From NCBI GenBank assembly GCA_019454045.1, contig SKCR01017725.1:18642-82641 (forward strand): DNA of 64,000 bases. The letters are read 5' to 3'. Below, in pieces: positions 1-64,000 of the stretch (positions are counted from its first letter, which is position 1; each line of letters starts with the position of its first letter). The DNA is from Zanthoxylum bungeanum. Taxonomy: Eukaryota; Streptophyta; Magnoliopsida; Sapindales; Rutaceae. The notes under the pieces were generated by a model. That model did no database searches. It worked only from the letters and a program-made list of their open reading frames with translations, and was not told where the DNA came from. A program made the position numbers and the translations under genes.

Positions 1-224
1 ATCTTATTAATCTGGGACTAATCATATGGACTTTTATCATTTATATGTCCAAGTAATCCAATTACAAATGATAAAATAGTAATTTCTTTTGTCACATAGT
101 TAATTTGTACAAAGAACACCATGTCTTTTACAAATAGTGATGCTATGGGTCATAATTGTCCAATAATCTTTCACTTGGTCTATAGCCAATCACTCAAGTG
201 TCTAACACCTGAACTATGTACGGG

Positions 225-1606
225 TCACTCATGCTTATGCTGAGATATCGCTTTCATCAGCGGATATGCAAGGTTATCATCTGAGATGATCTTGTCGATC
301 TTGACATCGCCACGATGTGTGATCTCATGAATCAGATGAAACCGTCAAAATACATACTTGGATCATTAATGAGACCGTAATTCCTTAGCCTGTGTTGTAG
401 CCCAACTCAGCTGCTAACAGAACTACTCCTAATCCAATTAGGAATTTTATAGATCCAAAATGCTTCTTTTGTTGTCTCAGCTACAACAATATAATCCGCT
501 TTTATTGAATCGGCAACAGTATCTTGCTAGGAAGATTTCCAGCTCACTGTTCCGTTATTCAAGTAAAATATGTACCCTTATTGCGACTTACAGTCGTCAT
601 TATCGGTTAGGAAACTTGTGTCGGTGAACCTAGTCACTTCAAGTTCTCATTCTCCATAGATTAAGAATGTATCCTTAGTTCGTCTAAGATACTTAAGGAT
701 GTTCTTTACATCAATCCAGTGACCATCACTTAGATCGGCCTGATTGTGACTTCAGATGCTCAAAGCATATAAGACACCAAGTCGCGTACATGTCTAACAA
801 TGTACGAGCTCTCGGAGAGCGCCAACAACTTTTAGATCTATCCTAGTAGATCCTTATTCCTAGAACAAAGGTTGCCTCTCCGAAGTATTCCATGGAGAAT
901 TTTAATAAAAGCCAAGCTCTTACCGATTTTAATATGGGAATGTCATTTCCAAGAAATAATACATCATCAACGTATAGGACAATCATTGTCAATATGCTCC
1001 CACTAGCCTTCTTATATACACAAGAATCATCTTCGTTTTGAATGAAACCATATACCATTATGATCTCATCAAAATGTTGGTTCCAAAAACGCAATGTTTG
1101 CTTCAATCCATACATGGATTGATTTAACTTGCAAACCTAGTTTACATGTTTTGGCGCGACAAAATCGTCAGGGTGTTATATAAAACATCCTCCAAAAAGT
1201 TTCCGTTAAGGAAAGCGGTTTTGACGTTCAGCTGTCATATTTTCACAATCGAAATATGCAGCATTAGCGAGCATTATCCGAATGGATTTAATCATGGAAA
1301 CAGGTGAAAAAGTTTCATCGTAATCGACACCATGTTGATGACGATACCCTTTCGATACAAGTCTAGCTTTGTACTTTTGTATGTTGTCATCCATGTATGT
1401 CTTCACCATGAAAACTCTTTTTCTATCAATAGGCACAATGCATTCTGGTACATCAACCAGTGTCTAAACTTGGTTGTATACATGGAATCCATTTCGGACT
1501 TCATGGCATCTTGCCATAAAGTGGAGTCGATACCTTGTATCGCTTCCACATATGTAGCTGGTTTATTATCCTCAATAAGATTAATATCTACATTAGGTAA
1601 GATCAT
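225..1606 (-). pseudogene. Copia-1 reverse transcriptase and RNase H remnant
   Basis: From high to low coordinates the minus strand encodes the integrase-RT linker (ending near 1403), the RT start with KARLVSKGYRHQHGVDYDETFSPV (split here into KARLVSKGYRHQHG and VDYDETFSPV, about 1280-1360), and the RT palm with MYGLKQ and the catalytic YVDDVLFLGN (about 940-975). Then follows RNase H with GHWIDVKNILKYLRRTKD near 700-735 and a C-terminal HKHE near 225. The family polymerises cDNA from the element RNA and then degrades the template. Frame changes between 1115 and 1206 and several stops in RNase H mean no functional product. Confidence 0.88.
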
Positions 1607-1885
1607 AAACTCATACCTCTTAGGTTGTTTTCTGACTCTCTCCGACCTACGCTGTTCTTGTGTATTAGAAGATTATGGAACAGTCTCATCCCCGATGAAC
1701 TATTCGTGTTCCGTTACCACTGCATTTTCATCGAGTTCCACTTTCCTCCCATTTACCACTGCATTTAGGAATTCCTCTAAGGAAAATCGCATGGAGAGCA
1801 ACAAATATTTGTGTTCTCTAATGGGTTGTGGAAATTGGTTTCCCTAGGATAACCAATTATAAATAGGCACTTATCAGATTGGGTT

Positions 1886-2859
1886 CTAGTTTGGTACCAT
1901 CCAAACATTTAACATATGCCAAACATCCCAAATCTTCAGGAATGAGAAACTCGGTTTCTTTCCTGTCCATATTTCATATGGAATCTGTCCAACAGACTTT
2001 GACGGAACCCTATTCAAAATAAGTATTGCATTGTTCAATGTGTATCCCGTGAAGGAAATTAGTAGCTTAGTGCTACTCATCATTAACCTTACCATATCCA
2101 ACAAAGTTTGGTTTCTCCGTTCGGACACACCACTCAATTGAGGTGTTCCAGGAGGAGTCCATTGTGAAAGAATACCATACTCTTTCAAGTAATCGAGAAA
2201 CTTATTGCTCAAGTATTCTCCACCACGGTCCAACCAAAATGTTTTAATACTTTTACTGGTCTGTTTTTCTACTTCGTGTCGAAACTCTTTGAATTTCTCA
2301 AAGGTTTCCGACTTGTGTTTCATTAGAAACACATAACCATAAAGCGATGCAACATCCGTAAATATTACGAAGTATTCATATCCATTTCTAGCCTGGCTAG
2401 ACCTGGGCCCATATTCATCACCATGAACGAGGGCTAACAGAACGGTGGCACGTACACCCTTCCCGCTAAAAGGCGTTTTAAGAACTTTGCCTAATAAACA
2501 AGATTCGTAGACATCATATGAATTAGGATCAAATCCGTCCAAGTATCCACTCTTCGAAAGTGTGGATATACGAGTTTTGTTAATGTGTCCCTGACAACAA
2601 TGTCACTAATAAGTCTCATCTGATTTACTCAGTTTAAGCCTTTTGTTTGTCATGTTATATGTTTGAGATTCATTTATATTCGAAATATAAATAATGTTAT
2701 TTACATCTAATGTGTATATCTCAATATCATCTTTATAAACAAAACACCCAGTGTTCTGGAACATAAAGGTTTACCAGCAACGGGTTAAACTAGATATATG
2801 GATAATGTTTCTAGTAAAACTAGGTACATTATAACAATTTCCTATTTTTAGTACATGTC
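1886..2859 (-). pseudogene. Copia-1 integrase (with pre-integrase segment)
   Basis: A 218-residue open stretch (1886-2542) holds the integrase core: a degraded zinc-finger end (SCLLGKVLKTPF), the first acidic region (LVHGDEYGP, where copia normally has LVHSDVCGP), and FWLDRGGEYLS, which gives the second aspartate. Next is GTPQLSGVSERRNQTLLDM with the catalytic glutamate. Bases 2543-2859 encode the pre-integrase and protease-distal segment with several stops. The protein normally inserts cDNA into the genome. The altered first Asp motif (HGDE) and upstream stops indicate loss of function. Confidence 0.9.
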
Positions 2860-3009
2860 TGTAGGCACTGCATTTTTGCATATAAGTCCGTATGATGAGT
2901 CTCATTTAGAGGCACTACCTTTTATGTCACGGAAGTCGCGGGAAACGGACGTCGAAAGGGGAAATTCAGAATAAGCATGTCATCAAATTCATTTCATAAG
3001 TTCACTGTT

Positions 3010-3105
3010 TTTCGTTCGTGCTGCGTTCGTGAACACGTTCGAACGTCAAGCAGATTGCAGGCGTTCGTTTAGCGTTCGAATCGGTGTTCGAACGGCGTCG
3101 GTATT
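3010..3105. repeat. CpG-rich GTTCG/CGAAC repeat cluster, U3 of Ogre-1 LTR
   Basis: Within about 100 bases, GTTCG or CGAAC occurs about nine times, several as inverted pairs around TTCGAA. The cluster lies about 350-440 bases upstream of the TATA box at 3449. This placement would suit a promoter-proximal control element, but function is inference. A related cluster lies at 4655-4870. Confidence 0.55.
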
Positions 3106-3448
3106 TCTAGTTTTGCTGCTAGCCTCACACCCAAGCCCAATTAGCCCACCAAAGCCCATAAGACACATCCAAATTAATAAAATACATATTTAACACATGG
3201 TGAAATTAAATAAAATCTAAAAATCACATACCAAATTAAAATAAATATCAAATAAAATCATGCCTAATTAAAATCAATCAAGATTATTATATACCAAACC
3301 AAACAAATTAAATATTTTAACTTCCTAATTAGCCAAATCTTGTCCCCAATTAAATATATGTTTTCCTTGTTTAACACCAAATCATATCTCACCTTTATTG
3401 CATGATCTCCCTTCCTTGTCAAGCAAGGAGAAGCCCTAGCTCTTTGCC

Positions 3449-3456
3449 TATAAAAA
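3449..3456 (+). promoter_or_regulatory. TATA box of Ogre-1 LTR promoter
   Basis: TATAAAAA in the context GCCTATAAAAAGAACC, in the first quarter of the LTR. Transcription would start about 30 bases downstream and run through the leader into gag. The same context (CCTATAAAAATAA) recurs in the Ogre-2 LTRs, which supports it. Confidence 0.65.
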
Positions 3457-4292
3457 GAACCATTCACCTCACATCTAAACCCCTAGTGGATTCACACAAG
3501 AAACACTCAAGTTCATAGACACAACTGAACTCACACTCACAACCCTCACAAATCAAACACACAGCCGAGACACATAAACCCTTGACCACGCACGGCCATA
3601 GCCTTTTGCCCCTTCAACGAACTCACAACTCACACCCCCTAAACACCCTTGCTTTACCGAAAATCACAGCCCTAAACACCATCCACCCACGCCAACAAAC
3701 CATCTAAAACAGTAACTAAAAAGCCACACTTTTAATCCCCAAAACAGTAACCAAAAATCTGCATTTTAAGCCTTCAAAAAACACCCAAAACAGTAGCCAG
3801 AACACCCAAAAACAGCGACCAAAAAATAGCAGCGAAACAGAGCAAAAATAGTAGCTTGAGCAGCAAAACAACGAGGAAAAATGCAAACCAGTGAACCAAA
3901 AAAGTTGCGGAGCTTTCACCATTCCGATCACCGTGAAACACGAGTCCGAGAGTTGACGAAAAAGGTTAGACCTGAGGGCACCTTTCTCATTAGTTTATAT
4001 TCATCTTTTAATTGTTTGTTGAATTTTATTCGCATGAGAGTCGTTGCATAATGTATGTTGTGGCCCTTGAATAAAATGGAAAATGTGTCGCCTCTCGTGG
4101 TATATAGGATGGAAACCCAGACATAAATTTCATAGCCGATTCCGAATGGACGGTAGTATGATCTGTACTCGGGATACAACTCCACGTACCACTTGAGTAA
4201 ACGGCGCATATTTCGTTTTATGTTGCTTTGATTTGTTTATTATTCGTTACTTGATTTCGCATGTTATTTGTTTATGTAATAATGAGATAAAG

Positions 4293-4640
4293 CGCATGAG
4301 CTTAGTAAGTGCGATTAAAGGTCCTCTATTTTGAGAGGTTAAAATCATTTACCATGATGCTTTGCCGCACCAGATAATGTATATTCGATTGGATGAGAGA
4401 TATGTTCAATCGGATACATGAAGTCCGATATTGTTGTTTCTTTTATTTCTTGTATGTATTGTGTTGTTTGCGCATGGGCTTAGTAAGTGCGATTAAAGGT
4501 CCTCTATTTTGAGAGGTTAAAATCCTTCACCACGATGCTTTGGCGCGCCGGATGAGGTACGCATGATTGGATGAGAATGAGTTCAATCGGACACATGAGG
4601 TCCTACATTGGGGATTTGTTTGTCTATGTATGTGTTGCAT
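4293..4640 (+). repeat. 177-bp direct duplication in Ogre-1 LTR
   Basis: Two tandem copies begin GCGCATG at 4293 and 4470. They share the block with TTAGTAAGTGCGATTAAAGG and CCTCTATTTTGAGAGGTTAA, which is a perfect short inverted repeat (CCTC...GAGG). The same duplication is present in the truncated 3' LTR (from about 8086 and 8264), so it predates this insertion. Confidence 0.8.
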
Positions 4641-4654
4641 GCATCAGGTCTGGT

Positions 4655-4870
4655 TCCGTTCGAACGCGTTCTCGAACGCTACACGAACGCGTACCTTCTG
4701 TTTAACATTCGAACGCGTTTTCGGAAGCTACTCGAACGCACACGCATTTTCTTCATTTTATCGTGCATCAGGTCTGGTCCCGTTCGAATGCGTTCTCGAA
4801 CGCTACACGAACATGAACCTTCTGTTTACCGTTCGAACGCGTTTACGAACGCTACGTGAATGCGCACACA
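4655..4870. repeat. Imperfect palindromic CGTTCGAACG array in Ogre-1 LTR
   Basis: Units such as CCGTTCGAACGCGTTCTCGA recur four times with spacing of roughly 50-70 bases, separated by CTTCTGTTTA-type spacers and CATCAGGTCTGG blocks. The CpG density is far above the surroundings. The same array is in the 3' LTR at 8447-8660. It lies far downstream of the TATA box, so it would be transcribed as part of the leader RNA. It could be a structured RNA or a methylation-sensitive protein site. Neither can be shown from sequence alone. Confidence 0.7.
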
Positions 4871-5447
4871 CTGAACTGAGTCCTTTGTATCATATCTTAT
4901 GCGTAATTTGCCCCTATCAGTTATCCATTTGTATTACAAGTCTGATTGCCTCTTTTCATTACGCATGATTGTGCAATTGCCATTTATTTGTATTCCCCAC
5001 ATGTATGAGTACAATATGCTTATTAAGTTGTATGCTTGCCGTATGTTAGTTTACCTTTATGCATGCAAAATCGGACATAGATTATATGCAAATAGGTTGT
5101 ATGCAAACATGAAAAATGTGTTATATGCAAACTTAGATATGAGCTTTGTACTTATGCATGCGAACTTAGGATTAAATCATCCATGGAAATATGTTGCTTA
5201 GGCTTGGTTGAATTATTGCATAAATCATTTTATTACAAGGGGCATAAGTAAGGGACCATTCTGTACCCAACGGTTTGAGGTCTTCCCTTGCGAGGGGTGA
5301 GTGTGGCCTTAAATCTCATTTTCCCGGTTCACACCGGGTGGCGACTCCATTATTCTCCGGTTTAGTCCCCCGCGGGGTACTCAGTACTCCCAACCGGGCC
5401 GCGAGCCCAGAACAGCATGCGTCGCCCAGTTTCTGTGTCCCACAGTC

Positions 5448-5465
5448 TGGCGACTCCACTGGGGA
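5448..5465 (+). other. Primer binding site of Ogre-1
   Basis: TGGCGACTCCACTGGGGA starts three bases after the LTR end. The same 18 bases occur next to the Ogre-2 LTR on the minus strand. This type of site is established for Ogre elements, where it is described as pairing with an Arg tRNA. Confidence 0.85.
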
Positions 5466-6595
5466 TAGAGAATCGTCCCCGAAATAATGTCTTGTAATAT
5501 TATGATTTGTGCTTTAATTATTTGTGTCTACTGTGGGTTAAAATGGGTTTAATCAAAGGCATTTTTTAAGGCTGGGTAATGGTTTGGTGTCTTCCCTCAT
5601 TCACTACCTTTCTATGAGGAAAAGCTGTGAAGGCACCTAGATAATCATTTACTCGTAGCCTGTTGTGATGGACTAATTTGGAGGACCCGTTGTTTATTCC
5701 TGTCACCAAGAGATAAGAGCCTAAGAGGCTAGGGTACTTAAGAGTGCCTCGCTCCACCCTCCCTCTGGGGAATCTACAACGGGAAATCCATTTGACAGTC
5801 AGTCACACACCATAACTCGTTGGCACGTACTGTAAGGTATAAAAAAAGGTGCGCTCACTTGGTCGTTCGAACCCTTGAACGGGGAGACCTAGTTGTGGGC
5901 AATCCTTCGCCAGCGAGAGTCTTTGTCTACACTCCCGCAAACCCACACGTAGACCGGAATTGTATGGCATATAGCAACTATTTCCTTGTGCTTGTGGACC
6001 ATCCTCATTTGGATGCAGTTGGACTTCTTGTCAGAAATGCGAACTTGTTAGGCCATTTAAACTGGGACGAGTTCGTATCCTATGATAATTGGGCCAAAAG
6101 CTTTTGAAATGTTGATGGGCCATTCTGTAGAAATTATTTTTGTATGCTTGTGTTTGGGAACATTGTCATTTGGATCCATTCGGACCTTTTATCATGGGAT
6201 ATGGGCTTGTTGGGCCATTTAAACTGGGACAAGAACATATCTTATGATGATTGGGCCAAAAGCTTCCAAAACGCCAATGGGCCATTATATGTTTGTGTTT
6301 AGGAACATTATCGTTTGGATACGGTTGGACTTCTTGCCATGAGATGTGAACTTGTTGGGCCATTTAAGCGGAGACGAGTTCACTTCTATGACAGTTAGCC
6401 CAAAAGCTTCTAAAATGTTGATGGACCGATTTGTGTGAAAATTTTAATAAGTTGATATATCCCTTATATCGCATGCATCTCATTCATCTCATGTATACAT
6501 ATATCATGTTAACACCCTCTATGTCTATAAAAGACATCATAGATTTCTGTTGGGTTAGAAAAGAGGGAAGACTCACTAAAAGACCGGTAACAGAT
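5466..6595 (+). other. Ogre-1 untranslated leader with triplicated segment
   Basis: About 1.1 kb between primer site and gag without a convincing gene. The first 500 bases match the reverse complement of the Ogre-2 leader (38725 down to about 38200). From about 5995 to 6430 an imperfect unit is repeated three times, recognised by CTTGTTGGGCCATTTAAAC at 6043, 6204 and 6349 and by TTGGGCCAAAAGCTT. Short open frames here do not resemble known proteins. Confidence 0.7.
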
Positions 6596-7930
6596 ATGAG
6601 TACATCCGATAATGAGATATCTCGCATGGACAAACTGGAGAATGGTTTCGCCAAAATTACTGAACAGTTGCAAGCCTTGACTACTGCCATGGCAAATATG
6701 GATGTGCCCCGTGCTGGGGGAAACTCTGAGAATGTAAGGCGTGAAGAGCCTCTGAACAGATTGAATGAAGATATCAGTGTATTTGAGGATGATAAGGCTG
6801 AATATGCCACGGGAAGAATAGCCGGGTCTCAGGCCGAGATACAGAAACTCTGTGATCAGATGGAGTCAGTTACCAGTAAACTGAAGGGGAAACATGATGA
6901 CTTGTTGGATTATGAGGCGTTGACCTTCGAAGAACAGCTGCCAGCTCAGTTCAAGATGCCTGATATGGCTAAGTTCAATGGGAGTGGGGAACCGAGGGTC
7001 CATCTGCGGCAATATGTCTCGGTGATGAGTTCAGTGGGCCTGTCACAACGCCAAGCCCAAAAGATGTTTGGGATGTCACTTGAAGGGGCGTCGGTAGCAT
7101 GGTATCACAACCTTGAGAAAAAGGTTAAGGAAAATTGGAGGGAACTAGCTGATGCTTTTCTGAAGCAGTATGTTACAGACTTAGAGATCGACTTGTCGCT
7201 CCGCGACTTGGAGAATACTAAGCAGAAGCCGGAAGAAAGCTTCAAGGAGTATGTAGACCGCTGAAGAAGCCAGCTTCTGAAGATGCAGACTCGTCCCTCA
7301 GCGAAGGACCAAATCAAAATGATCATCAAGGGCACCAAGCCCTCCATTTATGGCAAGTTGAGGAGAATGACCTCCATGATTGCAAATTTTCGACAGTTGA
7401 GGGAAACTGTCATGGATATAGAAGAAGAAGAAGAAGCTGAAAACAGAAAGTTCTATGGCCAGAATAAGAGGACTTTTGGGGGGCATTATGAGACCAAGCA
7501 TGTTGCTGCCGAAGTCGCTACCATCAGAAACAGGCAATTCTCCAACCTTGGTAGACCTTTGTCGAAGGTATTTAAAAAGTTGAAGGGACAATGACTATTA
7601 AAACCCTTAGAGCCTAAACCACTTCCAGATCCTATACCACCCAACCTTGACGTAAGCCTATATTGTCACTTCCATCAGAGGAGAGGCCATGAAACTGACA
7701 GCTGCACCCGCCTTAGGCATGAAATCCAAAACCTCATTGATGCCCATAAAATACCTGATCCTGAGAAAGAACAACCCAACACACATCGGAACCCCCTACC
7801 AAACTATCATTATGTTCCCCCACCCGCCTATATGATCAACTCCGGCCTACCCGAAAGCTTTGTCCTCCAAGCTCTCAACCACCCAGTTTCTTCCATGAGG
7901 ATATATGATGACAGCAGTGAAGAACCATAG
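6596..7930 (+). pseudogene. gag: Ogre-1 gag
   Basis: A single frame of 444 codons runs from ATG 6596 to TAG 7930, interrupted only by TGA at 7262 (normally a Trp codon in YVDRWR) and TGA at 7592. The N-terminal part is predicted coiled coil. The central capsid-like part has MPDMAKFNGSGEPRVHLRQY and GASVAWYHNL, as in plant gypsy Gag. A Cys/His block, YCHFHQRRGHETDSC, lies at residues 356-370, the form seen in Ogre/Tat Gag instead of a classic CCHC knuckle. Gag packages element RNA. Protease and pol, expected next, are deleted. I chose the start after which coiled-coil composition begins. ATG 6431 is in frame upstream but reads leader sequence. Confidence 0.88.
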
Positions 7931-7963
7931 GCCAAGGAAGAAGGCAATGGAACTATTCTTTCT

Positions 7964-9237
7964 GGATACAACTCCACGTACCACTTGAGTAAACGGCGCA
8001 TATTTCGTTTTATGTTGCTTTGATTTGTTTATTATTCGTTACTTGATTTCCGCATGTTATTTGTTTATGTAATAATGAGATAAAGAGCATGGGCTTAGTA
8101 AGTGCGATTAAAGGTCCTCTATTTTGAGAGGTTAAAATCCTTTACCACGATGTTTTGTCGCACCGGATAATGTATATTCAATTGGATGAGAGATATGTTC
8201 AATCGAATACATGAAGTCCGAAATTGTTGTTTCTTTTATTTCTTGTATGTATTGTGTTGTTTGCGCATGGGCTTAGTAAGTGCGATTAAATGTCCTCTAT
8301 TTTGAGAGGTTAAAATCCTTTACCACGATGCTTTGCCGCGCTGGACGAGGTACGCATGATTGGATGAGAATGAGTTCAATCGGACACGTGAGGTCCTACA
8401 TTGGGGATTTGTTTGTCTATGTATATGTTGCATGCATCAGGTCTGGTTCCGTTCGAACGCGTTCTCGAACGACACACGAACGCGTACCTTCTGTTTAACA
8501 TTCGAACGCGTTTTCGGACGCTACTCGAACGCGCACGCATTTTCTTCGTTTTATCGTGCATCAGGTCTGGTCCCGTTCGAATGCGTTCTCGAATGCTACA
8601 TGAACGTGAACCTTCTGTTTACCGTTCGAACGCGTTTACGAACGCTACGCGAATGCGCACACACTGAACTGAGTCTTTTGTATCATATCTTATGCGAAAT
8701 TTGCCCATATCAGTTATCCATTTGTATTACAAGTCTGATTGCCTCTTTTCATTACGCATGATTATGCAATTGCCATTTATATGTATTCCCCACATGTATG
8801 AGTACAATATGCTTATTAAGTTGTATGATTGCCGTATGTTAATTTACCTTTATGCATGCAAAATCGGACCTAGATTATATGCAAATAGGTTGTATGCAAA
8901 CATGAAAAATGTTTTATATACAAACTTAGATATGAGCTTTGTACTTATGCATGCGAACTTAGGATTAAATCATCCATGGAAATATGTTGCTTAGGCTTGG
9001 TTGAATTATTGCACAAATCATTTTATTACAAGTGGCATAAGTAAGGGACCATTCCGAACCAAACGGTTTGAGGTCTTCCCTTGCGAGGGGTGAGTGCGGC
9101 CTTAAATCTCATTTTCCCGGTTCACACCGGGTGGCGACTCCATTATTCTCCAGTTTAGTCCTCCGCGGGCTACTCCGTACTCCCAACTGGGCCGCGAGCC
9201 CGGAACAACATGTGTCGCCCAGTTTCTGTGTCCCACA
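7964..9237 (+). repeat. Ogre-1 3' LTR, 5'-truncated
   Basis: It matches 4172-5444 of the 5' LTR end to end, beginning at GGATACAAC and ending CCCACA before the target duplication ATGCC. The first 1.3 kb, including the TATA box, is missing. The junction with gag at about 7964 shares the bases GGATACAAC-type sequence, so a deletion between short repeats is plausible. Differences from the 5' LTR are scattered along it, which indicates an old insertion. Confidence 0.88.
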
Positions 9238-9785
9238 ATGCCCAAAGGGAAGTTCCAAAACTTAGGTTCCCATAGCCAAAACAGCGACTCTCGTCCCGTT
9301 TCTGACTCGCAGGTTGATCGCATCTGAAGCCAGTCTCCTACTAATTAGCAGATCCCGTTAATCAGTACATATATATGTACCACATTCAGTATCAAAAATC
9401 CAATTTTTAAAACCAGTAGTGTACACGTTTATTACAATAACAAACATACCTGAAGTCGGAGCCTTGCCCGCCTTCACTTCATTCATGTCTGCCTTGTCCA
9501 TACGGCAGTCACGCTTTTAGTGACCCTTTTTGCCACAGTTTAGGCAGACATCTTGGGATATGTCATTTGTCTTCCCAGAAGACTGTCACGATTTTGCCTT
9601 TGCCCTTTTTTTCTTCATACCCCCAGAAGCCTTGCGCTTCTTGCCCTTTTAGAAGCTCTGGCTCTGCCTCCTTGAGCATAACCATTAACTCTCCAAGAGT
9701 TTTCTCTTGGTTCGTGATGAACCCGCCCTAACATTCGGGCAGAGACTGTAAGATCTAATTTATGGAAGTCTCGGCCTCGTAGGTA
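9238..9785 (-). pseudogene. Copia-1 gag zinc knuckle and pre-integrase segment
   Basis: This is the continuation of Copia-1 beyond Ogre-1. Minus-strand reading gives FITNQEKTLGELM (about 9700, Gag C-terminal part), a Lys-rich stretch, then the CCHC knuckle CLNCGKKGH-KRDC (about 9500-9550, with a stop inside). Near 9250-9320 is RVRNGTRVAVLAMG, the protease-to-integrase spacer. It ends at the Ogre-1 target site. Stops within the knuckle show decay. Bases 9785-9860 are unassigned. Confidence 0.8.
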
Positions 9786-9859
9786 ATGCCCAGCTAACCT
9801 GTTACCACCACGTCCTCGGTACCACCAAGATGCTTGGTTTGACTTCTTTTCCTGCCAAA

Positions 9860-10612
9860 ACAAAATCTTTTCACCGCCCTCCTGGAGACTCTCTCGAGAC
9901 GCGTAACCTTCACATCCATTTAAATGCCCATCAAATCATCTCTAGGGTTTACTCCGAGCTTGAAAATTGTCAAACATCAGCCGGCTTCCCGCCAAAAGCA
10001 AACAAAATCAGACGTTCACAGCCGACACCGATATACGCCCAATCTTAGTCGTTCATTCAACCCTGACAAATTGCCTCCGGAACCGACACATGGCGCACAT
10101 CCGGGGCTCTTTCATGATCTAACGGTCACAAATGCTCCGACGTGACTACAAGAAGATAAAGCGATTACATTGCGTCTGTTTGGAAAAATTTTATCAACCG
10201 CAAAAACTCTCATTTCTTCAACTGCGACCCGTCCGTTTAGTGCGACCAAAAGCCTTCAAAGCGCTCTTCCAGCCTTCAAAAGGAATTAAGTAAGTCTCTT
10301 GAACGACCTCATTGGTTTATGTTTACTGTTTGTTTTTTTCTTTTCTCTCTCTTCTTTTTATGTGTGCGTGGAGCATGTTTGGGTTTTTGGGATGACGGGT
10401 AGTAAATTGGGGACACTTCGGTTTGTTCTGGGTTTCGTGTTTTGCTCGATGTTGCTAGGGAGAGATTTATGGCTTGATGGATGTTGTTAGGGCGTTTCAA
10501 ACCCACAGGCTTAGTTTTCCCGAAATCTCATGGTAACTGTGAGATCCCCGGCCTGTTTTAGAAATTAGCTATAGACTGACCTCCCCCACTTTTTATTTCT
10601 CGGATGTCAGGG
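9860..10612 (+). other. Upstream region of the antisense gene in the Tat element
   Basis: About 750 bases with no convincing coding region. By position it is the 3' end of the retroelement and at the same time the promoter/5' UTR of the plus-strand gene starting at 10613. CT-rich tracts around 10320-10350 are typical of plant 5' UTRs. No clear TATA box was identified. Confidence 0.4.
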
Positions 10613-13060
10613 ATGTCTGACAACATGTCTTCCTCTGCAAACTCTGCTAGACCTCCGACCCCCCTGTTGAAGAGCTCTCCTCGAGCTCGGGGGCACCAAG
10701 CATAGAGGACCTCGACACTACCCCCACCCCTTCCGAAACTGAACAAGATACTTACCATCAGAGAATTCCTCGAAATGATCCAGAGCCCGGTGATTTTGAC
10801 TGCTAGGCTTTGGACATGGATCGGTAATCCAAAATAACTGAAGACGATCTAGCACTGCTCCGGCAGCGATATGATATTCCGATAGATATTGCCCTTAAAG
10901 TCCATTGTCCATTGGATCATGCTAGTCAACCCGATGAAGGTTCGGTGGCTCTTCTCCCGGCTTTCTTTGAGTGTGGACTCCGACTGCCAATTCAACGTTA
11001 TTTTGCCTGGATGCTGGCCGAGATGGAGATCGCCCCTTGTCAATTAAGCTTTAATGGTTGGAGGATTTTGGCCGGGCTACATGTGATTTGGCGTCGGGCG
11101 GGACTCGGTGAACCCTCTCTTGAAGAAGTGAAGAGGTTGTATCGATTGAAGGCTAACCCAAGAACGCACCATGGTTGGTACTACTTTTCTGCTTACGCTG
11201 ATTCGTCAAACATTGTCGGCAAACTCCCCGACTCCAACAAAAACTTCAAAGATTTATGGTTCTGGGCCATAAGAGAATGGGGACGGGTCCTGAGATCATA
11301 CGAAGAGGAGGTTTCAGTCTCAGACATCTTTAGAGCGGGAGGTTAGGAATCTAACCCTTAGTGTTCCTTCTCTTGATTTTATGATAGGATTCTAATTCCT
11401 TTGACTCTTCCCAGCTTGCTGGAGGGACGCTCCTAAGGTCTCCCATCAGGTCCGGGCGAGGGTACGCTGGGCTCGGCGGTATGCCGACCATTGGAAGAAG
11501 TTGGTTAATGATGAGGCCTTTGTCGAGTCGGGCCTCATTCGGACCGTTCCTCCGAAGGTCCCGGGGCGGATAGGTAGGCTTTGTTAACCTTCTAACCAAT
11601 CCCCTTGTTTGCTTAACATGATAACGACTTGAAATCATTCAGATTCTGGACTGACCACTTCTCTGCCCTTTGCCTTTTGCAGGAATGTCGAAGAGGCCAA
11701 GATACCTTGATCAGTTGTTCGGTACAACAAAGAAAACCGGCCATGTTGGAGCCGGACCCTCTCGGAAACGGCCAGTAACTGTCGAGGCCAGAAAAGTGAC
11801 TGAATAGGCAGCCCCGTCAGCTACCCAAAGCTTATCTCCCCCTTCCAAGGCATCGCCAACAGTTTCCACCCGACCTGCCAGCTCGTCAAAACCTACTAGA
11901 AAAAAGAGGCGTCTGTTCGGGGCAGAGGAAGCCGAGCTGACTCGGGAGGTGGATGAGGAACAAGTCATGAGTAAGAGGCAGCTAATTCGGAATGAGAAGA
12001 AAGTGCCGGAGGGTTCTTCCAAAAAGCAGAAAGACGCCGTGATTCTTGGCGTAGAAGACCTTGGTCAGGACATCAGGGAGGCCACTTCTCATCTGGTGCT
12101 AGCAATCAACGAACTGGCCGAAGCGGTCCCTCCGGTGAAGATTCCGAGATACAAAGATCTCTCTCCGAGGATGTGGTTACGTTGTTGTGCTCCCAGATGG
12201 CCAAGGTAGCCACACTTCTTTTATTCTCATTACGAGTCCATGACTTAGTTTGATTTCTGATTTTCTGTTTCTTCTTGGTAGGCGACCTATCTGGCGGCCA
12301 AGAACAATGATCTCCTCCTAAGCCTTTTATCCGAGGGTGACCAAGCCCGGAGGCTCCAGAACCGACTTACTGAAATGGAGGCCGAGCTGGCCCGTAAAGA
12401 AGAAAACATAAAAAATCTGGAGCTGGCTGCCGTTGAGGCCCATACAATAAATAAAGCTCTCAGGGCCGCCGCCTCTCTAGAGAGGAAAAATGTTGATGCT
12501 GCCAAGAAGGATTTGGAGGCTGCCCAGGCCGACAACATGATCCTACAGGTGGAAGTGCGTAGCGTTGAATCCAAACTGAGGGCCAAAAATGAAGAATTGG
12601 TACGGGCCCGTGACAAGCTTAAGAGGAAGGAAGCTGAGTTGGAGGCCGAGATGGACGCAATCAGACTTGAGGGGGTCGGGGACTGCACCGAGATTATCCC
12701 GATGATATTTCCCAACCTGGATATGGGGCCTATCCATACGGCCATCCGCTTCTGCAAAGGGGAAATCTCACAGTAGGAGTTTCAAAGATGGCTACCCCAT
12801 TATCCCGAAGATGTGATGGATCCCGACCCCATTTTGATCGCCCCAGTACCCCCAGCTCCGGAAGAGGACCGACCTGAGGCTCCTACTCCTGAAGAGAACC
12901 GACATGAGGCTCCTGCTCTGGCCCCAAAGCTGTAATTTTCGGGGCCTCCCAGACCGTCAATGTGGAAGCCACCGTCCCTCCTCCCGAGGCCGAGCCCAAC
13001 CATCTACCACCCGAGCCTATCGAGGAAGAACCAACTGCCCCTGCGCGGGCTGATTTATAG
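10613..13060 (+). pseudogene. Antisense accessory gene of Tat element, 'putative gypsy type transposon' (Transposase_28-like) protein
   Basis: Four exons with matching splice phases can be read: 10613-11341 (donor GAG|GTTAGG), 11415-11573 (acceptor CCCAG, donor ATAG|GTAGGC), 11683-12205 (acceptor TTTTGCAG, donor CAAG|GTAGCC) and 12282-13060. Exon 1 holds the conserved domain (LPAFFECGLRLPIQRYF, LSFNGWRILAGLHVIWRR, THHGWYYFSA). Exon 3 is basic and Ser-rich with KKRR. Exon 4 is a long Ala/Glu/Lys coiled coil (about 12290-12660) and a Pro/Glu-rich tail. The domain is known only from plant transposon-derived proteins, and its function is unknown. It runs opposite to pol. Damage: a frameshift near 10660, stops near 10800-10830, TAG at about 11804, a frameshift near 12150, TAG near 12775 and a frameshift near 12925. 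Confidence 0.72.
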
Positions 13061-13289
13061 GGGGTAACCCGAACGGGGCCCCGTGTAAACCCGAACATAT
13101 TTCACTTTCTTTTGTAATAACTTCTCTCAACTATATTTGTTATATTATATTTTTTACATGTATCCATTCCATTTCTTGTATTTCATAACTTGCTCCGAAT
13201 GCTTCCCTGCAAACAATCACTCACGGCCCGGCAGACCTGAGACGAGAATATGATCTTGCGGTGAGACAAAACCCGCCTCCGAGCTGGGA

Positions 13290-13735
13290 GAAACACTAGG
13301 CTTTGAGAGAGTGTTACGTTCCCAGTCCAACAAGACAGACTCGGTGGGACGTAACCCGACCCCGAGCTGAGAGAAACACTTGGCTCTGGGGGAAATGTTA
13401 CGTCCCCAGTCCAAAAGACAGACTCGGTGGGACATAACCCGACCCCGAGCTGAGTGAAACACTTGGCTATGGGGGAAATGTTATGTCCCCAGTCCAAAAG
13501 ATAGACTCGGTGGGACGTAACCCGACCCCGATATGAGAGAAACAAAACTGGCCTCGGCGGAATGAATCCAGCCCCGAGCCGAATAACCAAGTGGCCTCGG
13601 CAGAATGAATCCAGCCCCGAGCCGATTACTCAAGTATCGGCCTCGGCGGAACGAATCCAGCCCCGAGCCGATTAATCAAGTATTGGCCTCGGCGGAACGA
13701 ATCCAGCCCCGAGCCGATTAATCCTTGGGACTTAT
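13290..13735. repeat. Two minisatellite arrays in the 3' UTR of the Tat element
   Basis: Bases 13290-13545 hold three copies of an about 78-bp unit (GACAGACTCGGTGGGACGTA, CCCCGAGCTGAGAGAAACAC). Bases 13550-13735 hold four copies of an about 45-bp unit (GGCCTCGGCGGAATGAATCC, AGCCCCGAGCCGA). They lie between pol and the antisense gene. Tandem repeats in this position are a known feature of Tat-lineage elements and can seed satellites. Confidence 0.8.
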
Positions 13736-14002
13736 TCGGAAGGGAAGTGAATCAACCTTTGAAGCCCTATCGAACTTGGCATGGGCGTCCCCTTGCCAGA
13801 CCCTCGAAAGACAAAAACAAAACTTTCGAAAATAAAATCAAAAAATGGGGAGTGACTCGAACAGAAACATTTTGCAAGTGTAAACAACGGCACGAATACC
13901 TCAAAACAGCGTTCTGTCCGAGGTCTTCAAAACACAATTTTGAATCTTTCAATTCAGAGTCCCGGCGAACCAGGATTCGGATCAAAGTGCGTTTAGAATG
14001 GT

Positions 14003-14310
14003 AAGGGCACATTCCTCTATACGTTAGGTCATTATGGAGCCTGTGTTTCGTTCGAGGGCTCCTCCTTACAACGCTGGAGAAAACATACGCCATGAGGGTG
14101 TAATCCTTCCTCGTGCTATGCTTCTCACAGACCCGAATGACCTAATGGGTAGGGATCAAAGAGTGTCCGAAACATTAAGGGCACGTTCCTCCTTATGTTT
14201 GGCAACACTAGAGCAAGCAAACGCCACGAGGGCATAATCCCTCCCCGTGCTATGCTTCTCATGGATCCAAATGACCAAATAGGTAGGGATCAAATAGTGT
14301 CAAAGAGTAT
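14003..14310. repeat. Tandem duplication next to the Tat pol end
   Basis: Two copies of a segment with AAGGGCACGTTCCTC, GCCACGAGGGCATAATCC and CGTGCTATGCTTCTCA, followed by AAATAGGTAGGGATCAAA, begin near 14003 and 14182. No gene is present. This stretch occupies the place where the integrase region would be expected. Confidence 0.65.
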
Positions 14311-14329
14311 GCCTCACAGTTGTTTTCCC

Positions 14330-16011
14330 GACCGACTTGCTCAAAATGTATGTTTCCCATTTTCCCCCACCAACTTTTTCACCTCAGCCAAATAGGCTAT
14401 CATACTCGGCTCCCTGGCTCGAAATTCTCCCTTCAGCTGCTAAACAGCCAGCTGAGAGTCGCTTCTTACAACTACGTCGTGGACGCCCATCACCGTGCAT
14501 AACCTTAAACCGGCTAAAATTGCCTCATACTCTGCCTCATTGTTTGTGGCCTCGAAGGCGGATCTCAAGGCGAACAATACTTCTTCACCTTTACCGTTTT
14601 TCAATACGATTTCGGCCCCATTACCTTGTGAGCTGGCAGATCCGTCTACTGACATCTCCCATTTGTCTTCCCCCACGGTCAAAATTTGGGGTTTTGTGAA
14701 TTCAGCAACAAAGTCTGCCAGAGCCTGCCCTTTTACCGCTGCCATTGGGAGGTAAGAAATGTCGTATTCACTCAACTCTACCGACCATTTCATTAACCTG
14801 CCCGAGACCTCTGGTTTCTGCAGAATCTACCTCAAAGGATAATCGGTGTAAACCCCAATAGGATGGGCCTGGAAGTAAGGTCGTAATTTCCGGGCCGCAG
14901 TGATTAATGACAAGGTGACCAACTCATGTGTTGGATATCTGGTCTCAGCATCTAATAAAGCTTTACTAACATAATACACTGGCCTTTGGACTTTATCGGC
15001 CTCTTGCTCCAATACTGTACTCACTGCATGCTCCGAAACAGCTAAATATAAGTATAAGGTCTCACATAGGGACAGCTTTGCTAGAAGTGGGGGATGCGTC
15101 AGGTATTATTTTAACTGCAGGAAGGCCTCCTCGCATTCTGGCGTCCAGTTGACTTCCTTTTTTGCCTTCTTGACGACTTTAAAGAAGAGGTGGCACTTGT
15201 CGGTTGCTCGGGAAATAAATCGATTGAGCGCAGCCACCCTACCAGTCAGGCTTTGCACTTCTTTTATCGTCCTGGGAGATTTTAAGTCCAGTACGACTTG
15301 AATTTTCTGTGGGTTTACTTCTATGCCTCGGGAGCTTACCATATAGCCCAAAAACTTTCCCGAGGCCACTCCGAAAGCACACTTCTCCGGGTTGAGTTTT
15401 AAATTATGCTTCCTCAGTAATTCAAAGGTTTTCTTCAGATTGGCCACGTGACACCTTGGCTCCTTATACATTGTTATCATATCATCAACATATACCAGCA
15501 TTGATGCGCCGATGAGTGGCTTGAAAATCTTGTTCACCTGCCTCTGAAAGGTTGCCCCCGTATTTTTCAATCCGAAGGGCATTACTTTATAACAGTAAAG
15601 CCCCTGATCGGTAACAAAGGTCGTCTTCTCCTCGTCCTCAAGATGCATCTTAACCTGGTTATATCCCGAGAAGGCATCCATAAAGCTTAGCAGTCTCTGG
15701 CAGGCCATCGAATCCACCAACTGATCTACGTTTGGTAGTGGGAAGCTGTCTTTCGGGCACGCTTTGTTGAGGTCGGTGAAATCCACGCACATCCTTCACT
15801 TTCCATTGGATTTATTTACTAATACCACATTCGATACCCACTCCGAGTATTTCACTTCTCTGATAAAACCGGATTTCAACAGTTTTTCTACCTCGGCAGC
15901 CATTGCCCTGCACCGTTCCTGGTTAAAGGTTCTTCTTTTTTTCTTGTCCGGTTTGTGTGATGGGTTTACTGCCAAACGATGATTGATGAACTTCGGATCA
16001 ATCCCGGGCAT
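14330..16011 (-). pseudogene. Tat element RT, RNase H and archaeal-type RNase H
   Basis: From 16011 down the minus strand reads KSGFIREVKYSEWVSNVVLV, CVDFTDLNKACPKDSFPLP, MPFGLKNTGATFQ and the catalytic YVDDM (about 15480), then the gypsy RNase H with YYVSKALLDAETRYP. A second RNase H follows with MSVDGSA, NNEAEYEAILAGL and RSDSQLAV (14440-14700). The tandem of a gypsy and an archaeal-type RNase H is diagnostic for the Tat lineage. Breaks occur near 15792, 15070-15106 and at 14437 (stop). No integrase follows. Confidence 0.9.
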
Positions 16012-16023
16012 ATCATCGTGCCC

Positions 16024-17076
16024 TCATGCAAAGATGTCCGGGTACTCATTTAGACACTTCAGCAGGTCATGTTTCAGGACCTCGTCTAATTCTCCCCCTA
16101 TTTTTACACTCTTCCCAGGTCCGAAAAGTTCTATCACTTCTAATTCTTCGACTGCCCCTAGCCGGGCAACTTTCTTTAGCCGAGGACCCGGATCCTTACT
16201 TGCTTCTTCCCCATCTTCATTCCCTTGCCTTTTTCGGGTACCCGCTTCAATGCAGAGGGTTTCCCGTGAGAGGGTGGCAAAACAGCTCCGAGCCATCTTC
16301 TGACTCCCTCGCACGATTCCAATCCCTTCCCGGGTGGGGAACTTCAACTTTAAGTAATAGCAAGACATTGCAGCCTTTATCTTCATCATGAAAGGCCGAC
16401 CGACAATGACTTGGTAACTACTCATGCAATCCACCACCGTGAAATTTATCATAATCGTCCGAGTCTGGGGACGGGTTCTGATCGTCATTGCCAATTGTAT
16501 CCTTCCCAATGGGACGACTATTGAGCCCCCGAAGCCGTATAGGGGAGTCCCATCATCGGTTAGAGTCGCATACTCCACACCAAGGCCGTCCAAAGCCTCA
16601 TTGGAGATTATATCCACTGCACTCCCGGGATCCACTAGGATTCTGTCTACCTCAGAACAGCCGATTGTCGCCTTGATTATTAATGCATCATCGTGGGGGA
16701 AACTCAACCCTCGAGCATCCTTATCCGTGAACATTATTGGCACTGACCGACCACCTTGTATTTCCGAGGCCCGTTCTGTTTCTAACACTTCCAACCACCG
16801 AGCCCGACTATAGTTTTTTCTTGACCGGTTAGAGTCCCCGGCCAGTGTCTTCCCCTCTGAGATGATATTCACCTGTCGGCAATGTGCTCTCTGCCTGGCC
16901 GTCATAACTTCATGGTCAATATAATTATTCAAGTACCCATTCCGCGTCAGGTCTTCCATTTGCTCCCGCAAGTCTTTGCATCCATCTGTCATATGTCCCC
17001 TCAAATTATGATGCAAGCAATATGATTTTTTATTCCTCATGTCTGGCGGGAATCTCCTGAGGTCAGGTTCTATCAA
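16024..17076 (-). pseudogene. Tat element Gag C-terminus and protease
   Basis: An open stretch of 350 residues contains the Gag Cys/His block YCLHHNLRGHMTDGC near its start. The aspartic protease follows, with RILVDPGSAVDIIS in place of the usual D-T/G-G-S active site and GFGGSIVVPLG further on. The protease matures Gag-Pol. The Pro after the catalytic Asp may be a mutation. The frame continues to 16024 (NEYPDIFA), the normal link to RT, which then goes on in another frame. Confidence 0.85.
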
Positions 17077-17217
17077 GAGACCTTTTCCCTATATTTCCAT
17101 GACGATTTTCCCTAGTGGTTTATTCAGAGGAATGTATGCCTCTTCCCCGGCCACATGGTTCACCTGGGTCGAGATTCTATTTTCCCGGTCATCCCCAGGT
17201 ACCGGCTTGAATTCCCT

Positions 17218-18288
17218 TCACCTCGGGGGTGGTTTTTTGAACTCCATGTCTGGCCTACGAGGAGCTTCTGCCCTCATCGTCCTCTCTCTGATAGATGTCC
17301 CCCTCCGGGTAATTCTCTCCTCATCTTCCAACAAAACAAACTTCCGGGCTGTTTCCAGAGCGGCGGCATAATCTGGTGTACCTTGGATCCTCAGGTGAGT
17401 CCACAGCTTTCCGATCTTCAAGGCCCCCTTCAAACTTTCCAGGGCTTCGAGCGATTCATATCCCCTGACCTCGAGAACCATGTTATGGTACCGTTCAATG
17501 AAAGCCTTCAAGGGCTCATCGTCCCCATGCTTCACGAGCCTCAATTCCCCAATTATCTTTTTTGGGACGCAGGCCCCTTTGAAGTGCCGAACAAATGACT
17601 TCCTGAGTTGTGCGAAGCTACCGATGCTCCATGGGGCTAGACTTCTGAACCACAGAATGGCAGACCCACCTAAGGTTAGGGGGAATACTTTTTAAACGGC
17701 ATCCCCTACCACCCATTGGACCTCCATCAATAGGACAAAACCCTCGATATGGGATTTTGGATCAGTATGGCCTTTGTAGGGCGTCATGGACGGCATGTTG
17801 AACCGTCTTGGGAACTTTACCGACCTTATTTCTTCTGTGAAGGGAGATTCAACCTCACCTTCCCGAGCATCTCCCGTGTCAGTTTTGAGGTTGACTCCCC
17901 ACTTGGCCATTTCTTTTCTTAGCCAAGATCTTATATTGCCAACTGTGTAACCATGCCGCCTCCCGCAGCCTTTTTCGAGTCTGTCACCCCGGGTGCGGCG
18001 TTCCTCATGACTTGAGATTTCCCGTCCAGTTTCACTATACTTCATGTCTCCCCTTCTGGTGTTGCGGGGGCTATCATAGGAAGAATCTGGTGACTGTCTC
18101 CCCTCTTCTTCTTCCCACATATCCTCCGTTTGTAAATCTTTTTCTACCACTACGGACCTCATCCCGTAGGGACCCTTCCTCCTAAGTTCATCGTCTTCGC
18201 TCTTATCTGCAACCCTTTTTCCTTCCGCTATTTCACTTCTCCTCCGACTGGTTCTGGCTTCTAGTCTCTCATTATTCGTCTCTTCCAT
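17218..18288 (-). pseudogene. gag: Tat element gag
   Basis: The N-terminal half (17692-18288) is highly charged (Arg/Glu-rich) and ends in the start of the capsid domain (FNMPSMTPYKGHTDPKSHIE). After a stop near 17692, the capsid domain continues in 17218-17600 with LVKHGDDEPLKAFIERYHNM. Gag forms the particle. It is broken by the stop near 17692 and by further stops near 17217 and 17090 before the zinc block. It starts about 165 bases after the primer site, which is normal. Confidence 0.85.
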
Positions 18289-18454
18289 CCTCTACAGCCT
18301 GTCCATCATGGATTTCTAAAGGTTTTGATTTTCCTCCCTATCTTTCCTCATATTTTCCTCCAACTTCTTCATCCATTCCGCTGTTGAACTCCCTGACGAC
18401 CGGTGATTTCCATCTTCTGCCATCGTCTTACCATGCGAGATGCTTTTCATTGAT

Positions 18455-18472
18455 TCCCCACAGACGGCGCCA
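18455..18472 (-). other. Primer binding site of the Tat element
   Basis: On the minus strand TGGCGCCGTCTGTGGGGA begins two bases after the LTR end. This site is widespread in Tat-lineage elements and fixes the element's direction as leftward. Confidence 0.85.
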
Positions 18473-18474
18473 AA

Positions 18475-19184
18475 TGTTGACGGCTTATTTCGGTCTCAGG
18501 GGCAATAAGGGTTTTTTACTCCCGAGACAATCCTCATTCAACTGTGAATTTGTTTTATTTATGGGAAACCAAAAGCAAATTTGGCAAAAGATAGATAAAT
18601 ACACTAATCAGTAAAGAGATTTAACGTGGTTCGGCGGATCAAATCCAGCCTACATCCACGGGCACAGAACGGACGATGTTTTATTACCGAAATATGTTTC
18701 TCTGATCTGTTTTGTGTTTACAAGTCTAATTTTCTTTTGTTCTCTTTTCAACCCTCCCTCACAAGCACGTTTTCCCTTCCTATTTATAATAGCAAAGAAA
18801 TTGTTTTCCTTTTCCCATAAGAATTCTTAGTCGAAACTACCTTCACTTCCTTTATCATATTAGGACACTGACTTATCAACTTTTCCCCATGAAAGTAGGA
18901 TAACTTATCTTCTTCTCCGTAAGAATATGGAGCATATCTCGCCATATTCTCGGTCTTCATGAGGTCGGTCAGAATGGTCTTTTGAACTGAGAATGCTGCT
19001 ATCGTTATGATAACGCCCGACTATCCGGTCTGGAGTGGTCGGTTACCGATCATAAAGTGCTCGACCCCTTACTATTGGCTTTTAGTGGTCGGGTCGGCAT
19101 TAATGATCTTGACTAAGAAGGGAATTACCTTTTTACCCTTACTGTACTGCTTAAATATCATTGGGCCTGAAAATACCGCCAACA
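18475..19184 (-). repeat. 5' LTR of the Tat element (710 bp)
   Basis: The plus-strand ends are TGTTGACGG and CCGCCAACA, an inverted-repeat pair. The sequence after it is AGAGA, a possible target duplication, but the partner cannot be checked because the left LTR is lost. The interior is AT-rich without genes. Confidence 0.75.
18781..18788 (-). promoter_or_regulatory. TATA box of the Tat LTR
   Basis: TATAAATA on the minus strand in the context GCTATTATAAATAGGAAGG. It lies about 310 bases before the primer site, so it would drive the gag-pol transcript leftward. Confidence 0.6.
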
Positions 19185-20813
19185 AGAGATTTAGGTATCC
19201 ATGTGAGTAAGTCATGATTCCTAAGACTTTGGCCAAAACCGATCACCTAGGGTGGATCACATATACCAAAATAGTATTATGATTAGTCGTAAAAAATCGT
19301 GGACATGTAGACAATATGAGATGTGCGTCTGGGAAACTTGACGGTGTAATCTCGACTTGTATAGTTCAGAAAAGTCGTATGTGTTCTTCGCGAATTCAGA
19401 GGTGGTCGAATTATGTACATATAAGCTTGACTTATATGAAGAACGTGTCTGGACTTAGAGAGTCCCATAATATAAAGTGTACTTGTTGGGCACTTGGATA
19501 ACCGATAATAATTGATAATAAATAATAATTGATATTATAATTATCAATTAAAATATTTAAGTGTTATTAGATAACATTAATTATTTAGTTTGAACCAATT
19601 GGATTAATCCAAAATCACACAAGGGCTTTATTGTAATTTTATAAATATCTCTACTATTGGAGAATATTTTGGTAATGATAAAATATGTAATAATATGTGT
19701 ATTTATCTTGATTTAATTGGATTAAATCAAAATGATAGATAATGAACTAATCAATTGGTTAAACTTTGTCTTGATTTAATTGGATTAAATCAAAGTTATA
19801 GACAAATGTGATTAGTCACACCTAATTATACATATTTGGACAAATTGGATTAAGCCCACTTAAAAGTTGATTTGAACTTTTATTAATTAAAAATTACATA
19901 GATTCACTATAAAAGGCAAGCTTGAGCAAGTTTTTAATAAGCTTAAGAAAGTTAAGCTTGAGAAAGCTAAAGCAAGTAAGTATTAGAGATATTAGCCTAA
20001 GTAAAAGAAGTGTTTAGAGAATCTTTGAAAGTTCCCTATTTTTTTTAACAAGGAGAAGAAGATTGGATCTTGGAATCAAGCTTGCTAGGTAAGTATGATC
20101 TTCTATAAAGCTATGTTTTCATTAGTAAGTTATCATTAGTGAAACATATAGTGATGTATTATGTATTGGATACATAATAACATAGCTTGAAGTTGAAAGT
20201 AGACTAATGAATTTTGTATGGATGCTTTAGAAGATAAACACAATATGTGTGATTGAGTCAAAATGTTTATGTTGGACATAAATATAAAATTAGAGTTTGA
20301 AACTCTAGATGATAGCTTGGCCATCTTTGAGTGACCTACAATTGTTCATGAGTCATTTCATTATGGGATTCTATTTTCGTTTGTGTTTTGATTAAAAAAA
20401 ATACATATATATATATATAGAATATATAGATGTTTGTTATAAAACATGTGTTGAGGTTGGTTTTGAAATTTTAATTATTTTGGTGTTCTTAAAAGTGTTT
20501 AAGGATATTTTTTTTGAAAACTCGAGGCTGCTACGCAAGATGCTTTCTTGTGCAAGCAAGATGAGCATGCTTGCGCAACATATGCAACCTGCGCAAGTGT
20601 GCGCTACGCGCTAGGCGCCCACCATGTGCATGACCCTATTTTTTCTCTTGTTTTGGTTTTCCGGACTCCGATTTTTCTCTATATACTCGTAATGGAATAT
20701 AGTATTCCATTAAAATATTTAAAAATACACCCATGCTCAATTACCATGGGTTCGGCCCATTTCCTCTGCGTGGGCACCGATCCGATATTAGGGGTCCCAC
20801 AACCGCCCCAACA
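19185..20813 (+). repeat. Copia-2 5' LTR, 5'-truncated
   Basis: It ends CCCCAACA just before a decayed Met-tRNA primer site. The segment 19416-19500 (TGTCTGGACTTAGAGAGTCC, GGGCACTTGGATAA) matches the Copia-3 LTR near 29710-29775, so the two are related families. The left end was lost where the Tat element lies. It contains a TATA box and long AT-rich stretches (19500-19900) and no gene. Confidence 0.72.
19918..19925 (+). promoter_or_regulatory. TATA box of Copia-2 LTR
   Basis: TATAAAAG in the context TTCACTATAAAAGGCAAGC, about 900 bases before the LTR end. This is the clearest TATA box in the window, with the typical plant flanks (CACTATAAAAGG). Confidence 0.65.
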
Positions 20814-20816
20814 GAA

Positions 20817-20828
20817 TGATATCAAAAA
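20817..20828 (+). other. Decayed primer binding site of Copia-2
   Basis: TGATATCAAAAA lies three bases after the LTR end where Copia-3 has TGGTATCAGAGC. All differences but one are G-to-A, as expected for cytosine deamination on the other strand. The internal region then runs to 20965, where Athila-1 is inserted, and resumes at 59767. Confidence 0.6.
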
Positions 20829-20965
20829 GGTCTTAACCACACAACACATGTTACATGTTTGACATGTATTTGAATTTATGCCTTTGTAATTTTAATTTAA
20901 TTATGCATAAGTCATATTGGATATGCATTATATGTTTCAAATCAAAATTTTTATTTTCACCCAAG

Positions 20966-22230
20966 TGACACGCTCAAAAAATGGTCTTTTACTCCCAAGT
21001 ATAAGAGTGTCGAAGTCATAAATTAACCCGGTAAGTCCGGGGTCGATCCACAGAGAAAAGATTTAGCAAAATAGAATGATGAGTAATGCGAAAAAGAAAT
21101 GTTTGATTTGTTGAAGTTTGGTGACTTTTAGATTTAAATGCAATAATTAAATGAACTGCTGGAGTTAGGGGATCCACTTTTAACCTTTGAACTTAGAAAT
21201 CTCGCTTAACTATAATATATAAATTGCCATTTAGCCAATTGATTTATCTCTGGACTTAAGTATGCCAATATAAAGAACCAGCCATAAAGGCGGTAGTCAT
21301 TTATGTCAATAATCAATCCTGCCAAGGTACTAAGTATGCCAAAAATATAAAAACCAGTCATAAAGGCGGTAATACCATTTGTTTATAACAAGTCCAACCA
21401 AGGTACTTAATTATGCCAAAATCGTAACCATCCATAAAGGCGGTAGAAAGATAAAACCAGCCATAAATGTGGTAGAAAGATTGTCAATAATTAATCTAGA
21501 TCTAAATCAAGTTTTAATCATTAGATTTCAATTTATTTATTATAATAGAAGCTAGTTTAATCTATATTGTCATTATAAAAGCTTCACCCTTACCCCAGCA
21601 GAAAGAAATCAGCTACTAATTTTGTAATTAAACATACTCGTAATTTTATTACTGAAAGAAAAAGACATTACAAAAAGCTTTAAGTAAATAAACAAACAAG
21701 ACACTCTCTCTTTAAGATCAACAGAGGAATCAGGAAAGAAAGTATGAAAATTTCTTATGCTGGACGCTCATATTTATAGGCAAATTTGGTCGGCGCGTCA
21801 CGATGCCAATTGCTTCATGCGTCGCGACATGAGTGCCACATTGGGGACACGTGTAATAGAATGGCAAGTTCGGTGTTGTCTTTGTTTTATTAGGCTCGTC
21901 ACGACGTGAGTAGATTCCACGCGTCGTGACGTGAGTGCCACGATAGGGACATGTGTTAAGAGAATGGCACGTCGCGACGCGATGTAATTTTCGTGTCGCG
22001 ACGCAGAATCTGATTTATGTTTTTGCCTTTTTCAAGTCTGGTTTGTGTCCTGTCGAGCTTCCAAACAGTATTTTACCTATCAAATAACATAAAATAACAC
22101 ATTAAAAATACTCAAAGCATAACTTAAAATATTATTTCACAAATATGTCAATTTAAGGGGATTAGTGAAACTATAAGTGTAAAATGATTGACATATCGTA
22201 TAATAAATATGCACTTTTTAGTATTCATCA
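20966..22230 (-). repeat. Athila-1 3' LTR (1265 bp)
   Basis: It is homologous along its length to 58432-59766. It contains a TATA box (21771-21778, minus) and four copies of a module with AACCAGCCATAAAGGCGGTA (21270-21480). GC-rich CACGTCGCGACG-type palindromes lie at 21790-22010. The PPT-like GTTGGGGGGTG (minus strand, 22231-22241) borders it. No gene. Confidence 0.88.
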
Positions 22231-22509
22231 CACCCCCCAACTAGCTTTTACTAGTCCTTGGTAATTCAGCGGAATCTAAAAGAAAAATTCTTATCTAAGT
22301 CAACAATTATTTTCTTTCTTTCTAAATGATCAAATAAATGACTTTTCCTATACTTTTTATCATTCTTCCATATACTCATAAAATAAGGTATTAATCAATA
22401 TATTGTGCCCACAATATCACATGTATTTGTTGAAAAGAGAGTAATATTTTTGTCCTAAAATTGTATTAGAGTTTACACATTTTGGCAGTGAAAGTCTATT
22501 TATAAATAT

Positions 22510-22880
22510 ATCTTTAATCCATGTATCGAATTTTGGGCAAGTGGCTCCCAAACCAGTTGGTTTTAGGGCAATAGGTGTTAAGACACCCCTACGGGCTTAA
22601 TTGCTCGGATATCAGATAAAAAGTGTCCAAAACAAATCTTCAATCCATGTATCGAACTTTGGGCCAGTGACTCCCAAACTAGTTGGTTTTATGGCACTAG
22701 GTGTTAAGACACCCCTGCGGACTTAATTGCTCGGATCTCAGATAAACAAGTGTCTGATACCCTTAAGCTTTCTTTTTAACCCTTGTAACGAGCTTTGAAC
22801 CAATAATTCCCAGACCAGTTGGCCTTAGGGTACTAAGTGTCAAGACACCTATATAGACTTAATTGCTCGAGTTAAAAGGC
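22510..22880. repeat. Three ~130-bp tandem repeats in Athila-1 3' UTR
   Basis: Units start near 22517, 22645 and 22780. Each has TCCCAAACCAGTTGG, TTAGG..ACTAGGTGTTAAGA and CACCCCTACGG...TTAATTGCTCGGA. Athila-2 has two units of the same sequence at the same place (49838-50075), so the array belongs to the lineage. It lies between the LOG-like gene and the 3' LTR. Confidence 0.82.
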
Positions 22881-23430
22881 TACGAAAACGAACTTTATTC
22901 AAACCCAATTTTTTTTTTAAAATATAAATTTCACTGCCTTTAGGTGTTACCTCCAACAGACTAGAGAACTGAATATTACAGAATTTTCACTTACCACCCA
23001 TGATCATATGTTACCATGTTGTTGATAATATCTGTTAGATGAGCATATAAAGATCAAATTTAATCAATGTTATTGAGAATTCACAAATTTAAATGATTCA
23101 AAGAGAAATGAACAACAAATAACTTGTTACAAATTATATTGAGATGTGTCTCAGGAGTGAAAACTCCTTACACAGCCACCTCTGAATAACAATTCCACTT
23201 GGTTTAGAAAACAAATTTGTTGTTAGTTTGTGAGTATATATATGGATATATATTCTTACACACAAATAACAACAAAGTAAAAACGTTTTTTTTTTGAAAC
23301 ATGAAAATTATCTAATAAACTATTTCCTCCCCCAACCAAAATGAGACATTTTCCCCAATATTTAAGAAAGAAAAGTAAAGTTTAGAAGATATCACCTGAT
23401 TATTATGGAATTGACAGTTACAACTAAAGA

Positions 23431-24084
23431 TTATAGATTAAGGTCTAAATTTACTTTGTACTTTTTGCCACGATCGTTACCAGACCAGTTCAACTTGGAA
23501 AGAATAGGGTAGATTATTGGTTCATAAGCTAATCGTTGGTCAATTAAATCATCAGCTTTTCTTGTAATTAGGAAGATATCTCTTACCGGTTTTGAAATAA
23601 ACCCATTTCTTTTGCCATCTTCAAGAAATACGAAAGGAAAATTAAAAAATCCATTAACATTAAACAGCCCAATGGGTTTTTGGTGAAAATTCAAGTTTGC
23701 CCATGACGCAACTGTGAATATTTCTTCCAACGTTCATAGCCCACCTGGTAAAGTAATGAAAGCATCAGCATAATTGATCATTTCAGTGAGTCTTTCAGAC
23801 ATACCTGGGATAATACACTCTTCTCCATTTCATTTTCCGATGATATTGTCCTCTGTTAAGGTTTTTGGAATGATCCCCAAAACTTGACTGCCACATTCTT
23901 GTACATATTTTGAAATACACCCCATCAATCCAAGATTGTCACCGCCATATACTAAGTGCATGTTTCTGTTTGCCATAACTCTTCCCAATTCTCTTGCACT
24001 CTCAACAAATTCTGGTTTAGTTCCAGAGCTAGTTCCACAAAACACACATTTATTAGTGAATCATCATTTCAAAGTTATCTCCAT
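23431..24084 (-). pseudogene. LOG-like: LOG-like cytokinin riboside 5'-monophosphate phosphoribohydrolase, Athila-1 copy
   Basis: LOG enzymes cut ribose phosphate from cytokinin nucleotides in the cytosol, giving the free active hormone. The frame from ATG 24084 to TAA 23431 is 217 codons, the usual LOG length, with no intron. Motifs in order: CVFCGTSSGTKPEFVE, HLVYGGDNLGLMG (nucleotide-binding loop, GGG changed to GGD), VLGIIPKTL, PGMSERL, PGGL-TLEE (the signature PGGxGTxxE with Gly replaced by TGA), SWANLNFHQKPIGL, and tail VNLDLNL. TGA stops lie at codons 7 and 8, after IIGK, and inside the signature, so the copy is dead. It is 280 bases downstream of the Cys-rich ORF on the same strand. 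The same gene sits at the same place in Athila-2. Confidence 0.9.
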
Positions 24085-24359
24085 TTGTGCTATCTCCATT
24101 AGCTAGATGTGTTGAAGAGAGAGAAGTAACAGGCTGAATTTATAGATCCTGAAAAGGGTGAGTGATAAATGCACTAATATCTGTAATATGATAATTATCA
24201 GGAAAATAGATCGTGAACAAAATGTTAGATATTGTCGGTAAAAAGTAAATCAAAATAGTACTTTAAAGTAAAGGAAATCAAAGCAATAATATATACTGGT
24301 AGTTGTGATTGTGGCTCACATCTTCCTAGTTTTACGTCCAATAACGGCTTAAACGCCCT

Positions 24360-24904
24360 CTATGGGTCGGGGATAGGCTTCCCATCCAAATTTCTTATAA
24401 ATTGGCAAACATGGTCTTTTAAAGTCAGATTCCCGAGACTGTAATGGTTTTTTTCTTTTTGAAATTGTGTGTGTAATCTGCGAATTTCACGATGAACATA
24501 TCCACTATGATGCATCTCAAGAGTCAATGATATATCATCGAAAGGCTCCTTACTCAGTCCATATCTAATGAATTGAATTTTATCTTCGTGATTATCAGAC
24601 ACCATTCCTAAAGAACGACAACGAGTGTTGCACGTAGCGTGCACACTTATAAAAACACCTAATTTTTTAGCTCTTTATTTTTTAGAATTGTGCTTTTCCC
24701 TGAACCAAACATGTAAGAAATGAAGGAGTTAAGTGACTCACCTGCCAAGCGAACTCTTGCTTCAATTACCTAACGAATATCACAAGGAATACCATGAATC
24801 ATATGAAGTCTCATTCTTTATGTGCGGGCTTTGTAAATTTTTGTCAGAGCATTTTGGGGAAGAGAAGGAAAATGTTTGTGGAGGTTTGCGAGAGTTTCTT
24901 CCAT
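24360..24904 (-). pseudogene. Small Cys-rich basic protein resembling carlavirus NABP, Athila-1 copy
   Basis: The frame begins at ATG 24904 (MEETLANLHKHFPSLPQ), homologous to the Athila-2 copy, and passes VIEARVRLAGES, then a decayed basic/Cys region. The C-terminal part is open from 24644 (CNTRCRSLGMVSDN) to TAG 24360 and ends VCQFIRNLDGKPIPDP. The longer C-terminal region (about 60 residues, HSGY..REIRRLHTQFQ) is missing from Athila-2. The first Cys pair is mutated and at least two stops and two frameshifts are present. It follows integrase by about 290 bases. The virus-like identity rests on the better-preserved Athila-2 copy. Confidence 0.6.
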
Positions 24905-25190
24905 GCTTTGGTTTGTAGGGTATCAGTAATTTTAGGAAAATGAAATAACTGACTTTGTGTCACGGAGTACCGTTATCCGCTGCTTTACCGGGGTGTGAGA
25001 TAAAAAAATGTTGTAAGACTAAGAAAAATGGAAATTATAGAAATATTAAACAGAAAATAAAAGAAACTACATCAATCAAGGTATACTGGGTTTGACAAAA
25101 AAAGTTTCTTGAAATTTTGAGAACTCCAAAAAAGGGTTTAGAAGCTGTCAATTTACTTTAAATATATCACCATTCCTAGGATTCTCAATA
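24905..25190. other. Spacer between integrase and accessory genes, Athila-1
   Basis: About 290 AT-rich bases without an open frame or recognisable motif. A transcript start or splice acceptor for the accessory genes might lie here, but none can be assigned. Confidence 0.4.
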
Positions 25191-26260
25191 TCAATTGGTC
25201 CCATATGGATAAACATGTTTCACAATAAATGGGCCACTCCATTTGGATTTTAACTTTCCAGGAACTAAATAAAGACGAGAATTATAAAGCAAAACCTTTT
25301 GACCAACTTCAAATATTTTTCGTGAAATTCGACTATCATGAAAGGCTTTAGTTTTAGCTTTAAGAATTTTCATATTCTCATATGAATCATTCCTTAACTC
25401 TTCAAGTTCATTTAGTTGCAATTTATGTTCATGACCATCATTTTCAAGGTTTGAATTAAATGCTTTAATAGCCCAAAATGCTTTATGCTCAAGTTCTACA
25501 GGCAAATGACAAGGTTTTCCATAAACTAGATGATATGGGACATTCCCAAAGATGTTTTGAAAGCTGTTTGATATGCCCAGAGTGCATCAGTTAGTCGAAG
25601 AGACCAATCTTTGTGATTTGGGTTAATTTTTTCTAAAATTTGTTTAATTTCCCTATTCGCTAATTCAACTTGTCCGTTTGTCTGGGAGTAATAAGAGGTG
25701 GAAACTTTATGTGTGACTCCATACTTTTTCATTAAGGACTCAAAGAGTCTATTACAAAAGTGTTTACCTCCATCACTTATGATGGCTCGAGGAATTCTAA
25801 ATTGACTCAACATGTTTTCTTTTAAAAATTTTATCACAGTTGTGTGATCATTATTCCGACAAGAATTACCTCGACCCATTTTAAGACATAATCGACTACA
25901 ACTAAAATATATAAAAATCCAAATGATGGTGGAAATGGGCCCATGAAATCTATCCCCCAATAATCAAAGATTTTGATGACAATGATAGGATTTAAAGGCA
26001 TCATGTTTCTTTTTGAAATAGATCCCAACTTTTGACAGTTTTCGCAAGTCTTGCAGAATGTGTGTGTATCTTTAAAAATGATGGGCCAATAAAATCCACA
26101 CTGCAAGATTTTTCAGTGGTTTTCTTAGATGAAAAATGACCTTCACATGCTTCTGAATGACAGAACTGAATAACACCACTTATCTCACTGTCCGGTATGC
26201 ATCTTCTGAAAATATGATCAGAGTAGTATTTAAACAGATATGGATCATCCAATCAGAATC
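25191..26260 (-). pseudogene. Athila-1 integrase
   Basis: In minus order: the HHCC zinc domain (CHSEACEGHFSSKKTTEK and CKTCENCQKLG, with a frame change inside), the core with DYWGIDFMGPFPPS (first Asp), ISDGGKHFCNRLF (second Asp) and TNGQVELANREIKQIL (Glu). Then come the Athila-typical [17 protein letters not shown] and the C-terminal [11 protein letters not shown]...[11 protein letters not shown] domain ending near 25191. All catalytic residues are visible, but frameshifts near 25520, 25900 and 26110 break the frame. Confidence 0.92.
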
Positions 26261-27670
26261 TTTTGACTTCGGTCAAAAATTTCCTCCTATTTTGTTGGCT
26301 CCAGCCTGATGGTATCTTTCATGTTGCAAGAAAATTGAAAATATTAGCATACCAAGGCATTATGTTTACAGAAAATAAGAATTCATCGGGAAAAGAATCA
26401 TTGATGGGAGTGGTATCAATTAGTGACTCATTTGTGAGTCTCGATAAATGATATGCAACCACGTTTTTTGCCCCTTTCTTATCTTTAATTGTGAGATTGA
26501 ATTCTTAAAGAAACAAAATCCATCGTATTAATCTTGGTTTGGCATCCTGTTTAGACATCAAATATCTAACAGCAAGCATGATCAGAGTAAACAACATTGA
26601 AGAACCGATTAAATATGATCGGAATTTATCCAATGCAAATTTACAGCGAGTAGTTCTTTTTCTGTAGTAGTATAATTTATTTGTGCACTGTTTACAGTTC
26701 TACTTGCGTAATATATTACATGTGGCTTACCTTCATTTCTCTGTCCTAGCACTGCACCAACTGCATAATCACTAGCATCACACATGAGCTCAAAAGGCAA
26801 GGACCAATCAGAGGATTGCATAATAGGAGTAGAAGTCAAAAGACTGATAATCGTTCCAGATGATTTTTGACATTCTTCTATCCATTCAAATGTTGCATCT
26901 TTCAATAGGAGGTTACATAAGGGTCTGGATACGGTACTAAAGTTTTTAATGAACCTCCTATAAAATCCTGCATGTCCTAAAAAAGAACGAATGTCCCTGA
27001 CTGTTTTTGGTGATGGTAATTTAGAAATTACCTCTATTTTTGCCTTGTCAACCTCAATACCTTTAGACGATACAACGTGTCCCAAAACAATTCCTGAATT
27101 AGTTATGAAATGTCATTTTTCCTAATTTAACACAAATCCCTTAGATTCACATCTCTTCAAAATAGTTTCCAGATTATTCAAGCAATTATCAAATGAATTC
27201 CCAAAAAAAGTTATATCATCCATAAAGACCTCTAAACAGTGTTCAACCATGTCGCATGTGCATTACAAAGTCCAAAAGACATTTTCCTAAATGCAAATGT
27301 TCCAAAAGGGCATGTGAATGTGTTCTTTTCCTGGTCTTCTAAAGCAATGGGAATTTGATAATAACCCGAGTAACAAGAAAACAATAGTATGGATGTCCAG
27401 CTACTCTCTCTAAAATTTGATCAAGAAATGCTAAAGGAAAATGATCTTTTCTAGTTGCGTCATTTAATGTTCTATAATCAATGCACATGCGCCAATTAGA
27501 TGAAATGCGAGTTGGGATTAATTATCCTTTATCATTTTTTACAACAGTAATTCCAGAATTTTTTGGTACAACCTGTGTAGGACTTACCCACTTACTATCA
27601 GAAATAGGATAGATAATGCATGCATCAACAAGTTTAAGGACCTTTGTTTTTACTACTTCTTTCATGTGAG
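26261..27670 (-). pseudogene. Athila-1 reverse transcriptase and RNase H
   Basis: RT begins near 27500 with NWRMCIDYRTLNDATRKDHF, then FAFRKMSFGLCNA, a small deletion, and the catalytic FMDDITFFGNSFD near 27200. It continues with LGHVVSSKGIEVDKAKIEVI and SFLGHAGFYRRFIKNFS. RNase H follows with LMCDASDYAVGAVLGQR and YYASRTVNSAQINYTTTEKE (26609-26800) and the linker to integrase. Frames change near 27085, 27250 and 27360. Confidence 0.92.
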
Positions 27671-27683
27671 GGTTTAATCTTCT

Positions 27684-28747
27684 TTAGGGTTGACGATATG
27701 TCCTAGCATTATCTTCTAAATGTATTTGGTGTGTGCAGATTAATGGATTAATACCTTTTATGTCTTTTAAAGTCCATCCAATTGCCAATTTATGTTCTTT
27801 CAACACTTTTAAAAGTTTAGCTTGTTGATCGCTTGTGAGAGAAAAAGAAATTACCACAAGGTAAGCTTGATTATCTTCTAGAAATGCATATTTCAGTCCT
27901 TCTGGTAAAGCTTTTAACTCCAAATTGGGTGCTTCTTCGGGTTTTCTTTCTTCCAGTGTTCTCAGTTCTTCCAAATTTTGAATCTTTCCACCGTCTTCTA
28001 ATACCTGTGTAGAATCAAGTAGAAAATAATTAGTAATATCCGAATCTATTTGCGCACTTGACTCAACAAAATTTTCTGTAAAAAATTCCATGGGATCAGA
28101 TAAACTCCCATGAATATGCTCATCCAAAATAGGTTCATTTGATTCCACGCTTTCGTTTTCATTATCTTCATCATATGGCTGTTTGCACATGTTAAAAATA
28201 TTTAGCTTTAATGTCATGTTGCCAAAAGAAAGATTTATGATTCCATTCCTGCAATTAATTAAAGTGTTAGCTGTTGCTAAAAATGGGCGACCAAGTATTA
28301 CAGTGATTGGTTTATAACTATCTGCCACATGTTGTGTTTCTAAAATAATAAAATCCATAGGATATACGAATTTATCGATTTGCAATAACACATCATCCAT
28401 ATTTCCTTTTGGTACCTTAACTGATCTATCGGCAAGTAAAAGAGTAGTTGATGTTGGTTTCATCTCACCGATTTTAAGTTGTTGATAATCCGAAAATGGA
28501 AGTAAATTTACACTAGCTTCAAGATCAAGCAAAACATGTTCAATGTGATTTCCAATAGTACAAGAAATAGTTGGACAATCAGGGTCTTTGTATTTTAATG
28601 TATTATTGGTTGAGAGAATGGAATTTACCTGTTCAGCTAGAAAAGCTTTTTTTTCTTACCTGATGTTATCTTTTAATGGTGCACAGATCTTTCAGAAATT
28701 TGGCATAAGATGGTATCTGTTGGATGGCATCTAACAAAGGAATATTG
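27684..28747 (-). pseudogene. Athila-1 protease and gag-protease linker
   Basis: Minus-strand reading from the Copia-3 junction: NIPLLDAIQQIPSYAKFLKD (28742-28680), the Athila gag-protease linker, then the protease with MLDLEASVNLLPFSDYQQL (consensus DLGAS changed to DLEAS) and VILGRPFLATANTLI. An acidic stretch and the link to RT (YAFLEDNQAYLVVISFSLT, HKLAIGWTLKDIKGINPLI) end near 27684. The Gly-to-Glu change beside the catalytic Asp would probably inactivate it. Confidence 0.9.
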
Positions 28748-31494
28748 TGTTGGGGTTGGTGCTCAGAGCGCCAATCTGGACCGTATTTATGTCTGATTCA
28801 TGAATACGAACATCCATTTTTCCATAATATTACTTTCTTAGTGGTTACACCTATTATTTTTATATACGTATTCGATCTGATTACGATTAGATTGAAACTA
28901 AATGTGGTTTAGTGATATGTATATATCAGAAAAAGGCTTGATAATATATAATGCAGTACACAGTTACAAAGGTAGTTTGTAATTGACATTGGGAAGTGTC
29001 ACTGCTAAATGTATATTATCAAATATAGTTCATGGTCAAGATTTACTAACACGGGTCGGTTAGTCAAATCCGTTGAGACCAGTACATGTCCTATATCGAG
29101 ACTTGGTCTGATGGTTTATCCCAATGAACAATGAGTCTAGGGAGACTCGTATAGACGTGAAGGTGTTTATAGTAGATAAACACTGAACGACTCACCGAAG
29201 ATTCTTAATGGATGGTGCACCAATGTCAATAAGAATCTTCTCGGGTTGAGTAGCATAGTGGTCCTTCGACTTGAGATACCACTGTAGATGTATGAGACAT
29301 CCTCCATACTTAGATGGCAGTCACGTCACCGATCTATTTAGATCAGACCCCCGCATATTCATTGGGTGTGGACCGGTCCACAGGATATCCTGTGTGTATC
29401 AAGATAGGATCCGTCAGTTCTATGTACAGAGCATAGGTAGTCCATATGTGATTAGCAGTCTGTTAAATCTGTGGCCACAATAAACTTCGGGAGTAAGTTT
29501 CGAATGTTATTTAGAGATTGCTAATAGATACGTCGACAAGATAATACCTATAGAGATTTGTTGTTTACATCTAAATCTCTGGGATTATCCGGATACCTGT
29601 GACAGAGAGATTATATGTATGTAATGACCTCGACCTGTATGATTCAGCTAGTTTATCCGTGGTCATCATAATTTACGGGTGGGTAAATTATGGACACGAA
29701 ATTAGATTTTCTGACGGATATGCCTGAATCTAGAGAGTCTCACTAATGAAATATACTCGTAGAGCACTTGGGCGACTTTTATAAATAATGATAATTATTT
29801 ATAAATCGTTTAAATGTTAAACGAAAAATACATGCGAACGGGTCGAACCGTCATTTCCTAATTAATGTGTATTTGTATTTAATATATGATATTATTAAAT
29901 ACACATTAATAAATTGTCAGATAAAGGTATTTGACATATATCATTAATATATGTATTTGAGATATTTAAAGTAAATATAATACATATATTTGAAATATTT
30001 GCATTTAATTAATTATTTAATTATTAAATGATTAATATAATTAAAATATAAATATCTCACCAAATGATAAAGTTAGGAAATGATTATAAGTGTAAATTAT
30101 TGACTTTGTACTTAAAGGAAAAGGTTGTCAAATTGAATTTGACTTCCTTGGATATTTGTTTTAATTGTTGAAATTGAAAATATCCATTTTCCTTTTTATT
30201 TGTAATATTCGGCCATCACCCTAAATTAAATATAATGGTTATATTTTTAAGTTGCTTTTGTTGACTTATGAATTTTCATTAAAGGTGTAATGATAAAATT
30301 TGGAAGTTGATTAAAGTAACTTTAAATGAAACAAAATAATATCTAGATATTTTATATATCACAATTTCGGCCAAGGCTAATTTTGGGCAAGTATATATTG
30401 TTTTGTTTCATCTTTTAGGGTTAGAGAAGCTCATTAGATACCAGATAAACAAAAAAGAAGTTGAGAGAAAAGCTTGAAGGCTAAAGGAAAAAGCTTGAAG
30501 GCTAAAGGAAAAAGCTTGGAAATCTTTGAGTTTTGTAAGTTTTTCTTTAAAGTTTTCAACATGAAAAATGTTTCTAACATGCTTAGCATCATTTGTGTTG
30601 CTTCAGTGTTGTCTCTCTCTTATAGTTTCTGTTTAAGGAAAAGCTTGGAAATCTTTGAGTTTTGTAAGTTTTTCTTTAAAGTTTTCAACATGAAAAATGT
30701 TTCTAACATGCTTAGCATCATTTGTGTTGCTTCAGTGTTGTCTCTCTCTTATAGTTTGTGTTTATTTTGGTTGTGAACTTTGATGAAAGATTGATGCATG
30801 TAAGTAAGCTAGAAATGGTTTCAAAGATTTACTTTTGATTTTTGGAAAATGAAGTTGCCATTCTAGAGTGGTAAGCCACTCCTTGGTGACCTAGAATTTT
30901 TCTAGAGTTGTTTCGAAGTGGTGAGGCTAGATTGGTGAAGTATTCAATAGATTAAAGTGTTGGATTTTGTATATTTGGTGAAATTGGATAATTTGATGAA
31001 ATTGAAAAATTAGGGTTCATAACCCACTCCAAATTTTGGGATTTTCATATATGTGATGTATTATGGTATTAATATGATGCATGTAAAATTTTAGGTTGAT
31101 TGGATTTGATCTTGGCATGTTTTGAACTAAAGGGACCAAATTATAATTAATTGAAATTTTTGAGTGGCTCACGATATTAGACTAAAAATTGGGGATTTGT
31201 GTGAAATCTGATTTTGATACATTAGATGTGTTGAAAAACATTTTAGAAATGATTTAGAATCATCCAAAATTATATTTGATAATTTTTGGGTTAAAATAAT
31301 CAATTTACAAAGTTTTGGGGCAATTCGGTAATTACCAAGAAATTTGATCTCTTGTGTAATTTTTCAGAATTTGATAATTGGATAATTAAATAAATAAGTT
31401 TATTTAATTGTTCCGAGAAAAATTTTGAAATCGGAAAATTTTGATTTTCCACTATTCTGCTGCGTTACCGATATTCCCCCTTAAAACCCCATCA
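28748..31494 (+). repeat. Copia-3 5' LTR (2747 bp)
   Basis: It is homologous throughout to 44487-47090. The length difference is explained by a 129-bp duplication and a short AAGCTTGAAGGCTAAAGGA duplication at 30480-30770. A weak TATATATT lies at 30392. The small open frames (28724-28912, 29271-29483) also appear in the 3' LTR but look fortuitous. Confidence 0.9.
30512..30769 (+). repeat. 129-bp tandem duplication in Copia-3 5' LTR
   Basis: Copies start AAGCTTGGAAATCTTTGAG at 30512 and 30641 and are nearly identical. The 3' LTR has a single copy near 46229. Both LTRs are copied from one template at insertion, so the duplication arose after integration, or the 3' copy was lost later. It creates a fortuitous 100-codon open frame. 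Confidence 0.85.
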
Positions 31495-31497
31495 AAA

Positions 31498-31509
31498 TGG
31501 TATCAGAGC
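31498..31509 (+). other. Primer binding site of Copia-3
   Basis: A perfect TGGTATCAGAGC three bases after the LTR end, complementary to the plant initiator Met tRNA 3' end as in most plant copia elements. Confidence 0.92.
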
Positions 31510-32140
31510 GAGTCTGATTCTGGAAAGCCCGATATGATTAGCCCTTTAAAATCTAATGTTTGTTCTTTTCTTTACTTGATACATGCATGCTTTCTTTTAA
31601 TTTGATTAAATTTAAAGTGTATGACACTTTATGGAATATCTCCGCTTAATAAGGTTTTAAAGTAACTGGTTTTTGGAATACTTGTTTCTTGGTCGTCTTG
31701 TCAATACGGTTTATAAATATTTTTCCGTGACTACATCCGAGACCGTGCCTCTACTGAGTGAGGGTGTAGCTGATAGAGATTTATTTATGCCGGATGTATA
31801 TTAGATACTAGATAAATTCAAGCGAAAGCGGAATCCTAAACGTGCCCTAGCTGTCAGGGTTACGCAAGTAACTTGAGTTTATCATTGACGAGTTAACCTT
31901 GGTACGTCTCCTTGTGGGCCTGCCTTAGCAGCGACAACGAGAAACGACCAGGACCGGAAACCCAGGAGTCACTAGTGAGTGATTGACAATGAGTTGTCTA
32001 CCTGTGAATATACGTAGGCGAGACCGTGCCTCTGCTGTGAGTCGAAATATATTCATGGGGTCCTCTTCCCATTATGGAATTCGATTTAATTATTGAATTC
32101 TCGTTTTTCCGTTGGGGATTACGGTATTACGTAAAATAGT
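31510..32140 (+). other. Copia-3 leader, 5' of the Ogre-2 insertion
   Basis: No gene. Two copies of GAGACCGTGCCTCTRCTG (near 31739 and 32020) stand where Copia-2 has its CCGTCATTATTGTGAGG repeats. The last bases, AAATAGTGGGAG, continue after Ogre-2 as GCACTGCTAAG, and Copia-2 has the uninterrupted equivalent at 60310. Confidence 0.65.
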
Positions 32141-32145
32141 GGGAG

Positions 32146-34329
32146 TGTAGACAACAGAACTTGACGACGCTGTTCTAGACTCGCGGCCTAGTTGGAAGTA
32201 CGAAATAACATGGAGTCGCCACCCGGTGTGAACCGGGATAAAGATTTAAGGCCGCACTCACCCCTCGCAAGGGAAGACCTCAAACCGTTGGGTTCAGAAT
32301 GGTCCCTTACTTATGCCACTTGTAATGATGTGATTTGTGCAATAAACTAACCGAATCTACTCAACATATATGCTCAAAGGTAATCTACGTCTAGTATGCA
32401 TTCATCAAAATAACTCCTAATCTAAGTTTGCATGCTTGAAAATAAGTCTTTAAACGGCAAACACATAGAAATCACACAATGAGCACATTGAACCATTAAA
32501 CCAAAATAAACAAATAACTATTTAAACATAACCATAACCATAACCATAACTAAACAAAATATCATGCATAAAAATAACATTATCATGCTTTGACAATAAA
32601 TAATAAACTAGGCTAAATCATGCTTTAAATAATAAATAAATAACCAACAAACTACAACATGCTCAAATACAAATTTGGATGAGACGAGATATGTGTATCT
32701 TAAGGGGTACGTGGCGTTGTATCCCAAGTGCAGACCGCAATACCGTCCATTCGGAATCGGCTACGGAATTTACGTCCGAGTTTCCATCCGATATACCACA
32801 AAAGGGAACACACATCCCGCTCATCCAACAATCACATCATGCCTCAAACGACTCTCATGCGATAATATATTAAAAGAAATAAGAATAAACGAAAGATAAT
32901 AAATAAAAAGGTGCCCTCAGGTCTAACCTTTTTTGTCGTTCTTCGAAAGCGCGTTACACGGCCGACGGAAGGATTGATACTCCACACTTTCTGGTTCACT
33001 AATCCAACGATTTTCCTCGCGGTTACACTGCTCGGGTTGTTGTTTTCACTCCGTTTCTCTACTGTTTTAAGGGTTTTCTGGTTACTGTTTCAGGTCTATT
33101 AGGCTACTGTTTTGGGGACTGTTTTCAGAGATTTGGGGACTGTTTTTGGGGTGTATTTCAGGTGCAGTTTTAAGGGGATGACTTGCGTGGACAATATGGG
33201 CAGTAGAGGGCTGTGTGCGTAAGTTATAGGGGCTGTGAAGGGGGCTACAGTGGGCTTAAATTTCAGGGCAGTGAAGAGGCAGTTCGGCGTGAGTTATAGG
33301 GCTGATTTGGAGGCAGTTTTGTGTGATCAATAAGGGCTAGTTGGAGGCAGTTTTGGCGTGAGTGATGAAGGCAGAATAAATGGACTGGATGAGGATCGAA
33401 CAGGCGTGAATGATGGGGCTGGTTGGAGGCAGTTTTGTGTGCGTGAAATTGGCTAGCTTGATGAGTGTTATTGCGTGAAGTTTGGCTGAGATTTAGGGTG
33501 AAACGTGGAGTGATGGGTGTTGATTGTGGTTGCAGTGGCGAGAGGGTGTGTGAGGGGTACGCTGGTGCGTGGTGTGTGGCAATGTACATGAGGGTTGATG
33601 ATGCGCTAAAAGGGCCTTTGTGTTGTCGATCAGTTGCTTTGGTGCGTTTGATTCGGTCAGTGGCGTGAGTTTGTGGCTGGTAACGTGAGGGTGCAGGTGC
33701 AGTTAATGAGGCAGTGTGATATGTGTGGAGGCAGACTATTAGTTTGTAATTTTTCGTGAGAGAGCAAGAGCAGGTTTAAGGTTATTATTTTGTGTGTGAA
33801 TCTACCAGCCAGGGTTTGAATGTGTGGAGAGGGGTTATTTTTATAGGTAAGGGGATGAGTTTTACCTTGTTTGGGTAGGAAATGGAGATTGTGTAATAAT
33901 TGGGGATATCTTTTAATTTAGTATGTGATAAGGAAATCTTTTAATTTGGGGAAGTGATTTATGTATTTTAGGAAAGAGATTTAATTTAATTAGATTTAAT
34001 TTAATTTAATTTCAAGTTTAATTTAATTGTGAACGTGATTTTAATTTAATATAAGTTTAATTTAATTGGTTTTAATTTAATTAATGAGATGTGTTTTAAA
34101 TGTTTTAATTATTTAATTTGTGAGATGTGTTTTAATGAGTTTGGTGGTGTTTTAAAGCAGAGGTCCAACAAGCGAACCCGAAGCAAAACAAGCGAGTTAA
34201 CTCTGACAAAATGCTAATTTCCAACTTTACCCTTCCAATGTCCGTTTCCCGCGGCTTTCACAACTAAAGAGGTAGTGTCTCCATACGAGACTCATCATCG
34301 GGCTGATATGCAAAAATGCAATGCCTACA
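32146..34329 (-). repeat. Ogre-2 3' LTR (2184 bp)
   Basis: Plus-strand ends TGTAGACAACAG and GCAATGCCTACA. It contains ATAACCATAACC-type short repeats at 32525-32553 and TTTAATTTAATT runs at 33960-34090. The TATA box is on the minus strand (33835-33845). The fragment 32745-32945 matches Ogre-1 LTR 3945-4205 inverted. It lacks the CGTTCGAACG array of Ogre-1. Small open frames at 32675-33102 and 33263-33589 recur in the other LTR and are not genes. Confidence 0.9.
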
Positions 34330-34345
34330 GTCGCCCCCACTTTGA
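34330..34345 (-). other. Polypurine tract of Ogre-2
   Basis: The minus strand reads TCAAAGTGGGGGCGAC directly before the 3' LTR start TGTAGGC. Its position and purine content fit the plus-strand primer site. Confidence 0.7.
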
Positions 34346-34552
34346 TGGGACTTGTGCAGTGTGTGACAATGACAATCCTATCAAAGTACGTGCAATGCAT
34401 TTTCACTTACCTGGCTCGCCAGCTGCCACCTAACTTGCCATGTTGATTCGAACTGAGTTGATCTGGTGGTGAGGTGCTTCGACCCCTGAGGTTCATCCCT
34501 GCAAGATGCTGCGATCTCTAGGAATCACTACCGAACTGAACTGATATGATGG

Positions 34553-36060
34553 TGAGGCGCTTCGACCCCTGGGCTTTGTTCCCGAACCATCTGTGGGCTT
34601 TGTTCCCGAGTTGTGTAGAGATTGGGCTTTGTTCCCTGGGCTTTGTTCCCGAACTGAATGTGATGGCGATGTGCCTCGACCCCTGGGCTTTGTTCCCGAA
34701 CCACCTATGGGCTTTGTTCCCGAACTGAATGTGATGGCGAGATGCCTCGACCTCTGGGCTTTGTTCCCAAACCATCTGTGGGTTTTGTTCCCGAACTGTG
34801 TAGAGAGTGGGCTTTGTTCCCTGGGCTTTGTTCCCGTTGTGTGTTGAATGTGATGGCGAGGTGCCTCGACCTCTGGGCTTTGTTCCCGAACCATCTGTGG
34901 GCTTTGTTCCCGAACTGATGTAGTGATGTAGTGATAGGGCTTTATTCCCCTGGGCTTTGTTCCCGAACTGTATTGAGATGAGGCTTTATTCCTCTGGGCT
35001 TTGTTCCCGAACTGTATTGAGATGAGACTTTATTCCTATGGGCTTTGTTCCTGAACTGTGTTGTGATAGGGCTTTATTCCCCTGGGCTTTGTTCCCGAAC
35101 TGTATTGAGATGAGGCTTTATTCCTTTAGGCTTTGTTCCCGAACTGTGTTGAGATGAGGCTTTATTCCTCTGAGCTTTATTCCCGAACTGCTGACTGTGT
35201 AGAGATAGGGCTTTATTCCCTGATTGTTTGGACTGTGGGCTTTATTCCCGAACTGCATTGAGATGGGGCTATATTCCCCTGGGCTTTGTTCCCGAACTAT
35301 GTTGATATGAGGCTTTATTCCCCTGGGCTTTATTCCCGAACTGTTGAGAGATAGGGCTCTATTCCCCTAGGCTTTCTTCCTTCAATTATGTTGACCGTGG
35401 GCTTTGTTCCCGAATTGTTGTAGATAGTGAGCTTTGTTCCCTGACTGTGTTAATTGCGGGCTTTGTCCCCGAACTGTACTGAATGTGGGCTTTATTCCCG
35501 AACTGTATTGGATGTAGGCTTTATTCCCGAACTGTACTGAATGTGGGCTTTATTCCATGAACTGAGCTGAATGCAAGCTTTCTTCCTGAACTGTACTGAA
35601 TGTGGGCTTTATTCCCGAGTAGTTTGCTGGACGTAGGCTTTCTTCCTGAACTGTACTGAATGTGGGCTTTATTCCCGAACAGTACTGAATGTGGGCTTTA
35701 TTCCCGTACTGAGCTGAATGCAGGCTTTCTTCCTGAACTGAACTGGATGCAGGCTTTATTCCTGAACTGTACTGAATGTGGGCTTTATTCATGAGCTGAA
35801 CTGAATATAGGCTTTCTTCCTGAACTGTGTTGAATATGGGTTATTCCCGAACTGAACTGAATATAGGCTTTCTTCCTAAGCTGAACTGAATGCAGGCTTT
35901 ATTCCCGAACTGTACTGAATGTGGGCTTTATTCCCGAGTTTGAACTGAATGCAGGCTTTGTTCCTAAACTCAGGCTGTTCCTAAACTGTACCGAAGTGGG
36001 CTTTATTCCCAAGCTATTTGAAGGTGGGCTTTATTCCACTGGGCCTTGTGCCCGAACTGA
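34553..36060. repeat. Minisatellite array A in Ogre-2 3' UTR
   Basis: Dozens of short units with the core GGGCTTTRTTCCCGAACTG. Spacing varies: compound units with CGACCCCTGGGCTTTGTTCC and GATGGCGA up to about 34910, then units of about 40 bases to 35400. Regular units of about 29-30 bases (GGGCTTTATTCCCGAACTGT plus ACTGAATGT) run to about 35960. The higher-order drift along the array suggests repeated local expansion. Open frames on either strand here are repeat artefacts. Confidence 0.9.
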
Positions 36061-36390
36061 TATGGGCCTCGCCCTCGATCTGATGCTGATGTGGGCCTCA
36101 CCCCCAGTATGCCAACCCCTAGTAGAAACTGATACTGAACTAATGTGGGCCTCGCCCCCAGAATGCCATACCCGGTTAGAGAACTGATGCTGAATTGATG
36201 TGGGCCTCGCCCCCAGAGTGCCATACCCGGCAGAAACTGATCTGATGTAATGTGGGCCTCGCCCCCAGAATGCCATACCCGGCAAGACTGATACTGATGT
36301 AATGTGGGCCTCGCCCCTAGAATGCCATACCCGACAAGACTGATACTGATAAAGATGTGGGCCTCGGCCCCAGAGTGCCATACCCGGCAA
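36060..36390. repeat. Minisatellite array B in Ogre-2 3' UTR
   Basis: Six units of about 55-65 bases with TGTGGGCCTCGCCCCCAGA, ATGCCATACCCGGCA and GACTGATACTGA. The unit begins with the same GGGCYT core as array A, so the arrays may share origin. Confidence 0.88.
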
Positions 36391-36800
36391 GACTGATACT
36401 GATGTTAATACGGGCCTCACCCCAAACTGATGCTGATGTGGGCCTCGCCCTAAACTGATGCTGATGTGGGCCTCGGCCCTGGGATTCATTCCAAACTCTG
36501 ACGACATGAGCCTCGGCCCTGGGATTTATTCCAAATTCTGAAGACGTGGGCCTCGGCCCTGTGATTCATTCCAAATTCTGAAGACGTGGGCCTCGGCCCT
36601 GGGATTCATTCCCTGGATTCATTCCAAATTCAGACGACGTGGGCCTCGGCCTTGGGATTCATTCCAAATTCTGATGATGTGAGCCTCAGCCCTGGGATTC
36701 ATTCCCTGGATTCATTCCAAAATCCGATGTGGGTATCGCCCTGAGATTCATTCCCGAAAACTGATGCTGACAACGCGGGCTTCAACCCTGGGATTCATTC
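36390..36800. repeat. Minisatellite array C in Ogre-2 3' UTR
   Basis: About nine units of about 39 bases with GTGGGCCTCGGCCCTGGGAT and TCATTCCAAATTCTGA, some with an extra TCATTCCCTGGAT. It directly follows array B and shares GTGGGCCTCG with it, so the transition between arrays can be read. Confidence 0.88.
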
Positions 36801-38725
36801 CAAAAACTACTACTCATATGTTGCTGATTCTGGTTGGCTTGTCTTGCCACTTTTTTTTTTCTTCTTTGAAACCTGTGAATACAAAACAAAACAAACACAA
36901 AAAAGAATGCAAAAATGTTACGTGTATGCATGCATGCATGAATGGATTTCCTATCCCGTTGGGTTTGGTCTTCCGTCAGTTCTCCAGGTGATGGCTCAGT
37001 CTTCTCTCTGGTCTCATGACTCAATATCTTGTTATGTCCTTGATTCGCGATGTGGTAGACTGGTTGCCCTCAGTCTTGGTTTAGCTTTCTACTCTCCGCT
37101 GTTTGCACTTGGTCAAGATGAACCACATGGTGGGGCTTTCTATACCATACTATATGCTATGAACTAGTCTCAATAGTTATACATATCATTGTCCTCAAAG
37201 AATGCTAATTAATGAAACCAGAGAACCTTCAAAACACTCAATGCAACTCAAATCCAAGTCTTTGAATAAGTGATCTAAGCTAGACTCAAAGTGTGTGTGT
37301 GGGCAAAGGTTCCTTTGCAGATTCATCCCCATGTAAGCCAACTCAATGATTTCGTCAAAAAAACTGGGATTGATGGGTCAAACCAACCTAGATGTCTCAA
37401 TTATACCTGCAGTTGCTTTTTCGTGCTCAATGTGGTATGGTTTTATCTTTCTTTTCCTTTGTCTCTCATTTTTCTTTTCATTTTGAACTTCTTTTTTCTT
37501 TTTTTTTTTTTTTTTTCTTTCTCTTTTTTTTCAACACACCTACCCTTTAAGGTAGCATTTCTCCTCATGGTGGTCCTAATACTCGCCCATGGGTAGCTTC
37601 ACGCTTATCGGTTATAGGTGGTTCAATTCTTTTCTTTAGAGACTTTTCTTTCATTTTCAACCATACCACACATCATAACATAAGCAAATCAAGATAGACA
37701 TAAGCAAACGGTCATTCACCGACCTACAATTTCTTCAACTAGTCACCTTGCCAACTACTCAGGTTTTCACCGCTAAGAACCTATAGTGAAGTGCTTAGTC
37801 TAACATAGATCAATCACTCAAAGTATCAGATAAAAGCACATCAAGGGTTATCGTTTCTAAGATTTCATCCTAAAGCAAACGATTTCATCATTGGAATTAT
37901 GTCTAACTATCACAGACTAAAAACAAACAACAATTTTTTCTTTTTCTTCTTTCTTTTCTTTTTTTTTTCTTTTTTTTTCTTTGGGCCCACCATGGTCTTT
38001 CTATCATTGCCGTAAGGTTTTCTGTTTCTCGGCTTCCTTTTTCCCGATGTCAATGTTTGTTAAACTCTTATTTGACAAGTCTTCTTTTTCCTAACCCAAC
38101 GAATATCTCTTTGATGGCTTTTAAGATACGAGGGTTAACATGATGCATGTATGCATGAGATGCATGTGATGTATGAGACACAATATGCATGGGGTTATCA
38201 AAAGCATAAAGGGTGGCCCATATAGGTCATACAACTATGGTTCACATGTGGGTTTACAGGAGTGTGGACAAAGGCTCTCGTTTGACGAAGGATTACCCAC
38301 AACTATGACTCCCCACTCAAGGGTTCAAGCGACCAAGTGAGTGCACATTTTTTATACCTTACGGTACGTGCCAACGAGTTACGGTGTATGACTAACTGTC
38401 GAATGGATTTCCCGTTGTAGATTCCCCAGAGGGAGGGTGGAGCGAGGCTCTCTTAAGTACCCTAGCCCCTTAGGCTCTTATCGCTTGGTGTCAGGAATAA
38501 ACAACGAGTCCTCCAAACTAGTCTGTCACAACGAACTACAAGTAATGATTTATCTAGGTGCCTTCACAGCTTTTCCCCGAAGGGTAGTGAGTGAAGGAAG
38601 ACACCCAACCATCACCTAGCTTCAACAAAGCCTTTGATTAACCCCCTCAACCCACTATAGAAATGGTCAACTAATGCACAAATTATACACATCACAAGAC
38701 ATGATTTCGAGGCCGATTCTCTAAA
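36801..38725 (-). other. Ogre-2 leader and non-coding interior
   Basis: Minus-strand 38725 to about 38030 matches the Ogre-1 leader and the bases just before its gag (shared ATGTTAAC...CTCGTATCT, GGGTTAGGAAAA). Beyond that, down to 36800, there is no Gag similarity. Poly-T/CT tracts (37480-37535, 37930-37985), a GCATGCATGCATG run near 36925 and mixed low-complexity sequence fill it. The gag-pol block appears to have been replaced or deleted. Confidence 0.7.
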
Positions 38726-38743
38726 TCCCCAGTGGAGTCGCCA
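38726..38743 (-). other. Primer binding site of Ogre-2
   Basis: On the minus strand TGGCGACTCCACTGGGGA, identical to Ogre-1 at 5448-5465, three bases from the LTR. It sets the leftward direction. Confidence 0.88.
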
Positions 38744-38746
38744 AAC

Positions 38747-40926
38747 TGTAGACAACAGAACTTGACGACGCTGGTTCTAGACTCGCGGCCTAGTTGGTAG
38801 TAAGAAATAACATGGAGTCGCAACCCGGTGTGAACCGGGACAAAGATTTATGGCCGCACTCACCCCTCGCAAGGGAAGACCTCAAACCGTTGGGTTCGGA
38901 ATGGTCCATTACTTATGCCACTTGTAATGATGTGATTTGTGGAATAAACTAACCGAATCTACTCAACAAATATGCTCAAAGGATCTACGTCTAGTATGCA
39001 TTCATCAAAATAACTCCTAATCTAAGTTTGCATGCTTGAAAATAAGTCTTTAAACGGCAACACAATAGAAATCACACAATGAGCACATTGAACCATTAAA
39101 GCAAAATAAACAAATAACTATTTAAAAATAATCATAACCATAAACTAAAAAAATATCATGCATAAAAATAACATTATCATGCTTTGACAATAAATAATAA
39201 ACTAGGCTAAATCATGCTTTAAATAATAAATAAATAACCTACAAACTACAACATGCTCAAATACAAATTTGGATGAGACGAGATATGTGTATCTTAAGGG
39301 GTACGTGGCGTTGTATCCCGAGTGCAGACCGCAATACCGTCCATTCGGAATCGGCTACGGAATTTACGCCCGAGTTTCCATCCGATATACCACAAAAGGG
39401 AAACAACATCCCGCTCATCCAACAATCACATCATGCCTCAAACGACTCTCATGCGATAATATATTAAAAGAAATAAGAATAAACGAAAGATAATAAATAA
39501 AAAGGTGCCCTTAGGTCTAACCTTTTTTGTCGTTCTTCGAAAGCGTTACACGGCCGTCGGAAGGATTGATACTCCGCAACTTTTCTGGTTCACTAATCCA
39601 ACGATTTTCCTCGCGGTTTCACTGCTCGGGTTGTTGTTTTCACTCCATTTTTGTATTGTTTTAAGGATATTTTCTGGTTACTGTTTCAGGTCTATTAGGT
39701 TACTGTTTTGGGGATTGTTTTCAGAGATTTGGGGACTGTTTTTGGGGTGTATTTCAGGTGCAGTTTTAAGGGGATAACTGTGTGGACAATATGGGCAGTA
39801 GAGGGCTGTGTGCGTAAGTTATAGGGGCTGTGAAAAGGGCTGCAGTGGGCTTAAATTTCAGGGCAGTGAAGAGGCAGTTCGGCGTGAGTTATAGGGCTGA
39901 TTTGGAGGCAGTTTTGTGTGATCAATAAGGGCTAGTTGGAGGCAGTTTTGGCGTGAGTGATGAAGGCAGAATAAAGGGGCTGGATGAGGAGCGAACATGC
40001 GTGAATGATGGGGCTGGTTGGAGGCAGTTTTGTGTGCGTGAAATTGGCTAGCTTGATGAGTGTTATTGCGTGAAGTTTGGCTGAGATTTAGGGTGAAACG
40101 TGGAGTGATGGGTGTTGATTGTGGGTGCAGTGGCGAGAGGGTGTGTGAGGGGTACGCTGGTGCGTGGTGTGTGGCAACGTACATGAGGGTTGATGATGCG
40201 CTAAAAGGGCCTTTGTGTTGTCGGTCAGTTGCTTTGGTGCGTTTGATTCGGTCAGTGGCGTGAGTTTGTGGCTGGTAACGTGAGGGTGCAGGTGCAGTTA
40301 ATGAGGCAGTGTGATATGTGTGGAGGCAGGCTATTAGTTTTATTTTTCGTGAGAGAGGAGAGTGCAAGAGCAGGTTAAGGTTATTATTTTGTGTGTGAAT
40401 CTACCAGCCAGGGTTTGAATGTTTGGAGAGGGGTTATTTTTATAGGCAAGGGGATGAGTTTTACCTTGTTTGGGTAGGAAATGGAGATTGTGTAATAATT
40501 GGGGATATCTTTTAATTTAGTATGTGATAAGGAAATCTTTTAATTTGGGGAAGTGATTTATGTATTTTAGGAAATGGATTTAATTTAATTAGATTTAATT
40601 TAATTAATTTCAAGTTTAATTTAATTTGTGAACGTGATTTTAATTTAATATAAGTTTAATTTAATTGGTTTTAATTTAATTAATGAGATGTGTTTTAAAT
40701 GTTTTAATTTTTTAATTTGTGAGATGTGTTTTAATGAGTTTGGTGTGTTTAAAACAGAGGTCCAACAAGCGAACCCGAAGCGAAACAAGCGAGTTAACTC
40801 TGACAAAATGCTAATTTCCAACTTTACCCTTCCAACGTCCGTTTCCCGCGGCTTTCACAACTAAAGAGGTAGTGTCTCCATACGAGACTCATCATCGGCC
40901 TGATATGCAAAAATACAGTGCCTATA
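38747..40926 (-). repeat. Ogre-2 5' LTR (2180 bp)
   Basis: Nearly identical to 32146-34329 with small indels. The outer end reads GTGCCTATA where the other LTR has ATGCCTACA, so the terminal CA is mutated to TA. The target duplication GGGAG follows immediately. Confidence 0.9.
40434..40444 (-). promoter_or_regulatory. TATA box of Ogre-2 5' LTR
   Basis: The minus strand reads TATAAAAATAA in the context TTGCCTATAAAAATAACC, like the Ogre-1 promoter. It would drive the element RNA leftward. Confidence 0.6.
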
Positions 40927-40931
40927 GGGAG

Positions 40932-43900
40932 GCACTGCTAAGTTTAAAAAATTCCTTAACTTAGGTAGTGTGTATTATTATGGAAATAGCCGCTTGTTTG
41001 TTTTCCTTAATCTATATTAGATAGAATTTAACTTTTAATTCACTGCACACATATTTTGATATGTTATCTGACTTGACTCTTGGTTGCAGTTATTCTAGAA
41101 TAGGTTCTAGATACTACTAGACTAGGATATTATTAGATTGGTCTAAACCATCGAGAACTATTGTTCCGATTTTCTTCAAAAATCAAGATGGTTAATGACT
41201 TAGTTTCTAAGTCATGATAGATAATATAGATAGATATCCCTTTTAGGATATAATACTTTAGAGTACTTTAGAGAGAAAAGTTTCTTGTGCAGTAAGAATT
41301 GACTTGAATTAGTTAATGTCTCGAGATTCTTGACTGGTATTAAGAAAGCCCCATTAGGTATTTGTTTATCTAGTAATGACGTTTCTCAGCTTTAATGACC
41401 TTTAGAGGCAATGTGTCTGACACAATTTGCTAATCAATTATTTGCAATTGTTGTGAATAGTTGAATGCAAATAGTAAAGCTAAAGAAATGAGATGTGTAT
41501 AGTTGTGTATAGAAAATATCGATTTTCACAATACTACAACTATAGGTATTGGATACCAGATCTCCCATCTAGTTATTTAAAAATATTAATTAACGATTGT
41601 TTTGATATTTGATATCGGAACTCGCGACTATTGGATAGTTACTTGTTCTTTATAAACAATTGTTATATATTTTAAATATAACTAGTAGTGTCATTGACGT
41701 AGAGATAAACATTAAGAAAAAATATTCGGTAAAATAAATAATTTAGAACGGTGCTTTATGAGTTTAATCACTTAAGAATTAGATGCTTATTCCGTATGGT
41801 AAATGATGGTTTGATACAAGATCACACCACACATCCTTATCCATTTTATTAATATTGTATTCGGGAAGGTGATTAAAATTTTGTGTAACCAATGTTTGTC
41901 ATTGGACCACCAGATTTATTAAACTGATACATTAGATGTATGTAGTTTAATGAATTGTAATTGCTTAAGGTAGTTTTCTTTACTTCGTAACTTAGTTTAT
42001 GAATTGTCATAACTTAGTTACGTGTTTCTGAAAGAACACATATTGAACGTCTTGAAATGATCAAGAACTTTCAATCTGTTCCGATGAAACGTAGGTTGAA
42101 CATTTTTGACTTGTTCAAATATATTCAATCTGAAGTTTTATAAGAACTCTATCCTTAAAATTCATTACATGTCTTTGAACTGTTCAAAGATCTTTGATAC
42201 GATCAAATATATGAATTTAAAGCAATTAGTTCTAAAGTTATTCAGTGAATATGATTCTTATTCAATATTATTCTTCCACGATTCCATCTTGATGGAATTG
42301 AGTAGTGGGACCGGTCGAATCTTATATGATTTGATTCGTTTGATATTGAATGTTTCCGAATTAGTTTCAATACTTTTGGGGTTATGCTCCGTTAACACTA
42401 ATTCATCTCTTTAATTAATGTTCCATTAATTTCTACAGTTACATATATGATATGTATAGATATAAAATTTGAATCTTGAAAAGTTTGAGATTTGAATATT
42501 TCTTTTATATAATAGTTATATAATGGAAATTACTTACGCCTTGGAGGTATAAGTAAAAGTTTATCGTTGTTCTGTATAATAGAATATTGTATTCTATTTG
42601 ATAGAATATCTTTCCTACGATCTTAAGTAATAAAATCATTCTATCACTTGGTGTGTAACATCGATATTAACAATTATAGAAGAGACTTGACTTATTGAAG
42701 TCAAATGTGAGAATGATAAATTATAAATGGAACTATGTAATTAATTAGATGAAACAACTCTTATACATCTTCTATATAAGTCTAATAGGATATCAAAATC
42801 ATTTACGAGTATTTGATACTTAATGATTCTGTGTTTTCTTACCAAAGAAAATTATCCTATAACTTATAATGGAAGCGATATTTGATATCGATTCTGGAAG
42901 TTCATCATTGAACCATAGATCTAAGATTGTTCACAGCTTACTACGATCAAGTTTTGAACTTGATTAAGCTTTCATTATGAATTAGTTCATGATATGTGCT
43001 AATTGTTTGCGCAGCAAAAGCAGTGTGAGCTTATTAAAGGTTTGACCTTTATAGTATGACAGTGAGAAAAATTATACTCAGCAATCTATTGTAGATTCTG
43101 AGAAAACTTGTCTCTAGTCACGCTAATTGAACAATTAAATATATATTGGTTAATGTTGATATTAAACTGTACATTTTAGCTAAAGAATGCAAAATGACAT
43201 TTTTGAATGACTTATTCAGATAAGAGATCAGTTGTGATTTCTTTGTTTGAAGAGTTCATTCTGGAATGGCCCTAGAGTTTGTGTTCTGCTGAAATCTCAG
43301 TTTAGTGTGCTAGCTTATAGAGCCTATTATAGACTCGGAAAAATCTTCCGGAAATCCGTGTTCTCTATTTTTGATATCAGTCAGATTGTCTGATCTTGTC
43401 AAAGTATAGAGAATACATATGTGATTGAAGGGTTAGTGGGAGCGTACAAATTACTTTATAGTATTATATATCCTAACAACATTATCATTATTATAGTAAT
43501 AATGAGATGTTTGTGAGGTAAAAGATTTACTTAAGTCTTCTTTACTTCGTGAAAGCAGTGGGAGTAGTCTCTGTTATATTTGATATAAAGTTTTATATAA
43601 GATATAAAACTAAGAGACTTGTGAGATACTCCTATTATTCATACATTAGATATGATCTAATAAAAGACATAACTAGGCTATCTGTATGATAGTTAGTATA
43701 ACTGTTGGACAATTATTGTGTGTCTTATATAATGTATTCATCTTTCATAAATGGTGATTCATTTTTCGAAAGAGATATTGATTAGAATGTCTAATCAATC
43801 TTATGTATCATTTGATGATGACATAATAAATACTTTATAATGTGCGATTGAAGATATCGATTTAATCGTAATTGTTACGAGTTATTTTGATATCCTATAG

Positions 43901-44469
43901 ACCATAGGATGGATCTTGAAACACGTTCTTTGTGATCTTTGAGATATTAAGAATGAGTTTCTAATTCATGGAGAATACAGTCTGCAACCATTAGGGTCAT
44001 ATTAGTTTTGAGACTAATTATGACGTTAGACAGTCCACGTAATAAAGAGTCACAAAAGATGCAGTGGGAGTGTCACACATGATTCTACTGTTACAGTGGA
44101 ATTAGATGCAACTTATGAAGTATTGACTTATGAAATTGCATAATGACCTTATAAATTAGAAGTTTTATATTGGTGTTGTGCTTGCGGTTGTCCGCATAGT
44201 ATTTTGGATTTGATCCCTGAATACTTGGACAACTCAGTAGCTGTAGCACAATACTGATGTAGTAGTATGATTCATATTAATGTATATTTAGATTCTACAA
44301 AATATGAAAGATACTGGCTATGGAAACAATTGGGTTTGTTTGACAAAACACTTATGTTTTAGCGGACCTACTTCTTGTTGCCTACCTCTTAGGTGCTAGG
44401 TGAGGTTTTGAGGGCTATGTGTATACGATACACATTGAGATGTATATATGATACCGTGGATTGGCACAA
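40932..44469 (+). other. Copia-3 interior, non-coding
   Basis: About 3.5 kb of AT-rich sequence, continuing Copia-3 after Ogre-2. In six frames I see no Gag, CCHC, protease, integrase, RT or RNase H motif, and the longest open frame (42106-42414, plus) resembles nothing I know. The motif GCAGTGGGAG or close forms recurs (43435, 43555, 44065, 44470). It resembles the polypurine tract and may mark internal duplications of the 3' end region. Confidence 0.7.
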
Positions 44470-44486
44470 GAGCAAGTGGGAGAAAT
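44470..44486 (+). other. Polypurine tract of Copia-3
   Basis: AGAGCAAGTGGGAGAAA directly before the 3' LTR start TGTTGGGG. The form AAGTGGGAGA is typical for plant copia elements. Confidence 0.8.
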
Positions 44487-47090
44487 TGTTGGGGGTGGTG
44501 CTCAGAGCGCCAATCCGGACCGTATTTATGTCTGATTCATGAATACGAACATCCCCTTTTCCATAATATTACTTTCTTAGTGGTTACACCTCTTATTTTT
44601 ATATACTTATTCGATCTGATTACGATTAGATTGAAACTAAATGTGGTTTAGTGATATGTATATATTAGACAAAGGCCCAATAATATATAATGCAGTACAT
44701 AGTTACAAAGGTAGTTTGTAATTGACATTGGGAAGTGTCACTGCTAAATGTATATTATCAAATATAGTTCCTGGTCAAGATTTACTAACACGGGTCGGTT
44801 AGCCAAATCCGTTGAGACCAGTACATGTCGTATATCGAGACTTGGTCCGATGGTTTATCCCAATGAACCATGAGTCTAGGGAGACTCGTATAGACGTGTA
44901 GGTGTTTATATTAGATAAACACTGAACGACTCACCGAAGATTCTTAATGGATGGTAAACCAATGTCAATAAGAATCTTCTCGGGTTGAGTAGCATAGTGG
45001 TCCTTCGACTTGAGATACCACTGTAGATGTATGAGACATCCTCCATACTTAGATGGCAGTCACGTCACCGATCTATTTAGATCAGACCTCCGCCTGTTCA
45101 TTGGGTGTGGACCGATCCTCAGGATATCCTGTGTGTATCAAGATATGATCCGTCAGTTATGTGTACAGAGCATAGGTAGTCTATATGTGATTAGTAGTCT
45201 GTTAAATTTGTGGCCACAGTAAACTTCAGAAGTAAGTTCCGAATGTTATTTAGAGATTTCTAATAGATACGTCGACGAGATAATACCTATAGAGATTTGA
45301 CGTTTACATCTATATCTCTGGGATTATCCGGATACCTGTGACGGATGGATTATACGTATGTAATGACCTCGACCTGTATGATTCAGCCAGTTTATCCGTG
45401 GTCGTCATAATTTACGGGTGGGTAAATTATGGACACGAAATTGGATTTTGTGACGGATATACCTGAATCTAGAGAGTCTCACAAATGAAATATACTCGTA
45501 GAGCACTAGAGCGACTTTTATAAATAATGATGATTATTTATAAATCGTTTAAACGTTAAACGAAAAATACATGCGAATGGGCCGAACCGTCATTTCCTAA
45601 TTAATGTGTATTTGTATTTAATATATGATATTATTAAATGCACATTAATAAATTGTCAGATAAAGGTATTTGACATATATCATTAATATATGTATTTGAG
45701 ATATTTAAAGTAAATATAATACATATAATTGAGATATTTGTATTTAATTAATTATTTAATTATTTAATTGGTAAATGATTAATATAATTAAAATATAAAT
45801 ATCTCACCAAATGATAAAGTTATGAAATGATTATAAGTGTAATTATTGACTTTATACTTAAAGGAAAATGTTGTCAAATTGAATTTGACTTCCTTGGATA
45901 TTTGTTTTAATTGTTGAAATTGAAAATATTCATTTTCTTTTTTATTTGTAATATTCGGCCATCACCCTAATTAAATATAATGGTTATATTTTTAAGTTGC
46001 TTTTGTTGACTTATGAATTTTCATTAAAGGTGTAATGATAAATTTGCAAGTTGATTAAAGTAACTTTAAATGAAACAAAATAATATCTAGATATTTTATA
46101 TATCACAATTTCGGCCAAGCCAATTTTGGGCAAGTATATATTGTTTTTTTTTTCATCTTTTAGGGTTAGAGAAGTTCATTAGATACCAAATAAACATAAA
46201 AGAAGTTGAGAGAAAAGCTTGAAGGCTAAAGGAAAAAGCTTGGAAATCTTTGAGTTTTGTAAGTTTTTCTTTAAAATTTTCAACATGAAAAATATTTCTA
46301 ACATGCTTAGCATCATTTGTGTTGCTTTGGTGTTGTCTCTATCTTATAGTTTGTGTTTATTTGGGTTGTGAACTTTGATGAAAGATTGATGCATGTAAGT
46401 AAGCTTGAAATAGTTTCAAAGCTTTACTTTTGATTTTTGGAAAATCTAGTTGCCATTCTAGAGTTGGTAAGCCACTCCTTGGTGACCTAGAATTGTTCTA
46501 GAGTTGTTTCAAAGTGGTGAGGCTAGATTGGTGAAGTATTGAATAGATTAAAGTGTTGGCTTTTGTAAATTTGGTGAAATTGGATAATTTGATGAAATTG
46601 AAAAATTAGGGTTCATAACCCACTCCAAATTTTGGGCTTTTCTTATATGTGATGTATTATGATATTAATATAATGCATGTAAAATTTTAGGTTGATTGGA
46701 TTTGATCTTGGCATGTTTTGTACTAAAGGAACCAAATTGTAATTAATTGAAAATTTTGAGTGGCTCACGGCATTAGACTAAAAATTTGGGATTTGTTTGA
46801 AATCTGATTTTGATGCATTAGATGTGTTGAAAAATATTTTAGAAATGATTTAGAGTCATCCAAAATTATATTTGATAATTTTTGGGCTAAAATAATCAAT
46901 TTACAAAGTTTTGGGGCAATTTGGTAATTACCAAGAAGTTTGATCTCTTGTGTAATTTTTCAGAATTTGATAATTGGATAATTAAATAAATAAGTTTATT
47001 TAATTGATCCGAGAAAAAATTTGAAATCGGAAAATTTTGATTTTCCACTATTCCGCTGCGTTACCGATATTCCCCCTTAAAACCCCATCA
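44487..47090 (+). repeat. Copia-3 3' LTR (2604 bp)
   Basis: It pairs with 28748-31494 and ends CCCCATCA, followed by the target duplication TATTG. It has a single copy of the segment that is duplicated in the 5' LTR. Confidence 0.9.
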
Positions 47091-47095
47091 TATTG

Positions 47096-47516
47096 ACCTT
47101 TACCTATTTGAATATTTAATAAATCTCTGGGGAATGGTTCAATTTCTTTGTTTTTAATGCCTGAGAAAATAGAGGTGCATGAGAAAAACTATTATTATCG
47201 ACGACGGGTAACGGCTCATCAAACCCTTCCTTACCCCCTGATTCTGATTTATTCTCAGTTTTGCGAGGTTCAAGAATAGGTTTGTGGATGTTCTTACCAC
47301 TACAAAGAGTAATAACAGATTTGACTTGGTCTAAGTGCTGATTTCCAGAATTACCATCGTGATAATTTAGATGACTCTTGGGATTTGACTATGGTTGTGC
47401 AAGAAACTTTCCTTTCTCATTAATGGTTAATGCATATGTAATTTTACAAAAGTTTCTTTTAAATCATTCATCATTTGTGTATTTTGGTTATTATGGTTTC
47501 TTATTTTTCCATGAAT
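47096..47516 (-). pseudogene. gag: Athila-1 gag, C-terminal part
   Basis: Between the Athila-2 and Copia-3 insertions the minus strand reads, over several frames, NHNNQNTQMMNDLKE, QVKSVITLCSGKNIHKPI (the Athila Gag-protease spacer, usually VxxVTTLRSGK) and NHSPEIY-IFK-VKV at the Copia-3 junction. The frame then continues in 28742. Frameshifts and stops are frequent. Confidence 0.8.
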
Positions 47517-47521
47517 GCATT

Positions 47522-49632
47522 TGACCGGTGCTTACACACACACACATATAACGCAAGCGCACGTATCGTTCAAGTAGTATAAAAAATATCGATCCCACGA
47601 GGACTTAATACCTAATCTATTAATTTTATGAGGTCAAATGATTATAGTATCTAACATGTTGATTGATTGATTTGAAATGGTGATGATTTTAAATTTAAAA
47701 ACAAGTAAATAAAAATTGCACGAAAGTAGGTTTAAGAAAATTCAATATTAGGAAACTATCTAGGGTTTTGAATCTTTCTAATATCTTTTAAAAGATGAAG
47801 TGGTTATTTCATGTTTGTGTAATATATCGGTTTACTATCTGGAACACTAAATTATGCGAAAGCCTCTGTCGATGGTCAGACGCAAATACCCAGTATAACC
47901 CAATTGAACCATATGTCTATGTCAACCAAATTACTTGGATTCATTAAGTTTAAGTTCCAATTATGGCTACCCCGCCCGACAGGTATATGTCTATCCTGTA
48001 AGGAAATTTATTAAAGGGTTATCTATCCTCAAGGAAGATCGTGGGCTATTAAGTCTAAGGCTGAAACCTAAAATTCCTTTGTCAAGTTTATTTTAGATTT
48101 ACCATATCAATCTTATTAGTGGCCAATTAACAAGACGTATTAAGCTTAAGACTTAATAAGTAAACCTTTAAATTACCCAAACTATAAAATAACCCCTTAT
48201 AAACCGGTGATATTGGATTTCATCACAACCCCAGAAAACTGGCTTAGTTACGACACATATTTACGGGTAGTAAAAACTTAAATAAAATAAAAGACATAAA
48301 GTAAATGCTGAAAAGTAAATTGCTGAAAAGTAAATGACGGAAAGTAAATGCTGAAATTAAATACTGAAAGTTAAATGCTGAAAAGTAAATGCTGAAAGTA
48401 AATTACTGAAAAGTAAATGCTGAAAGTAATTACTGAAAAGTAAATGCTGAAAAGTAAATGCTGAAAGTAAATTACTGAAAAGTAAATAAACTAAAAGTAC
48501 AATAAAAGAAAATACTAAGGTAAAAGATCCACTTTTATTACTTCTATCTTAGATATCTCCCTTAATATAATATATTAACTTTGCATGATAATTACCAATC
48601 AGCCATATAGGCGGTATCCAGATTAAGTCAAATTAATAATTAATTACCAACCGACCAATCAGGCGGTATCCAGTTTAGTCAGGTTAAAACCAATTTAAAT
48701 AATTACCAACCAACCAATATGGCGGTATCCTCGTTAAGTCAGGTTTTAACTAGTTTATATATTATAATTAAGGGAGATTAATCTAAATATTAATAATAAA
48801 AGTTTTACCTCTTACCCCGGCAAAGGGGAGTTACCTCCTCATTACTGAAAAGTAAAAACTGAAAATTAAAGAAAGAAAAGTATTGTGCGTAAAAGTAAAT
48901 TGCGGAAAGTAAAAAATGAAAAGTAAAGGAAAGAAAGTGCAAAAGCGGAAATTAATTACTGAAAGGTGTAAATAAACAGACAAGATACAATCTTCTTAGT
49001 ATTCTTAAGGAATTCCTGAGAAGAAAGTATACAAATGAAATGACTTGGTATTTATAGGCAAAATTTTGCCTCCATCAAATCATCCACCAAATCAATTATT
49101 AATTGCTCCACTAATTGCTTATCATGTTTGGTGGTGATTTGATAATTTTTATTATTTATTTATTAATTTATTTTTTGCTTTGAAAATGATTGAAAATGAC
49201 TTTAATAATTACACACAACACACTTATGGATGGTTCATCAATTTCGGGCATGAAATCTTCAGAATTCGAAATTATTTCGTCTTTCCAAGTTGTAGATATT
49301 TGAGTCTTCTTTAATCTGGACCTTGAATCAGCTCAATTCGATATCAGAGTAAAAGGTTATGCCCAAAATACGACAGATACGCAAAACTGGAATTTCCAAA
49401 ACTGCACTTCGTGGAAACGCCCTTTCAAGTTTCCAATCTCCAAAATTAATATTCAAGTCTATTTTTTACCTTTATTTGACCCACATTTCGTCCTAAATGA
49501 TTTCATTGTGTCCCAATATTATTTTATCTGCAAAATAAACTAAAACACATCAAAACGTTCATCAAACCCGAGAAACTAAACAAAATATTAAGTAAAAGGG
49601 GCGGTAAATATTGATATATTTTCCGCTCATCA
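47522..49632 (-). repeat. Athila-2 3' LTR (2111 bp)
   Basis: Very similar to 54541-56640. It contains (CA)n at 47533, an array of about 14-bp units TGCTGAAAAGTAAA (48295-48495) and three about 70-bp units with ATTACCAACCRACCAATCAG and GGCGGTATCC (48590-48760). The TATA box TATAAATA is on the minus strand at 49049-49056. A PPT-like AATCGGGGTG (minus, 49633-49642) borders it. Confidence 0.92.
48295..48495. repeat. 14-bp minisatellite TGCTGAAAAGTAAA in Athila-2 LTR
   Basis: At least twelve imperfect units in a row, with relatives again at 48845-48960. The other LTR has the same array at 55310-55500 with a different number and order of units. Copy-number change after insertion is therefore visible. 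Confidence 0.85.
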
Positions 49633-49837
49633 CACCCCGATTATTTTTACCATTCTCCTAATACACAGTCGACAAAATATTAATCAACTCATTTTTGCCC
49701 ACAACAGTCACAAGTGCAGTTGATAAGAGAGTAATATTTTTGTCCTAAAGTTTTATCAGAATTCACACATTTTTGCAGCAATGGAATAATTTTTCTGATT
49801 TTTTCTTTTTCTTTTGATTTTTTTTATATACAATATC

Positions 49838-50075
49838 TTCCATCTATATAGCGAGTGTTGGGTCGGTGGCTCCCAAACCAGTTGGCTTTAGGGTACCAGG
49901 TGTTAAGACACCCCTACAGGCTTAATTACTCAGACTTCAGATATATATATTTTTGCAGCATCTTTGATCCATGTAGCGAGCTTTGGGCTAGTGACTCCCA
50001 AACCAGTTGGCTTTAGGGCACTAGGTGTTAAAACACCCTTACAGCTTAATAATTCGGACCTCGGACGTTTTTTTT
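49838..50075. repeat. Two ~125-bp tandem repeats in Athila-2 3' UTR
   Basis: Units with GGCTCCCAAACCAGTTGG, TTAGGGYACYAGGTGTTAA and ACACCCCTACAGGCTTAAT start near 49838 and 49964. They are homologous to the three-unit array of Athila-1 at 22510-22880. Confidence 0.82.
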
Positions 50076-50609
50076 TTAATTTTTTTTACTCTATCACTTT
50101 TTGAGATGCTTCCTCCAATTAAACTAGAGCACTGAATATTACAAACTTTTCAATTATAATCATGTCCGTATGTTACTATGCATGTTGATAATACCTGCCA
50201 ACTGAGCATATGAAGATTTATTTTAGTCAATTTTATAGAGAATTTACAAATTAAATAATTCAAAAGGAAATAAACAAAAATTAACTTGTTCCGAAAATAG
50301 GTTTGAAATACGTTTCAGGAGTAAAAACTCCTTACTCAGCTATCTCTCACCAATTTCACATTTTTAGTCAAAATAAAAACAAAAAAAAAACGTAAAATTT
50401 TTTTTGTAATTTTTGAAAATTTTTCAATTTTTTTGTATTTTTCGAAAATTTTTTTGACTAAAAATAAAAACAACACACAACTAAAAACAAGATATTGATC
50501 AACTAATTCCCTCCCCCAAACCTAAATGAGACATTGTCCCCAATGTCTTAAACAATAGAAGAAGAGCTTGGAAGATAATACCTGATTAGCTGAAATTCTA
50601 CACGAAAAG

Positions 50610-51262
50610 TTAAAGGTTAAGATCCAGATTAATCCGACGCCTCTTACCATGATCGTCCTCGATCCAATTTATCTTTGAAAGGATAGGGTCAATTTGTGGT
50701 TCATAGGCTAAGATTTGGTCAATTAGATCCGGAGCAGTTCTGGCAGTAAAGAGGAGTTCTTTCATAGGTTTTGACACGAACCCATTTCTTCGAGCATCAT
50801 CAAGAAACACACAAAGAAAATCATAAAATCCTTCAACGTTGTACAGTCTAAGCGGTTTCTGGTGTATGTTCAGGTTCGCCCAAGATAACAATGTAAAAAT
50901 TTCCTCCAATGTACCCAAGCCACCTGGAAAAGCAATAAAAGCATCATCACAGTTAATCATTTCTACCAATCGTTCAGACATACCTGGCACGATCAATTCC
51001 TCTCCGTTTGATGGTCCAATAAGATTTGCCTCCGCCAAAGGTTTTTGGATGATTCCCAAAACGTGACTGCCTCCATCCTGTACAGTTTTTGAAACGATCC
51101 TCATAAGTCCAAGATTGCCTCCGCCATTTACTAAGTGCATATTCCTTGCAGCTAAGACTCGACCCAATTCCTGTGCTGCCTCTACGTATTGTGGCTTACA
51201 CCAACACTAGTACCGCAAAACACACAGATGTTGTCAACTCGTCTTCTTGAAGTGGCTTCCAT
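50610..51262 (-). pseudogene. LOG-like: LOG-like cytokinin riboside 5'-monophosphate phosphoribohydrolase, Athila-2 copy
   Basis: The enzyme family frees active cytokinin from its ribotide. The start ATG at 51262 (MEATSRRRVDN, then ICVFCGTS) aligns with Athila-1. One base is missing near 51198, after GTSVG, and from 51167 the frame is open to TAA 50610 (185 residues). Seen: ARNMHLVNGGGNLGLM (family form YGGG; Tyr is Asn here), VLGIIQKPL, VPGMSERLVEMI, the intact signature PGGLGTLEE, LLSWANLNIHQKPL and tail INLDLNL. Total length without the deletion is 217 codons, as in Athila-1, with no introns although plant LOG genes have several. It lies 250 bases downstream of the Cys-rich ORF and before the 3' UTR repeats. 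A shortened product from Met 51167 is possible but would lack the first strand of the fold. Confidence 0.92.
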
Positions 51263-51512
51263 GTTTTACTCTGGATGTCTTCAAAAGTGCAATGATGAGT
51301 TGAGTTTATAATACCTGAAAAGGGTGAGTAAAATAGTAGCACTAGTACCTGTCAAATGACAATTATTAGTTAATAGTAAAATAAATCGTGATAGTCAAAA
51401 AGGTCTGGATCCTGTCGGAGAAAGTAAAAGAAAACAACAAAACAAATCACAATTATTAGGAAAAGATAAAGAGATATAATATGTACAAGAAAAGTAGCGG
51501 CTTGATTGACGT

Positions 51513-51961
51513 CTATGCGTCAGGGACAAGCTTCCCATCCAATTTTCTTATAAATTGGCAAACAGCGTCTCAAGAGTCGAAGATATATTATCTACAGACT
51601 CCTTACTCAAGCCATCCTTAATGAATTTAATTTTGTCTTCACGATTATCAGACACCATTACTAAAGAACGACAACGAGTATTGCAATTCCAGCGTGCACA
51701 TTTGTAACAAACACCCATTTGCTTAGCTCTACGTTTCTTTGCATAGGTGTTTCTTCCAAAACCAGGCAGATGTGAAATAAAAGATTCAGAAGACTCACCT
51801 GCCAATCGGACCCGTGCTTCGATAATCCAATGAATGTCAGTAGGAATACCTTTGATCATCAGTAGTCTCATCCGTTCCAAGCGAGCTTTGTAGACTTTCA
51901 TCATAGATTTTTGAGGGAGAGAATGAAATTATTTGTGAAGATTTACGAGATTTTCTTCCAT
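51513..51961 (-). pseudogene. Cys-rich basic protein resembling carlavirus nucleic-acid-binding protein, Athila-2 copy
   Basis: ATG 51961 aligns with the Athila-1 start. A TAA at codon 11 follows, and the frame is then open from 51904 to 51548. Visible in order: KARLERMRLLMIKGIP, VRLAGES, GFGRNTYAKKRRAKQMG (basic, nuclear-signal-like), CYKCARWNCNTRC (four Cys that could bind zinc), DKIKFIKDGLSK. An internal deletion shifts the frame near 51565. The ancestral tail VCQFIRKLDGKLVPDA continues to TAG 51513 in another frame. Carlavirus NABPs, known RNA-silencing suppressors, show the same arrangement: GxGRSTYAxRRRA, then GRCxRC and more Cys. The resemblance is from memory of the family pattern, not an alignment. 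An alternative is a host or retroelement zinc-binding protein. Confidence 0.6.
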
Positions 51962-51986
51962 CCTGAAATGACTTAATCTTCAAAAA

Positions 51987-52540
51987 CTAAACATACAAAA
52001 TTAAATTACACCAAATCACAATATATACACAAATTGCATGGGTTGCCTCCCTGCGAGCGCTAAGTTTAAAGTCGTCAGCTAGACGTGACTTCTCAAACGT
52101 TAGGCTGGATCTGAAAGTGTGACACTTTCTTTTTTGTCGCTCAAATGATTCTCCCCAGTTGTGCTTGACACGCTTGTTTTTAACCTTGAATGTTTTGTTG
52201 GAGTCGGGATCATATATCTCAACGGCTCTGTCTGGTAAAACCTTGGTGATCACAAATGGACCTGACCACAGTGATTTTGGCTTCCATGGGAAGAATTTCA
52301 CCATTGATTTGTTTAACAGTACCTTCTGCCCTGGTTCCAGTTGTATGCGCACTAACTTCTCATCCTGTCTCTTCTTGGCCTTTTCTTTGTACAATTTGGT
52401 ATCCTCAAAAGGCTGATTGTGAAATTCCTCCAATTCGTTGAGCTGGTGGAACTTTTTCTCTTATGTTGCTTGTAGTGCAAGAATTGACTTTTTCAGTGCA
52501 AAAGACGCTTTATCTTAAGGCTCCACAGGCAATTGACATA
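51987..52540 (-). pseudogene. Athila-2 integrase C-terminal region
   Basis: Minus reading from 52540: CQLPVEP-DKASFALKKS (family [15 protein letters not shown]), HQLNELEEFHNQPFEDTKLY, GQKVLLNKSMVKFFPWKPKS and LWSGPFVITKVLPDRAVEI. This is the DNA-binding end of Athila integrase. It is joined directly to protease sequence, so the integrase core is lost. The frame runs on to 51987 in sequence with no family match. Confidence 0.88.
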
Positions 52541-53067
52541 TTTTAAGTTTGTCAGTAGAACTTTGCATTGCATTGGAGTTCTGAATGGTACTGTGTATCA
52601 CATCAAGTCTGAAACATTCCTCATTCTTTCCATCATCTGGGAAGTTCATGGCCTTGAAAACATTGAATGTTACTTCTTGGTCTTGTACCCTCATGGTTAA
52701 TTCTCCTTTTTGTACATCAATAATGGTTCGACCTGTAGCCAAGAATGGTCTCTCGAGAATGATCGGCACGTCTTCATCTTCCTACATATCAAGGATAATA
52801 AAATCTGCTGGGAAAATGAATTTGTCAACCTTGACCAACACATCCTCAACTACGCCTCTTGGAAATACGAACGTTCTATCAACAAGTTGTAGAGAGACTG
52901 AAGTGGGCATTATTTCTCCAATCTGCAGTTTCCTGAAAATAGAAAAAGGTATCAAGTTAACACTAGCATCTAAATCACATAAAGCCTTACCAAAGTCATG
53001 TTCTCATATGGTGCAAGGAACATCGAAACTGCTAGGATCTTTCAATTTTGGAGGAAGTTTCCTCTGA
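52541..53067 (-). pseudogene. Athila-2 protease
   Basis: Minus-strand motifs: LCDLDASVNLIPFSIF-type start (52990-52930, family DLGAS), FIFPADFIILDM, IILERPFLATGRTIIDVQKG and LTMRVQDQEVTFNVF. A stop lies after the FIILDM segment near 52780. The next domain should be RT but the sequence goes into integrase at about 52540. Confidence 0.85.
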
Positions 53068-54433
53068 ATGATAGCGCTGCATTCTTCTGATAATGCTACT
53101 ATCTCGTAATCTCCCAATCTCCGCTTTCGTGAAAGAATATCTTTCATGAATTTGGCATAGCTGTGCATTTGTTCCAACGCTTCTGCAAATGAAATGTTGA
53201 TATGCAGCTTTTTGAACACCTCCAAGAATCGAGCAAATTGATTGTCCAGTTTATTTTTCTGAAGACGCTGAGGAAATGGTGGAGGTGGAGTGATCTGTTC
53301 TTTTTCCTTTGCTTCTTTTTCCTCCATCTGTTGCTTTGTTTCTTTTGGAACTTCCTCAGCAGTTGTTTTGGCTCCAACATCTTTGTTGATTTCAGTACCG
53401 CTTTTTAACATGATGGCATGACATTATTCCTTTCCTATGTTCCTTGGATTTGGCTCTGTGTTGCTGGGAAGAGTACCTGGTGGTCTGTAACTCTGAGCAT
53501 TGGCCAGTTGTCCCATTTGATTCTCCAGTGCTTTAATAGAAGCTGATTGACTTTGAATTAATGCTGCTTGGGATTGAAACATAGTATCATATCTTGATGC
53601 TTGAGAGTCGTGTTTTGCTTCTATCTTTTTCAAGTGGGTCAACACTTCTGTTATTCCTTATTCATTTTCCTGCTTCTGACCTTTGTTCTGTTGTTGGAAT
53701 CCGGGTGGTGGGTTGTATATTTGCCCTGAATTGTTGCTCCATGTGAAATTGGGATGGTTGCTCCACCTTGGGTTGTAGGTGTTCGAATATGGATTGTTCC
53801 ACTGTCTGTTGAAATTGTTGACATAATTCACCGTTTCTTTATGTTGGTTGAAAGATTCTGACTCAGGTGCTCCTCCAAATGGTGAACTTGTGGATCCACC
53901 ATTAACCTTCATGTTACGAGTTTCCAGATTTTTGCAAATCTGATCCAGCTTGGAATTCAGTGTTGTGTTAGCTCAAACTTCATAAATTCCTACAATTCTT
54001 TGGATCATGCTCCTTTCAAGGAATATGGAAAAACTCGTAGTCTCATAGCTTCTTCAGCTACTCGGTTGTAGTTGAAAGTACCGCAAACTTCCAGGAAGTT
54101 GCTGATGTGGGCATTAGGATCTTCAGTTGCATTTCCCCCAAACTGTACTGACTGCTGAATCATCTGGATGCATATTTTGATGTCACCCGTATTTGCTGGT
54201 AAGGGAGGAAGTACAATACAACAAATGAGTCCGTCAACCACAAGAATGGTTCTATCTCGAATGGGAATTGGTGGTGCAACGTTCAAAGGTTCAGGTTCCA
54301 TGTTAATGATTGCTTCTTGGCCTTCTCGCTTTTCCCTTCTCAACTGTCTGATGGTTCTTTCAATTTCTGGGTCAAGCGGTTGGAGTTCAAAGCTTCTGGT
54401 TCGTCTCATGTACTTTATGAGAACCTGAAACAC
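53004..54433 (-). pseudogene. gag: Athila-2 gag
   Basis: In minus order: N-terminal FELQPLDPEIERTIRQLRRE (54433-54330), the capsid start FGGNATEDPNAHISNFLEVC (54150-54100) and AMRLRVFPYSLKGA (ends 54005). Next come an Asn/Pro/Gln-rich segment (YNPRWSNHPNFTWSN, 53800-53660) and the coiled-coil MGQLANAQSYRPPGTLPSN (53500-53430), then IPFPQRL-like linker and LEVFKKLHINISFAEALEQM (53200). Gag is shortened: most of the capsid between 54005 and 53912 is missing, and frames change near 53650 and 53420. Confidence 0.87.
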
Positions 54434-54516
54434 AAGAAAACAAAAACAATAAGTAAAAAGAAATTAGATACAAGTAAAATATCTAACCCCAAAACTAATA
54501 GTGAAAGATAAATAAG

Positions 54517-54534
54517 TCCCCGACAACGGCGCTA
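54517..54534 (-). other. Primer binding site of Athila-2
   Basis: The minus strand reads TAGCGCCGTTGTCGGGGA six bases from the LTR, one base off TGGCGCCGTTGTCGGGGA, the Asp-tRNA-type site of Athila elements. Confidence 0.8.
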
Positions 54535-54540
54535 AAAACT

Positions 54541-56640
54541 TGACCGGTGCTTACACACACACATATAACGCAAGCGCACGTATCGTTCAAGTAGTATAAA
54601 AAGTATCGATCCCTCGAGGACTTAATACCAAATGATTACTAGTATCTAACATGTTGATTGATTGATTTGAAATGGTGATGATTTTAAATTTAAAAACAAG
54701 TAAATAAAATTGCACGAAAGTAGGTTTAAGAAAATTCAATATTAGGAAACTATCTAGGGTTATGAATCTTTCTAATATCTTTTAAAAGATGAAGTGGTTA
54801 TTTCATGTTTGTGCAATATATCGGTTTACTAACCTGGAACACTAAATTATGCGAAAGCCTCTGTAGATGGTCAGACGCAAATACACAGTATAACCCAATT
54901 GAACCATATGTCTATGTCAACCAAATTACCTGGATTCATTAAGTTTAAGTTCCAATTATGGCTACCCCCCCCGCCCGACAGGTATATGTCTATCCTGTAA
55001 GGAAATCTATTAAAGGGTTATCTATCCTCAAGGAAGATCGTAGGCTATTAAGTCTAAGGCTGAAACCTAAAATTCCTTTGTCAAGTTTATTTTAGATTTA
55101 CCAATCAATCTTATTAGTGGCCAATTAACAAGACGCATTAAGCTTAAGACTTAATTAGTAAACCTTAAAATTACCTAAACTATAAAATAACCCCTTATAA
55201 ACCGGTGATATTGGATTTCATCACAACCCCAGATAACGGGCTTAGTTACGACACATATTTACGGGTAGTAAAAACTTAAATAAAATAAAAGACATAAAGT
55301 AAAATGCTGAAAAGTAAATTGCTGAAAAGTAAATGACCGAAAGTAAATGCTGAAATTAAATACTGAAAGTTAAATGCTGAAAAGTAAATGCTGAAAGTAA
55401 ATTATTGAAAAGTAAATGCTGAAAGTAAATTGCTGAAAAGTAAATTGCTGAAAAGTAAATGCTGAAAGTAAATTGCTGAAAAATAAATAAAGTAAAAGTA
55501 CAATAAAAGAAAATGCTGAGGTAAAACGATTCACTTTTATTACTTCTATTTTAGATATCTCTCTTAATATAATATATTAACTTTGCATGATAATTACCAA
55601 TCAGCCATATAGGCGGTGTCCAGATTAAGTCAAATTAATAATTAATTACCAACCGACCAATCAGGCAGTATCCAGTTTAGTCAGGTTAAAACCAATTTAA
55701 ATAATTACCAACCGATCAATATGGCGGTATCCTCGTTAAGTCAGGTTTTAACTAGTTTATATATTATATTTAAGGGAGATTAATCTAAATATTAGTAATA
55801 AAAGTTTTACCTTTTACCCCAGCAAAGGGGAGTTACCTCCTCATTACTGAAAAGTAAAAACTGAAAATTAAAGAAAGAAAAGTATTGTGCGTAAAAGTAA
55901 ATTGCGGAAAGTAAAAATTGAAAATTAAAGGAAAGAAAGTGCAAAAGCGGAAATTAATTATTGAAAGCTGTAAATAAACAAACAAGATACAATCTTCTTA
56001 GTATTCTTAAAGAATTCCTTAGAAGAAAGTATGAATTTATAAATGAAATGGCTTGGTATTTATAGGCAAAATTTTGCCTCCATCAAATCATCCACCAAAT
56101 CCATTATTAATTGCTCCACTAATTGCTTATCATGTTTGGTGGTGATTTGATAATTTTTATTATTTATTTATTATTTATTTTTTTGCTTTGAAAATGATTG
56201 AAAATGACTTTAATAATTACACACAACACACTTCTGGATGGTTCATCAATTTCGGGAATGAAATCTTCAGAATTCGAAATTATTTTGTCTTTCAAAGTTG
56301 TAGATCTTTGAGTCTTATTTAATCTGGAACTTGAATCAGCTCAATTCGATATCAGAGTAAAACGTTATGCCGAAAATACTACAGATGCGCAAAATTGGAA
56401 TTTCCAAAACTGCACTTCGTTGAAACGCCCTTTCAAGTTTCCAATCTCCAAAATTAATATGTCAAGTCTAATTTTGCCCTTATTTGACCCACATTTCATC
56501 CTAAATGATTTCATTGTGTCCCAATATTATTTTATCTGCAAAATAAACTAAAACACATCAAAACGTTCATCAAACCCGAGAAACTAAATAAAATATTAAG
56601 TAAAAGGGGCGGTAAATATTGATATATTTTCCGCTCATCA
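54541..56640 (-). repeat. Athila-2 5' LTR (2100 bp)
   Basis: Partner of 47522-49632, with the same boundaries, minisatellite and GGCGGTATCC units (55610-55740). Outer target duplication GCATT at 56641. It differs mainly by short indels (for example at 54610-54650), so the insertion is fairly young. Confidence 0.92.
56057..56064 (-). promoter_or_regulatory. TATA box of Athila-2 5' LTR
   Basis: TATAAATA on the minus strand in the context TTGCCTATAAATACCAAG. The same TTGCCTATAAATA is in both LTRs of Athila-1, so the core promoter is conserved between the two families. Confidence 0.65.
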
Positions 56641-56645
56641 GCATT

Positions 56646-57816
56646 CAAGTTATCCTCAATGGTTTTCCTAGGTGGTTGTACATATGGTGCACAATTCTGG
56701 GAATTTCGAAAATTCTGGTGAACTTGGGGAGGTTGGTGTGAGGGTTGTGCTTGGTTATCATTCCTCCAATTGAAGTTTGGATGTTTTCTCCAACCAGAAT
56801 TATAGGTCTGTGAGTATGGGTTTCGGTTTGGCTTGTTGAATGTGTTTATGGAACTGACTTGGTCATGGAGACATTCTTTCAGGGGTGATAAGGACGGAAA
56901 AACTTTTATGACATGTTTATTTGAACTACAAATTTAACATATGACTTCCTGAACTGACTTGACATGATCACTCTTTCCCGTTTCTAAAGCCTCAATTTTT
57001 TTAGACAGAGATGCATACTTGGCAGCAAGGTCATGATCTTCCCTAAAGTTAAACATACCTCTACCAGATGGCAATGGTTTAACAGATGACTCATATATAC
57101 CTATTGTATCCCATTGTTGTATGTTCTCTGCTATGTGCTCTAAGTAATCTAATGCATCTTCAGGATCTTTGTCCCTGAACTCACCGTTACATCATCTCCA
57201 CTACTTGTCTACCTTGGGGTGTTAAACCTTCGTAGAAGTGGGCAACTAACCTCCATGTTTCAAACCCGTGATGTGGATAAATATTTAACATCTCTTTATA
57301 CCTCTCCTAACATTGGTAAATTGTTTCCCGACTCTTGTGTGAATGTTGTGATTCTTCTCTTAAAGGAATTTGTCCTGTGAGGGGGAAAGAACTTTTTAAG
57401 AAAATGATTTTTTAAATCATCCCATGTTCTAATAGATCATGACCTAAGGTTTTGTAGTCAAATTTTAGCTTTATCCTTTAAAGAAAAGGGAAAAAACTTT
57501 AACCGAATTATATTCATACTATAATTTTGGTCTGTGCAAGTGTTACATAACTCTTCAAACTCTCTTAGGTGCTGATAGGGTTTCCTGATTCTAGACCGTG
57601 GAATGTGGGTAAACGATTGATGACACTCGATTTAAAATTGAAACGTGCAGCTTCTGGAGGAAAAAAAATGCCAGATGGTGATCCTGTCCCAGTGAGATTC
57701 ATGAATTGTCTGAGTGTCCTAGGATGATTAGGACCTCCATGCTGAGACTCGTTTTCTTCATGATTAACAGGGTTTTCAACTCGGGCATGTGGATTTTCAA
57801 TTTGGTTTTCAGCCAT
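56646..57816 (-). pseudogene. gag: Athila-1 gag, N-terminal part
   Basis: ATG 57816 starts MAENQIENPHARVENP. LRQFMNLTGTGSPSGIFFP and FNFKSSVINRLPTFHGLES follow (to 57565), then the capsid and linker in broken frames down to the Athila-2 junction at 56646. There an Asn/Gln-rich stretch is followed by the QxxNxxNPGW-type region. It continues beyond Athila-2 at 47516. Confidence 0.82.
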
Positions 57817-57819
57817 TCT

Positions 57820-58408
57820 GACAAACAATGAAGGTGATGAAGACTCTATTTTTAATCTACCGCTAGATGTTCGAGACCAGTGTTTCATGCAACTCAAGGA
57901 CAAACTATATGAAAAAATAAAATTGCAATACTTAAAATGAAAATTAAACTGAAAAAATAATAAAAAAAATGAAAAGAACAAATAAAGGGAATATAGATGT
58001 AGTGATTTAGATCTAAAAATGTCCTCTAACCCTTGTCAATTCCGATCTCAATTGAATTTCTCGTTCAAATTTCTCAATGTCTTGAATTATGTTTTCGTGA
58101 AGCTTTATGAGAGCATCTCTACAGGGGATGGTTTAAAAAATTCTTTGATAAACAACAAGCACATTTTAACTTGATTTTTTTGTTTCCTGTAACCAAGAAA
58201 AATTAGAAACAAGGTCTGTCTATATGTGGGATTTCTGGGTTCAGAGTTCATTTAGGATCAATCAGTACAGTTGGGTCTACATAAATACAAGAAAAGAAAA
58301 ATAAGATGCAGAAATTAAATAAAAACAAGATACGAAATAATTAAAGAAAAGAAGAGTAGAGAAAGAAGAAATTAATTACAATGACTATTCTATCTACTAA
58401 ATAATACT
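57820..58408 (-). other. Athila-1 leader
   Basis: About 590 AT-rich bases between primer site and gag without recognisable content. A 47-codon upstream extension of the gag frame is open but unlike known Gag. Confidence 0.5.
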
Positions 58409-58425
58409 TCCCGACAACGGTGCCA
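58409..58425 (-). other. Primer binding site of Athila-1
   Basis: TGGCACCGTTGTCGGGA on the minus strand, a mutated and one-base-shorter form of the Athila site TGGCGCCGTTGTCGGGGA, six bases from the LTR. Confidence 0.75.
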
Positions 58426-58431
58426 AAAACT

Positions 58432-59766
58432 TGACACGCTCAAAAAGTGGTATTTTACTCCCAAGTATAAGAGTGTCGAAGTAATAAAATAACTCGGTAA
58501 GTCCGGGGTCGATCCATAGAGAAGAGATTTAGCCAAATAGAATGATGAGCAGTGCAAAAAAGAAAAGTTTGATTTGTTGAAGTAGTAGGTGACTTTTAGA
58601 TTTAAAATGAAATAATAAAATGAACTGCTGGAGTTAGGGGATCCAATTTTAACCTTTGAACTTAGAAATCTTGCTTAACTATAATATATAAAATTTCCAT
58701 TTACCCCATTGATTTATCTCAGGAATTAAGTATGGAAATATAAAGAACCAGCCATAAAGGCGGTAGTCGTTTATGTCAATAATTAGTCCTGCCAAGGTAC
58801 TAAGTATGCCAAAACATAAAAAACCAGCCATAAAGGCGGTAATACGGTTTGTTTATAACAAGTCCTACCAAGGTACTTATTATGGCCAAAATCGTATAAA
58901 ACCATCCATACAGGTGGTAGCACGATAAAACCAGCCAAAAGGCGGTAGAAAGATAAAACCAACAATAAAGGCGGTAGAAAGATAAAACCAGCCATAAAAG
59001 GTGGTAGAAAGATTGTCAATAATTAATCTAGATCTAAATCAAGTTTTAATCATTATATTTCAATTTATTTATTATAATAGAAGCGAGTTTAATCTACGTT
59101 TTCATTATAAAAGCTCATCACCCTTACCCTAGCAGAAAATAAATTAACTACTCATTTTGTAATTAAACATACTCGTAATTTTATTACTGAAAGAAAAAGA
59201 TATTACAAAAAGCTTTAAGTAAATAAACAGACAAAACACTCTGTCTCCAAGATCTATAGAGGAATCAGGAAAGAAAGTACGAAAATTTCTTATGCTGGAC
59301 GCTCCTATTTATAGGCAAATTTGGTCGGCGTGTCGCGACGCCAATTGCTCCACGCGTTGCAAAGCGAGTGACACGTTGGGGACACGTGTGAGAGAATGGC
59401 GAGTTCGGTAGTGTCTCTGTTTTATTAGGCACATCGCGACGTGCCATAGATTCCACACGTCGTGACGTGAGTGCCACGATAGGGACACATGTTGTGAGAA
59501 TGGCGCGTCGCGACGTGATGTAATTTCTGTGCCGCGATGCGGAAGCTGATTTCTATTTTTGCCCTTTTTCAAGTCTGGTTTTGTCTTGTCGAGCTTCCAA
59601 GCAGTATTTTACCTATCGAATAACATAAAATAACAGAGTAAAAACGCCCAAAGCATAACTTAAAATATTATTTCACAAATGTGTCAATTTAAGGGGATTA
59701 GTGAAACTATAAGTGTAAAATGATTGACTTATCGTATAATATATATGCACTTTTTAGTATTCATTA
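58432..59766 (-). repeat. Athila-1 5' LTR (1335 bp)
   Basis: Partner of 20966-22230. It has six AACCAGCCATAAAGGCGGTA-like units (58740-59010) against four in the other LTR, which explains most of the length difference. GC-rich CGTCGCGACG palindromes lie at 59330-59540. Confidence 0.88.
59306..59313 (-). promoter_or_regulatory. TATA box of Athila-1 5' LTR
   Basis: TATAAATA on the minus strand, context TTTGCCTATAAATAGGAGC, about 870 bases before the primer site. Confidence 0.6.
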
Positions 59767-59914
59767 CCAAACATGTTAATGACTTGATTGTCATAAATAT
59801 CCGTGATTAGGTGATTCTTTTATTTTAAGTAATAATATTAATAATGTTATAGCATTATTGGATGGTCTTTCTTGTCAATACAGAGATGAATGAGTTCTTA
59901 TTACTTATGCCCAA

Positions 59915-60213
59915 TACTGTCATTATTGTGAGGGTGTAAGTTGTCGAAATTTAGGTCACTCTGGTAAAATATTAGATGTAGCATGATGAGTTGACGTAGT
60001 AGCCGAATAACGTCATTATTGTGAGGGTGTACTTACGAAGCTCATTAGTGCACATTGATAAGTATACATCTGGAACACGTCTTAATACAATACCGTCATT
60101 ATTGTGAGGATAAAAAACGGTTCAGGACCTAACTTAGGAGTCACATGGATGTGATTGATATTTGAGGTCTACCTAATGAGTTTATGAAAGCCAAGACCGT
60201 CATTATTGTGAGG
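59915..60213 (+). repeat. Four spaced CCGTCATTATTGTGAGG repeats in Copia-2 leader
   Basis: Near-identical 17-20 base motifs at about 59915, 60010, 60092 and 60195, spaced 82-104 bases. Copia-3 has two GACCGTGCCTCTACTGAG motifs in the same part of its leader. They may be RNA packaging or structure elements. Confidence 0.75.
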
Positions 60214-60461
60214 CTGAAGTAAATGTCATGGGATCCACTTCCCGTTATGAAATTTGATTGCCAAATTTTTATTTTTCTGTTAAGGGAGATTACGAAATTA
60301 TATAAAGTAGTGGGGAGGCACTAATAGTTTTAAAATTCATAATCGTATTAGTATTTTTATATTGAAATGAAAATAATCTGCTAGTGTTTAAGGCTGCCGC
60401 AAATCCATTAGCATAGCTTTTGGATTCCAATAAATTGAAATGAGCCTCAAACTAAGTAGGA

Positions 60462-61120
60462 GATGAACAATCGTATTATCTTGGAGTCAGAATGATTGAG
60501 GTATGTTACACTCAATCCAATGTCTATGAAAATTATTCCTGATTTGCTTAGAAAGTACATAGATGTACCAAATGCTTGGAGAATTATGAGAACACCCAAG
60601 GAGTTGTTCGAAGCAAATCAAGAAATTGAGATATATCGGAGGTCTAAGGAATTGTTCCAGCTACGCTCAAGGATGAAAGAGGAAATAGTATTCATGTTTT
60701 GAACATGATTGACCAGATCCGATATTTGGAACAACATGACATTATGACAGATGAAAGGATAGAACAAAATTAGATTCTGTCTTATTTACCTGGTACATAT
60801 GATTACTTTATAATGCATTCGATGCAAGCCACATATGAAGAGCTTCATAATATATTACGCCCTGCGGAACATGATTTGAATAAAGAGAATCTCACTTTGT
60901 ACGTCTATGGTGGAGCAAGCTATTCAAAAACTTATAGGAAGTCTAAGAAGACTAAAATATGAAATAATAAGAATGACTATAAGAAACAAATTTCAAGACC
61001 GCGTGTAACTCGTGATGCATGTCTACAATGCCAAAAGTCTAAACACTAGAAATGTGATTGTCCAAAGCTAAAAGGAAAAGCAGGAACCCCATGTACTCTT
61101 TGTATTTTTCTTATTATTGA
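60462..61120 (+). pseudogene. gag: Copia-2 gag
   Basis: Open part 60496-60702 (LRKYIDVPNAWRIMRTPKEL), then ILSYLPGTYDYFIMHSM in another frame and the knuckle CLQCQKSKH-KCDC (about 61020-61060, consensus CxxCxxxGHxxxxC with Gly lost and a stop inside). Several stops and frame changes. Confidence 0.8.
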
Positions 61121-61139
61121 CATCTCATTAAACTTAGAT

Positions 61140-61356
61140 GCAATAGTGGTTGGGTGTTATACACCGGTAGTCCCACTCATATTTGCAACTCCATGATAGT
61201 TATAAGACTGCTGAATAAAATGGAGATCCAGCTTAGAGTTGGCAATGGCGAGACATTGGATGTCAATGCCATAGGAACAGTTGTTATAGATCTCCCTAAT
61301 GAATGTAAATTAATTTCACATGACTATTATTATGTATCTTTCTTATCAGACAGATA
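61140..61356 (+). pseudogene. Copia-2 protease
   Basis: WVLYTGSPTHICNSM at 61150 is the active site. The catalytic Asp of DTGS is Tyr here, so it is inactive. VRVGNGE-like LRVGNGETLDVNAIG and YYYVSFLSD follow, typical of the copia protease-integrase spacer. Confidence 0.82.
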
Positions 61357-61439
61357 ATATCATTACCAATATTGGATAAAGAGGGATATAAAATAAACAT
61401 TAAAGATAATGCTTTATTTTATATGATAAAAATAAATAT

Positions 61440-62260
61440 TTGTTATATGAATGTTCTTTATCTAACGATCATCATGTTTTGGAAACATATCAAGATGTCT
61501 TTAATATAAAGGAAAATACAAATAAAAGATCTGAATTAAATAATACCGAGTTATGGCATATGATATTGGGCGACATAACTGTTAGACGCCTATCGAAATT
61601 AGTTAAGGATGGTTTGACTAAAGATCTTACCTTAGATTCTTATCCGATTTGTGAGTCATGTATCCAAGGGAAAATGACAAAGGCCCCATTTCTTGGTGTT
61701 GGACACTGTGCTGAAGATTTATTAGAGCTTGTACACAGTGATGTGTGTGGTCAATTAAATCATGTCACTCATGATGGTTCAACATACTTCGTGACTTTCA
61801 CAGATGATAAGTCAAGATATGGATATGTCTATTTGATGAGACATAAATCAAAAATATTTGAAAAGTTCAAAATATTTTGAAATGAATTAGAAAAACAAAC
61901 TAGTAAATTCATCAAGTGCCTTCGATCAGATCGAGGTAGTGAATTTATGAGCGATAAATTCAAAAGTTATTTAAGGGAGAATGTGATTCTCGCTCAATAT
62001 AGCTCACCAAGAACTCCTTAACCCAATGGTGTCTGAACGGATAAATCATACTTTATAGGATATAGTACGATAAATTATGAGCTATACAGATCTTCCATAT
62101 TATATTTGGGGTTATGCTTTACTTAATGTTGCCCTTATACTTAACAGAGTTCCATCGAAAATTGTTTCTAAAATTCTATATCAGATATGGTACGATAGAA
62201 ATCTAAGTCTTAGATATTTATAGATTTGAGTTTGTCCTACATATGTTAGAGTCGCACAAC
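61440..62260 (+). pseudogene. Copia-2 integrase
   Basis: Zinc domain LWHMILGDITVRRL...CESCIQGKMTKAPF (second His changed to Asp), first catalytic site LVHSDVCG and YFVTFTDDKSRYGYVYLM, then after a stop at 61878 RSDRGSEFMSDKF with the second Asp. The Glu region (SPRTP-PNGV) is frameshifted. Ends near 62260. Confidence 0.88.
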
Positions 62261-62277
62261 GAGATAAACTAGCACCC

Positions 62278-62640
62278 ATGGGGTATAAATATAGGTTCGT
62301 TGGATATCTTAAAAATTATTTAGGATATCAATTCTATGATTCTGAGCAACGAAATGTATTTGTTGCTCGTTTTGCCACTTTTCTTGAAAATGAATTTTTG
62401 AGAGAAAGTGGGAATTATAGAAAGATTGAACTTGATGAGTTTGATCCTAACATTGAGGAACATGAGATGGAACTTGAGATCCAACTAGGTGAAAGATCTA
62501 CAATACAGGTTCTACAACACAGGTTTCACGTATATCTAATAGAATTTCAAGGCCTCATAGAGACTATTTTTAACGTCTGATGCGAGCCTCGATGTTATCC
62601 TCTTGAAGGAAATAGATCCGACTAAGTATAAACATGTGAT
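62278..62640 (+). pseudogene. Copia-2 integrase-RT linker
   Basis: An open stretch of 100 residues with KYRFVGYLKNYLGYQFYDS and NVFVARFATFLENEFL, the standard linker (YPKxxxGYxFYxPxxxxVFVxRxAxFLE). A frame change follows near 62580. Confidence 0.8.
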
Positions 62641-62649
62641 ATTGATATC

Positions 62650-63556
62650 GATTCAGGAAATGGCAAGAAGCCATGAAGTCCAAGATGAATTCTATGCATG
62701 ACAATCAAGTCTGGGACTTGGTTGAACTTCCTGATGGAATTAAACCTATTGGTTGTAAATGAGTTTATAAAAGGAAGCGAAAGCCCGATGAAAAGGTGAA
62801 AACCTTTAAAGCCCGACTAGTAGCGAAAGTTTATGCTCAACGTCTTGGGATTGAGTGAGAAGAAACTTTTTCACCAGTAGCCCTGCTAAAATCCATTAGG
62901 ATTCTTTTAGCCATTGTCATATATCATGATTATTAGATATGACAGATGAATGTGAAAATCGCTTTCCTAAATGGATTCCTCGAGGAGGACTATATGAACA
63001 ACCAGAAGGTTTCACATCCAGTGAGACTTCAAACTTGGTTTGTAAAGTCAAGAAGTCTATTTATCGATTTAAACAGACATTCCAAAGTTGGAATCATCAT
63101 TTTGATGAGATAATTAGATTATCATGATTAATCAAGAACGAGGAAGAACCGTGTGTTTATAAGAAATTTAGTGGGAGCATGATAGTATTTCTTGTTTTAT
63201 ATATAGACGATAATCTTATCATTGGGAATGATAAAGGATTGATGCAAAGTGTGAAAGCCTACCTTTGAAAGAACTTCTCCTTGAAAGACATGAGTGAAGC
63301 TTCTTATATGTTGGGTATAAGGCTTTACTGGGATAAATTAAGGAAGCTTATAGGGTTATCGCAATCCACGTACATAGATAAAATGTTACAAAGGTACGGT
63401 TTCACCAACTGCAAGACAATAAATGTACCTTTTCGATATGCCATACATCTTCCAAAGAAAATGACACCTCAAACTGAGGAAGAGAGAGTTACAATGTCTA
63501 ACTTGCCATATGCTTCTTGTATTGAAAGCATTATGTATGCTATGCTATGATATGTA
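62650..63556 (+). pseudogene. Copia-2 reverse transcriptase, interrupted
   Basis: VWDLVELPDGIKPIGCK, FKARLVAK, EETFSPVALLKSIRIL, AFLNGFLEEDY, VCKVKKSIYRFKQTFQSWN and the catalytic YIDDNLIIGN (63205) can be read in order over changing frames, then MSEASYMLGIRLYWDK. It stops at SIMYAML, where the Athila LTR begins. RNase H is not in the window. Confidence 0.87.
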
Positions 63557-64000
63557 TGATGGATATTAAAAAGTGTACATTTAATAAAGAGAAAGTAATC
63601 ATTTTACACCTATAGTTTCACTAATCCTCTTAATTTAGTGCATTTGTGAAATAATAATAAAATTTATATTTATTTATTTTTATTGTGATTTTTATTTATT
63701 ATGTAGGTGAAATAATAATTTGGATGCATAACTAGAAAAATGGACATGACAATTAGATTTTAGAGGCCATAAACTTAAAAGGGCGTTCAAACAGTGTATA
63801 ATTTCAGAAATTCCAACTTTATATAATTTTCATATTTTTGCCATAACTTTTTATTCTGATATCGGATTGAGGCGATTCTAGTTTCAGATGAAAGAAAACT
63901 CAAATATCTAAAGCTTTGATGTTTATAAGATTTTCTAGTTATGAAGTTTACAAGGCCGAAATTGATGAAAAATCTAAAGTGTGTTGCATGTAATTTTAAT
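63557..64000 (+). mobile_element. Athila-3, start of an LTR on the plus strand (window-truncated)
   Basis: TGATGGATATTAAAAAGTG starts it. It follows the reverse complement of the Athila-1 LTR to about 63660 (ATCATTTTACACCTATAG, TTTCACTAATCC). From 63770 it follows that of the Athila-2 LTR (CTGATATCGGATTGAGGCGA, GAAATTGATGAAAA). It is therefore a third member, combining parts seen separately in the other two. Its interior lies beyond the window. Confidence 0.78.

Follow-up and report, generated by a model that had tools for sequence, protein, structure and literature searches.

The whole 64,000-nucleotide stretch of Zanthoxylum bungeanum DNA analysed here (the window) holds an inner LTR retrotransposon and an older outer element, spanning 20966-59766, which carries a LONELY GUY (LOG)-like gene at the same place as the inner element. 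In both, the gene is accompanied by an open reading frame (ORF) resembling the Viral_NABP and Carla_C4 families, to which plant RNA viruses contribute nucleic-acid-binding or silencing-suppressing proteins (NABP-like ORF). The features of the two elements are:

20966..22230, minus strand: 3′ LTR of the outer element (86.7% identity to 58432-59767)
23434..24084, minus strand: LOG-like gene of the outer element (217 codons, broken; tail KYKVNLDLNL; 85% identity to P0007)
24366..24904, minus strand: NABP-like ORF of the outer element (broken)
25191..28655, minus strand: pol region of the outer element (reverse transcriptase (RT) fragment, RNase H and integrase, by Pfam)
47517..47521: target-site duplication GCATT of the inner element, left copy
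47522..49632, minus strand: 3′ LTR of the inner element (TG...CA ends; 94.8% identity to its partner)
50610..51262, minus strand: LOG-like gene of the inner element (653 bases, 217 codons, one frameshift near 51194-51206; tail KRRRINLDLNL)
51516..51961, minus strand: NABP-like ORF (Viral_NABP / Carla_C4) of the inner element (broken near its 3′ end)
51987..52460, minus strand: tail-of-integrase-like frame of the inner element (by eye; without Pfam match)
52515..53003, minus strand: protease-like region of the inner element (by eye; one frame with a stop, pieces without Pfam match)
53004..54463, minus strand: gag-like region of the inner element (by eye; stops and a frame change, scanned pieces without a match above cut-off)
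54541..56640, minus strand: 5′ LTR of the inner element (TG...CA ends; 94.8% identity to its partner)
56641..56645: target-site duplication GCATT of the inner element, right copy
58432..59766, minus strand: 5′ LTR of the outer element (pairs with 20966..22230)

Paired 2.1-kb LTRs, TG...CA ends and a GCATT duplication, all hallmarks of an LTR retrotransposon, bound the inner element, as the original prediction had described. The element is oriented on the minus strand with the LOG-like gene in sense, between the NABP-like ORF and the 3′ LTR, and the gene is, as predicted, part of the element. The family may belong to the Athila lineage; no ATHILA ORF-1 domain was found among the window pieces scanned with Pfam. 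The tail-of-integrase-like frame recurs in related copies, between pol and the NABP-like ORF, as do the protease-like and gag-like regions. Neither reverse transcriptase nor RNase H nor an integrase core was seen in the inner element, in frames judged by eye or in Pfam scans of its pieces, and it therefore looks like a non-autonomous copy.

The predicted LOG homologue of 217 codons with a single frame break was recovered by tblastn, Pfam and structure-database matches. Residues 1-23 of P0001, a full-length relative of 217 amino acids, matched 51262-51194 and residues 24-217 matched 51194-50613 (tblastn), a match in two frames that implies one frameshift; the open part of the gene matched Pfam Lysine_decarbox (E = 2.7e-32), NCBIfam TIGR00730 (E = 1.4e-35) and AtLOG3 (2a33; E = 4.9e-46), and the motifs PGGLGTLEE and NGGGNLGLM can be read directly. 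It is intronless, again as predicted, and may have been taken up from a spliced mRNA. This copy keeps both catalytic residues (Arg99 and Glu122; see below) and is probably inactive, because it departs from nine reference proteins at 5 of the 48 positions that are invariant among those references.

The outer element, the flanks of which show an imperfect match only, is interrupted by the inner element and by other insertions. Its pol region follows the Ty3/gypsy order of RT, RNase H and integrase, with a clear RNase H (RT_RNaseH_2, E = 1.1e-23), an Integrase_H2C2 match (E = 1.1e-05), an RT fragment below cut-off (RVT_1, E = 0.011) and rve just below cut-off (E = 2.6e-07). Accessory gene order is identical in the two elements (NABP-like ORF, then LOG). 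Their LOG regions share 67% DNA identity, and codon comparison between the two copies gave dN/dS values of 0.13 for the C part of LOG (dS 1.85), 0.21 for its N part (dS 1.16) and 0.26 for the NABP-like ORF (dS 0.72); at the integrase tail, synonymous sites were saturated and the comparison was not used. Two more nested LTR-like pairs lie within the outer element (28748-31494 with 44487-47090, and 32146-34330 with 38747-40927; 94-96% identity), the second of which encloses a diverged long-repeat array (34538-36801; 63-74% mutual identity). On the plus strand, open frames at 61121-63550 resemble a Copia-type polyprotein by eye.

To place these genes among their relatives, we searched the window's own genome (3.96 Gb, 51,709 contigs) and several sequence collections. 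The LOG query returned 66,614 loose candidates from the genome, the best 150 of which were scored and all match; for a host-type LOG query, the best 150 places had 47-50% identity, each in one unbroken stretch, and no host LOG gene was among them. Since all 150 were of element type, there was no host LOG from this genome for comparison. Together, the two queries identified at least 299 distinct places, one of them common to both (a few may be duplicate contigs), and an internal stop was present in 25 of the 300 best-scoring rows and absent from 275, such rows favouring intact copies. Protein relatives of LOG numbered 52 at E ≤ 1e-20, and a mixed LOG profile (7998 candidates scored, best 120 considered) gave, among the matches listed, host LOG1/LOG3 and element-type proteins including those of Populus x canadensis and Xanthoceras. 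The gene is thus spread well beyond the two window elements, in many places of this genome and with relatives in Populus and Xanthoceras. Viral contigs held no LOG relatives; every one of the 80 LOG loci retained from contigs of bacterial and archaeal genomes had a bacterial title, and 22 of these were taken as the outgroup.

A LOG tree was built from 83 rows (40 element-type, 21 host of LOG1/3/8 types and 22 bacterial), with element-type rows classed by similarity, LTR flanks having been seen in Z. bungeanum only. All 40 element-type rows fell into one clade (support 100/95) apart from the sampled host and bacterial LOGs; both window copies belong to it, the outer element being represented by the C part of its gene. 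The 21 host rows grouped together (support 100/99); the bootstrap had not settled and the root was placed on the bacteria. Branching first in the element-type clade were Xanthoceras proteins with 55-59% identity to AtLOG3, which fits a plant origin of the element LOG, the bacterial root being no test of origin. The linker of two Xanthoceras proteins, P0173 and P0174, matches the window minus strand near 47.1 kb (E = 5.5e-14, small local comparison), a stretch that nesting order suggests is the gag region of the outer LOG element, and an element setting for these two LOGs is therefore likely.

The surroundings of the gene were then compared among loci chosen in three ways. In the 20 loci chosen by LOG, a matching LTR lay downstream of LOG in 18, the NABP-like ORF, whole or in part, lay upstream in 16, and RNase H together with integrase was found in 4. 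Among the four loci without an NABP match, two (L106, 4398-6780, and L107, 4398-6736, both minus strand) represent an LTR element type in which a gag-like ORF, without a Pfam match above cut-off, stands between LTR and LOG with no pol between ORF and LOG; the gag-like ORF of L107 is 392 amino acids long and that of L106 has a knuckle-like motif by eye. A third, L100, has a similar gag-like ORF about 3 kb upstream of LOG (by eye), and the fourth, L102, carries a 4.2-kb LOG-LTR unit in tandem (543-9022), an arrangement of LOG-LTR-LOG-LTR that perhaps arose by recombination between LTRs. Querying the genome with the gag-like ORF gave 105 scored places out of 103,361 loose candidates; in 19 loci chosen in this way, LOG lay about 0.5 kb downstream in 13, a LOG piece was present in one more and none was found in 5, and inspection of the region between the gag-like ORF and LOG showed an interval too short for pol. 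Derivatives that appear to lack pol also carry LOG. For the NABP query, the best 150 of 46,456 candidates were scored, and LOG adjoined the NABP-like ORF in 27 of the 28 loci chosen by it, the exception (L112) being cut short.

The NABP-like ORF of the inner element matched Viral_NABP (E = 5.7e-06, 26.9 bits, cut-off 23) and Carla_C4 (E = 1.5e-05, 25.3 bits, cut-off 20.9), as did 84 and 87, respectively, of 88 family members scanned. It thus matches the cysteine-rich NABP proteins of carlaviruses, vitiviruses and trichoviruses (Pfam PF05515 and PF01623), but is encoded by a retrotransposon, has about 182 amino acids and has a predicted structure too poor to establish its fold (pTM 0.35). Relatives in the protein collection numbered 192 at E ≤ 0.01, some of the best 120 being named from Xanthoceras, Acer, Rhamnella and Orobanche; none occurred in viral contigs. 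A profile search of the PDB returned one match (E = 0.83), and a viral 15-kDa protein and two silencing suppressors ranked first against the model without significance (best E = 0.37), so the viral link rests on Pfam. The protein probably counters RNA silencing or binds element RNA.

Which reaction the element LOG might catalyse was assessed from its active site. An excerpt of PMC4979012 proposes Arg99 and Glu122 (CgLOG numbering) as catalytic and infers a prenyl-group site of Met96, His97, Lys100, Glu125 and Trp129, a set identical in AtLOG3, OsLOG and CpLOG. Plant type-I LOGs (AtLOG3, 2a33; AtLOG8, 1ydh) share with the element LOG their fold, PGGxGTxxE nucleotide loop, catalytic Arg/Glu and length, identity to AtLOG3 being about 44-59%; a structure model of P0001 (pLDDT 85) had AtLOG3 2a33 as its best match (TM 0.95 by target length, 0.76 by query length). 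Among the 82 element-type proteins from the database (counts exclude gaps and include near-copies, and so are not independent), catalytic Arg99 was kept in 70 of 79 and Glu122 in 76 of 78 (residue roles as in the PMC4979012 excerpt), and the pocket residues Met96 and Trp129 in 76 of 79 and 67 of 75. The other three pocket residues were kept in only 6 of 79 (His97), 4 of 79 (Lys100) and 4 of 77 (Glu125), the usual replacements being Ser/Phe, Leu/Met/Ile and His/Thr/Ile, respectively. Host-type proteins, in contrast, keep all catalytic and pocket residues (85 of 85), and the 22 bacterial rows keep His97 in 21, Lys100 in 21 and Glu125 in 22; the four first-branching Xanthoceras proteins keep all three. 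Besides these replacements, the element LOG differs from plant type-I LOGs in its basic LxLxL tail and lack of introns. Because Arg99 and Glu122 are mostly retained and His97, Lys100 and Glu125 replaced, its reaction chemistry has probably been kept and its side-chain pocket changed.

Nearly all element-type proteins thus lack the full proposed prenyl pocket of plant cytokinin-activating LOGs, three of its residues being replaced; the original proposal that the gene raises local cytokinin is not supported as stated, and classical cytokinin activation is possible but doubtful. A LOG that makes active cytokinin from nucleotide precursors, favouring division or meristem fate in the cells that carry the element, would accord with the modelled LOG fold, the mostly kept catalytic residues and the selection on the protein described below, and a more hydrophobic pocket might still take an isopentenyl group; however, the replacement of three of the five proposed prenyl-pocket residues in nearly all element-type LOGs, unlike the host and bacterial LOGs compared, makes this unlikely.

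In many element-type LOGs, the C terminus consists of basic residues and then LxLxL (as in GKKRRINLDLNL; in the Populus type, LDLSLRL), which is the pattern of an EAR motif (PMC9956375, in part). A strict LxLxL was present in the last 10 residues of 45 of the 82 element-type proteins (fragments included) and in none of 85 host-type proteins (a set of mostly LOG1/LOG3 and AtLOG8, near-copies counted separately); among element-type proteins of at least 204 amino acids (Xanthoceras fusions left out) it was present in 35 of 45, the other ten having either a variant of the motif (LDIDLNR or LDFNL, for instance) or a changed end. The three tail leucines were invariant in all 13 full-frame copies of this genome. 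In the downy mildew parasite effector HaRxL21, as described in part of PMC7446885, a C-terminal EAR motif binds TOPLESS; that binding was tested there, whereas the element LOG tail is known from sequence. This precedent and the recurrent basic, LxLxL-type end would suit a non-enzymatic effector, in which the LOG fold is a scaffold for a nuclear, TOPLESS-binding tail that alters host transcription, as HaRxL21 does. Eight element-type proteins (P0010, P0011, P0012, P0023, P0034, P0037, P0048 and P0052) have Gln at the catalytic Arg, and these may be non-enzymatic. For the element LOG as a whole, such a role is improbable, given that most element-type proteins keep the catalytic pair and the nucleotide loop, and that in the 13 full-frame copies the core (codons 11-200, dN/dS 0.22) is more constrained than the tail (codons 201-217, dN/dS 0.51).

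Selection on the gene was assessed by comparing changes private to one copy with changes shared by two or more, in 27 LOG copies from NABP-chosen loci, a sampling independent of LOG. Private changes (33 synonymous, 78 nonsynonymous and 3 stops) had a nonsynonymous/synonymous (N/S) ratio of 2.36, against a neutral expectation of 2.39 (transitions given an assumed weight of 4), and shared changes (81, 40 and 3) a ratio of 0.49 (Fisher P = 1.9e-8; 5.4e-8 without CpG changes). Comparable differences were found for LOG in the 20 LOG-chosen loci (private 62/86/7, shared 51/36/0; P = 0.007), for the NABP-like ORF in 13 LOG-chosen loci (25/91/5, 43/49/1; P = 1e-4) and, more weakly, for LOG in nine carriers chosen by the gag-like ORF (39/77/5, 25/22/0; P = 0.014), whose shared changes could be older than the loss of pol. 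The 13 full-frame LOG-chosen copies, biased by their choice, had a LOG dN/dS of 0.24, the measure that the original prediction had proposed; the shared N/S of 0.49 indicates purifying selection. Complicating this picture, frameshifts occur in 20 of the 27 NABP-chosen copies and only 4 are open. LOG copies decay neutrally after insertion, and the multiplying element lineages keep the protein; low shared and neutral private N/S place the selection during element multiplication, a combination that fits an element gene rather than a host gene or passive cargo. A separate candidate observation, that LOG is better kept than NABP within copies, was dropped, as each way of choosing loci (by LOG or by NABP) favours the gene used for the choice.

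Passive cargo, that is, a captured host gene without function as in many one-off transductions, could account for the broken state of both window copies and most NABP-chosen copies, but is very improbable: it is contradicted by a shared-change N/S one-fifth that of private changes, by presence in at least 299 places with 275 of the 300 best-scoring rows (which favour intact copies) free of internal stops, and by a single clade with relatives in Populus and Xanthoceras. That LOG instead serves the plant, lying near repeats by chance or domesticated, is scarcely credible, even though the Xanthoceras and Populus annotations list element-type LOGs as proteins of the plant, since private changes fall at the neutral ratio, so that the plant does not keep single LOG copies, and 18 of the 20 LOG-chosen loci have a matching downstream LTR.

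Building on the observed element anatomy, LOG clade, selection during multiplication and pocket and tail changes, we propose, with a probability of roughly 0.5, that the element LOG is an accessory phosphoribohydrolase with a changed substrate, targeted by its tail to the nucleus or TOPLESS, which makes the host permissive for this Ty3/gypsy element. A LOG gene, probably from a plant, would have been captured once by a Ty3/gypsy LTR-retrotransposon family and become part of a 3′ module of pol, NABP-like ORF, LOG and 3′ LTR. The captured protein would have kept the PGGxGTxxE loop and catalytic Arg/Glu while its N6 side-chain pocket was remodelled and a basic C-terminal extension, closing with LxLxL, was added. 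It would then act as a nucleoside-monophosphate phosphoribohydrolase with altered substrate preference, which its tail may bring to the nucleus or to TOPLESS-type co-repressors, and would render the host cell more permissive to the element. The NABP-like protein would probably counter RNA silencing or bind element RNA. Weighing against this proposal are the weaker constraint on the tail than on the core, the eight proteins with Gln in place of the catalytic Arg (some lineages may not be enzymes) and the broken state of most sampled copies. More tentatively, the parts may form a host-manipulation module, in which a LOG-derived enzyme of changed substrate (acting, for example, on another N6-modified nucleotide) with a nuclear, TOPLESS-binding tail would be selected for element spread, beside a virus-like silencing suppressor; relatives without pol would carry the enzyme too.

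Two Athila-like elements with similarity to LOGL4 were reportedly described by Steinbauerova et al. 2011. The original prediction knew of no earlier LOG-carrying element, and in this it did not stand: PMC9289625, which cites Steinbauerova et al. 2011 for LOG in Gypsy elements, had already reported a LOG/YgdH domain in such LTR elements from Citrus and Populus. Those elements resemble the present ones in having a LOG-family domain in a plant Gypsy element, and PMC9289625, in its available part, gives the presence of the domain; the clade, selection, pocket, tail, NABP neighbour and pol-less carriers come from this analysis, and no account of them was found among the open-licence papers listed by the searches. 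Because the marker of the PMC9289625 screen, according to the same part, was reverse transcriptase, pol-less carriers would be expected to escape it. Orchid Gypsy elements with an m6A demethylase domain (same part of PMC9289625) likewise have a nucleotide-acting enzyme fixed in a Gypsy lineage, although that enzyme is unrelated. The review PMC7264820 discusses extra ORFs of elements and does not name LOG in the part examined. For LOG with an EAR motif, the one match with all terms among those listed was a review of homeodomain-leucine zipper and hormone networks, and no relevant account of NABP in retrotransposons was found in the open-licence literature, judged by titles and abstracts.

The function of the extra genes of plant LTR elements is mostly unknown. 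In the element LOG, a known enzyme fold is combined with clear evidence of element-level selection, and with substitutions that suggest a change of substrate open to experimental test. If the proposed role is true, a plant transposable element would act on the physiology of its host through an enzyme of a hormone pathway, beside a virus-like silencing suppressor.
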